This document shows, in pieces, positions 1 through 38,470 of a stretch of 38,470 nucleotides of DNA; position 1 is the stretch's first letter, and every line of letters starts with the position of its first letter. Under the pieces are notes generated by a model. It did no database searches. It was not told the origin of the DNA and saw only the letters and a list, made by a program, of their open reading frames with translations. This DNA comes from an uncultured Reyranella sp. GTDB lineage: Bacteria > Pseudomonadota > Alphaproteobacteria > Reyranellales > Reyranellaceae. The stretch spans positions 1 to 38,470 of the forward strand of contig CALFRN010000038.1 of the NCBI GenBank assembly GCA_937919085.1, read 5' to 3'. The translations under genes were made by a program, and so were the position numbers.

Positions 1-24
1 CTCGGCATGGACCTGCGCTTCTAG
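1..24 (+). CDS. C-terminal end of a probable outer-membrane beta-barrel protein (partial)
   Basis: Only the last seven codons and a TAG stop are inside the window, reading LGMDLRF. A C-terminal Phe with hydrophobic residues at every second position before it (L, M, L) is the typical end of a beta-barrel outer-membrane protein recognised by the BAM complex. The reading frame is further supported by the clear intrinsic terminator that begins about 25 bases after the stop. The protein family cannot be named from seven residues, and a chance frame is possible. Confidence 0.45.
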   Translation, partial: LGMDLRF

Positions 25-48
25 ATCCAGACCGTCCTGAAAAGTTGG

Positions 49-78
49 AAAGAGCGGGCGAAAGCCCGCTCTTTTCAT
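49..78 (+). terminator. Intrinsic (Rho-independent) terminator
   Basis: An 11-bp perfect stem, AAAGAGCGGGC (49-59) pairing with GCCCGCTCTTT (64-74), is closed by a GAAA tetraloop and runs into a T-rich tract (TTTTCATTT). It lies between the stop of the partial upstream gene and the convergent methyltransferase gene ending at 120. Confidence 0.9.
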
Positions 79-119
79 TTGGGCGACGCGTCTCTGACGG
101 CTGCCTGCATCCGATCAGC

Positions 120-884
120 CTAGGCGCGCCGCTGCCCCACGATATTGACGAACAGAGTCGGCAGATAGGTCCGCGATACCGCCAGCCGCTCGGGCGCCTG
201 CCGGGCCAGTACGGCGCGATTGTCCTCATGGTCGAGCACGAGCTGGAACAGACCCTGCTCAACCGCTCCCGCCCGCGGATCGAGTTCCGGCCGCCCGTCT
301 CGCACCACCCGGTAGGCGACATCGAGCCCGACGTCGCCGCCACTGTAGAACGACGACACGATCTCCAGCCCGGCGAACATCAGCATCAGACCGCGCACTG
401 AGAAGCGCCAATAATCGTCAGGCGCCGCATGGAACGCCTGCGACCATGGTGTGGCCACGTAGGCAAGTCCGCCGGGGCGCAGCACGCGCTCGATATTTGC
501 GGCTGCCCGCGCGGGTTGACGGGTGTGTTCGAGCACATGACAACAGATCACCAGGTCGAACGGATCTTCACCAAGCAGATTCTTGAGGGTTCGTGGCGTG
601 CTACAGATGTCGCCCACGGTGTCGACGTTGGCGCCTTCGAACAGGTCGAAGCCGATGAACCGCGCGCGCTTGCCGAAGCGCTTGGCGATCAGGCCGCGCC
701 AGTTGAGCTCGTTGCGGTCGGAAAGCGCGGCGCGCGACCCTACCTGCAGCACTCGCGGCGCGCGGCGCCCGACTTTCGCCGCCAGCCGATCGAGCAACAA
801 CTCGACCTCGCGACCGACGCTGGAGCCGACGACGCGCAGTTCCATCCTTGGCTCGGACGAACCGCCATCGCCGCGCGCGGTCAT
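120..884 (-). CDS. Class I SAM-dependent methyltransferase (Methyltransf_11-like)
   Basis: This protein of 254 residues has the class I methyltransferase order: a glycine-containing first motif (VLQVGS), an acidic residue after the next strand (FIGFDLFEG), a DICST segment for the adenine side, then FDLVICCHVLEH and a post-motif with LRPGG. The substrate is not known; the segment PDDYWRFSVRGL also occurs in methyltransferases of surface-glycan clusters. The ATG at 884 was chosen because it follows a GAGAG ribosome-binding site by seven bases and lies ten bases after the lutC stop; the longer frame would run into lutC. It is probably the fourth gene of the lut transcript, though a link to lactate metabolism is not evident. 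Confidence 0.8.
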   Translation of the reverse strand: MTARGDGGSSEPRMELRVVGSSVGREVELLLDRLAAKVGRRAPRVLQVGSRAALSDRNELNWRGLIAKRFGKRARFIGFDLFEGANVDTVGDICSTPRTLKNLLGEDPFDLVICCHVLEHTRQPARAAANIERVLRPGGLAYVATPWSQAFHAAPDDYWRFSVRGLMLMFAGLEIVSSFYSGGDVGLDVAYRVVRDGRPELDPRAGAVEQGLFQLVLDHEDNRAVLARQAPERLAVSRTYLPTLFVNIVGQRRA

Positions 885-894
885 CGTAACGCTC

Positions 895-1581
895 TCATTC
901 TTGCACCACCACGATGTGCATCCGGCGCGGCCCATGCGCGCCTAGTTCCATGGCTTGTTCGATATCGCCGGTGCGCGACGGTCCGGTGATGGTGTTGACG
1001 GTGCGCGGCATGCGGTCCTTGCCATAACGCTGGCGCAGCAGCGTCCACACGTCCTCGTAGCCACCGACGATGTCTCGCTCGCGCAGCACCACGATATGGG
1101 TGTCTGGCAGCAGGTTCAGTGTCACAGGATGTTCCGGGCCCGACGCCATCACCAAAGTTCCGGTTTCGGCGATGGCGGCAAAGGCACCGGTGATCGACAC
1201 CTGATCGCCCGCCTCGCCGCGACCGCGCCGGATCGTCAGCATCTTCTGGCCGTCCCAATCATAGTCCGCGAGCTGCGGCGAGGGCGCCATCGCCACCTCC
1301 GCCGGCAGGTTGCTGCGGACCAGGAACGATGCGACCTCGGAGGCGACATCGGCCGCCGCCACGCGCGCGATGGTGGCGTTGTTTGCCTCGGCCCAGTGGC
1401 AGAACAGCGCCACTTTTTCGGGCGGCGCGAGCGCGGTGCGCGAAATTGTCGGCCCACGCGGCGGCCGGGCCAACCGGTCGTCGACCGCCTGCCGCGCGGG
1501 GCCGGAAATGTCACCGCGCCGCAGCGAGCGGCGAATGCCGTCGAGGATCTGTGCCCTGGCGTTGGCCGGCGCGTCGCTCAT
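895..1581 (-). CDS. lutC: Lactate utilization protein C (LUD domain)
   Basis: The 228-residue product has a single LUD domain (formerly DUF162). It has an N-terminal helical segment (ARAQILDGIRRSL), then the core with ITGAFAAIAETGTLV, a conserved glycine-rich stretch near the substrate pocket, and ends with TITGPSRTGDIE and RMHIVVV as in YkgG/LutC. With LutA and LutB it forms the iron-sulfur complex that oxidises L-lactate to pyruvate in the cytoplasm. The ATG at 1581 overlaps the lutB stop in an ATGA arrangement, which decides the start and implies translational coupling. Confidence 0.9.
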   Translation of the reverse strand: MSDAPANARAQILDGIRRSLRRGDISGPARQAVDDRLARPPRGPTISRTALAPPEKVALFCHWAEANNATIARVAAADVASEVASFLVRSNLPAEVAMAPSPQLADYDWDGQKMLTIRRGRGEAGDQVSITGAFAAIAETGTLVMASGPEHPVTLNLLPDTHIVVLRERDIVGGYEDVWTLLRQRYGKDRMPRTVNTITGPSRTGDIEQAMELGAHGPRRMHIVVVQE

Positions 1582-2996
1582 GGCCGCCTCCTGGACCATT
1601 GGGCGTGAAAGGTGCCGCCGGTCGGCGGGGCCGGGAAGTCGCGGAAACGCGTCCAGCCCGATGCGAACGGCAGGCCACGGTAACGGCCCTCGGCCCGGCC
1701 GAACAGGGCCAGTACCCGGTTGGCGAGTCCGGCCAGCCGACGGTACAGTCGGGGCCGGCGCGCCACGAAGCTCCACAATGCCAGGCCCTGCCGGACCGGC
1801 GTCGGAGTGAGGTGCCGTTCGAACTCGCGCTCGCGCCAATGACGCATCAGCTTGGGCAGCGGGATTCGCACCGGGCAGACGCTCTCGCAACGGCCGCAAA
1901 AGGTCGACGCGTTGGGCAGGTTGCCGGCATCCTCGACGCCGATCAGTTGCGGCGTCAGCACGGCGCCGAGCGGTCCGGGGTAGACCCAGCCATAGGCATG
2001 TCCGCCGATCGCGCCGTAGACCGGGCAATGGTTCATGCAGGCGCCGCAGCGAATACACCGCAGGATCTCCTGCATCTCGGTGCCCAGCACGTTGGACCGG
2101 CCGTTGTCGAGAAGGACGACGTGATAGTGCTCCGGCCCGTCGAGGTCACCCGCCCGTTTCGGTCCGGTGTTGAGTGTAGTGTAGGCCGAAGATTCCTGGC
2201 CGGTGGCCGACCGTGCCAGCACGCGCAGCAGCACGGCGGCGTCCTCCAGCGTCGGGATCACCTTCTCGATGCTGGCCAGCACGATGTGCATCCGGGGCAG
2301 CGTGTTGGAGAGATCGGCATTGCCCTCGTTCGTCACCAGCATTGACGAGCCCGTCTCGGCCACCAGGAAGTTTGCGCCGGTCAGGCCGACATCGGCATCG
2401 ACAAATTTCTGGCGCAGCACATAGCGGGCTTCGGCGACGAGATCGTTGCGCTCGGTCAGCCGCTTGGTGAAGCCGAGCCTGTGGTGGTGCTCGAGGAAGG
2501 TGTCGGCGACCTGGTCCTTGGTGAGATGAACGGCCGGCGCAATGATGTGACTGGGCGGCTCGCGGCGAAGCTGGATGATATATTCTCCGAGGTCGGTCTC
2601 TATCGGCTCGATGCCGATGTCCTCGAGGTGCTCGTTGAGGGCGATTTCCTCGGCCACCATCGATTTCGATTTGGCGACGGTCCGGGCGCCGGCGCTCTTG
2701 CACAGGTCGGCGATGATGCGTCGTGCGTCGGCGGCGGTCGGCGCCCAGTGGACGTGGCCGCCCAGCGCCACAACCTTGCGCTCGAATTCCTCGAGATAGA
2801 AATCGAGATTGGCCAGCGTGTGGTTCTTGATGTCGCGGGCACGGTCGCGCAGCGCTTCGAATTCGGGCAGGCGATCGGCCGCCTGGCGGCGGCGTTCCGA
2901 GAAACCGACCTTCAGCTTGGTCAGCGAATCCTGCAGGTTGGGATCGGCCAACGCGGTGCCGACATTCTGCCTGAAATGGCGAGAGGTCGATTCCAT
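1578..2996 (-). CDS. lutB: Lactate utilization iron-sulfur protein B
   Basis: This 472-residue protein has an N-terminal LUD domain followed by a ferredoxin-type region with two cysteine clusters, CIRCGACMNHC near residue 311 and CGRCESVCP near residue 364, each expected to help bind 4Fe-4S clusters. The layout and length match LutB/YkgF, the electron-carrying subunit of the non-flavin L-lactate oxidation complex. The ATG at 2996 shares one base with the lutA stop (TGATG), so the 49 residues that could extend the frame upstream are discarded. It ends in a four-base overlap with lutC. Confidence 0.93.
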   Translation of the reverse strand: MESTSRHFRQNVGTALADPNLQDSLTKLKVGFSERRRQAADRLPEFEALRDRARDIKNHTLANLDFYLEEFERKVVALGGHVHWAPTAADARRIIADLCKSAGARTVAKSKSMVAEEIALNEHLEDIGIEPIETDLGEYIIQLRREPPSHIIAPAVHLTKDQVADTFLEHHHRLGFTKRLTERNDLVAEARYVLRQKFVDADVGLTGANFLVAETGSSMLVTNEGNADLSNTLPRMHIVLASIEKVIPTLEDAAVLLRVLARSATGQESSAYTTLNTGPKRAGDLDGPEHYHVVLLDNGRSNVLGTEMQEILRCIRCGACMNHCPVYGAIGGHAYGWVYPGPLGAVLTPQLIGVEDAGNLPNASTFCGRCESVCPVRIPLPKLMRHWREREFERHLTPTPVRQGLALWSFVARRPRLYRRLAGLANRVLALFGRAEGRYRGLPFASGWTRFRDFPAPPTGGTFHAQWSRRRP

Positions 2997-3841
2997 CAGC
3001 CTTGGTCCCTGCGTGCGGATGCTGCATCGTCCGGTTCCCCGATGGCCGGCAGTCCGCCCATTCCCGCCAGGACTTCGGCCACGTGGCGCACCTGTATTGC
3101 GCTGCCCTCGCGCTGCAGCTTGCCGGCCATGTTCATCAGGCAACCGAGATCCCCGGCCACCAGGGTGTCGGCGCCGGATGCGGCAACATCGGCCGATTTC
3201 TCGCCAACCATGGCATTGGATATTTCAGGATATTTCACGCAGAAGGTACCGCCGAAACCGCAGCACACCTCGGGCGATTTCATCTCGCGAAGGGCCAGGC
3301 CGTCAACCGACTGGAGCAGCCGGCGGGGCTGGTCCTTGACGCCGAGTTCGCGAAGTCCCGAGCAGGAATCGTGATAGGTGACGCTGCCGTCATAACGGGC
3401 CTCGATCGTCTCGATGCCCATCACGTCCACCAGGAACGCCATCAATTCGTAACTGCGGCCGGCGAGGTTCTCGGCCCGGGCCTTCATGGCCGGATCGTCA
3501 TCGAACAGGCCAGGATAGTGATGACTGAGCATCCCGGCACAGGACCCCGACGGTGCCACCACGGCGTCGTAGCCGTCGAAGGCCGCTATCACCTGCGTCG
3601 CGATCGCTCGAGTCGTGGCGCGGTCTCCGCTATTGTAGGCAGGTTGGCCGCAGCAGACCTGCAGGGGCGGCACCTCGACCGTGCAGCCGGCTCCTTCAAG
3701 CAGCTTGACCGCGGCGAAACCGACCGAAGGCCGGAACAGATCGACGAGGCAGGTAACGAAAAGCGCAATGCGGCGCGGACGGGTACTGGGGCGGGGCGGC
3801 GTATGGGACACGGCCGCCAAGATGGCAGCCACGAAAATCAC
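2996..3841 (-). CDS. lutA: Lactate utilization protein A (cysteine-rich CCG-domain protein)
   Basis: The protein carries two CCG domains: VCCGQPAYNSGDR and HDSCSGLRELG, then EVCCGFGGTFCVKYPE, as in LutA/YkgE and the heterodisulfide reductase-like proteins. It is the third partner of LutB and LutC in L-lactate oxidation. The start is uncertain. GTG at 3841 has an AAGGGG ribosome-binding site nine bases upstream and adds a short hydrophobic N-terminus; a GTG at 3808, just before SHTPP, would give a more usual length but has no obvious binding site. The gene is divergent from katG, with 114 bases between them that contain a Fur-family-like box. Confidence 0.88.
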   Translation of the reverse strand: MIFVAAILAAVSHTPPRPSTRPRRIALFVTCLVDLFRPSVGFAAVKLLEGAGCTVEVPPLQVCCGQPAYNSGDRATTRAIATQVIAAFDGYDAVVAPSGSCAGMLSHHYPGLFDDDPAMKARAENLAGRSYELMAFLVDVMGIETIEARYDGSVTYHDSCSGLRELGVKDQPRRLLQSVDGLALREMKSPEVCCGFGGTFCVKYPEISNAMVGEKSADVAASGADTLVAGDLGCLMNMAGKLQREGSAIQVRHVAEVLAGMGGLPAIGEPDDAASARRDQG

Positions 3842-3854
3842 GTGCAACGACCCC

Positions 3855-3884
3855 TTGTTTAGAATTATTCTAATCTGATATAGA
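3855..3884 (+). promoter_or_regulatory. Probable sigma-70 type promoter of katG
   Basis: TTGTTT at 3855-3860 and TATAGA at 3879-3884 are separated by 18 bases, giving a predicted start near 3891 and an untranslated leader of about 65 bases to the katG ATG. The match is fair (three and four of six consensus bases). The spacer is almost filled by the palindrome described in the next entry, so a bound protein would block RNA polymerase. Confidence 0.5.
3858..3874. promoter_or_regulatory. Irr/Fur-family operator (ICE-like palindrome) between katG and lutA
   Basis: The sequence reads TTTAGAA-TTA-TTCTAAT. It matches 13 of the 14 conserved bases of the alphaproteobacterial iron control element TTTAGAA-N3-TTCTAAA bound by Irr, and also resembles PerR-type boxes (TTAGAATNATTCTAA). 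It lies between the -35 and -10 hexamers proposed for katG and about 17 bases upstream of the proposed lutA start, so it could control both genes. The palindrome is directly visible; which Fur-family protein binds is inference. Confidence 0.7.
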
Positions 3885-3943
3885 CTCGATCTGGATATTC
3901 ATAAGTTCGTGTCCGCGAATCAGGTCAACCAAGCCAGCCATGA

Positions 3944-6157
<2,214 letters not shown>

Positions 6158-6171
6158 TCCAGGAGGACAGG

Positions 6172-6204
6172 CATCGGGGCGCAGCCGACCCGCGCGCCCC
6201 GATG
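6172..6204. terminator. Inverted repeat between convergent katG and mltA (terminator-like)
   Basis: CATCGGGGCGC (6172-6182) and GCGCCCCGATG (6194-6204) form a perfect 11-bp stem with an 11-base loop. It lies between two convergent genes and could end transcription from either side, but neither side has a T-tract, so it is not a classical intrinsic terminator. Confidence 0.55.
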
Positions 6205-6210
6205 GGGGTA

Positions 6211-7317
6211 TCAGTTCTTGTTGGGGATCAGCACGATCGCCTTGCCGGCGCTATTCATTCGGCCGGCCCAGTCGGCAGCAATGGTTCCGCTGCCGAAGAA
6301 CACGTCGCCGCGCGCGGGACCTACAATCGCCGCGCCGGCGTCCTGAGCGATCATCAGCCGGCGATAGGACTCGGTAGCGCCGGGCTTGCGCGTCACCGGC
6401 CGCGTGGTTTCGATCCAGATCGGTGTGCCGAATGGCGTAATGCTTGTGTCGATCGCCATGCTGCGCTGGGCAGTGAGTGGAACCCCTTCGGCGCCAGCGG
6501 CCGGCTGGCCCTTGGTATCCTTGAAGAAGATGTAGCGCTCGTTCTTGCGCATGACATCGCGTGCCTGTTGCGGATTGCGCTTCAGCCAGTCCCGGATAGC
6601 CGGCCAATTGGCATCGTCCAGCTTCAGCGTCCCCCTTTCGACCAGCACCTTGCCGATCGCGGTATAGGGTCGGTTGTTGGAACCATCGAAGCCGAGCGTG
6701 AGCGTGCCGCCTTCGGCAAGTTGGACGCGGCCGCTGCCCTGGACCTGGACCTCAAACAGCCCTACCGGATCCTGCACCCAGACGACCTCGAGCCCTTTGC
6801 CTTTGAGTACGCCCTGCTCGATCTCCGCGCGCGAATAGTAGGGCTTGTCGGAAAGATCGGGCGGCCGCCGATAGACCGGCACCGTAAAGAGGCGCGAGGG
6901 CGCGCGGCTGCCACGCAGTTCGGGCTCGAAGTAGCCGGTGAACTTGCCCGGCGCTTGAACAATCAATGGCCGGAAGTTCTCTTCGAAGAACTGACGTGCC
7001 GCCCGGTTGTCTCTCGGCTTTACTGCCGCGGCGGCATCGCAGACGCGCTTCCATTCGGCGGCGGTTATCGTCTTCTCGCCGCCGTCTGTCGCAATGCTGG
7101 TGTCTCGTCCTGTCGTCAGCTTGGGGCACGAGCGGCGAAATGTGGACAGGGCCTCGGCCTGCTTGTCGCTGGCCCAGCCGGCGATCTCGTTGAACGAGGT
7201 CGGCGTCATCGCCACGCGCTTTTCGGGCACAGCCGTCTCGCTGCTGCTGGCACAGCCTGACAGTAGGCCGGCGGCGGCAAGCAATGCCACCCCACCGGAC
7301 AAGACGCTCCAGCGCAT
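6211..7317 (-). CDS. mltA: Membrane-bound lytic murein transglycosylase A
   Basis: The 368-residue lipoprotein has an N-terminal signal with lipobox LLSGC (lipidated Cys at residue 22), an MltA barrel domain (FTGYFEPELRGSR, QVQGSGRVQL, YTAIGKVLVERG) and a C-terminal 3D domain with the conserved acidic residues (MAIDTSITPFGTPIW, IAQDAGAAIVGPARGD). It cleaves the MurNAc-GlcNAc bond of peptidoglycan with formation of 1,6-anhydromuramyl products, acting at the outer membrane. It lies 17 bases after the TimA-like gene; that pair is a common alphaproteobacterial neighbourhood. Confidence 0.95.
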   Translation of the reverse strand: MRWSVLSGGVALLAAAGLLSGCASSSETAVPEKRVAMTPTSFNEIAGWASDKQAEALSTFRRSCPKLTTGRDTSIATDGGEKTITAAEWKRVCDAAAAVKPRDNRAARQFFEENFRPLIVQAPGKFTGYFEPELRGSRAPSRLFTVPVYRRPPDLSDKPYYSRAEIEQGVLKGKGLEVVWVQDPVGLFEVQVQGSGRVQLAEGGTLTLGFDGSNNRPYTAIGKVLVERGTLKLDDANWPAIRDWLKRNPQQARDVMRKNERYIFFKDTKGQPAAGAEGVPLTAQRSMAIDTSITPFGTPIWIETTRPVTRKPGATESYRRLMIAQDAGAAIVGPARGDVFFGSGTIAADWAGRMNSAGKAIVLIPNKN

Positions 7318-7334
7318 GTTCGGAACGCCTCCCC

Positions 7335-8054
7335 TCAGCCTTCGCTTTCAGTCTTGGTCAGCAGCCAGTTGGGATCGCTCGACTGGGTGTCACGGCTGAA
7401 CGTCCAAAGATCGATGACCTTCTGTACTTCGTTGGGATTGCCGTCGGCGATCTGGCCGTCCGCATTGCGCAGGACGTTGATCTGTTCGCTGACGAAGCGC
7501 ACGGTCACTGCAGCGCGCGCGCCCTGTAGTTCGGCGCCGGAAATGTCGGAGGCTTCGAAGCCGATCAAGGTGGTTTCCGCTTTCTCGTTGCGTTCGGTAC
7601 GGCCGCGGATGGCCGCCTCGAAGCTTGCGAAGGTCGGACCATCGAGCAGGGGCCGCAACGACCCGACATCGCCCCTGGCAAAAGCCTCGACAATGGTCGT
7701 GAAGGCAGCACGTGCGCCGGTGCAGAACGACATGGGATCGAACGTGGAATCGGCGGCGCGAATGGCCGCCACGCCAGCGGTTGCGGTCGGCAGGACGGTG
7801 GCGCGAATGCCGCCCGGTCCGGTCGTCGCAGAGGAGGGGCGCGCAGCGGGAGACGGCAGGGCAACGACATTGTCGGAGTTCGTCGACCCACCGGCTGGCG
7901 CATCGCCATTGCGCGGGGCAGCTGGCGGTGGCGTGAACGGATCGCGCGCCGGCGGACGCTCGTTACCTGTGCGTTTGCCGAGAACGGAACGCAGTCGCAG
8001 AATCAGGAAAACCGCGACCAGCCCGATGAGAATAATATCGTAGTTGTTACCCAC
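7335..8054 (-). CDS. Tim44/TimA-like domain membrane protein
   Basis: The protein of about 239 residues has one N-terminal transmembrane helix (YDIILIGLVAVFLILRL), a proline- and alanine-rich linker of some 90 residues, and a C-terminal Tim44-like domain, with features such as FEASDISGAELQGARAAVTVRF and a final DLWTFSRD segment. The family is related to the mitochondrial import-motor anchor Tim44; in alphaproteobacteria it is an inner-membrane protein of uncertain role. GTG at 8054 was preferred because GGAG lies seven bases upstream; a TTG at 8081 would add nine residues. It is followed at 17 bases by mltA. Confidence 0.85.
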   Translation of the reverse strand: MGNNYDIILIGLVAVFLILRLRSVLGKRTGNERPPARDPFTPPPAAPRNGDAPAGGSTNSDNVVALPSPAARPSSATTGPGGIRATVLPTATAGVAAIRAADSTFDPMSFCTGARAAFTTIVEAFARGDVGSLRPLLDGPTFASFEAAIRGRTERNEKAETTLIGFEASDISGAELQGARAAVTVRFVSEQINVLRNADGQIADGNPNEVQKVIDLWTFSRDTQSSDPNWLLTKTESEG

Positions 8055-8144
8055 GATGGCGCTCCGCCAATTCGTCTCCAACTCGCTCCAAATTACATAG
8101 GCCCCGAATGCGGAAAGGGCAAGGCAAGCGGACCGGACACGATT

Positions 8145-9497
8145 TCAGACCGCCAAGACCACAATATCGACCAAATCGGTGACTCCGCCAACGCGCCGCC
8201 CGGTTCGCCGCTCACGGTCCATGGGCGGGACGTAGCCCTGCCGTTCGGCCAGCGCGTAGGTAGCGCCATCGGTGACGGCGCGGGACCTCTCATCCTTGTT
8301 GTGCTTCTCGAGCTTCGCCGCGAAATTGACCGCGTCGCCGATTACCGTGAATTCAAGCCGTTCGCCGTCGCCCACCGCACCAAAGACGACGCGTCCCGAC
8401 GACGCAGCGAGGCCGATCGCAAGCGGCGGCAGGCCGGCGGCCTGGCGCTCTTCGATCCAGCGGTCGGCCGCGGCGATCACCGCATCGGCGGCACGCAAGG
8501 CGTCAGCGGCGGCCGTCGGTGAGGGTGCCACTGCGCCGAACGACGCCAGGATGCCGTCGCCCAGGAATTTGTCGATGCTGCCGCCATTGCCTGTGATCAG
8601 CGGGCAAACCCGGCCCTGATAGTCTTGGAGCATCTTCATCACCTCGCCCGGCGCGAGTTGGGTCGACAGCCGGGTGAAGCCGCGCAGATCGACGGTCAGG
8701 ATGGCGACATCGCGCAGTTCGCCTTCGCCAGCCTTGATCGACATCGCCGCACCCCGAATGCGGGCGGCCACGCCGGGATCGAAGAAGCGTGACAAATCGC
8801 GCGCCGCCGCCCCTTCGGTGACCGACCGCACCAGCAGACGGCGCGCCCGTGCGATGGCGAGCGCAAGTACTGCCGTGGCCAGCAGGATTGCGATGATCTT
8901 GTCGACCTCGGCGCCCACCAGGAGAGCGTTCGAGGTCATGTAGTCGATGAAATTGTGCGTCCGCTCGGGCGGCCCGCCGCGTCCCGAAGCGACATAGTAC
9001 GTGAGATAGGCCCAGCCTGCCGCCGACACGACGCCGGTGAAGACCACGAACCGTGCCTCGAAGCGCAAAGCGCGCAGTGCGATGAACAGGAATACGTAGA
9101 ACAGCGTCGGAACCTTCAAATAGAAGGCTGCCGGCTGAGCGTACTTGAGATGAAAGCTCCAGATCAGCGCCATCAACAGTGCGACGTCGGCGATCACCGA
9201 CATATAGAGCATCCACGGCCTGAGCCGGCGCATATGGGCCAGTATCAGGCGGGCCACGCAAATCGCGCCATAGATCAGCAAGACTTCGCCTTCGAACGAG
9301 AAGTCGGCCTGGACCTGGCCTTCGGCCATGGCGGAGAACTGGAAGACACCGCCGATCAGGATGACGATGCCAAATTGTATCCAGCCGATCAGGATCTCGC
9401 TGCGTTCCTGTTGGAGCCGGATGGCATCGCGCACGCGATCGGGCAGGAAGGTCGGGCCGCCGCCGTCGAACAGCCAGTTCCACACGCGGGCGAGCAT
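8145..9497 (-). CDS. Membrane-bound class III adenylate cyclase
   Basis: The 450-residue protein has about six transmembrane helices (roughly residues 36-54, 72-88, 97-115, 130-146, 150-168, 198-217) and a C-terminal cyclase catalytic domain. Metal-binding Asp270 (TVDLRGFT) and Asp314 (FLGDGILASFG) are present. The purine-reading pair is Lys310 and Thr384; Thr in place of Asp is the mark of class IIIb adenylate cyclases, so cAMP is the expected product. Asn391 of the transition-state pair is present, but the usual Arg four residues later is Lys395. The start at 9497 shares a base with the upstream methyltransferase stop (TGATG). It could supply cAMP to the cyclic-nucleotide-binding protein encoded at 21123-21578, which is inference. 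Confidence 0.92.
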   Translation of the reverse strand: MLARVWNWLFDGGGPTFLPDRVRDAIRLQQERSEILIGWIQFGIVILIGGVFQFSAMAEGQVQADFSFEGEVLLIYGAICVARLILAHMRRLRPWMLYMSVIADVALLMALIWSFHLKYAQPAAFYLKVPTLFYVFLFIALRALRFEARFVVFTGVVSAAGWAYLTYYVASGRGGPPERTHNFIDYMTSNALLVGAEVDKIIAILLATAVLALAIARARRLLVRSVTEGAAARDLSRFFDPGVAARIRGAAMSIKAGEGELRDVAILTVDLRGFTRLSTQLAPGEVMKMLQDYQGRVCPLITGNGGSIDKFLGDGILASFGAVAPSPTAAADALRAADAVIAAADRWIEERQAAGLPPLAIGLAASSGRVVFGAVGDGERLEFTVIGDAVNFAAKLEKHNKDERSRAVTDGATYALAERQGYVPPMDRERRTGRRVGGVTDLVDIVVLAV

Positions 9498-10333
9498 CAA
9501 CGTTTCTCCAGCCAAAGGCTCGTGGCCATCGCCTCCGGCGGCTGCGGCAGCCGCGCCACGACCGATGCGGCGAGCCGCTCGCCCAAACACCGCTGCGCCC
9601 AGACGCTGGAAAACAAAGGCACATAGGCACCGGTCGCCAGCAGCGGCAGGACGCCCTGCTGTTCGTTGTAGTTACGCCAGCCCCATACCGACGGATAATC
9701 GAAGGGCAGGAAGATGTCGTGGATGTGAATCAATGTGCCGGCGGGCAGCGCCGGCAGTACACGATTCAACAGAATGTCGACGTCGCTGCCGGGCATCAGG
9801 ATGTGGCTCGAGTCAATGAACAGTACGTCGCCGGCCCGCAGCCCATCGAACAGGTCGGCCGGGGCGGTCTGCAGGGTCGAGGGTACGACCCGCACGCCGG
9901 CCAAGCCGACGACATCGGCGCGCGGCGCCGGATCGACGGCGACGATCTCGCCGATACCGCACTGGGCCCGGGCCAGGATACGCGTCGAGTGTCCGGATCC
10001 GACCTCGACGATGCGCTGTGGTTTGCGTTCGCGCACCAGGGTGTAGGCGACGGCCGCGTCGAGCGAGGGGAACCAGGATTGGTCGAGCAGGCCCTTCAAA
10101 CCTTCGACGCCGTCGGCGTGGGCGTCGACGGTGTCGAGCAGTGCGGCGAATGTCGCCGCATGGCGTTCGAACTGGCTCTCGACCGCCGTATAGGGTGGCT
10201 GGGCACCCGGTGGCGGCAGCAGCGGCGCATAGCGATGGGGAATGAACCAGCCGCGCGGCGCAAGGCCGAGCACGGTTGGCAGTCCCAGCGCCAGCCGTCG
10301 CCAACGGCCGCGCAAGCTGAGCCGGGCGGTCAT
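9497..10333 (-). CDS. Class I SAM-dependent methyltransferase (Methyltransf_24-like)
   Basis: The 278-residue protein has a basic N-terminus, then a methyltransferase fold: VEVGSGHSTRIL as motif I, VAVDPAPR for the acidic residue binding the ribose, and VLFIDSSHILMPGSDVD followed by IHIHDIFLPFDYP, where the His/Asp residues resemble the metal-binding face of this family. The substrate is unknown. The ATG at 10333 overlaps the upstream MBL-fold gene by four bases (ATGA), and its own stop overlaps the cyclase start, so the three genes are probably translationally coupled. Confidence 0.82.
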   Translation of the reverse strand: MTARLSLRGRWRRLALGLPTVLGLAPRGWFIPHRYAPLLPPPGAQPPYTAVESQFERHAATFAALLDTVDAHADGVEGLKGLLDQSWFPSLDAAVAYTLVRERKPQRIVEVGSGHSTRILARAQCGIGEIVAVDPAPRADVVGLAGVRVVPSTLQTAPADLFDGLRAGDVLFIDSSHILMPGSDVDILLNRVLPALPAGTLIHIHDIFLPFDYPSVWGWRNYNEQQGVLPLLATGAYVPLFSSVWAQRCLGERLAASVVARLPQPPEAMATSLWLEKR

Positions 10334-11178
10334 GGTGCGAGCGTCAGGCCTTCGTGGGCGACAAGGGCGCGTGGCAGTCCATGTGGCGCGTTACCCGGAC
10401 GCAATGCCGCCGCATCGCGCGCGACGCCGTCCATGAAGGCGTCGTCATGGCTGGGGTCGTGATGGAATATGGCAAGCGTGCCGACACCTGCGGCATCGGC
10501 AATCCGCACGCCTTCCTGCCAGGTCGAGTGGCCCCAGCCGCGATAGCGCGGGTATTCGGCATCGGTGTAACTGCAGTCGTAGATCATTACGTCGGCGCCA
10601 CGGCAAAGATCGACGATGACCTCATCGCGTTTGCCCTCGTGGTGCTCGGTGTCGGTGATGTAGCAGATCGATTTGCCGCCGTGCTCGATGCGATAGCCGG
10701 TGGCGCCATTGGGGTGGTGGAGCGGTGCCGTGCGCATGCTGACCGTGCCGCTGGTGAGCGACTGTCCGCTCCTGAATTCCTTGAACTCGACCGCCGCCTG
10801 AAAGATTTCGAGCGACACAGGGTAGAGCGGTGCCTGCATCAGGTGGCCGACAACCTTCTTCAGCGTGTACGGCGCCTCGAGGTGGCCCGCCCACATACGT
10901 ACGGAATTGCGACGCTCGAACAGCGGCGCGAAAAAGGTAAGACCCGAGATGTGATCGAGGTGGGTATGGGTGAAGTAAATATCGATGTCGAGTGGCGCAT
11001 GACGTGCGAGTTCGAGCCCGAGCGTGCGAATGCCGGTGCCAGCATCGAATATCAGCCGTCGGCCCCCGGCCGTGACCTCCAGGCAGGACGTATTTCCGCC
11101 GTAGCGCGTGTACTCGGCGCCCGCGCACGAAATCGAGCCGCGCACACCCCAGAATCGGACTTTCAGACCGTCGGCCAA
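10330..11178 (-). CDS. MBL-fold metallo-hydrolase, phosphodiesterase-like
   Basis: This 282-residue protein begins with KVRFWGVRGSI and contains the metallo-beta-lactamase metal motif THTHLDH, then further ligands (a His in APLHHPNG, Asp in ITDTEH and DCSYTD, His in FHHDPSH). The family includes phosphodiesterases and related hydrolases acting on nucleotides or RNA ends. It is the first gene of a run that continues through a methyltransferase to the adenylate cyclase, so a role in cyclic nucleotide turnover is possible but not shown. The start is a TTG at 11178 with AGGGA eight bases upstream. No signal peptide is visible. Confidence 0.85.
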   Translation of the reverse strand: MADGLKVRFWGVRGSISCAGAEYTRYGGNTSCLEVTAGGRRLIFDAGTGIRTLGLELARHAPLDIDIYFTHTHLDHISGLTFFAPLFERRNSVRMWAGHLEAPYTLKKVVGHLMQAPLYPVSLEIFQAAVEFKEFRSGQSLTSGTVSMRTAPLHHPNGATGYRIEHGGKSICYITDTEHHEGKRDEVIVDLCRGADVMIYDCSYTDAEYPRYRGWGHSTWQEGVRIADAAGVGTLAIFHHDPSHDDAFMDGVARDAAALRPGNAPHGLPRALVAHEGLTLAP

Positions 11179-11337
11179 AGTTTCGTTCCCTTATTGCGCC
11201 GGACACTGCCCCTCGCAGCGCAGAGTCCACGGGCAGATGGCTTGCGTCAACCGAAGCAGGCCCTTCGGGGCGCCCCCAAGATATTCCCTTTTTCACGTAT
11301 TGTTGCACGCCACGGTCAAATCGCCGGTCCGGCCTCG

Positions 11338-11365
11338 TTGCCTGCCGGCCCGTTCAAGGTAATAC
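11338..11365 (+). promoter_or_regulatory. Possible promoter of hspQ giving a very short or absent leader
   Basis: TTGCCT (11338-11343) and TAATAC (11360-11365) are 16 bases apart; transcription would start within one or two bases of the hspQ ATG at 11373. No ribosome-binding site is seen at normal distance, as AAGG lies 13 bases upstream. The hexamers are only moderate matches. Confidence 0.3.
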
Positions 11366-11372
11366 TTACGTC

Positions 11373-11744
11373 ATGGATATCGACAATCAGCCCGCCCACC
11401 CGACGATCGTCGGGTCGCCCACGCGTACGGCGAAGTTCGCCATCGGCCAGGTGGTGAAGCATCGCATTTATCCGTTCAGGGGCGTCATTTTCGATGTCGA
11501 TCCGGAGTTCGCCAATACCGAGGCGTGGTTGACGTCGATTCCGGCCGAGGTCCGCCCGCGACGCGACCAGCCGTTCTACCATCTGCTGGCTGAGAACGCT
11601 CAGACGACCTATGTCGCTTATGTCTCGGAACAGAATCTGTTGCCCGACAACACCGGCAAGCCCGTGTCGCATCCTCAGGTTCCGCATTTCTTCAAGGAGT
11701 TGAAACGCGGCCTTTACGTTTCGCGCGGCCGCGCCCTGCATTGA
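11373..11744 (+). CDS. hspQ: Heat shock protein HspQ (YccV/hemimethylated-DNA-binding family)
   Basis: The 123-residue protein matches HspQ over nearly its whole length: FAIGQVVKHRIYPFRGVIFD, DPEFANTE, FYHLLAENAQTTYVAYVSEQNL and HPQVPHFFKE. In enterobacteria HspQ is a heat-shock protein that acts as a specificity-enhancing factor of Lon protease and was first described as affecting DnaA and hemimethylated DNA. The N-terminal 20 residues are variable. It stands alone between divergent MBL-fold and convergent RraA-like genes. The 194 bases upstream (11179-11372) hold only the weak promoter noted separately. Confidence 0.93.
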   Translation: MDIDNQPAHPTIVGSPTRTAKFAIGQVVKHRIYPFRGVIFDVDPEFANTEAWLTSIPAEVRPRRDQPFYHLLAENAQTTYVAYVSEQNLLPDNTGKPVSHPQVPHFFKELKRGLYVSRGRALH

Positions 11745-11891
11745 TCTTGATAATGCCCAAGCCGGTGATCGTACCGGATTTGTAGCAGCACGACGCGGCG
11801 GCAGAGTCGTCGGGCGCCAAAGGCCTCCGGCGGCTTTCAATCCGCAGCCGGCTATGGCCGCCCAAAGCGCCGCTCAGTGCCAGTGCATCGC

Positions 11892-12596
11892 TCAGTGAAT
11901 GTCTTCGGAAGCAGCGAAGGCCTTGCGCAGGACTTCGATACTGAAGCTTTTCTTTTTGGCGGCATCCAGAATCACCTTCTCCTTGCGCGCCAGGAGCTTG
12001 ATCGCCGCCGGAAGCTTGGCCGCCAGATCCCGGGGAATAACCACGGCGCCGTGTCGGTCGGCGTGGATCAGATCGCCCGGAACCACGGTCATGCCGAAAA
12101 TATCGACCGGCATGCCCCAGCCTTCGACGTGCACGAAAGCGTGGCTGGGCCCGACCTTGCCGGCGAGGATCGGGAAGCCCTTGGCCAGCACGCCCAGATC
12201 ACGGACCGACCCGTTGGTGACGCAGCCCAAAACGCCCAGTCCGCGATGCACGGTGCTGTTGACCTCGCCCCACATCGCGCCCGTGCCGGGGTTGGCATCG
12301 AGGTCCTGGATGACTGCAATGGTCGGCCCCGCACCGCTTACGACATATTCGTACCAGCCGACGCGCTTGGCCTTCTTCTCGGCGGCAGAACCGATCGCCG
12401 GCTGGGCGGCCCGGATGACGCCGGTACGGGCAAAGCCGACCATCGGCGGTGCGTTGGGCTCGGTGGGATGCATGTGTTGGGTGGTAAAGCCGGTGGCAGT
12501 ACGGACACCGCGGGCTTCTTCAAGGGCATTGCAGATGGTCGGGGTGTCGACCGCCCGCAGCGCGCCGAAGAGCCTGTCCTGGGTCTTCTTGTCCAT
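11892..12596 (-). CDS. RraA-like / 4-hydroxy-4-methyl-2-oxoglutarate aldolase family protein
   Basis: The 234-residue protein has the RraA-like fold signatures: an N-terminal DTPTICNALEE segment, GAMWGEVNSTVHRGLG, the G-S-V-R-D element carrying the Arg and metal-associated Asp, and PGDLIHADRHGAVVIP. The family contains class II pyruvate aldolases and oxaloacetate decarboxylases as well as the RNase E inhibitor RraA. Its length and the extended C-terminus fit the aldolase-like group better than RraA itself. It lies 14 bases after the solute-binding-protein gene, suggesting shared transcription. GAGGAG lies ten bases before the ATG. The exact substrate is not known. Confidence 0.85.
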   Translation of the reverse strand: MDKKTQDRLFGALRAVDTPTICNALEEARGVRTATGFTTQHMHPTEPNAPPMVGFARTGVIRAAQPAIGSAAEKKAKRVGWYEYVVSGAGPTIAVIQDLDANPGTGAMWGEVNSTVHRGLGVLGCVTNGSVRDLGVLAKGFPILAGKVGPSHAFVHVEGWGMPVDIFGMTVVPGDLIHADRHGAVVIPRDLAAKLPAAIKLLARKEKVILDAAKKKSFSIEVLRKAFAASEDIH

Positions 12597-12610
12597 TGTC
12601 CGCCGTCTCC

Positions 12611-13432
12611 TCAGTTCAGTGCGAAAGGAAAATACTTCTCGTTGATCTTCTTGTATGTGCCGTCGCTCAGCATCGTACCCAGTGCTTTATTGAAGGCGTC
12701 ACGCAGCTTCGCATCTTCCTTGCGCAGGCCCGCCGCGACGCCAATGCCCAGCATCTGGTTGTCCTTGATGTCCTGGCCGATCAATTCGCAACATTTGCCT
12801 TCCTGCTTCTGACTCCACAGCCAGAGCTCGACCTTGTCGCCAAACACCGCATCGACCTCGTCAGCGGCGAGTGCGCCGAGCGCCTCGGCGACCGTGCCGT
12901 AGCGCTTGAGCTGGGCGGAGCGGCGGAAGCTCTTGTCGGCCCAGTCGGCGTGCATCGAATCTTTCTGGATGCCGATCCGCTTGTTGCGCAGCAGCGACGG
13001 CGGTCCATCGAACGGCGCGCCTTTCTGTGCGATGAACGCGCCGGGCGACAGATAGTAGCGGCGCGACAAGCCGAGGCGCTTGCGGCGTTCGCTGGTTACA
13101 TCCAGCGATGACATGATGATGTCGAATTTCTTATCGAGCAGTCCGGGGATCAGTTCATCCCACTTGAAGGCAGCGAACTCACATTCGGCTTTCATGCGCT
13201 GGCAGGCTTCCTGCGCCAGTTCCATTTCGAAGCCTGCCGGCATGCCCTTGCGATCGAGATAGTTGAAGGGCGGGAAGGCAGCTTCCGTGGCGATCGTGAT
13301 CTTGAAAGCAGGCGGCGTGAAGGGCGACTTGGGCGCGGGCTTTGCCGGCGTCGGCTTGGCCGCCGGCCGGTTCTGCGCGAACGCCGGGCCCGCGGCCGCC
13401 ATCAGCATCGCGAAAAGCACCAGCCATCTCAT
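12611..13432 (-). CDS. Periplasmic solute-binding protein, amino-acid ABC family
   Basis: The 273-residue protein has a signal peptide ending in GPAFA-Q near residue 20, a Pro/Ala/Lys-rich linker, then a type II periplasmic binding domain (SBP_bac_3): ATEAAFPPFNY, GFEMELAQEAC, KWDELIPGLLDKKFDIIMSS, LDVTSERRK. This family binds polar amino acids, opines or related small molecules for ABC importers. No permease or ATPase gene of that kind is in the window, so its partners must lie elsewhere, or it acts alone. The ATG at 13432 overlaps the hemW stop (ATGA), which fixes the start. Confidence 0.9.
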   Translation of the reverse strand: MRWLVLFAMLMAAAGPAFAQNRPAAKPTPAKPAPKSPFTPPAFKITIATEAAFPPFNYLDRKGMPAGFEMELAQEACQRMKAECEFAAFKWDELIPGLLDKKFDIIMSSLDVTSERRKRLGLSRRYYLSPGAFIAQKGAPFDGPPSLLRNKRIGIQKDSMHADWADKSFRRSAQLKRYGTVAEALGALAADEVDAVFGDKVELWLWSQKQEGKCCELIGQDIKDNQMLGIGVAAGLRKEDAKLRDAFNKALGTMLSDGTYKKINEKYFPFALN

Positions 13433-14583
13433 GCGATCAGTCGCTCCAGCAGGGCGTTGAGGCGCTGCCGGCCGGCTGGCGTCGCAGACAGACGATCCGG
13501 CCGGATTTCGAGGAACCCCGCCTCGACCAGCGGCGCGAGCCGGGCCTCGCCGAGCGCGGCGACCGGATCGGCGCCGGTGACGGATGCGAACGTGGCGCGA
13601 TCGATGCCGTCGGCCAGCCGCAGTCCCATCATCAATGCCTCCTCCACCAGGTCCTGTCCGGCGACGACAGTGCTTTCTGCCGTGCCATGTCCGGTCCTTT
13701 CGACCGCGTCCAGCCAAGCCTCCGGGCCGCTCGCCCGGCGGGTCGCCCGCTTGGTGACGCCCTCCGCGAAGCGGCCGTGCGCGCCCGGCCCGATACCGAC
13801 GTAATCCTGATACCGCCAGTAGATCAAATTATGGCGGCAGGCAGCCCCCGGCCGCGCGTGATTGGAAATCTCGTAGGCCGGCAGGCCCGCGCTCGTGAGG
13901 CGGGCCTGGGTCGCCTCGAACATCGCGGCGCCCGCGTCTTCGTCGGGCAGGGCAAAGGCGCCACGGGCATGGTCGGTGAAGAAGCGCGTGCCGCGTTCGA
14001 TCGTCAATTGATAGAGCGAGAGGTGTTCACTTGCCAATGCAAGCGCCCGCTCCAGTTCGTTGGCCCAGGTCTCGGGCGTCTGGCCCGGGAGGGCATAGAT
14101 CAGGTCGAACGAGAAGCGGGAAAAATGGCGGCGTGCGATATCGAGGGCGGCCAGCGCCTCGGCGGCCGAATGTTCGCGGCCCAGGAATTTCAGCGACCCG
14201 GCATCCAGTGCCTGCACGCCCAGCGACAGACGATTGACGCCAGCGTCGGCCAGCGCCGCGAATCGGTCAGACTCGACAGAGGTTGGATTGGCCTCCAGGG
14301 TGATCTCGATCTCGCCTGCACAGTCCCACTGCGCCTTGATGCGTTCGATAACGGCGGCGACGGTCTCGGGCGCCATCAGCGACGGCGTGCCCCCGCCAAA
14401 GAAGATCGTCTCGACGCGGCGGCCCGGCGCTTCGTGAGCGGCATGCTCCAGTTCTTTCAGCAGGGCGTCTCGCCATCGCGCCTGCTCGATGCCGTCGCGC
14501 ACATGGCTGTTGAAATCGCAATAGGGACACTTCGATTTACAGAAGGGCCAATGGACGTAGACGCCGAGCGGCGGCGCGCTCAT
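13429..14583 (-). CDS. hemW: Radical SAM heme chaperone HemW
   Basis: The 384-residue protein begins with LGVYVHWPFCKSKCPYCDF, the CX3CX2C iron-sulfur motif of radical SAM proteins, followed by FFGGGTPSLM and the C-terminal HemN/HemW domain. The short N-terminus and the position after rph and rdgB identify it as HemW, a heme-binding chaperone for heme insertion into respiratory enzymes, rather than the coproporphyrinogen dehydrogenase HemN. The ATG at 14583 overlaps the rdgB stop (ATGA); an upstream ATG three codons earlier is less likely. Confidence 0.93.
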   Translation of the reverse strand: MSAPPLGVYVHWPFCKSKCPYCDFNSHVRDGIEQARWRDALLKELEHAAHEAPGRRVETIFFGGGTPSLMAPETVAAVIERIKAQWDCAGEIEITLEANPTSVESDRFAALADAGVNRLSLGVQALDAGSLKFLGREHSAAEALAALDIARRHFSRFSFDLIYALPGQTPETWANELERALALASEHLSLYQLTIERGTRFFTDHARGAFALPDEDAGAAMFEATQARLTSAGLPAYEISNHARPGAACRHNLIYWRYQDYVGIGPGAHGRFAEGVTKRATRRASGPEAWLDAVERTGHGTAESTVVAGQDLVEEALMMGLRLADGIDRATFASVTGADPVAALGEARLAPLVEAGFLEIRPDRLSATPAGRQRLNALLERLIA

Positions 14584-15194
14584 TCGAAGCACGCCTCGAC
14601 CATCATCCGAAAGGCGCGCCCACGATGGCTGATGGCGTTCTTCTCGGCATCCGACATTTCAGCCGTTGTCCGGGTGTCACCTTTCGGCTGGAAGCAGGGA
14701 TCGTAGCCATGACCGCCGGTACCGCGCGGTGGCCAGACGATGCTGCCGTCGAGCGTGCCGTGAAACAGCTCCAGATGCTCGTCAGGCCAGGCCAATGCCA
14801 GCACGCAATGGAAGGTCGCGGCGCGAGCGGCGTCCGTGTGCGGCACGTTGCGTACGTGAAGCTCGTCCTGGATGCGGCGCATGCCGACCAAGGCATCCCG
14901 GGTCGGGCCTTCCCAGTCGGCGGTATAGAGACCGGGCTGGTCATCGAGCGCACGAACGCCAAGACCGGAATCGTCTGCCAGGGCTGGCAGGCCGCTGGCG
15001 CGGCTCGCGGCCAGAGCCTTGATCGTGGCGTTCTCCTCGAAAGTCGTGCCGGTCTCGTCTGGCGCGGCAAGGCCCAGTTCGCCGGCCGAGACGATCTCGA
15101 TGCCGAAGGGTGAGAGGAACATGGCGATTTCGCCCGCCTTGCCACGGTTGTGCGTGGCCACGACCAGTTTGGGCAAGGCGAAGCGGCGCGCCAT
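14580..15194 (-). CDS. rdgB: Non-canonical purine NTP pyrophosphatase RdgB (Ham1 family)
   Basis: The 204-residue enzyme hydrolyses dITP, ITP and XTP to the monophosphates, keeping deaminated purines out of nucleic acids. Visible motifs are VVATHNRGKAGEI, TFEENATIKA, ALADDSGL with the catalytic Asp, GYDPCFQP, and ISHRGRA near the C-terminus. Length is normal for the family. The ATG at 15194 shares a base with the rph stop (TGATG), so the long upstream extension of the frame is not used. Confidence 0.95.
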   Translation of the reverse strand: MARRFALPKLVVATHNRGKAGEIAMFLSPFGIEIVSAGELGLAAPDETGTTFEENATIKALAASRASGLPALADDSGLGVRALDDQPGLYTADWEGPTRDALVGMRRIQDELHVRNVPHTDAARAATFHCVLALAWPDEHLELFHGTLDGSIVWPPRGTGGHGYDPCFQPKGDTRTTAEMSDAEKNAISHRGRAFRMMVEACFE

Positions 15195-15913
15195 CAGGTC
15201 CGGCCGATCGCCAGACGCTGCAGATGGGCCAATTCGCCAACGCCCTTTTTGGCCAGCTCCAGGAGTTCCATGAATTGGGCTTCGCTGAATGGCTTGTCTT
15301 CCGCAGTACCCTGGACCTCGACGATGCCGCCGTCGCCGGTCAGTACGAAGTTGGCATCGGCCTGGGCCTTCGAGTCCTCGGGATAGTCGAGGTCCAGCAC
15401 GGCTGTACCCTCGAACAGGCCGCACGAAACCGCGGCCACCTGGCCGGTGATCGGGTTGGCCGCGAGCTTGCCGTCCTTGATCAGGCGTTCGAAGGCGAAA
15501 TGCAGCGCCACCCACGCTCCGGTGATGCTGGCCGTGCGGGTACCGCCATCCGCCTGCAGTACGTCGCAATCGATATTTATCTGCCGCTCTCCCATGGCAG
15601 GCAGGTCGACCACGGCGCGCAACGCCCGGCCGATCAGGCGCTGGATCTCCTGGGTACGGCCCGACTGCTTGCCGCGAGCAGCCTCACGATCCGTGCGGGT
15701 ATGGGTCGAGCGCGGCAGCATGCCGTATTCGGCAGTAACCCAGCCGCGTCCCGAATTGCGCAGGAACGGCGGCACTTTCTCGTCAACCGAGGCGGTGCAC
15801 AGCAAATGGGTTTCACCGAATTTCACCAGGCACGAGCCTTCGGCGTAGCGGGAGAAACCGGGCTCGAGGGTAACCGGGCGTAATTGGTCGGGACTGCGGC
15901 CGGAAGGGCGCAT
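15194..15913 (-). CDS. rph: Ribonuclease PH
   Basis: The 239-residue phosphorolytic 3'-5' exoribonuclease trims tRNA 3' ends. It begins [14 protein letters not shown] and contains the conserved [29 protein letters not shown], the [15 protein letters not shown] helix, [19 protein letters not shown] and [17 protein letters not shown]. The ATG at 15913 has AGGAG six bases upstream; the frame stays open far beyond but only as antisense to hrcA. It heads the rph-rdgB-hemW run and is divergent from hrcA. Confidence 0.97.
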
Positions 15914-16016
15914 GGGCTTCTCCTCAAGGTGATTCGTCCGAATGGCGGGCGGCCGGTGTAGCGCCGGGGCGGCTTTAAATCCAGCCGTCTGGTTGGCTGC
16001 TACGCAGCGGCATTCA

Positions 16017-16045
16017 TTGACCCGACCCCTTGTACTACCTACATT
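16017..16045 (+). promoter_or_regulatory. hrcA promoter predicting a leaderless transcript
   Basis: TTGACC (16017-16022) and TACATT (16040-16045) are separated by exactly 17 bases. Counting from the -10 element, position +1 falls on the A of the hrcA ATG at 16052. There is no Shine-Dalgarno sequence upstream of that ATG. No CIRCE inverted repeat is seen in the 138-base divergent region shared with rph. Confidence 0.65.
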
Positions 16046-16051
16046 TTTTCC

Positions 16052-17155
16052 ATGGCGATCCACCGCATCAGTTCTCTCGGGGGCCTCCTCACGGACAGCC
16101 CGGCCGGCCAGCGACAGACGGCTTCGGTCGCCGAATTGAACGACCGCGCGCGCGAGGTTTTGCGTCTGGTGGTTGAAGCCTATGTCGAGACCGGTGAGCC
16201 GGTGGGGTCGCGGGCGCTGACGCGCAAGCTGACGGAGACCCTCTCGCCAGCCACCATCCGCAACATCATGGCCGACCTGCAGGATGTCGGGCTGCTCTAT
16301 GCGCCGCATACCTCTGCGGGCCGCCTGCCGACCGACGCCGGCCTCAAACTCTTCGTCAACGGCCTGCTCGAAGTCGGCAACCTTTCGGAAGACGAGCGGA
16401 CCAGCATCGAGGCGCGGTGTGCCACGGTCGGCCGCAGCGTCACCGAGGCGCTGGAGCAGGCGACCACGCTGCTGTCGGGCCTGTCGCGTTGCGCCGGTCT
16501 CGTGATGGCGCCCAAGACCGAACAGCCGCTGAAACACATCGAGTTCGTAAATCTCGGCCCCGGCCGCGCTCTGGTCGTGACGGTCACGCAGTCGGGTCAC
16601 GTCGAGAATCGCGTGATCGATACGCCGCTCGGCCTGCCGCCCTCGGCACTGGTCGAGGCCACCAACTATCTCAACGCGCGCCTGATGGGCCGCACTTTCG
16701 AGGACGCGCGCCGCCTCATCCTCGAGGATTTGAAGTTGAAGCGCGCCGAACTGAACGACCTCACCGCCAGGGTGATCGAGTCGGGGCTGGCGACCTGGGC
16801 CGGCGAGCCCGGCAGTGCGCTGATCGTGCGTGGCCAGGCGCGACTGCTTGAGGACATCACCGCCATTGCCGATCTCGAGCGGGTGCGCATCCTGTTCGAT
16901 GCGCTCGAACGCGGCGAGGGTTTCGTGCGCCTGCTCGAGCTCGCCAATGGCGCGTCGGGCGTGCAGATCTTCATCGGTTCCGACAATCCGCTGTTCGCCA
17001 ACACCGGCTGCTCGATGGTGGTGGCGCCGTTCCGTGATTCCCAGGAACGGATCCTCGGTGCCATCGGCGTGATCGGTCCGACGCGGCTCAATTATGCCCG
17101 CATCATCCCGCTGGTCGATTATACCGCCCGCGCCATCAGCCGCGTGGTCGGATAG
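16052..17155 (+). CDS. hrcA: Heat-inducible transcriptional repressor HrcA
   Basis: The 367-residue repressor has an N-terminal winged-helix domain ([64 protein letters not shown]), a central GAF-like dimerisation domain and a C-terminal segment with [19 protein letters not shown]. HrcA binds CIRCE elements upstream of groESL or dnaK genes and is folded by GroEL. The N-terminus has about 18 residues more than many homologs, so translation could begin later, but the promoter position favours the ATG at 16052. grpE, often next to hrcA, is not here; the next gene is convergent. Confidence 0.96.
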
Positions 17156-17162
17156 CGCGGCA

Positions 17163-17783
17163 CTACCAGTCCTTTTCGTCGAAATCCTCGGCCAATTTCA
17201 CCTCGGCATCCTGCGCCGCGACCTTCGCCTCGTCGGCGGCGGGATGGGCCAGCACCCTGAGGCGGGTTGCCGGGCCGATCAGCGTGACCAGCTCCAGGAG
17301 GTCGGCCTGGGCAAGGGCCACGCAGCCTTTGGTGGCGGAGTAATCCTTGCGCGCGATGTGGAGGAAAATGGCGCTGCCCCACTCGCCCTCGGGCGGATCG
17401 TCGTTGTAGCCGACCACGACCACGAGATCGTAGAGCTCGTCCTCGCGCCACATCTTCTCGGCGCTCCATTCGTTGGGCACATGGACCAGCCGGTTGTAGG
17501 TGGGTGAATGTGGATCGTCGCACCAGCCGTCGTGTTCGGAGATCGGCCGGGCCGGCAGGCGGACCTTGGGCAGCACCAGCCGGTCGTTGCGGAAGTAGAG
17601 GCGGCGCAGAGGGTACTCGCCGACCGGCGTTGCGGCGTCGCCCTCGACCTTGTCCTCGCGGATACCGCCTTCACCCACAGTGCAGCGCCAGCGCCGTGGG
17701 CCGAGCGTTGCCCAGCCGAGCGAGGTTTCGGCCGAATCGGTCTGAACGATCAAAACGTCTTCGTCGATATCGGGTGAGGACAT
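17163..17783 (-). CDS. L,D-transpeptidase catalytic-domain (YkuD-like) protein
   Basis: The 206-residue protein contains a YkuD-type catalytic domain: [12 protein letters not shown] near the start, then [16 protein letters not shown] with His142 and Cys154 in place of the usual HG and S-[HT]-G-C-[IV]-R motifs. In the family these enzymes make 3-3 cross-links in peptidoglycan or attach proteins to it. No signal peptide or membrane segment is visible at the N-terminus, which is acidic ([13 protein letters not shown]), so export is not evident. ATG at 17783 has AGGAG nine bases upstream. It converges on hrcA, with only seven bases between the stops. Confidence 0.85.
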
Positions 17784-17835
17784 TGCCTGTAGCTCCTGTG
17801 CCCGCCATAAAGGCACGCTTCTGAGGGAGAAAGCG

Positions 17836-18537
17836 ATGGCTTATGTCGTGACGCCGCCGGCCACCGTTGGTGTACCGGTCAATGGAAGCGGCGATCTGTT
17901 CCCCGTTCGCCGCATTTTCTGCGTCGGCCGCAACTATGCCGCCCACGCACGCGAGATGGGTCACGATCCCGACCGCGAACCGCCATTCTTCTTCACCAAG
18001 CCAGCCGACGCCATTGTCGTCTGCGCCGACCCGGAAAATCCGACCAAGGTGGCCTATCCGCCCGCCACCAAGAACCTGCACCATGAGATGGAGTTGGTGG
18101 TGGCCATGAAATCGGGCGGGGCCGACATCCCGGTCGACAAGGCACTCGAGCACGTCTTCGGCTATGGCGTCGGTCTCGACATGACCCGCCGGGACCTGCA
18201 GAACCAAGCCAAGGACATGGGCCGTCCTTGGGACATGGGCAAGGGTTTCGACCAGTCCGCGCCGATCGGCGAGATCTTTCCCGCATCGAAGATCGGCCAC
18301 CCGTCGAGGGGCACGATCCAGCTCGACGTGAACGGCAAGACCCGCCAGAAATCCGACCTCAATGCGCTGATCTGGAGCGTGCCGGAGACGATCTCCTACC
18401 TCTCCGGGCTGGTGACACTTGCCGCCGGCGACCTGATCTACAGCGGCACGCCCGATGGTGTCGCCGCGGTGGTCAAGGGCGATACGCTGTCGGGCTTCGT
18501 CGATGGCTGTGGCACGGTGACCTGCACGTTGGTGTGA
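17836..18537 (+). CDS. Fumarylacetoacetate hydrolase family protein, fumarylpyruvate-hydrolase-like
   Basis: The 233-residue single-domain enzyme starts with a typical [20 protein letters not shown] segment, then [10 protein letters not shown]. Metal ligands are Glu84 and Glu86 in HHEMELVV and Asp115 in [10 protein letters not shown]; the C-terminal [10 protein letters not shown] loop is present. The length and N-terminus fit fumarylpyruvate hydrolase of the gentisate pathway better than fumarylacetoacetase, but other acylpyruvate or oxaloacetate-acting members are alike. No other gentisate gene is nearby. GGGAG lies six bases before the ATG. A 13-bp hairpin contains its stop codon. Confidence 0.88.
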
Positions 18538-18555
18538 GCTTGCTCGCACCAACGT
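18526..18555 (+). terminator. Terminator-like hairpin containing a stop codon
   Basis: ACGTTGGTGTGAG (18526-18538) pairs with CTCGCACCAACGT (18543-18555) over 13 bp with a single G-U pair and a four-base loop. The TGA of the hydrolase gene lies within the left arm. No T-tract follows. The next gene is convergent and ends at 18576. Confidence 0.6.
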
Positions 18556-18575
18556 AGGCGGGCGTGTGGACGCGC

Positions 18576-19511
18576 CTAGAGCTGCTGTGCCCTGAAGGTA
18601 TCGCACTTGCCGGGGTCGCCACTGTCCAGGCCGATCCGGAACCAGCGCGTGCGTTGGGTACTGCTGCCGTGCGTGAAACTGTCGGGAACGACGCGGCCCT
18701 GGGCCTGGCGCTGCAACCGGTCGTCGCCGATTGCCGCGGCCGCCGCCAGGGCCTGGTCGATGTCGCGATCGTCGATCATCCTGCCGCCGCGCTGTCGGTC
18801 GGCGCGGTTGGCCCAGACGCCCGCGAAGCAATCGGCCTGCAGTTCGGTGCGCACGGAGAGCGCATTGCCGTCACGCTTGCTCATGCTCTGGCGCATCTGC
18901 TGTACCTTCCCCGAGATGCCCAGCAGGTTTTGCACGTGGTGCCCGATCTCATGGGCAATGACGTAAGCCTGCGGGAACTGGCCGGGCACTTGAAAGCGCC
19001 GGGCGAGTTCGTCGAAGAAGCCAAGATCGAGATAGACCTTCTGGTCGGCCGGACAATAGAACGGTCCCATGGCGGCCTGGCCGACACCGCACTCGGTCCG
19101 CGTGGCGTCGCGGAACAACACCAGCTTCGGCTCACGATACTGCCGGCCCATGTCGCGGAACAGGTCGGACCAAACATCCTCCGTGCTCTTCAGCACGCGC
19201 GATACGAACTGGGTCTCGGGCGTTGTGGCTGGGCGGGCCGTGCGACTTGGCGCCGGGGCGGGGGCGTAGCTGGCAGGCGCTTCGCTGCCGCCGCCGCCCC
19301 CCAGCAACGCGCCGGGATCGGCGCCCAGGACCAGTGCGATGACGACAAAGGCGACCAGTCCGAAGCCGCCTTTGAACAGTCCGCCGCCGCCGCTACCGAT
19401 CGGAATGCGGGGGCCGCCGAAGCCGCCGCCACCAAAGCCACCGCGACCGAAACCGCCGCCATCGTCGCGCCGGTCCTCGATGTTGCTGCTCTCGTCGCCA
19501 TCCATTTGCAT
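18576..19511 (-). CDS. Neutral zinc metallopeptidase (YpfJ/KPN_02809 family)
   Basis: The 311-residue protein begins with an acidic then glycine-rich stretch, has one transmembrane helix (about residues 50-63), a Pro/Ala linker, and a C-terminal metallopeptidase domain with AHEIGHHVQNLLG (HEIGHH at 187-192) and a downstream ELQADCFAGVWA supplying the third zinc ligand. The family is widespread and its physiological substrate is unknown. ATG at 19511 has GGAG seven bases upstream; a second ATG two codons later is possible. It is divergent from xth with 40 bases between the starts. Confidence 0.92.
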   Translation of the reverse strand: MQMDGDESSNIEDRRDDGGGFGRGGFGGGGFGGPRIPIGSGGGGLFKGGFGLVAFVVIALVLGADPGALLGGGGGSEAPASYAPAPAPSRTARPATTPETQFVSRVLKSTEDVWSDLFRDMGRQYREPKLVLFRDATRTECGVGQAAMGPFYCPADQKVYLDLGFFDELARRFQVPGQFPQAYVIAHEIGHHVQNLLGISGKVQQMRQSMSKRDGNALSVRTELQADCFAGVWANRADRQRGGRMIDDRDIDQALAAAAAIGDDRLQRQAQGRVVPDSFTHGSSTQRTRWFRIGLDSGDPGKCDTFRAQQL

Positions 19512-19551
19512 GGGAGGTCTCCAGGGTCGAGTTCGTCTATAGTGGCAGGCG

Positions 19552-20373
19552 ATGAGTCTCACCATTGCCACCTGGAATATCAATTCGGTCCGGCTGCGGA
19601 TCGCCAATGTCGAGCGCTATCTGCGTCTGCGCAAGCCGGACGTGCTCTGCCTGCAGGAAACCAAGTGCCCTGACGAATTCTTTCCGCATCTCGCGTTCGA
19701 GGCGCTGGGATACCGGCACCGCCTCGTCCAGGGCATGAAATCCTACAACGGCGTGGCGATCATCTCGAAGGTGCCGTTCGCTGCCACCTGCATCCACCAT
19801 CGCTGTGGCAAGGAAGATTGCCGCCATATCGAGGCTGCACTCGATCTCGGCGGCGATCCCATCCTGATCGACAATCTCTACATTCCGGCGGGTGGCGACA
19901 TACCGGACCCCGTCGAGAACGTGAAATTCGCGCACAAGCTCGATTTCTACCGCGAGATGGCGCGCTGGTACGCCGAGCGCAAGCCCCGGCCGCGCGCCCG
20001 CAAGGGCCTGCGCCGCATTGCCGTCGGCGATCTCAACGTGGCGCCGCTGGAACACGACGTGTGGAACCACAAGCAGCTCCTCAAGATCGTGTCGCATACG
20101 CCGGTGGAGGTCGACCTGTTCGGACAGATGCAGGCGTCACTCGACTGGATCGACGTGCCGCGCCGATTCGTGCCGGCCGCGGAGAAAATATTCTCGTGGT
20201 GGAGTTACCGCAACAACGACTGGCGGGCATCAAACCGCGGCCGGCGGCTCGACCATATCCTCGCGACACCGGCGCTGTCGGCGGCGATCAGCGGTTACCG
20301 CATCGACGCGGACCTGCGCGACTGGGAGAAGGCATCGGATCATGTGCCGGTGCTGGCGACGTTCGACGTCTGA
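19552..20373 (+). CDS. xth: Exodeoxyribonuclease III (AP endonuclease)
   Basis: The 273-residue enzyme is of the EEP (exonuclease-endonuclease-phosphatase) family. Catalytic motifs are WNINSVR near residue 8, LQETKCPDEFF with Glu36, AVGDLNVAPLEHDVW, the RLDHILAT segment and the final ASDHVPVLATF with the catalytic Asp-His pair. It removes abasic sites and 3'-blocked ends in base-excision repair. Length is typical. It may be co-transcribed with the small membrane-protein gene 12 bases downstream. Confidence 0.95.
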   Translation: MSLTIATWNINSVRLRIANVERYLRLRKPDVLCLQETKCPDEFFPHLAFEALGYRHRLVQGMKSYNGVAIISKVPFAATCIHHRCGKEDCRHIEAALDLGGDPILIDNLYIPAGGDIPDPVENVKFAHKLDFYREMARWYAERKPRPRARKGLRRIAVGDLNVAPLEHDVWNHKQLLKIVSHTPVEVDLFGQMQASLDWIDVPRRFVPAAEKIFSWWSYRNNDWRASNRGRRLDHILATPALSAAISGYRIDADLRDWEKASDHVPVLATFDV

Positions 20374-20385
20374 CGGGAGAGCGAA

Positions 20386-20628
20386 ATGCAAGTCCTCTAC
20401 ATCATCCTGATCGGCCTGCTGGTTGGCCTGGTTGCCCGGTTCCTCACACCTGGTCCCAATCCGCGCGGCATCATCGTCACCGTTGTGATTGGCGTGGTGG
20501 GTGCGGTGATCGCCACCTATGGTGGCCAGGCGCTCGGCCTCTATCACGTTGGCCAGGCCGCGGGATTTATCGGCTCGGTGATCGGCGCGGTCGTGCTGCT
20601 GGTACTGCTGCGGCTGATCGGCCGTTAG
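20386..20628 (+). CDS. GlsB/YeaQ/YmgE family small membrane protein
   Basis: This 80-residue hydrophobic protein has about three transmembrane helices and the glycine-rich pattern of the transglycosylase-associated (GlsB/YeaQ/YmgE) family: LIGLLVGLVARFLTPG, IVTVVIGVVGAVIATYGG and FIGSVIGAVVLLVLL. Members are often stress-induced; biochemical function is unknown. A GGGAG site precedes the ATG. Its TAG stop overlaps the TAA stop of the convergent methyltransferase by two bases. Confidence 0.85.
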   Translation: MQVLYIILIGLLVGLVARFLTPGPNPRGIIVTVVIGVVGAVIATYGGQALGLYHVGQAAGFIGSVIGAVVLLVLLRLIGR

Positions 20629-21113
20629 CCGGCACGATAGAGAAAGTAGCGATCCTTTGGCACGCCGGCCGGCTCAGGCAGGCGTTGCCACCGCGCCACC
20701 TCGAGCGGCTGATTGGCGAGTACGATGCCGCCCGGGGCCAGCAGTGCGTCGAGCGCCGGGCCGAGCCAGGAACCCATCGCCATGTTGGCGGCGTGGTCGC
20801 CGGTGCCGAGATCGGTATGGATCAGTACCGCTGTGGCGCCGAGCTTCCGGGTCGCAGCCACGATCGACTGGCGCGCCTCGCCGAGAAACAGCCGGTCGTC
20901 GGGCGGGACGCAATCGGGATGGGCCGCCACCTTGCGTTCGAAGACATAGATGTCGCGGCCGGGAAACAGTTCGCGCAGATGGTCGTAGGTGCGGCCATTG
21001 CCCAATCCGACTTCGAGGATCGGCCCCGCGAGGCCGTCGACGCTGGGCTTGAGGAAATTCAGGCAGTCCCGCTGCGCCTGCATGCGCGCGATGAAGCTGT
21101 CGAGGCGACTCAT
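20625..21113 (-). CDS. Small class I SAM-dependent methyltransferase
   Basis: The 162-residue protein has ILEVGLGNGRTYDHL as motif I, IYVFERKVAAHP where the ribose-binding acidic residue is expected, and a central AVLIHTDLGTGD segment, ending after the GGIVLANQPL strand. It is short for the fold and has no extra domain. The substrate is unknown. It lies nine bases after the cyclic-nucleotide-binding gene and is probably the last gene of the ABC-exporter operon. Confidence 0.78.
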   Translation of the reverse strand: MSRLDSFIARMQAQRDCLNFLKPSVDGLAGPILEVGLGNGRTYDHLRELFPGRDIYVFERKVAAHPDCVPPDDRLFLGEARQSIVAATRKLGATAVLIHTDLGTGDHAANMAMGSWLGPALDALLAPGGIVLANQPLEVARWQRLPEPAGVPKDRYFLYRAG

Positions 21114-21122
21114 GCTCTTTGA

Positions 21123-21578
21123 CTAATTCGGCTTCGTGGCAGCCTGCAATTTCCTGTTGGTGTCCTCCAGGCGGTGTGCCAGCTCGCGCATGATTTCGAT
21201 CGACAGCTGCGGAAATTCCTCTACCAGGCGGTAGAACATGTCCTTGGTGATCTTGAGCGTGCTCAGAGATTCGCGGGCCTTGATGGTGGCGGTGCGCGGC
21301 ACGTCGCATAGAATGGCGATCTCGCCGAAGAAGCTGTTCTTTTTCATCTCGGCCACGGCGATCTGGCCATCCGTACCTGCCTTGTCGATCAGCACGTCGG
21401 CCACGCCGCCCAGGATCACGTACATCGTGTCGCCCGGGTCGCCCTGATGGCAGACCTCCTGGCCGGCGGCAAAATTCACCCGCTCGCTGGTGAAAGCCAG
21501 AAGCTTCAGTTTGGCCTGTTCCATCTTTGAGAAGATCGGCACCCGCTTGAGCAACTCGACTTCTTCATTGAGGTTCAT
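21123..21578 (-). CDS. Stand-alone cyclic-nucleotide-binding domain protein
   Basis: The 151-residue protein is a single cNMP-binding domain with a C-terminal helix and no DNA-binding or kinase domain. The phosphate-binding cassette is intact: FFGEIAILCDVPRTATIKA, with the Glu that contacts the ribose and the Arg that contacts the phosphate, so binding of cAMP or cGMP is expected. It lies 18 bases downstream of the atypical ABC exporter gene and nine bases before a methyltransferase gene. A regulatory role on the exporter is an inference from position. The class III cyclase at 8145-9497 is a candidate source of ligand. Confidence 0.88.
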   Translation of the reverse strand: MNLNEEVELLKRVPIFSKMEQAKLKLLAFTSERVNFAAGQEVCHQGDPGDTMYVILGGVADVLIDKAGTDGQIAVAEMKKNSFFGEIAILCDVPRTATIKARESLSTLKITKDMFYRLVEEFPQLSIEIMRELAHRLEDTNRKLQAATKPN

Positions 21579-21596
21579 CGCGTCCTCCCTTCTGAA

Positions 21597-24308
21597 CTAC
21601 ACCGAAGCCATGAGTTCGGTGTAGAGGCCACCCTTTGCCGCCAGATCCGACGGCGTTCCTTGTGCGGTGATGCGACCGCCCTGCATGACGACGACCTGCT
21701 CGAACGGCTCGGCCTGCGCTGGCCTGTTCGCGATCCAAACCACCCCGCCATGCTGGGCCGCCAGGATATTGTCGCGGATGCGATCCTGGGTGCGGCCGTC
21801 GAACATGGCGAGCGCCTCGTTGACGATCAGGAGTTGCGGTCGCTTGACCAGCGCCCGCGCGATGCCGAGCTTTTGGCGCTGGGTCGCCGGCAGACGGCGG
21901 CCGGCAACGCCGACATTGTACTCCAGACCGACCTCGACGACCGAATCGCGCAGGTCGAGTTCGTTCAGCACCTCGGCGATCAGCGTGCCGATACGCTCCT
22001 CCGCCCGGGCCTGGCCATACACCAGGCGCCCGAACAGGATGTTGTCCTGCAGGGTGGCGGCGCTGTTGAAGCGCTCGAAGTCGTAGAATTCAACGCTGCC
22101 GCGCAAGTCGGCCGGCAGGCCTTTGGCGAAGGCGTGCCGGGCGGCCAGGATCCGTTCCTCCATGTCTGTGTCGATCAGTCCAAGACGATGGCGCGCCTCG
22201 ATGTAACGGAAGGGCAGCGTCATCAGGCGCGGCCGGTCGGCATCGGGCACGGCTTCGATGCCCTTGCCGCCCAGTCGCTGCAGCAGCAGCCGCACGTTGG
22301 GCAGCTCGTCGGCCGAGATGAAGCTGTACTGTTCGAACAGCGGGTTATCGGGTGACAGGCCCGAGAACAGCTCGACCATGGTCTCGGCGATGCTGAGGCC
22401 CATGCGTTGCAGATCGAGGTCGAGCCCCGTCACCCCCAGCACTGCCAGGACATAGGGTTCGGTGGCGATATTGTCGCCGTCGAACTGCTTTCCGAGTGGC
22501 GTGCCGAAGAGCAGGTTTTCGGCCACCGACAGGTTCTTGTTGTAGAGATCGCCATTGAACGGCTCGACCAGGCCGGCGTAGGTCTCGTTCTGCAGGCGGC
22601 CGTGCAGGTTATGGCGCGCCTTGAGGATCCTTTCGGCAAGATCTGGCCGCTGCGCGGCATCGATGGTGCCACGCAGCCCCAGCGAATAGATGTCTTCGTC
22701 GATCTCGACCAGCCGCAGCGCGTCGACGATCCGCGGCAGCAGGTCGGCCGGCCCGGTCGCGCCCGCCAGCTCGTAGTCTATCCAATCGGCGTTGGGGTCG
22801 AACGGTGGGTTGCCGGCTCGGCGCGATTCCTTCCAGAATACTTCACGCACGGTGCGCGTGGCGTCGTCATAGATGGCCGGATTCACCGGCCTGAACTTCA
22901 GTCCGAACAACAGGTTGTCACGCACCGACAGCGGAAAGAGATAGGTGTCCTGTCCGACATAGGAGGTACGCGCGCCCAGCACGTACTCGGGGATCTGGAA
23001 GAAGTCCTTGCCGTCGAGCCTAATCGAGCCGCTCGTCGGCAGCACCAGACGGGCCAGCACCTGGCCAAGTACGTCCTTGCCCGAGCTGGCGCCGCCGATC
23101 ACCGCCAGCCGGGTCGAGGTCGGCACGACCATCGAAACGGCGTCGAGCAGCCGCACCCTTCCGTCTTCGGAGAAGGTCACCCCGGAGAGGGCGAGTTCCT
23201 TGCCGAGCGGTGGCGTCGGGCCGTCCGGGATCGCCTGCAGCTCCGGCAGCATCATCCCCTCGGGCTGGAACTGGTCGATCACCTGTTCGTACTTGATCTG
23301 CACGTCCTGGCGCTGCTGGTCCCAGTCGAGCAGCTCCTTGATCGGCGACGGCAGATCCTTGTAGGCGAGCAAAACGCCGACCACGGCGCCCACGTCCATC
23401 TTGCCGGTGATCGCGAAGTAGCCGCCGATCAGATAGATCGCAAATGGCGTGGCCTGGGAGAGAAAGGTGTTCCAGAATTTGGCAACGAACTTCTTCTGGT
23501 AGAGATCGAAGCGAATCTTGAAGATACGGCCCAGCCGTTCGGAAATGTCGGCGCGCTCGTAGTTGGCCGCACCATGAACGTGGATTTCGTGAACGCCGTC
23601 GGCGGTTTCGGCGATGCGGCCGGCGAGCAGCCGCGCCGTGAGCTGCCGCTCGCGACCGAGAATCAGCACCGGGCGGCGCAGCCTCGGCACGATCGCCATC
23701 TGCACCCCCAGCAGGATGACAACGACGAAGCCCAGCAGCCAGTTCTGCAGCATGATGAAAATGATGGCCGTCAACGCCTGGCCACCGAGGAACATCGGTG
23801 CGACGAAGGCGTCGCCGATGAAGCCGCCCAGCGGTTCGACCTCGTCCTTGACCATGGTGGCCAGCTCGGCCTGCTTGACCTTGCGGAAATGGGCGGCCGG
23901 GAAGCGCAGGATTCGGTCGTAGAGTTCGTAGCGCAGGCGGCGCAGCATGCGCTCGCCCATGCGGCCCTTTTGGGTATTGATCGTCTTCTTGAACAGGCCG
24001 TTCACCGCCACGGCGCCCAGGAAGACGAAGCTCATGACGACGAGGTATTGGAGCTGGTCGACCTGGAAGCCGTCGAAGAAGCGGATCACCGTGCCGGGCA
24101 TGATGGCCGAAAGGTCGAGTTCCCAGACCAGGAAGGGGATGGTTTTGCTGTCCTTGAAGGCGTTGCCCTGGATGCCGTTGTTGATGACAGCCTTCGGCAC
24201 GGTAAGCGACAGGAAGTAGAAGACCTGCGCCAGCACCACGAGCGCCAGGATCACAAGCTGCTCGGGCCTGCTGTGGCGCCAGATGTAGGTGAACAGATTG
24301 CGTTGCAT
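21597..24308 (-). CDS. Atypical ABC exporter with degenerate, internally repeated ATPase domain
   Basis: This 903-residue protein has an exporter-type transmembrane domain (residues ~15-340) followed by one greatly enlarged nucleotide-binding domain. Walker A is GGASSGKD (405-412), with Asp instead of Ser/Thr after the Lys; the Q-loop Gln453 is present. Walker B and signature come some 400 residues later instead of about 100: LPATQ (806-810) replaces LSGGQ, Walker B is LLIVNE with Asn830 for Asp though Glu831 remains, and the H-loop His is Asn861. Three copies of a segment around N-[LI]-LFG (465-469, 598-602, 756-760) show that the helical part has been multiplied. The start at 24308 is the ATG before QRNLFTYIW; no strong binding site is seen. 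A cNMP-binding gene follows. ATP hydrolysis may be weak or absent; substrate unknown. Confidence 0.85.
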   Translation of the reverse strand: MQRNLFTYIWRHSRPEQLVILALVVLAQVFYFLSLTVPKAVINNGIQGNAFKDSKTIPFLVWELDLSAIMPGTVIRFFDGFQVDQLQYLVVMSFVFLGAVAVNGLFKKTINTQKGRMGERMLRRLRYELYDRILRFPAAHFRKVKQAELATMVKDEVEPLGGFIGDAFVAPMFLGGQALTAIIFIMLQNWLLGFVVVILLGVQMAIVPRLRRPVLILGRERQLTARLLAGRIAETADGVHEIHVHGAANYERADISERLGRIFKIRFDLYQKKFVAKFWNTFLSQATPFAIYLIGGYFAITGKMDVGAVVGVLLAYKDLPSPIKELLDWDQQRQDVQIKYEQVIDQFQPEGMMLPELQAIPDGPTPPLGKELALSGVTFSEDGRVRLLDAVSMVVPTSTRLAVIGGASSGKDVLGQVLARLVLPTSGSIRLDGKDFFQIPEYVLGARTSYVGQDTYLFPLSVRDNLLFGLKFRPVNPAIYDDATRTVREVFWKESRRAGNPPFDPNADWIDYELAGATGPADLLPRIVDALRLVEIDEDIYSLGLRGTIDAAQRPDLAERILKARHNLHGRLQNETYAGLVEPFNGDLYNKNLSVAENLLFGTPLGKQFDGDNIATEPYVLAVLGVTGLDLDLQRMGLSIAETMVELFSGLSPDNPLFEQYSFISADELPNVRLLLQRLGGKGIEAVPDADRPRLMTLPFRYIEARHRLGLIDTDMEERILAARHAFAKGLPADLRGSVEFYDFERFNSAATLQDNILFGRLVYGQARAEERIGTLIAEVLNELDLRDSVVEVGLEYNVGVAGRRLPATQRQKLGIARALVKRPQLLIVNEALAMFDGRTQDRIRDNILAAQHGGVVWIANRPAQAEPFEQVVVMQGGRITAQGTPSDLAAKGGLYTELMASV

Positions 24309-24395
24309 CGAAACTCGTTTTGCGCGGGTCTCCGTTTGGTATATTCGATCAGCCCCTTGATTACATTCAATATTTTCGTACCGGCGGTGGGGTTC

Positions 24396-24454
24396 GCGCT
24401 GCCCCCCGGCTATGGCATAGTCGGACAACAGTCACCGGTCGGGGCAGAGGGCGC
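24396..24454 (+). other. Structured 5' leader of the glycosyltransferase operon
   Basis: CTGCCCC (24399-24405) pairs perfectly with GGGGCAG (24441-24447), and this stem encloses a second hairpin, CCGGCTA (24406-24412) with TAGTCGG (24418-24424). GCGC at 24396-24399 and 24451-24454 could extend it. A strong ribosome-binding site GGGGGAGG (24464-24471) follows, six bases before the ATG at 24478. An AT-rich stretch at about 24338-24377 probably holds divergent promoters, but no convincing hexamer pair was found. Confidence 0.4.
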
Positions 24455-24477
24455 TTCGGCAAAGGGGGAGGCGTCAT

Positions 24478-25761
24478 ATGCCCACCAGCAGCCGGTCCAA
24501 GCGTGTGCTGATCTATAGCCACGACTCCTTCGGGCTTGGACATGTCAGCCGTTGTCGCACCATCGCCAATGCCATCGTCGAGGCCGACCAGTCGGTTTCC
24601 GTCCTGATCCTGTCGGGTTCGCCGATGATCGGGTCCTACGAATTCCGTTCCGGCATTGATTTCGTGCGCGTGCCCGGCGTCATCAAGAACGTCACCGGCG
24701 ACTACGACTCGGCCAATCTTCGTGTGGTGGTCGAGCACACGCTGGAGATGCGGACCCGCATTATCCGGGACACCGCCGACATCTATCGTCCCGATCTCTT
24801 CATCGTCGACAAGGAGCCTCTGGGTCTGCGCGGCGAGGTCGGCCCGGCGCTGAGGCTGCTCAAGGACCGCGGTACGCCGCTGGTGCTCGGACTGCGCGAT
24901 GTCATGGACGACCCGGCGGCGCTGGCCCAGGAATGGGAGCGCAAGAACGTCGTACCGGCGCTGCGCGATCTTTACGACGAGATCTGGATTTACGGCCTGC
25001 CGCAGATCAACAAGCCGATGACCGGTATCGATCTACCGGCTTCGGTGCGGCACAAGATGGTCTACACCGGCTATCTGCACCGCGACCTGCCGCTGCATGC
25101 CGATATCCCGCACGAAGTCGGCGACATCGACGGGCCGTTCATCCTGGTCACCGCCGGCGGCGGCGGCGATGGCGAGGATTTGATCGACTGGGTGCTGGCA
25201 GCCTACGAAGCCGACCCGCATATTCCCTACGGCGCGGTAATCGTGTTCGGCCCGTTTATGTCGGCCACGGCGCGTGATGCATTCCGTGATCGTGCCGAGA
25301 AGTTCGCCAACATCCGCACGCTTACCTTCACCAACAATCTCGGCGCCCTGATGAAGCGTGCGGCGGGTGTCGTTGCGATGGGCGGCTACAACACGTTCTG
25401 CGAGATCCTGTCCTTTGACAAGAGGGCGATCATCGTGCCCCGTACCCGGCCGCGGCTGGAGCAGCTCATCCGCGCCCGCGCGGCCCGCAATATCGGCCTG
25501 ATCGAGATGCTCGATGCGGACAAGGGCCGGGATCCCCAGGCGATGGCCACGGCGCTGCGGCAGTTGCCGCAGCAGGGCCTGCCGAGCGATGTGGTGGTGC
25601 CCGGTCTGCTCGACGGCCTCGGTAACGTGTGGCGCCTCGTCGCCAAGCAGCTCATGCATCCGCACCGGGGCCCGGCGCCGCTCGACATGACGGCGAGTGC
25701 CGCCGAACCGGCGCCCGCCGGCGATCCGGTCGGCGGTTCGCCGGCGCGCGCCAGGATCTGA
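24478..25761 (+). CDS. MurG-like GT-B glycosyltransferase (COG4671-type)
   Basis: The 427-residue protein has a GT-B fold with an N-terminal half starting RVLIYSHDSFGLGHVSRC, the glycine-rich acceptor loop of MurG-like enzymes, and a C-terminal half with FILVTAGGGGDGEDL and the donor-binding AMGGYNTFCEILSF followed by RPRLEQLIRA. Donor and acceptor are unknown. It is the first gene of a long plus-strand operon; the ATG at 24478 has GGGGGAGG six bases upstream. A paralogous enzyme is encoded at 28796-29932. The C-terminal 30 residues are low in complexity (Ala/Pro-rich). Confidence 0.86.
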   Translation: MPTSSRSKRVLIYSHDSFGLGHVSRCRTIANAIVEADQSVSVLILSGSPMIGSYEFRSGIDFVRVPGVIKNVTGDYDSANLRVVVEHTLEMRTRIIRDTADIYRPDLFIVDKEPLGLRGEVGPALRLLKDRGTPLVLGLRDVMDDPAALAQEWERKNVVPALRDLYDEIWIYGLPQINKPMTGIDLPASVRHKMVYTGYLHRDLPLHADIPHEVGDIDGPFILVTAGGGGDGEDLIDWVLAAYEADPHIPYGAVIVFGPFMSATARDAFRDRAEKFANIRTLTFTNNLGALMKRAAGVVAMGGYNTFCEILSFDKRAIIVPRTRPRLEQLIRARAARNIGLIEMLDADKGRDPQAMATALRQLPQQGLPSDVVVPGLLDGLGNVWRLVAKQLMHPHRGPAPLDMTASAAEPAPAGDPVGGSPARARI

Positions 25762-25775
25762 CCGCTGGCCCACTG

Positions 25776-27050
25776 ATGTCGAGTTCGACCAGTGCAACGG
25801 GTGCGCGCGTCGCGGTCGTGTTGAAGGGCTGGCCACGGCTCTCCGAGACCTTCATCGCCCAGGAGATCGCCGGCCTCGAGGCCCGCGGTGTCGCGCTTGA
25901 AATCTGGTCGTTGCGCCGGCCGACCGACAAGTCGCTCCATCCCGTCCATGAACGGGTGGCCGCACGCACGGTCTATCTTCCGGAATACCTCAAGGACGAT
26001 CCGCGCCGTGTAATGGCAGGCTGGCGGGCATCACGTCGCCTGCCGGGCTACGCCGCCGCGCGGCAGAAATTTCTCGCCGATCTGCGGAGAGACCCGACGG
26101 CCAATCGGGTCCGGCGCTGGGGCCAGGCGCTGGTTCTGGCCGCCGAGCTGCCGCGGTCGGTCGATCGGCTCTATGCACATTTTCTGCATACTCCGGCGTC
26201 GGTGACGCGATATGCCGCCGCCTTGCGCAGCCTGCCATGGAGCGTGTCGGCGCATGCCAAGGACATCTGGACCAGCGAGCCGTGGGAGGTGAGCGAAAAG
26301 CTTGCGGATTGCGCCTGGCTGGCGACCTGCACCAATGTCGGCCTGCAGCGGCTGAAGGAACTGGCGCTGCAGCCCGAAAAGCTGCACCTCGTCTATCACG
26401 GGCTCGATCTTGCACACCTGCCGCCGCCACCGCCCATGCGGCCGCGCCGGAATGGGTCGGATCCGCACGATCCCGTCGTCGTGCTCTCGGTCGGCCGCAA
26501 GGTCGAGAAGAAGGGCTACGACGATCTGCTGGACGCGCTGGCGGCGCTACCGCGGGGGCTCAACTGGCGCTTCGAGCATATCGGCGCCGGGGGGCTTTCC
26601 GATCCTTTGAAGGCGAAGGCTGCATCGCTCGGTATCGCCGATCGCTGCGTCTGGCTCGGTGGGCAGCCGCAGAAGGCGGTGTTCGCGGCCCTCGCGCGCG
26701 CCGATCTGTTCGCACTCGCCTGCAAGAGGGCGGCTGATGGCGACCAGGACGGGTTGCCCAACGTATTGATGGAAGCAGCGCACCAGGGCCTGCCCGTCGT
26801 GTCGACGCAGGCCGCGGCGGTGGGCGAGTTCATCGAGGACGGCGAGACCGGTCTCCTCGTGCCGCCAGGCGCACCCAGCGCTCTTAGTGCGGCGCTCGCG
26901 CGCATGATCGCCGATCCCGACTTGCGCCAGTCCCTCGCGCGACGTGCCGGCGAGGTCGTGCGCACACGCTTCTCTTACGACGCCGGCATCGACTGGATAG
27001 CTACGGCGCTGGGACAGCACCACTCGGCCTCCGCCCGCGCGGCCGAGTAG
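25776..27050 (+). CDS. Family 4 glycosyltransferase
   Basis: The 424-residue GT-B enzyme begins RVAVVLKGWPRLSETFIAQEI, the start typical of the exopolysaccharide and colanic-acid type GT4 enzymes, and has the C-terminal Glycos_transf_1 domain: VLSVGRKVEKKGYDDLLDA, FAALARADLFALA and DGLPNVLMEAAHQGLPVVST with the catalytic EX7E-type acidic pair. The ATG at 25776, 14 bases after the previous stop, is preferred over an extension that overlaps the upstream gene. It probably adds a sugar to a cell-envelope or secreted glycan. Confidence 0.9.
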   Translation: MSSSTSATGARVAVVLKGWPRLSETFIAQEIAGLEARGVALEIWSLRRPTDKSLHPVHERVAARTVYLPEYLKDDPRRVMAGWRASRRLPGYAAARQKFLADLRRDPTANRVRRWGQALVLAAELPRSVDRLYAHFLHTPASVTRYAAALRSLPWSVSAHAKDIWTSEPWEVSEKLADCAWLATCTNVGLQRLKELALQPEKLHLVYHGLDLAHLPPPPPMRPRRNGSDPHDPVVVLSVGRKVEKKGYDDLLDALAALPRGLNWRFEHIGAGGLSDPLKAKAASLGIADRCVWLGGQPQKAVFAALARADLFALACKRAADGDQDGLPNVLMEAAHQGLPVVSTQAAAVGEFIEDGETGLLVPPGAPSALSAALARMIADPDLRQSLARRAGEVVRTRFSYDAGIDWIATALGQHHSASARAAE

Positions 27051-27054
27051 CCCC

Positions 27055-28173
27055 ATGCGCGTGCTGCTTCACACGCCGTTGAAGCTACCGGACAGCCCCT
27101 CTCCCTCGGGTGATCGGGAAATGGCGCGTGGCCTGCTGCGTCTGTTGCGTCGTCTCGGCCATCGCGTGTCCATGCCGGCGCTCAGCCGGGTCGCGCCCGG
27201 AGTGCCGGCGCCCGACGACCACCTCGCCCTCCAGCGCGACGCCCGTCGCCGCGCCGCGCGGCTGGTCGAGCGGTGGCGGGCGCTGCCGGCCGGGCATCCC
27301 GAGCGCTTCGAGCTGTGGTTCACCTATCATTGCTACTATCGAAAACCGGACTGGTTGGGACCGCTCGTCACCGGCGCCCTCGGCATTCCCTACGTGATCG
27401 CCGAGGCGAGTCACGCGCCGCGTCGGGCCCAAGGACCAACGCGGCTGGGACATCGCGCCGTCGAGCGGGCGCTTGGCGCCGCCGACCTGGTGCTGACGGT
27501 CAATCCCCGCGACGTCGCCGGCGTGCGCGCCCGTCTCGGGCCTCAGGGGCGCCAGCTGTGGCTGCCGCCCTTCATCGATGCTGCGCCATTTTGTTCCGCC
27601 GCCGCCTCGCGCCCCCCTCATGTGGGGCCGCCGCTGCTGATGAGCGTCGGCATGATGCGCACGCGCGACAAACTGGAATCCTACCGTGTCCTGGCCGGAG
27701 CATTCGCGCGCCTGGCGGACCGATCCTGGCGTGCGCTGATCGTGGGCGATGGGCCGGCACGGGCCGAGATCGAGGCGTTGATGGCGCCATTCGCCCCGCG
27801 TGTAGGCTTCGCCGGTGCCGTTTCGCGCGAGGCGTTGCCGGCACTTTATGCGTCCGCCGACCTTTACCTTTGGCCCGCGATCAACGAAGCCTACGGCATG
27901 GCGTTTCTCGAAGCCCAGGCGGCCGGCCTGCCCGTGGTTGCCGGCCGCACCGGCGGTGTGCCCGCCGTCGTTGCCGATGGCGTGTCAGGCCTGCTGACGC
28001 CAATCGGCGACGCCGCAGCCTTCGCGGTCGCCGTGGCGCGGCTGCTTGACGACCCGGCTGAGCGTCTGCGCCTGGCGTCGGCGGCGACGGTGCGCGTACT
28101 GGCGCATCACGACGAACGGGCCGCGGCCCGCGCCCTGGCGACGGCGCTCGGCACCCTTCGGGTTCGGCGATGA
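27055..28173 (+). CDS. Family 4 glycosyltransferase
   Basis: The 372-residue GT-B protein begins MRVLLHTPLKLPD and contains a C-terminal Glycos_transf_1 domain with LLMSVGMMRTRDKLESY, GRDG-like ALIVGDGPARAEIE, LYLWPAINEAYGMAFLEAQAAG and VAGRTGGVPAVVADG. The acidic pair in NEAYGMAFLEAQ is intact. It starts four bases after the preceding stop and overlaps the next gene by four bases, so it is an internal gene of the operon. Specificity is unknown. Confidence 0.88.
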   Translation: MRVLLHTPLKLPDSPSPSGDREMARGLLRLLRRLGHRVSMPALSRVAPGVPAPDDHLALQRDARRRAARLVERWRALPAGHPERFELWFTYHCYYRKPDWLGPLVTGALGIPYVIAEASHAPRRAQGPTRLGHRAVERALGAADLVLTVNPRDVAGVRARLGPQGRQLWLPPFIDAAPFCSAAASRPPHVGPPLLMSVGMMRTRDKLESYRVLAGAFARLADRSWRALIVGDGPARAEIEALMAPFAPRVGFAGAVSREALPALYASADLYLWPAINEAYGMAFLEAQAAGLPVVAGRTGGVPAVVADGVSGLLTPIGDAAAFAVAVARLLDDPAERLRLASAATVRVLAHHDERAAARALATALGTLRVRR

Positions 28174-28799
28174 GCGGCGTGCCCTTCGCCATTCTGCGTC
28201 ATGCGCCGACCGATTGGAATGAACGCGGTCTTCTGCAGGGACTCAGCGACACCACACTGAGCGCGGCTGGAGAGGCTGCCGCCCGGCACTGGTATCTGCC
28301 GCCACCGGCTGACGGATGGCGGCGGGTCGCAAGCCCCCTGCAACGTGCCCGGCGTACCGCCGAGCTGCTGCGCCCGTCTGCGGCCGTGAGCGTCGATTCG
28401 GCGTTGCGCGAAATGAGTTTTGGCGCCTGGGAAGGTCGCACCCTGGCGGCGCTGCGGGCCGAAGGAGGCGAAACCTTTGCTGCGGCCGAACGCGCCGGTC
28501 TCGATTTCCAGCCGCCCGGCGGCGAGTCGCCGCGTGGTGCCATGGCCCGGCTTGGCGGCTGGGCGGCGGCCGTCGCGCGGGCTGGCGAGCCGGTCGTCGC
28601 GGTCTCCCACAAGGCGGCGATCCGCGCCCTGCTGGCGCTGGCCACGGGCTGGGATATGACCGGCAGGCCGCCGTTCAAGCTGGATTGGCGTTCTGCCCAT
28701 TTCTTCCTGGCCGACCGCGACGGCAAGGTGCGGGTCGATCGTCTCAATGTGTCCCTGGAACGAGGCGCCGGTTCCGACTCCCCAAAGGGCGTGCCGTGA
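28170..28799 (+). CDS. Histidine phosphatase family protein (phosphoglycerate-mutase-like)
   Basis: The 209-residue protein has the catalytic RHA motif (Arg10-His11, in FAILRHAPTDWNERG), a second acidic site in REMSFGAWEG and the second catalytic His in AVSHKAAIRALLAL. RHG is changed to RHA, as in many phosphatases of this superfamily. It is expected to hydrolyse a phosphate ester, possibly a sugar phosphate or isoprenoid phosphate given its glycosyltransferase neighbours; that is inference. The ATG overlaps the preceding stop by four bases, and its own stop overlaps the next GTG start. Confidence 0.87.
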   Translation: MSGVPFAILRHAPTDWNERGLLQGLSDTTLSAAGEAAARHWYLPPPADGWRRVASPLQRARRTAELLRPSAAVSVDSALREMSFGAWEGRTLAALRAEGGETFAAAERAGLDFQPPGGESPRGAMARLGGWAAAVARAGEPVVAVSHKAAIRALLALATGWDMTGRPPFKLDWRSAHFFLADRDGKVRVDRLNVSLERGAGSDSPKGVP

Positions 28800-29932
28800 A
28801 ACCGCGGGTATTCTTCTATGTTCAGCACCTTCTCGGCATCGGCCACCTTCGTCGCGCCGCGACGCTGGCGCGCGTCCTGGCGGCGAACGGGTTCGACGTG
28901 CTGCTGGTGTCGGGTGGAGCGCCCACGCCGCTCGAAACCGGAGCGGCACGTGTCTATCAGCTGCCGCCGGTGCGGGCGCGAGACGATAGCCTGCGCGAGC
29001 TCGCTCAGCTCGACGGCGCACCGCTCGACGATCATTTCCGTGCCGACCGCACGCGCGAGCTTTTGGGCCTGTTTCATGCCGAAGCACCGAACATCCTCAT
29101 CACCGAGCAGTTTCCCTTCGGGCGCACGCAACTTCGATTCGAGCTGTTGCCGTTGATCGAGGCGGCAAAGGCGCTCCGGCCGCGGCCGCTGATCGTCTCT
29201 TCGGTGCGCGATGTCGTGCGCCGGTCGGCCTCGCCGCAACGCATTGCGGAAGCGATCGAGACATTCGAGGCCTTCGACTTCGCGATGATCCACGCCGATC
29301 CGGTGCTGGTCGGATTTGGCCGGAGCTTCACGGGCTGGGAACGCGTCAAGGATCGTGCTTTCTATACTGGCTATGTCGTTGAAGCCGATCTTGGGAGTCC
29401 GACAGGCGGGGCCGGCACGGGCGAAGTCATCGTATCGGTGGGAGGTGGTGCGGTCGGCGCGCCGTTGCTGCGGGCAGCCGTTGAAGCGCGGCCGCTTGGC
29501 CCCCTGGCCGACAGGACCTGGCGCCTCCTGCTGGGCGCGGACGTGCCGGCGCACGCGCGCGCCGGCCTTGAAGCGGCCGGCGAGGGCTTCGTCGTCGAGG
29601 CGGCGCGCAGCGATTTCGCCACTTTGCTGAGGAACGCGACCTTGTCGATCTCCCAGGCGGGCTACAACACGGTGATTGAAACGCTGTGCTGTGCCGACCG
29701 TGCGGTACTGGTTCCGTTCGGCACCGACCGCGAGACCGAGCAGGCCGATCGCGCGGGACTGCTCGCCGAGCGCGGCATGGTTGCCACTGTACCGGCTGGC
29801 GGGCTGTCACCGGAGAGCCTGGCCGCCGCCGTCCGGCGGGCGCTGGCGGGTCCGTCGATCCGCAGCTTCCCGCCCTGCGATTCGCGCGGCGCGGCGGCGA
29901 CGGCCGAATTGCTGTGGGCCCGCGCATCGTGA
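28796..29932 (+). CDS. MurG-like GT-B glycosyltransferase (COG4671-type), second copy
   Basis: This 378-residue protein shares its plan with the enzyme at 24478-25761: an N-terminal FYVQHLLGIGHLRRAATLA loop and a C-terminal donor site with SQAGYNTVIETLCCADRAVLV and the glycine-rich VIVSVGGGAVGAPLL. The start is a GTG at 28796 that overlaps the phosphatase stop as GTGA; the upstream extension of the frame is only a shadow of the phosphatase gene. Conserved glycine-rich loops suggest it is active, with a nucleotide-sugar donor not yet known. Confidence 0.85.
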   Translation: MKPRVFFYVQHLLGIGHLRRAATLARVLAANGFDVLLVSGGAPTPLETGAARVYQLPPVRARDDSLRELAQLDGAPLDDHFRADRTRELLGLFHAEAPNILITEQFPFGRTQLRFELLPLIEAAKALRPRPLIVSSVRDVVRRSASPQRIAEAIETFEAFDFAMIHADPVLVGFGRSFTGWERVKDRAFYTGYVVEADLGSPTGGAGTGEVIVSVGGGAVGAPLLRAAVEARPLGPLADRTWRLLLGADVPAHARAGLEAAGEGFVVEAARSDFATLLRNATLSISQAGYNTVIETLCCADRAVLVPFGTDRETEQADRAGLLAERGMVATVPAGGLSPESLAAAVRRALAGPSIRSFPPCDSRGAAATAELLWARAS

Positions 29933-30684
29933 CCTCCTGGCAGATCCTTGAGCAGGAGCTGGCGCTCTGGCAGGCGGCCGACCGCTGCGCCGATCTGTGG
30001 TGGCGCGACGACGACGCCGCCGACGCCGGCCCCGCTCTCGATCGCCTGCTCGAAATCCATCGCGAGACCGCAACGCCGATTGCGCTGGCGGTTGTTCCGG
30101 CGCGCGCGACCCCAGCACTTGCCGCTCGGCTTGCCGCTGCGACGGCCGTCGACCTGCTTCAGCATGGCTACGCCCACGTCAATCATGCGCCCGCGAGCGA
30201 AAAGAAGATCGAGCTTGGCCCCCACCGGCCGGCCATGTTCGTCCTGGGCGAACTTGGGACCGGCCGGATGGCGCTGGAACGGTTGTTTGGCAATCGCCCG
30301 CTCAAGGTCGTGGTGCCGCCGTGGAACCGCATTTCCCCGGGCTTGGTGCCCACTCTGCCGGAAATCGGGTTCACCGGCCTCTCGACCTTCGGGGCAGTGC
30401 GCCGTGCCCACCCGGTTCGCGGCTTGAGGCAGATCAATGCCCATGTCGACCTGATCGACTGGAAGGGCGGGCGAGGCTTCATCGGTGAAGCCGCAAGCCT
30501 CGCTGCCGTGGTCGAGGCGCTTGCCCGGGCACGGGCCGGAACCGGTGAGCCCGTGGGTATTCTCAGTCATCATCTTGTGATGGACGACAGGGCGTGGGAG
30601 TTCCTAGAGTTATTCTGGAAACGAACAAGAGCGATGTCGGGCATGCGCGTGCGCCCGGCGCACGAGCTGTTCGCGTCCAACTAG
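29929..30684 (+). CDS. Polysaccharide-deacetylase-like protein
   Basis: The 251-residue protein has the features of a NodB-homology fold: LWWRDDDAADAGPALDRLL near the start with the metal-binding Asp cluster, ALAVVPA, a HGYAHVNHAP motif with the His ligands, VVPPWNRISPGL, and ILSHHLVMDD near the end. It could remove acetyl groups from a glycan made by the neighbouring transferases. It lacks a signal peptide, so it may act in the cytoplasm. The start is a GTG at 29929 overlapping the previous stop as GTGA. Confidence 0.82.
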   Translation: MTSWQILEQELALWQAADRCADLWWRDDDAADAGPALDRLLEIHRETATPIALAVVPARATPALAARLAAATAVDLLQHGYAHVNHAPASEKKIELGPHRPAMFVLGELGTGRMALERLFGNRPLKVVVPPWNRISPGLVPTLPEIGFTGLSTFGAVRRAHPVRGLRQINAHVDLIDWKGGRGFIGEAASLAAVVEALARARAGTGEPVGILSHHLVMDDRAWEFLELFWKRTRAMSGMRVRPAHELFASN

Positions 30685-30705
30685 GATTGAGGGTGGGAGA
30701 CGCGT

Positions 30706-31212
30706 TTGAGTACCGCCGACCTGCGTTATCCGCGCCAGACCTTGTGGGCCGACTATGTTCGCGCCGCGATTGGCGTCGTGTTGTGCGGCACCCCCCTGCT
30801 GTTGCTGGAGGTCGATCCCTGGGTCGCTTTTTTCCTGGCCGGCGGATTCGTTCTCTTTGCCCTGTTCCTCGTGCGCACCGCGTTGCGGCACCGGACCCGC
30901 TATCTCCTGGCGCCCGACAGCCTCTGCGCCGATGGGCCGGCCGGAACGCTGGTCGAGTGGGCGCGGCTTGACCGGCTGAAGCTCAGCTATTACTCGACCA
31001 AGCGCGACCGGGCGGACGGCTGGATGCAACTCAGCATCGGGTCGGCGGGCGGTCGGGTGGTGAAGGTCGATTCCTCGCTCGAGGGCTTTCACGATGTCGT
31101 CGAGCGGGCTGCTCGCGCCGCCGAAGCGGGCGGCGTCAGTCTGAGCGAGTCGACGCGGGTGAATTTGCGCGCAATGGGTATCGCAGTGGCGGATCGGGAA
31201 GAACTGGCATGA
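30706..31212 (+). CDS. Small membrane protein of unknown function
   Basis: The 168-residue product has two transmembrane helices (about residues 18-36 and 39-58) and a cytoplasmic-looking C-terminal domain of about 105 residues rich in beta-type sequence (YLLAPDSLCADGPAGTLVEW, WMQLSIGSAGGRVVKVDSS), reminiscent of bacterial PH-like domains but not recognisable with confidence. The start is a TTG at 30706 with GGGAGA five bases upstream. It overlaps the ABC ATPase gene by four bases (ATGA), so it may be a companion of that transporter. Confidence 0.72.
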   Translation: MSTADLRYPRQTLWADYVRAAIGVVLCGTPLLLLEVDPWVAFFLAGGFVLFALFLVRTALRHRTRYLLAPDSLCADGPAGTLVEWARLDRLKLSYYSTKRDRADGWMQLSIGSAGGRVVKVDSSLEGFHDVVERAARAAEAGGVSLSESTRVNLRAMGIAVADREELA

Positions 31213-33182
31213 AGGATCTGCTGCGCGTCGAGAACCTGACCGTGGAATTCGGCGTTCATGAGGGCACGCTCCGGGCGGTCGACAAGGCGTCGTTCTCGAT
31301 CCCGCCCGGGGGCACGCTGGCACTGGTGGGCGAGTCGGGTTCCGGCAAATCGGTCTGCAGTCAGGCCATCATGGGCCTGCTGCCACGCACCGCCACGATC
31401 CCGTCAGGCTCGATCCTGTTTGCGGATCCCCGCGCCGGCGGTGCCACCATCGACATCGCGAAGCTCGACCGTTCCGGCCCCGAAATCCGGAGTATCCGCG
31501 GTGGGCTGATTTCCATCATTTTCCAGGAGCCGATGACCTCGTTGTCGGCATTGCACACGGTGGGCGACCAGATCGGCGAGGCGGTCGAGCTGCATGGCGG
31601 TGACCGCCTCAGCGACATCCATACGCTGGGCGACCAGCTCGGCGAAGCAGCGGCCAAGTCCGGCCGTCGGCTGAGCCGGCCGGAGATCGACGAACTGACG
31701 CGCGACATGCTGCGGATGGTCGGCTTCCCCGATCCCAAGCGGGCACTGCGAACCTATCCGTTCGAACTCTCCGGTGGCCTGCGCCAGCGCGCCATGATTG
31801 CCATGGCACTGGTCTGCCGCCCGGCCCTGCTGATCGCCGACGAGCCGACCACGGCGCTCGACGTCACCATCCAGGCCCAGATCCTCCAGTTGATGAAGGA
31901 TCTGCAGAAGGAACTGGGCATGGCGTTGCTGATGATCACCCATGATCTCGGGGTGGTTGCCAACGTCGCCGACGACGTCGTCGTGATGTACCGCGGCAAG
32001 GTGGTCGAGTCGGGCGACCTGCGCGATATCTTCCGCGACCCGCAGCACCCCTATCTCAAGGCCCTGCTCCATGCGGTGCCGCGCTTCGACATGAAGCCTG
32101 GCGAACGGCTGGTGCCGATCCGCGATATCACCGCTGCCACAGGCCATCTTCTCAAGGAAAAAGCGTCGGTGACGCCGACGCCGACCTTCAATCCCGACGC
32201 GCCGGTCCTGAAGGTCCGCCATCTGTCGAAGACCTTCAGCATCCGCAAGGCCGACTCGCTGATCGAATCCCTGATGGGCGGCGGCGTCACCCGTAAGATC
32301 CGCGCCGTCAACGACGTCAGCTTCGATGTCATGCGCGGCGAATGTCTCGGTCTGGTGGGCGAATCGGGCTGCGGCAAGACCACGCTCAGCAAGATGCTGA
32401 TGCGCGGCGTCTCGGCCGACGCCAACAACGATGCCGGCCAGGTCGTCTATGACGATTGGGGCCGCAAGATCGACGTACTGTCCCTCGAGGGCGAGGCGTT
32501 GAACAGCTTCCGCACCAAGCTGCAGTTCATCTTCCAGGATCCGTTCGGGTCGCTCAATCCGCGCATGACGGTCTACGACATCCTGGTCGAGCCGCTGGTC
32601 ATCCACCGCAAGGGCGACGATGCCTACCGCCGCGAGATGGTGAGCGAGCTGATGGAAATGGTCGGGCTCGATCGCCGCCACCTCAGCCGCTACCCGCACT
32701 CGTTTTCCGGCGGCCAGAGGCAGCGCATCGGCATCGCGCGCGCGCTGGCACTCAGGCCTGATGTGCTGATCTGCGACGAACCGGTGTCGGCGCTGGACGT
32801 GTCGATCCAGGCGCAGATCCTGAACCTGCTCAAGGACCTTCAGAAGCAGCTCGGCCTTACTTACCTGTTCATTTCGCACAACCTGGCGGTGGTCGATTAT
32901 ATCGCCGACCGCATCGCGGTGATGTGCGCCGGCCGCCTGGTCGAGCTGGCGCCGTCCGGCGAACTGTTCCGCAACCCGCTTCATCCCTATACCCGGGCAT
33001 TGTTGTCGGCGGTGCCGGTCCCGGATCCCGGCCGCCGGCTCGATCTCGGCGCGCTGATGGAGGGCAAGGCATCCGATCCGGCCGAGTGGCCCGAGCCCTT
33101 CGCCGACACCGGCCGGCGTCCGCTGTTCTGGACCGAGGTCGAGCCCGGACACTATGTGCGCGTCGCGCGGGAGGCGAACTGA
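31209..33182 (+). CDS. Dual-ATPase subunit of a peptide/Yej-type ABC importer
   Basis: The 657-residue protein is a fusion of two OppD/OppF-type ATPases. The first has Walker A GESGSGKS (41-48), signature LSGGLRQR and Walker [13 protein letters not shown]; the second has GESGCGKTT (about 384), FSGGQRQR and [12 protein letters not shown]. Both are intact, and each ends with the HPYLKALL or HPYTRALL oligopeptide-type tail. This resembles YejF, the fused ATPase of the YejABEF peptide importer, more than separate DppD/DppF. An imperfect 22-codon duplication lies in the first domain (31554-31685). The ATG overlaps the preceding stop by four bases. Permeases follow at two and eight bases; no binding protein is encoded. 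Confidence 0.95.
31554..31685 (+). repeat. Imperfect tandem duplication inside the first ATPase domain
   Basis: Two adjacent 66-base units encode [19 protein letters not shown] and [18 protein letters not shown]. The first ten residues differ at only two positions (V/L and I/L). The duplicated part is the stretch after the Q-loop that in OppD-type ATPases normally occurs once (xTVGDQI-type), so the helical subdomain is lengthened by about 22 residues. Confidence 0.7.
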
Positions 33183-33184
33183 CC

Positions 33185-34183
33185 ATGCTGCGCTTTGTCG
33201 TCCGGCGGGTGCTGCTGATGGTCCCGACCCTGTTCATCATCAGCGCTCTCGTCTACTTCATCATCGACCTGCCTCCTGGCGATTGCGTGACCTCGCAGAT
33301 CGACGAGCTGCTGGCGCGCGGCGATCCGGACGCGCAGCACCGCGCCATCGAATTGAGGCACCTCTACAACCTTGATGACCCGCTGTGGCAGCGCTACCTC
33401 GAATGGGTCGCCGGCATCTTCCGTTGGGATTTCGGACTTTCCTGCCAGGACACCGTTCCGGTGTCGGAACTGATCGGCGAGCGCATGATGCTCACGCTCG
33501 TCATGGAATCGGCCACCATCATCTTCATCTGGACCGTTTCGTTCGTCATCGGCGTCTATGCCGCCACCCACCAGTACCAGATGGGCGACTATGTCGCCTC
33601 CTTCGTCGGCTTCATCGGCCTCGCCATCCCGAACTTCCTGCTGGCGCTGGTATTGCTCTATGCCGGCAAGGTCTATTTCGGCCTGTCGATCGGCGGCCTG
33701 ATGGACGCCGAGTACATCGGCCAGCCGATGAGTTGGGGCAAGATCGTCTCCGTGTCCGAGCATCTGATCATCCCGGTAATCGTCATCGGCACCTCGGGAA
33801 CCGCCGGCATGATCCGGCGGCTGCGTGCCAACCTGCTGGATGAACTGCAGAAGCAGTATGTCGTCACCGGTCGTGCCAAGGGCCTGCCGCCATTGAAGCT
33901 GCTGGTCAAATATCCGCTGCGCCATGCCATCAATCCGTTCGTCGCCGACATCGGCGGTCTGCTGCCCGACGTCATTTCGGGCTCGGTCATCGTCTCGGTC
34001 GTGCTGTCGCTGCCGACCACCGGGCCGATGCTGCTGGGCGCGCTCAAGACCCAGGACGTCAATCTCGCCGCCACCTTCCTGCTGTTCGTGGCGACGCTGA
34101 CGGTGATCGGCATGTTGATCTCCGACCTGGCGCTGGCGGCGCTGGATCCCCGCATTCGCTTCGGCGCCAAGTCGGAAAAGTGA
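33185..34183 (+). CDS. Peptide/Yej-type ABC importer permease (DppB/YejB-like)
   Basis: The 332-residue permease begins MLRFVVRRVLLMVPTLFII, the standard N-terminal helix of the DppB family, followed by a periplasmic loop and five further helices. The cytoplasmic EAA-type coupling loop is VTGRAKGLPPLKLLVKYPLR, and the last part contains the usual SGSVIVSVVLSLPTTGPMLL and a DPRIRFG tail. ATG at 33185 lies two bases after the ATPase stop, which rules out the longer overlapping frame. Confidence 0.93.
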   Translation: MLRFVVRRVLLMVPTLFIISALVYFIIDLPPGDCVTSQIDELLARGDPDAQHRAIELRHLYNLDDPLWQRYLEWVAGIFRWDFGLSCQDTVPVSELIGERMMLTLVMESATIIFIWTVSFVIGVYAATHQYQMGDYVASFVGFIGLAIPNFLLALVLLYAGKVYFGLSIGGLMDAEYIGQPMSWGKIVSVSEHLIIPVIVIGTSGTAGMIRRLRANLLDELQKQYVVTGRAKGLPPLKLLVKYPLRHAINPFVADIGGLLPDVISGSVIVSVVLSLPTTGPMLLGALKTQDVNLAATFLLFVATLTVIGMLISDLALAALDPRIRFGAKSEK

Positions 34184-34191
34184 GGCCATCC

Positions 34192-35379
34192 ATGACCGAC
34201 CGGCCCTCCGACGACACCAGCGGCACCCCGCGCCGCACCCCGCACTACGTCAACCGCGAGCCATGGGATCCCTATGTTTCCGAGCGGCTGACCGCCGAGC
34301 AGGAAAAATACTACATGGCCGGGCAGTGGAAGCTGATGTGGTGGCGCTTTCGCCGCCATCGGCCGGCTGTCGCCGCGATGATCTTCCTGGCGCTGATGTA
34401 TTTCACGACCCTGATCAGCGAGTGGATTGCGCCCTACGATCTGCACGCGCGTCACTCCGGCTATATCTTCGCGCCGCCGCAGTCCGTGCACCTGTTCCAC
34501 GAAGGCAATTTCGTCGGTCCCTTCGTCTATGCGCTGAAGACCTCCCGCGATCTCGAGACGCTGCAGCGCATCTACACCCCCGATCCGACCAAGCCGATGC
34601 CGCTCCGCTTCTTCTGCCGCGGCGCGCCCTACGAGTTCTGGGGCCTGGTCCACGGCAACTTCCACTTCGTATGCCCGCCCGAGGGAGGCCAGTTCTTCTG
34701 GCTGGGCACCGACCGCCTCGGCCGCGACATGTTCAGCCGCATCGTCTACGCCGCCCGTATTTCGCTCACCATCGGTCTCATCGGCATCGCGCTGTCGTTC
34801 GCGCTGGCGCTGATCCTGGGCGGTCTGGCGGGCTACTACGGCGGCTGGGTCGACAACGTCGTCCAGCGGCTCACCGAGATCATCAAGAGCTTCCCGCACT
34901 TGCCGCTATGGCTGGCCTTGTCGGCGGCGCTGCCGATCACCTGGTCGCCGCTGCTGATCTATTTCGGCATCACCATCATCCTGGCGCTGCTCGACTGGCC
35001 GAGCCTGGGACGTGCCGTACGCTCCAAGCTGCTGTCCCTGCGGGAGGAGGATTACGCGCTGGCCGCCCAGATGATGGGCGCCAAACCCGGCCGGATCATC
35101 GGCCGCCATCTGCTGCCGGGCTTCATGAGCCATCTCATCGCTTCGGCCACACTGTCGATCCCCTCGATGATCCTGGCCGAAACCGCCCTGTCGTTCCTTG
35201 GCCTCGGCCTGCGGCCACCGATCACTTCCTGGGGCGTGCTGCTGAACGAGGCCACCGACATCAACGTAGTGGCCGTGAACTGGTGGCTGATGCTGCCGGT
35301 CGTGCCGGTGATCCTTGTCATCCTTGCCTATCAGTTCATGGGTGACGGCATGCGCGACGCCGCAGATCCCTACGCCTGA
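34192..35379 (+). CDS. Peptide/Yej-type ABC importer permease with long periplasmic insert (DppC/YejE-like)
   Basis: The 395-residue permease is about 100 residues longer than a standard DppC. After a 57-residue hydrophilic N-terminus and the first helix (~58-80) there is an added periplasmic stretch (~85-168, with Cys142 and Cys161) before the family signature LGTDRLGRDMFSRIVYAARISL. The coupling loop AAQMMGAKPGRIIGRHLLPG and SIPSMILAETALSFLGLG are typical. YejE of the microcin C/peptide importer has a comparable insert. ATG at 34192 has GAGG six bases upstream. The stop codon is inside a perfect 16-bp hairpin. Confidence 0.93.
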   Translation: MTDRPSDDTSGTPRRTPHYVNREPWDPYVSERLTAEQEKYYMAGQWKLMWWRFRRHRPAVAAMIFLALMYFTTLISEWIAPYDLHARHSGYIFAPPQSVHLFHEGNFVGPFVYALKTSRDLETLQRIYTPDPTKPMPLRFFCRGAPYEFWGLVHGNFHFVCPPEGGQFFWLGTDRLGRDMFSRIVYAARISLTIGLIGIALSFALALILGGLAGYYGGWVDNVVQRLTEIIKSFPHLPLWLALSAALPITWSPLLIYFGITIILALLDWPSLGRAVRSKLLSLREEDYALAAQMMGAKPGRIIGRHLLPGFMSHLIASATLSIPSMILAETALSFLGLGLRPPITSWGVLLNEATDINVVAVNWWLMLPVVPVILVILAYQFMGDGMRDAADPYA

Positions 35380-35402
35380 GCGCACAGCGCTCAGGCGTAG
35401 GG
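35368..35402 (+). terminator. 16-bp perfect hairpin over the last stop codon of the operon
   Basis: The left arm, CCCTACGCCTGAGCGC (35368-35383), pairs without mismatch with GCGCTCAGGCGTAGGG (35387-35402); the loop is ACA. The left arm encodes the last three residues (PYA) and the TGA stop of the permease. No T-tract follows, so it may act as a Rho-assisted terminator or as a block to 3' exonucleases. A second hairpin, GGGGCTG-TCAT-CAGCCCC, follows at 35410-35427. Confidence 0.7.
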
Positions 35403-35540
35403 GGCGGCAGGGGCTGTCATCAGCCCCGGGAGCCCGCAGGTTTCAGAGCGGACAAGAACACCGCGATCCAACCTTCTGAATTCATATCTTTTCTGCGCGG
35501 TGCCGGCTCTCGCGCCTGGTTGCAAATACTGCCGCACGCC
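35403..35540. other. Gene-free stretch with two inverted repeats
   Basis: No credible coding frame is seen on either strand. The stretch holds a 7-bp hairpin at 35410-35427 (GGGGCTG/CAGCCCC, TCAT loop) and a wider 7-bp repeat, CACCGCG (35459-35465) with CGCGGTG (35496-35502), around an AT-richer core. No clear sigma-70 hexamer pair was found; TTGCAA at 35520 has no good partner at normal spacing. Confidence 0.5.
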
Positions 35541-35739
35541 TTGGCGACAATCGCTACGCGACCGTCGCCAACAAATCACAGTAATGCCCTATTTGGGTCT
35601 AGCGGCGGACACCGGGGCTTTCCATCTTCAGTAGGTATCTCCCCCGAACGTGGTTCCCCCCAAAGACCACGTTCTAGCCTCTTCGGAGGCGCTTTGGCCG
35701 TCCTCTCATTCTCCCCCGAGAGGGCGGCCTTTTTCTTTT
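35541..35739 (+). ncRNA. Candidate structured RNA (small RNA or ccm leader/attenuator)
   Basis: Five potential hairpins follow one another and end in an intrinsic terminator. They are: TTGGCGAC (35541-35548)/GTCGCCAA (35564-35571) with an inner TCGC-TAC-GCGA helix; CGGGG/CCCCG at 35613-35646; GAACGTGGT/ACCACGTTC at 35646-35674, perfect over 9 bp; GCCTC-TTCG-GAGGC at 35677-35690, a UUCG tetraloop; and the terminator at 35696-35739. C-rich unpaired segments (CTCCCCC or TCCCCCC) occur three times. No open reading frame of merit crosses it. The 5' end and promoter are unknown. It is either an independent small RNA or the attenuated leader of ccmA. It matches none of the SRP, tmRNA, 6S or RNase P cores I could check by eye. 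Confidence 0.5.
35696..35739 (+). terminator. Intrinsic terminator immediately upstream of ccmA
   Basis: GGCCGTCCTCTC (35696-35707) pairs with GAGAGGGCGGCC (35718-35729) over 12 bp with one G-U pair, and is followed at once by TTTTTCTTTT (35730-35739). The loop is ATTCTCCCCC. It is the clearest terminator in the window after the one at 49-78. It lies only 38 bases before the chosen ccmA start, leaving little space for a separate downstream promoter. Confidence 0.9.
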
Positions 35740-35776
35740 CGGGCCCCCTTCAACGGCCATGCTACGACGGCGCCAC

Positions 35777-36409
35777 ATGGTGCCCTTCCTCCTCGAAGTT
35801 TCGGACTTGGCCTGCCGTCGCGGCGGCAGGCCTGTGTTCGAGCACATGTCCTTTGGCCTGGCTGCCGGCGAATTGCTCGCGCTCACCGGCCGCAATGGCA
35901 GCGGCAAGACCACCCTGCTGCGGGCGCTGGCCTTGCTGGTACGCCCGGTAGCCGGGACGATCCGCTGGCAGGGCAAGGATGTGGCCGCCGATCCCGAGGC
36001 CTGGCGCGGCCGGCTCGCATGGTTGGGTCATCTTGAAGGACTGAAAGGCGATCTGACGGTCGCCGAGAACCTCGAAGTCGCCGAAAGACTGCGGGGCCGC
36101 ACCGTGCCTGACAGGGTGCGCCTCCTGGCCGCCCTTGCGACCTTCGATCTTTCCGCTCTGGCCGATCGGCCCGTGAGAACCCTCTCGGCCGGCCAGCGCC
36201 GCCGCGCCGCACTCGCCCGTGTGGTGCTGTCCGATGCGCCGGTGTGGCTGCTCGACGAGCCACTCAACGCGCTGGACGCGCCGGCACAGGCGGGCTTTCG
36301 CGCGGCGCTTGGAAAACATCTCGCCGCCGGCGGTCTAGCCGTCGCCGCCACCCACGCCGAGCTCGGACTGGCCGGTGCACGCGCGCTTACGCTTGGATCT
36401 CGGGAATGA
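35777..36409 (+). CDS. ccmA: Heme exporter ATP-binding protein CcmA
   Basis: This ATPase of about 210 residues has Walker A GRNGSGKTT, Q-loop region LGHLEGLKGDLTVAENL, signature LSAGQRRRAALARVVL and Walker B VWLLDEPLNALD, with the late AATHAELGL H-loop. With CcmB it forms the ABC complex that, together with CcmCD, loads heme onto CcmE for cytochrome c maturation. The start is uncertain: ATG at 35777 gives the usual N-terminus (MVPFLLEVSDLACRRGG), ATG at 35759 would add six residues; neither has a good ribosome-binding site. An intrinsic terminator lies just upstream. The stop overlaps ccmB (ATGA). Confidence 0.93.
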   Translation: MVPFLLEVSDLACRRGGRPVFEHMSFGLAAGELLALTGRNGSGKTTLLRALALLVRPVAGTIRWQGKDVAADPEAWRGRLAWLGHLEGLKGDLTVAENLEVAERLRGRTVPDRVRLLAALATFDLSALADRPVRTLSAGQRRRAALARVVLSDAPVWLLDEPLNALDAPAQAGFRAALGKHLAAGGLAVAATHAELGLAGARALTLGSRE

Positions 36410-37071
36410 GCGGCTTTGCCGGCCTTGTCGCGCGCGACCTGCGCCTGGTGTGGCGCCGGCCTGGCGACGTCGCCGTGGTGCTCGCCTTCTTCGTCGTCGC
36501 CACGATCCTCTTTCCGCTCGGCATCGGGCCGGAGGCCAATGTTCTGGCCCGAATCGCGGCGGGCGTGCTGTGGTGTGCCGCGCTCTTCGCCGCCCTGCTG
36601 TCCCTCGACCGGCTGTTCGCGGCGGACCACGAGGACGGCACCCTCGACCTGCTGCTGCTGGCGCCGTGGCCGCTCGAGCTGGCCGCCCTGGCCAAGTGCT
36701 GCGCTCACTGGATTGTGACCGGCCTGCCGCTGGCTGCCCTGGCCCCGGTGCTGGGTGTGACTTTCGGGCTGGAGCCCAGGGTCCTGTGGGCCCTCGCCGC
36801 TACGCTTCTGGTCGGCACGCCGACCCTGTCGCTGATCGGCGGGCTGGCGGCGGCGCTGACGCTGGGTGCGCGCAAATCGGGGGCCCTGCTGGCCTTGCTG
36901 GCCTTGCCGCTCTGCGTGCCGACCCTGATCTTTGGTGCCGGCGCCGTCGAATCGCTGGCGACGGGAGGGGATTTTGGCGCCCATATCGCGATCCTGGCGG
37001 CGCTGGCCCTGGTGGCGCTGGCAACCACGCCGTGGGCGATTGCCGCTGCCTTGCGGCAGGCTGGCGAATAG
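36406..37071 (+). CDS. ccmB: Heme exporter membrane protein CcmB
   Basis: The 221-residue integral membrane protein has six predicted helices. It begins MSGFAGLVARDLRLVWRRPG and has the CcmB segments FAADHEDGTLDLLLLAPWPLE and VGTPTLSLIGGLAAALTLGARKSG. It is the permease partner of CcmA. The ATG at 36406 overlaps the ccmA stop by four bases; the frame's upstream extension is antisense-like noise over ccmA. The length is normal for the family. Confidence 0.94.
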   Translation: MSGFAGLVARDLRLVWRRPGDVAVVLAFFVVATILFPLGIGPEANVLARIAAGVLWCAALFAALLSLDRLFAADHEDGTLDLLLLAPWPLELAALAKCCAHWIVTGLPLAALAPVLGVTFGLEPRVLWALAATLLVGTPTLSLIGGLAAALTLGARKSGALLALLALPLCVPTLIFGAGAVESLATGGDFGAHIAILAALALVALATTPWAIAAALRQAGE

Positions 37072-37103
37072 ACTCAGGTCCATGAATGGATAGATAGAGC
37101 GAC

Positions 37104-37823
37104 ATGGCCGACCTTCACTTTCTCGCCAGTCCCGCGCGCTTCAGGCGGCTGAGCCAGCGCGTGCTGCCGAGCCTCGCCTTGGCGACCGTGCTGATGCTGG
37201 CGTTCGGCCTCTACCTGGCACTGATCCAGTCGCCTCCCGACTATCAGCAGGGCGACACGGTGCGGATCATGTTCGTGCACGTGCCCTCGGCCTGGCTCGC
37301 CATGGCGGGCTACGGCCTGCTGGCGGCGCTCGGCGCCTCGCTGCTGATCTGGCGCCATCCACTGGCGGCGCTTATGGCGCGGGCTTCCGCGCCGGTCGGC
37401 GCCGGCTTCTGCGCCGTGTGCCTGCTGACCGGCGCGCTGTGGGGCCGGCCAATGTGGGGTGCCTACTGGGTGTGGGACGCCCGGCTCACCTCGATGCTGC
37501 TGCTGTTCTTCCTCTATCTCGGCCACATCGCCTTGAGCCGCGCCTACGACGAGCCCGAGCGCGGCGATCGTGCCGCCGCCATCCTGGCGCTGGTCGGCGT
37601 GATCAACCTGCCGATCATCAAATTCTCGGTCGACTGGTGGAACACCCTGCATCAGCCGGCCTCGGTGGCGCGGCTGGGCGGGCCCAGCATCCATCCCTCG
37701 ATCCTGGTGCCGCTGCTGTGGATGGCCGCGACCCTGTTCCTGTTGTTCGTGCTGCTGGTGCTGTTGCGCACCGATACCGAGATCGACCGCCGCCGCCTCG
37801 AGAACGCCGAGGTCCAGTCATGA
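37104..37823 (+). CDS. ccmC: Heme lyase/transport protein CcmC
   Basis: The 239-residue protein has six transmembrane helices and the tryptophan-rich heme-handling motif WGAYWVWDARLTS (WGxxWxWD), with conserved His residues in the periplasmic loops (FVHVPSAW and TLHQPAS). CcmC delivers heme to CcmE in the periplasm. It starts 32 bases after ccmB with AGAG near the ATG. Its stop overlaps a five-codon mini-ORF that bridges to ccmD. Confidence 0.95.
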   Translation: MADLHFLASPARFRRLSQRVLPSLALATVLMLAFGLYLALIQSPPDYQQGDTVRIMFVHVPSAWLAMAGYGLLAALGASLLIWRHPLAALMARASAPVGAGFCAVCLLTGALWGRPMWGAYWVWDARLTSMLLLFFLYLGHIALSRAYDEPERGDRAAAILALVGVINLPIIKFSVDWWNTLHQPASVARLGGPSIHPSILVPLLWMAATLFLLFVLLVLLRTDTEIDRRRLENAEVQS

Positions 37824-37837
37824 GCAATCGCCCATGA
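37820..37837 (+). other. Five-codon mini-ORF bridging ccmC and ccmD
   Basis: ATG AGC AAT CGC CCA TGA encodes MSNRP. Its ATG overlaps the ccmC stop (ATGA) and its TGA overlaps the ccmD ATG (ATGA). The first 14 bases (ATGAGCAATCGCCC) repeat at the ccmD start (ATGAGCAACCACGC), 11 of 14 identical, so it looks like a tandem duplication of a start region. It may serve only to pass ribosomes from ccmC to ccmD. Confidence 0.55.
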
Positions 37838-37998
37838 GCAACCACGCGGTCTACGTCATGTCGGCCTATCTCGCGGCGCTGGTGATCCTGGGGGGGCTCG
37901 TGATCTCCTCGCTCGCCGCCCGTCGGCGCGTGCGTCGCGAGCTGACCGCGCGCGGGCTGGAGCGGCCCCGCGAACAGCGGGCAAGGGCAAGTCGATGA
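37834..37998 (+). CDS. ccmD: Heme exporter protein CcmD
   Basis: The 54-residue protein has one transmembrane helix ([19 protein letters not shown]) and a basic cytoplasmic tail ([19 protein letters not shown]), the standard plan of CcmD, which is needed to release holo-CcmE from the CcmABC complex. It is placed correctly between ccmC and ccmE. The start follows the mini-ORF; the stop overlaps ccmE by four bases (ATGA). Confidence 0.9.
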
Positions 37999-38435
37999 CG
38001 CCCAAGCGCAAGCGCCTGTGGCTGGTGGTGGGCTCGCTCGCCGTGCTGGGATTTGCCGCCACGCTGGTGCTGACGGCGCTCAACGACAATATCGTGTTCT
38101 TCTATTCGCCTACCCAGATCGCCGAGAAGCAGATCCCGCCCGAGCGGCGCTTCCGCATGGGCGGCCTGGTCGAGGCCGGCAGCGTGAAGAAATCCGCCGA
38201 CAGCCAGGAGACCCGCTTCCGCGTCACCGACACCCACAAGACCGTCGATGTCGTCTACCGTGGCCTGCTGCCGGATCTCTTCCGCGAGGGCCAGGGCGTG
38301 GTGGCGGAGGGATCGCTCGGTGCCGACGGCGTGTTCGTGGCGCGCGAGGTGCTGGCCAAGCACGACGAGAACTACATGCCGCCCGAGGTCGCGAAGGCGC
38401 TTAAGGAGGCGGGTCGATGGAAAGAAGGCAAATGA
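37995..38435 (+). CDS. ccmE: Cytochrome c-type biogenesis heme chaperone CcmE
   Basis: The 146-residue protein has an N-terminal membrane anchor ([19 protein letters not shown]) and a periplasmic OB-fold domain. The heme-binding motif is [13 protein letters not shown], whose His forms the covalent bond to heme and whose Tyr is an axial ligand. [12 protein letters not shown] and [17 protein letters not shown] are typical. It shuttles heme from CcmC to CcmF. It overlaps ccmD by four bases and ends at a further ATGA overlap with the next frame. Confidence 0.97.
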
Positions 38436-38470
38436 GCGCCTTCGCGACCGGCGGGCGGCAGGCGCTGCAG
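38432..38470 (+). CDS. Start of the next ccm gene, possibly ccmF (partial)
   Basis: An ATG at 38432 overlaps the ccmE stop (ATGA) and opens a frame, [13 protein letters not shown], that runs off the window. The position fits ccmF, but the residues do not resemble the usual MIPELGHFAL start, so the true start may lie beyond the window or the gene may be another ccm component. Confidence 0.35.

Follow-up and report, generated by a model that had tools for sequence, protein, structure and literature searches.

An alphaproteobacterial ABC-exporter-like protein with a degenerate nucleotide-binding domain, repeated helical units and a likely cyclic-nucleotide-binding partner

The hydrolysis of ATP is the defining activity of an ABC exporter, and the 38,470-nucleotide stretch of DNA analysed here (the window), from an uncultured Reyranella sp., encodes an exporter-like protein of 903 residues in which the positions that normally carry out this hydrolysis are altered. 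The locus raises the question of whether such a protein can still be an ATP-driven exporter and, if not, what it does in place of ATP-driven export. The features on which the answer rests are collected in Table 1.

Table 1. Features of the window around the ABC-exporter-like gene
Feature	Coordinates	Strand	Evidence and remarks
Methyltransf_17 protein, next gene downstream	20625..21113	-	Pfam; in 32 of 116 loci
Cyclic-nucleotide-binding protein, 151 aa, likely partner	21123..21578	-	Pfam PF00027; adjacent or fused in relatives
ABC-exporter-like protein with degenerate NBD, 903 aa	21597..24308	-	ORF; Pfam ABC_membrane 19-312, ABC_tran 388-482
Transmembrane domain (TMD), residues 1-350	23259..24308	-	Pfam, AlphaFold model, exporter structure alignment
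Degenerate Walker A GGASSGKD, residues 405-412	23073..23096	-	Motif location; Lys followed by Ser or Thr in only 5 of 65 homologues
Copy 1 of the Q-loop/helical/signature-helix unit, residues 448-571	22596..22967	-	hhalign, secondary structure
Copy 2, residues 581-729	22122..22568	-	hhalign, secondary structure, helical subdomains of ABC exporters by VIA (weak)
Copy 3, residues 739-821	21846..22094	-	hhalign, secondary structure; runs into degenerate signature helix
Degenerate signature LPATQ, residues 806-810	21879..21893	-	Motif location
Degenerate Walker B LLIVNE, residues 826-831	21816..21833	-	Motif location, homologue alignment
H-loop position Asn861 (IANRP 859-863)	21726..21728	-	Motif location, homologue alignment
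Glycosyltransferase (GT28-C-like), divergent neighbour	24478..25761	+	Pfam; 71 of 116 loci
GT4-type glycosyltransferase	25629..27050	+	Pfam (query began at 25773), NCBIfam
GT4-type glycosyltransferase	27055..28173	+	Pfam, NCBIfam
Histidine phosphatase family protein	28170..28799	+	Pfam
Glycosyltransferase (GT28-C-like)	28793..29932	+	Pfam
Opp-type importer	31209..35379	+	Fused ATPases 31209-33182, permeases 33185-34183 and 34180-35379; Pfam

The 903-residue ORF is intact and encodes a type IV ABC-exporter-like protein: alignments give it the same start methionine as its homologues, it has the six-helix TMD followed by a nucleotide-binding domain (NBD) that defines the type IV fold, and its AlphaFold model (pLDDT 83.7, pTM 0.77) is matched over its whole length by type IV exporters in both Foldseek and VIA-align. 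The Pfam ABC_tran match takes in only the first part of that domain, and sequence matches to exporters come in stretches (for example 70-469 and 785-890) that leave out about 300 residues. All 239 residues of the ComA NBD align to the model, between residues 366 and 901 (Z 27.3, rmsd 2.1); because a canonical NBD is thus fully covered, the extra residues have been inserted into a domain that lacks none of its parts. The best NCBIfam match is MsbA_lipidA (TIGR02203), at 176.1 bits against a curated cut-off of 602.

None of the motifs of an active ATPase (Walker A GxxGxGK[ST], signature LSGG[QEM], Walker B hhhhDE) occurs in the protein. A sequence-only reading of the window had described a single ABC exporter with a degenerate NBD, and its motifs (GGASSGKD, LLIVNE, LPATQ and the H-loop Asn861) were re-located at the residues that it gave; the fold alignments and the loss of motifs across the family bear the description out. 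Among 172 different family sequences, a set that takes in near relatives and some contig-cut sequences, LSGG[QEM] was found in none, the Walker A pattern in four, the Walker B pattern in six and any two of the three motifs together in none, and no homologue with all canonical motifs, which would have contradicted the earlier reading, turned up among them. Of 30 canonical MsbA_rel controls from the same class, 28 pass all three motif tests.

That reading had also asked whether Asp412, Asn830 and Asn861 are conserved, and here it fared less well, as these exact residues vary among 65 divergent homologues. Position 412 is Asp or Glu in 47 and Ser or Thr in five, position 830 is Asn in 31, Asp in 14 and Ser in 12, position 831 is Glu in 29, and position 861 is His in 18 and Asn in four; at most four of seven catalytic checks are passed by any of the 65, a score reached by eight. 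Column conservation within the family is 0.58 for Walker A and 0.49 for the Walker B pair, compared with a mean of 0.56, whereas the controls have 0.95 and 1.0, compared with a mean of 0.68; the motif columns of the family are not specially conserved. Judged from these alignments, what the family shares is an incomplete catalytic set and not the exact substitutions. The Walker A glycine is kept along with Lys or Arg at position 411 (60 of the 65), and one subgroup (L069/L193/L195) keeps GKS and VVDE and is missing LSGGQ; nucleotide may therefore still bind at the predicted Walker A site.

The inserted residues appear to consist of further copies of the helical unit of the NBD, as the sequence-only reading had proposed. 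The motif N[LI]LFG stands at residues 465, 598 and 756, as claimed, and [AE]ERILxARH recurs as claimed, except that the positions given for it (559 and 718) were counted from ERIL and the motif starts at 558 and 717; when the protein was shuffled 100,000 times, neither a threefold N[LI]LFG nor a twofold [AE]ERILxARH ever arose. Profile-profile comparison by hhalign, with repeat profiles cut from the 65-member divergent alignment and each E-value referring to one comparison, paired copies 2 and 3 at 97.9% (E 5e-13), copies 1 and 2 at 89% (E 2e-6) and copies 1 and 3 at 82% (E 1e-5), whereas the three controls, of which two used the TMD and one the N-terminal part of the NBD, gave 0.1-0.4%; neighbouring segments overlap by 8 and 6 residues, outside the main alignments. 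Asn465, Asn598 and Asn756 are invariant among 45 homologues, and in a second set of 66 rows Asn598 and Asn756 are invariant and Asn465 is conserved in at least 90%.

The AlphaFold model repeats the secondary-structure order of the unit (strand, short NLLFG helix, helices, long 'ARH/ARAL' helix) over each of the three segments, and the Walker B strand comes after copy 3. With the model of copies 1 and 2 alone, Foldseek returned no match at E<=0.001 (best E 1.1), and VIA-align gave 22 rows with Z>=2, of which the top five are ABC exporters that align over 71-73 residues at Z 4.6-5.1 and rmsd 2.7-3.1, four of them on copy 2 (residues 587-729), and the first unrelated row follows at Z 2.7; the Z values are low, so this alignment is supportive only. 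Solved structures matched the insert at E below 0.03 over no more than its first 40-60 or so residues. Triplication of the helical unit is thus well supported by sequence and weakly by structure. We found no mention of a tandemly repeated ABC helical subdomain in open-access PMC papers, and the arrangement appears to be new.

The family is widespread in one class. Matches at E<=1e-30, some of them contig-cut, were found in all 76 genomes of the order, a count that includes the genome of the window, matches at E<=1e-60 in 98 of 289 genomes sampled from the class, and profile matches at E<=1e-80 in 32 of 398 genomes sampled from the phylum, of which 31 belong to the same class and the other is a TMD-only contig. 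Among the relatives with names are Reyranella, Kiloniella, Mesorhizobium, Rhizobium and Agrobacterium vitis; several matching MAGs carry a Betaproteobacteria label, which may reflect binning errors or transfer. The genome of the window has one such gene, its next match having 24% identity. The whole-gene dN/dS of seven pairs is 0.06-0.11; by part, it is 0.02-0.07 for the TMD, which is the most constrained, 0.10-0.23 for the N-terminal NBD core and 0.06-0.15 for the insert. The earlier claim that the long frame is intact and conserved therefore stands. A recent pseudogene is ruled out by the dN/dS values and the conservation, and an assembly or frameshift artefact joining separate genes is ruled out by the same long frame across the order (all 76 genomes) and the class. 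A description of the family was not found in the literature, with open-access PMC papers as the scope.

The gene for a 151-residue cyclic-nucleotide (cNMP)-binding protein follows the exporter gene (PF00027 match of 65.8 bits against a cut-off of 27.5). Gene order was compared at 116 loci, 36 from the sampled genomes and 80 from a scan of named genomes; the latter are the best 80 of 548 confirmed candidates and near relatives are included, so the loci are not independent and the proportions lean towards close relatives. By scripted count, a cNMP-binding protein is adjacent on the same strand at 99 of these loci, fused at nine and absent at eight, and at three of the eight (L079, L086 and L136) the gene is adjacent when inspected by hand, allowing for over-long ORF starts. 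The long members of the family (1003-1103 residues) carry the cNMP-binding domain at their C terminus. Of the 108 partners, 102 show the pattern of a phosphate-binding cassette, and two of the six misses are intact by eye. From this gene order, the 151-residue protein is likely the partner of the exporter.

In most cases the wider neighbourhood is a glycan locus: counterparts of the glycosyltransferases at 24478-29932 lie near the exporter gene at 71 of the 116 loci. Opp permeases lie within the flanks of 28 of the 116 and a cyclase-like ORF within those of nine, the flanks extending 6-7 kb at most in most loci. The adjacent cNMP-binding gene, the glycan locus and the TMD-only relatives described below were absent from the sequence-only reading, and they shape the interpretation given here.

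Proteins of about 400-434 residues that resemble the TMD and have no NBD are encoded by Thalassospira, Pseudosulfitobacter, Ruegeria pomeroyi, Phaeobacter inhibens, Defluviicoccus and other alphaproteobacteria. Around eight such loci (3-15 kb), an NBD profile that found three ORFs of the window as a positive control detected none among 801 ORFs. Of the four plasmid-borne cases examined, three are surrounded by genes annotated for copper resistance, and the Defluviicoccus gene has an RND efflux system as its neighbour. Residues common to the family and the TMD-only proteins and differing in 30 controls include Q17, K107, N111, E158, R266, K277, P288, K317, Q331 and D335, and a branch with 100/100 support separates both groups from the 30 controls, all of the MsbA_rel type, to which the exporter controls of the tree were confined. 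The TMD-only clade falls inside the family in the free tree and in 200 of 200 bootstrap trees (sister branch 97/74), but an AU test does not reject its placement outside (p 0.56, the constrained tree being slightly better), and the nesting is withdrawn for this reason. No starred branch of the tree forces the clade inside the family. By sequence, the TMD-only proteins are close relatives, either as members of the family or as its neighbours. Among the eight TMD-only rows, L206 (from another class, and cut by its 3.2-kb contig) has the same sequence as the row of Phaeobacter inhibens (P88); L206 may therefore represent contamination or recent transfer.

The protein probably does not use ATP in the usual way. 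The reading that we prefer, to which we give a probability of roughly 45%, is that of a lineage without canonical ATP-driven transport, in which a dead NBD would be the scaffold that links a cNMP sensor to the membrane part, and the latter would transport a surface-glycan-related substrate. The exporter would be a homodimeric type IV ABC-exporter-like membrane protein that has given up canonical ATP hydrolysis, and its dead NBD, made larger by the additional helical units, would form a dimeric docking scaffold for the cNMP-binding protein. Binding of cAMP or cGMP would shift the scaffold and so gate the membrane domain, which may move a surface-glycan intermediate, an oligosaccharide or a related solute, a substrate guessed because of the glycan locus. 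A proton or other ion gradient would provide the driving force, or movement would be passive, as for NBD-less MsbA and SbmA. MsbA that lacks its NBD uses a pH gradient to move ethidium (PMC4979069), and SbmA, which stems from an ABC TMD, is driven by protons (PMC13316013); from these precedents and the facts of the family we infer a membrane part that works without canonical ATP hydrolysis. The inference is not compelled, since the MsbA study also reports that deletion of the Walker A lysine abolished transport and removal of the NBD did not (PMC4979069), so that a dead NBD can block the TMD and not free it. Purifying selection on the NBD core is compatible with a remaining catalytic role and counts against the preferred reading, as do the Walker A residues that are kept, the subgroup with GKS and VVDE, the AU result for the TMD-only clade and the small number of loci (nine of 116) at which a cyclase-like ORF was found within the flanks.

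The same selection is among the points in favour of a protein that is still driven by ATP, a slow or unusual ATPase regulated by the cNMP-binding protein, with a site rearranged from the acidic residue 412 and the extra helical units. The Walker A Gly and Lys (or Arg) kept in most of the 65 homologues, E831 in 29, the RQK kept in the signature helix and the one subgroup with GKS and VVDE also speak for it, but not one of the 172 sequences has LSGG[QEM] or two of the three motifs, the motif columns are not specially conserved, and the substitutions differ from member to member, unlike those of a re-invented site; we regard such an ATPase as unlikely. A low probability likewise attaches to a membrane signalling scaffold that transports nothing, similar to SUR, and would recruit the cNMP-binding protein and the glycosyltransferases and control glycan synthesis or the Opp importer. 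The adjacent or fused cNMP-binding protein (108 of 116 loci), the glycosyltransferases and an insert as constrained as the rest speak for such a scaffold, but the TMD is the most constrained part and is found alone elsewhere, which suggests a function of its own.

Degenerate-site heterodimers are known, and TM287/288 and TmrAB, which resemble the protein in fold and in altered catalytic residues, are among its structure matches; canonical exporters are present elsewhere in the genome of the window, and one of them might hydrolyse ATP on behalf of a degenerate subunit encoded here. This is distinctly improbable: unlike TM287/288 and TmrAB, the protein has no canonical partner gene nearby and all its motif classes (Walker A, Walker B and signature) are altered, and another exporter-type ORF with a TMD lies within the flanks at only one of the 116 loci, a count that a distant partner would escape. 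A heterodimer in which one subunit has all three motifs altered lacks a complete site on at least one composite interface. Very improbable is a gated channel of the CFTR type opened by the cNMP-binding protein, as would fit a dead NBD with a dedicated partner, given that the locus is mostly concerned with glycans and not with ion homeostasis. A further account is somewhat unlikely: the lineage might have abandoned primary transport entirely, with its NBD, grown by tandem helical copies, serving as an ATP-independent dimeric sensor platform through which binding of cAMP or cGMP by the partner opens a channel or secondary transporter. A side branch or sister group might then have lost the NBD and entered copper-resistance operons. 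If this were true, a second independent route from an ABC pump to a non-ATP transporter would exist beside that of SbmA, and the protein described here would be an intermediate on it that has not yet shed its inactive ATPase domain.

SUR and CFTR (ABCC) are ABC-exporter folds that have become a regulator or a channel and have degenerate site(s). SUR structures are among the matches of the model (Z about 26); the protein differs from both in being a half-size single chain with a bacterial cNMP-binding partner and a more complete loss of motifs, and no sequence-specific relationship to them was found. It shares with MsbA-type exporters the TMD-NBD order, full-length fold alignment and profile similarity, but lacks their catalytic motifs and has about 300 extra NBD residues and the cNMP-binding partner. 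SbmA/BacA (SLiPT) has an ABC-exporter-type TMD that works without an ATPase, as is known for SbmA (PMC13316013) and predicted here, but the Reyranella protein keeps a large NBD-like part and so departs from the 'no NBD' definition; neither it (ABC_membrane and ABC_tran, E<=0.001) nor the TMD-only relatives (ABC_membrane) matched the SbmA/BacA Pfam family. The observation made from the sequence alone, an exporter with a degenerate NBD whose helical part is present three times, is confirmed, and its interpretation is partly supported: a non-standard role agrees with the degenerate NBD, the triplication and the intact, conserved frame. A widespread family that is under strong purifying selection and in which no member examined has a complete catalytic set offers a natural test of the capabilities of a TMD by itself and of the re-use of an ATPase domain.

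Two model rhizobia, R. johnstonii 3841 (pRL11) and S. meliloti (pSymB), also have the exporter gene together with a cNMP-binding protein and glycan genes, so that the question can be addressed in laboratory strains. The gene order of the operon there is a predicted adenylate/guanylate cyclase (a weak domain match, 28.2 bits against a cut-off of 21.9), an Opp-type ATPase, a binding protein and permeases, glycosyltransferases, the exporter and the cNMP-binding protein. The available part of a paper on Clr (PMC5498481) holds nothing on the rhizobial exporter locus. In another paper, root colonization by R. leguminosarum 3841 is said to require pRL110056, named there as a gene of O-antigen biosynthesis (PMC11103875); judging from its number, this gene could be close to the exporter cluster on pRL11. 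In Azospirillum oryzae, a long member of the family (3225 bp) adjoins Opp and glycosyltransferase genes.

In three relatives of the 903-residue window protein (at loci L068, L207 and L208), copies 2 and 3 of the tandem Q-loop/helical/signature-helix unit are well preserved and the TMD and Walker region are strongly diverged, as if the repeats mattered more than the nucleotide site. A subgroup (L069, L193 and L195) retains GKS and VVDE, lacks LSGGQ and carries a fused cyclic-nucleotide-binding domain; it is perhaps an intermediate stage in catalytic loss.

Seven further relatives consist of the TMD only (L203-L205, L275, L276, L278 and L279), several of them in copper-resistance gene clusters, and no NBD ORF was found in the 12-15 kb surrounding each. 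The TMD-only protein of L206 is identical to one encoded on a Phaeobacter inhibens plasmid, which may reflect contamination or recent transfer.

In the window, cytochrome c maturation-like genes immediately follow the Opp-like importer.

Coordinates of TMD-only relatives (loci in other genomes) and of the maturation genes
Feature	Location	Remark
TMD-only ABC-exporter ORF	L203:5543-6781	
TMD-only ABC-exporter ORF	L204:5531-6727	
TMD-only ABC-exporter ORF	L205:5001-6197	
TMD-only ABC-exporter ORF	L275:6761-8065	
TMD-only ABC-exporter ORF	L276:6746-7984	
TMD-only ABC-exporter ORF	L278:6758-8020	
TMD-only ABC-exporter ORF	L279:6725-7987	
TMD-only protein	L206:1-1146	3.2-kb contig, genome from another class
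ccmA-ccmB-ccmC-like genes	window 35759-37820
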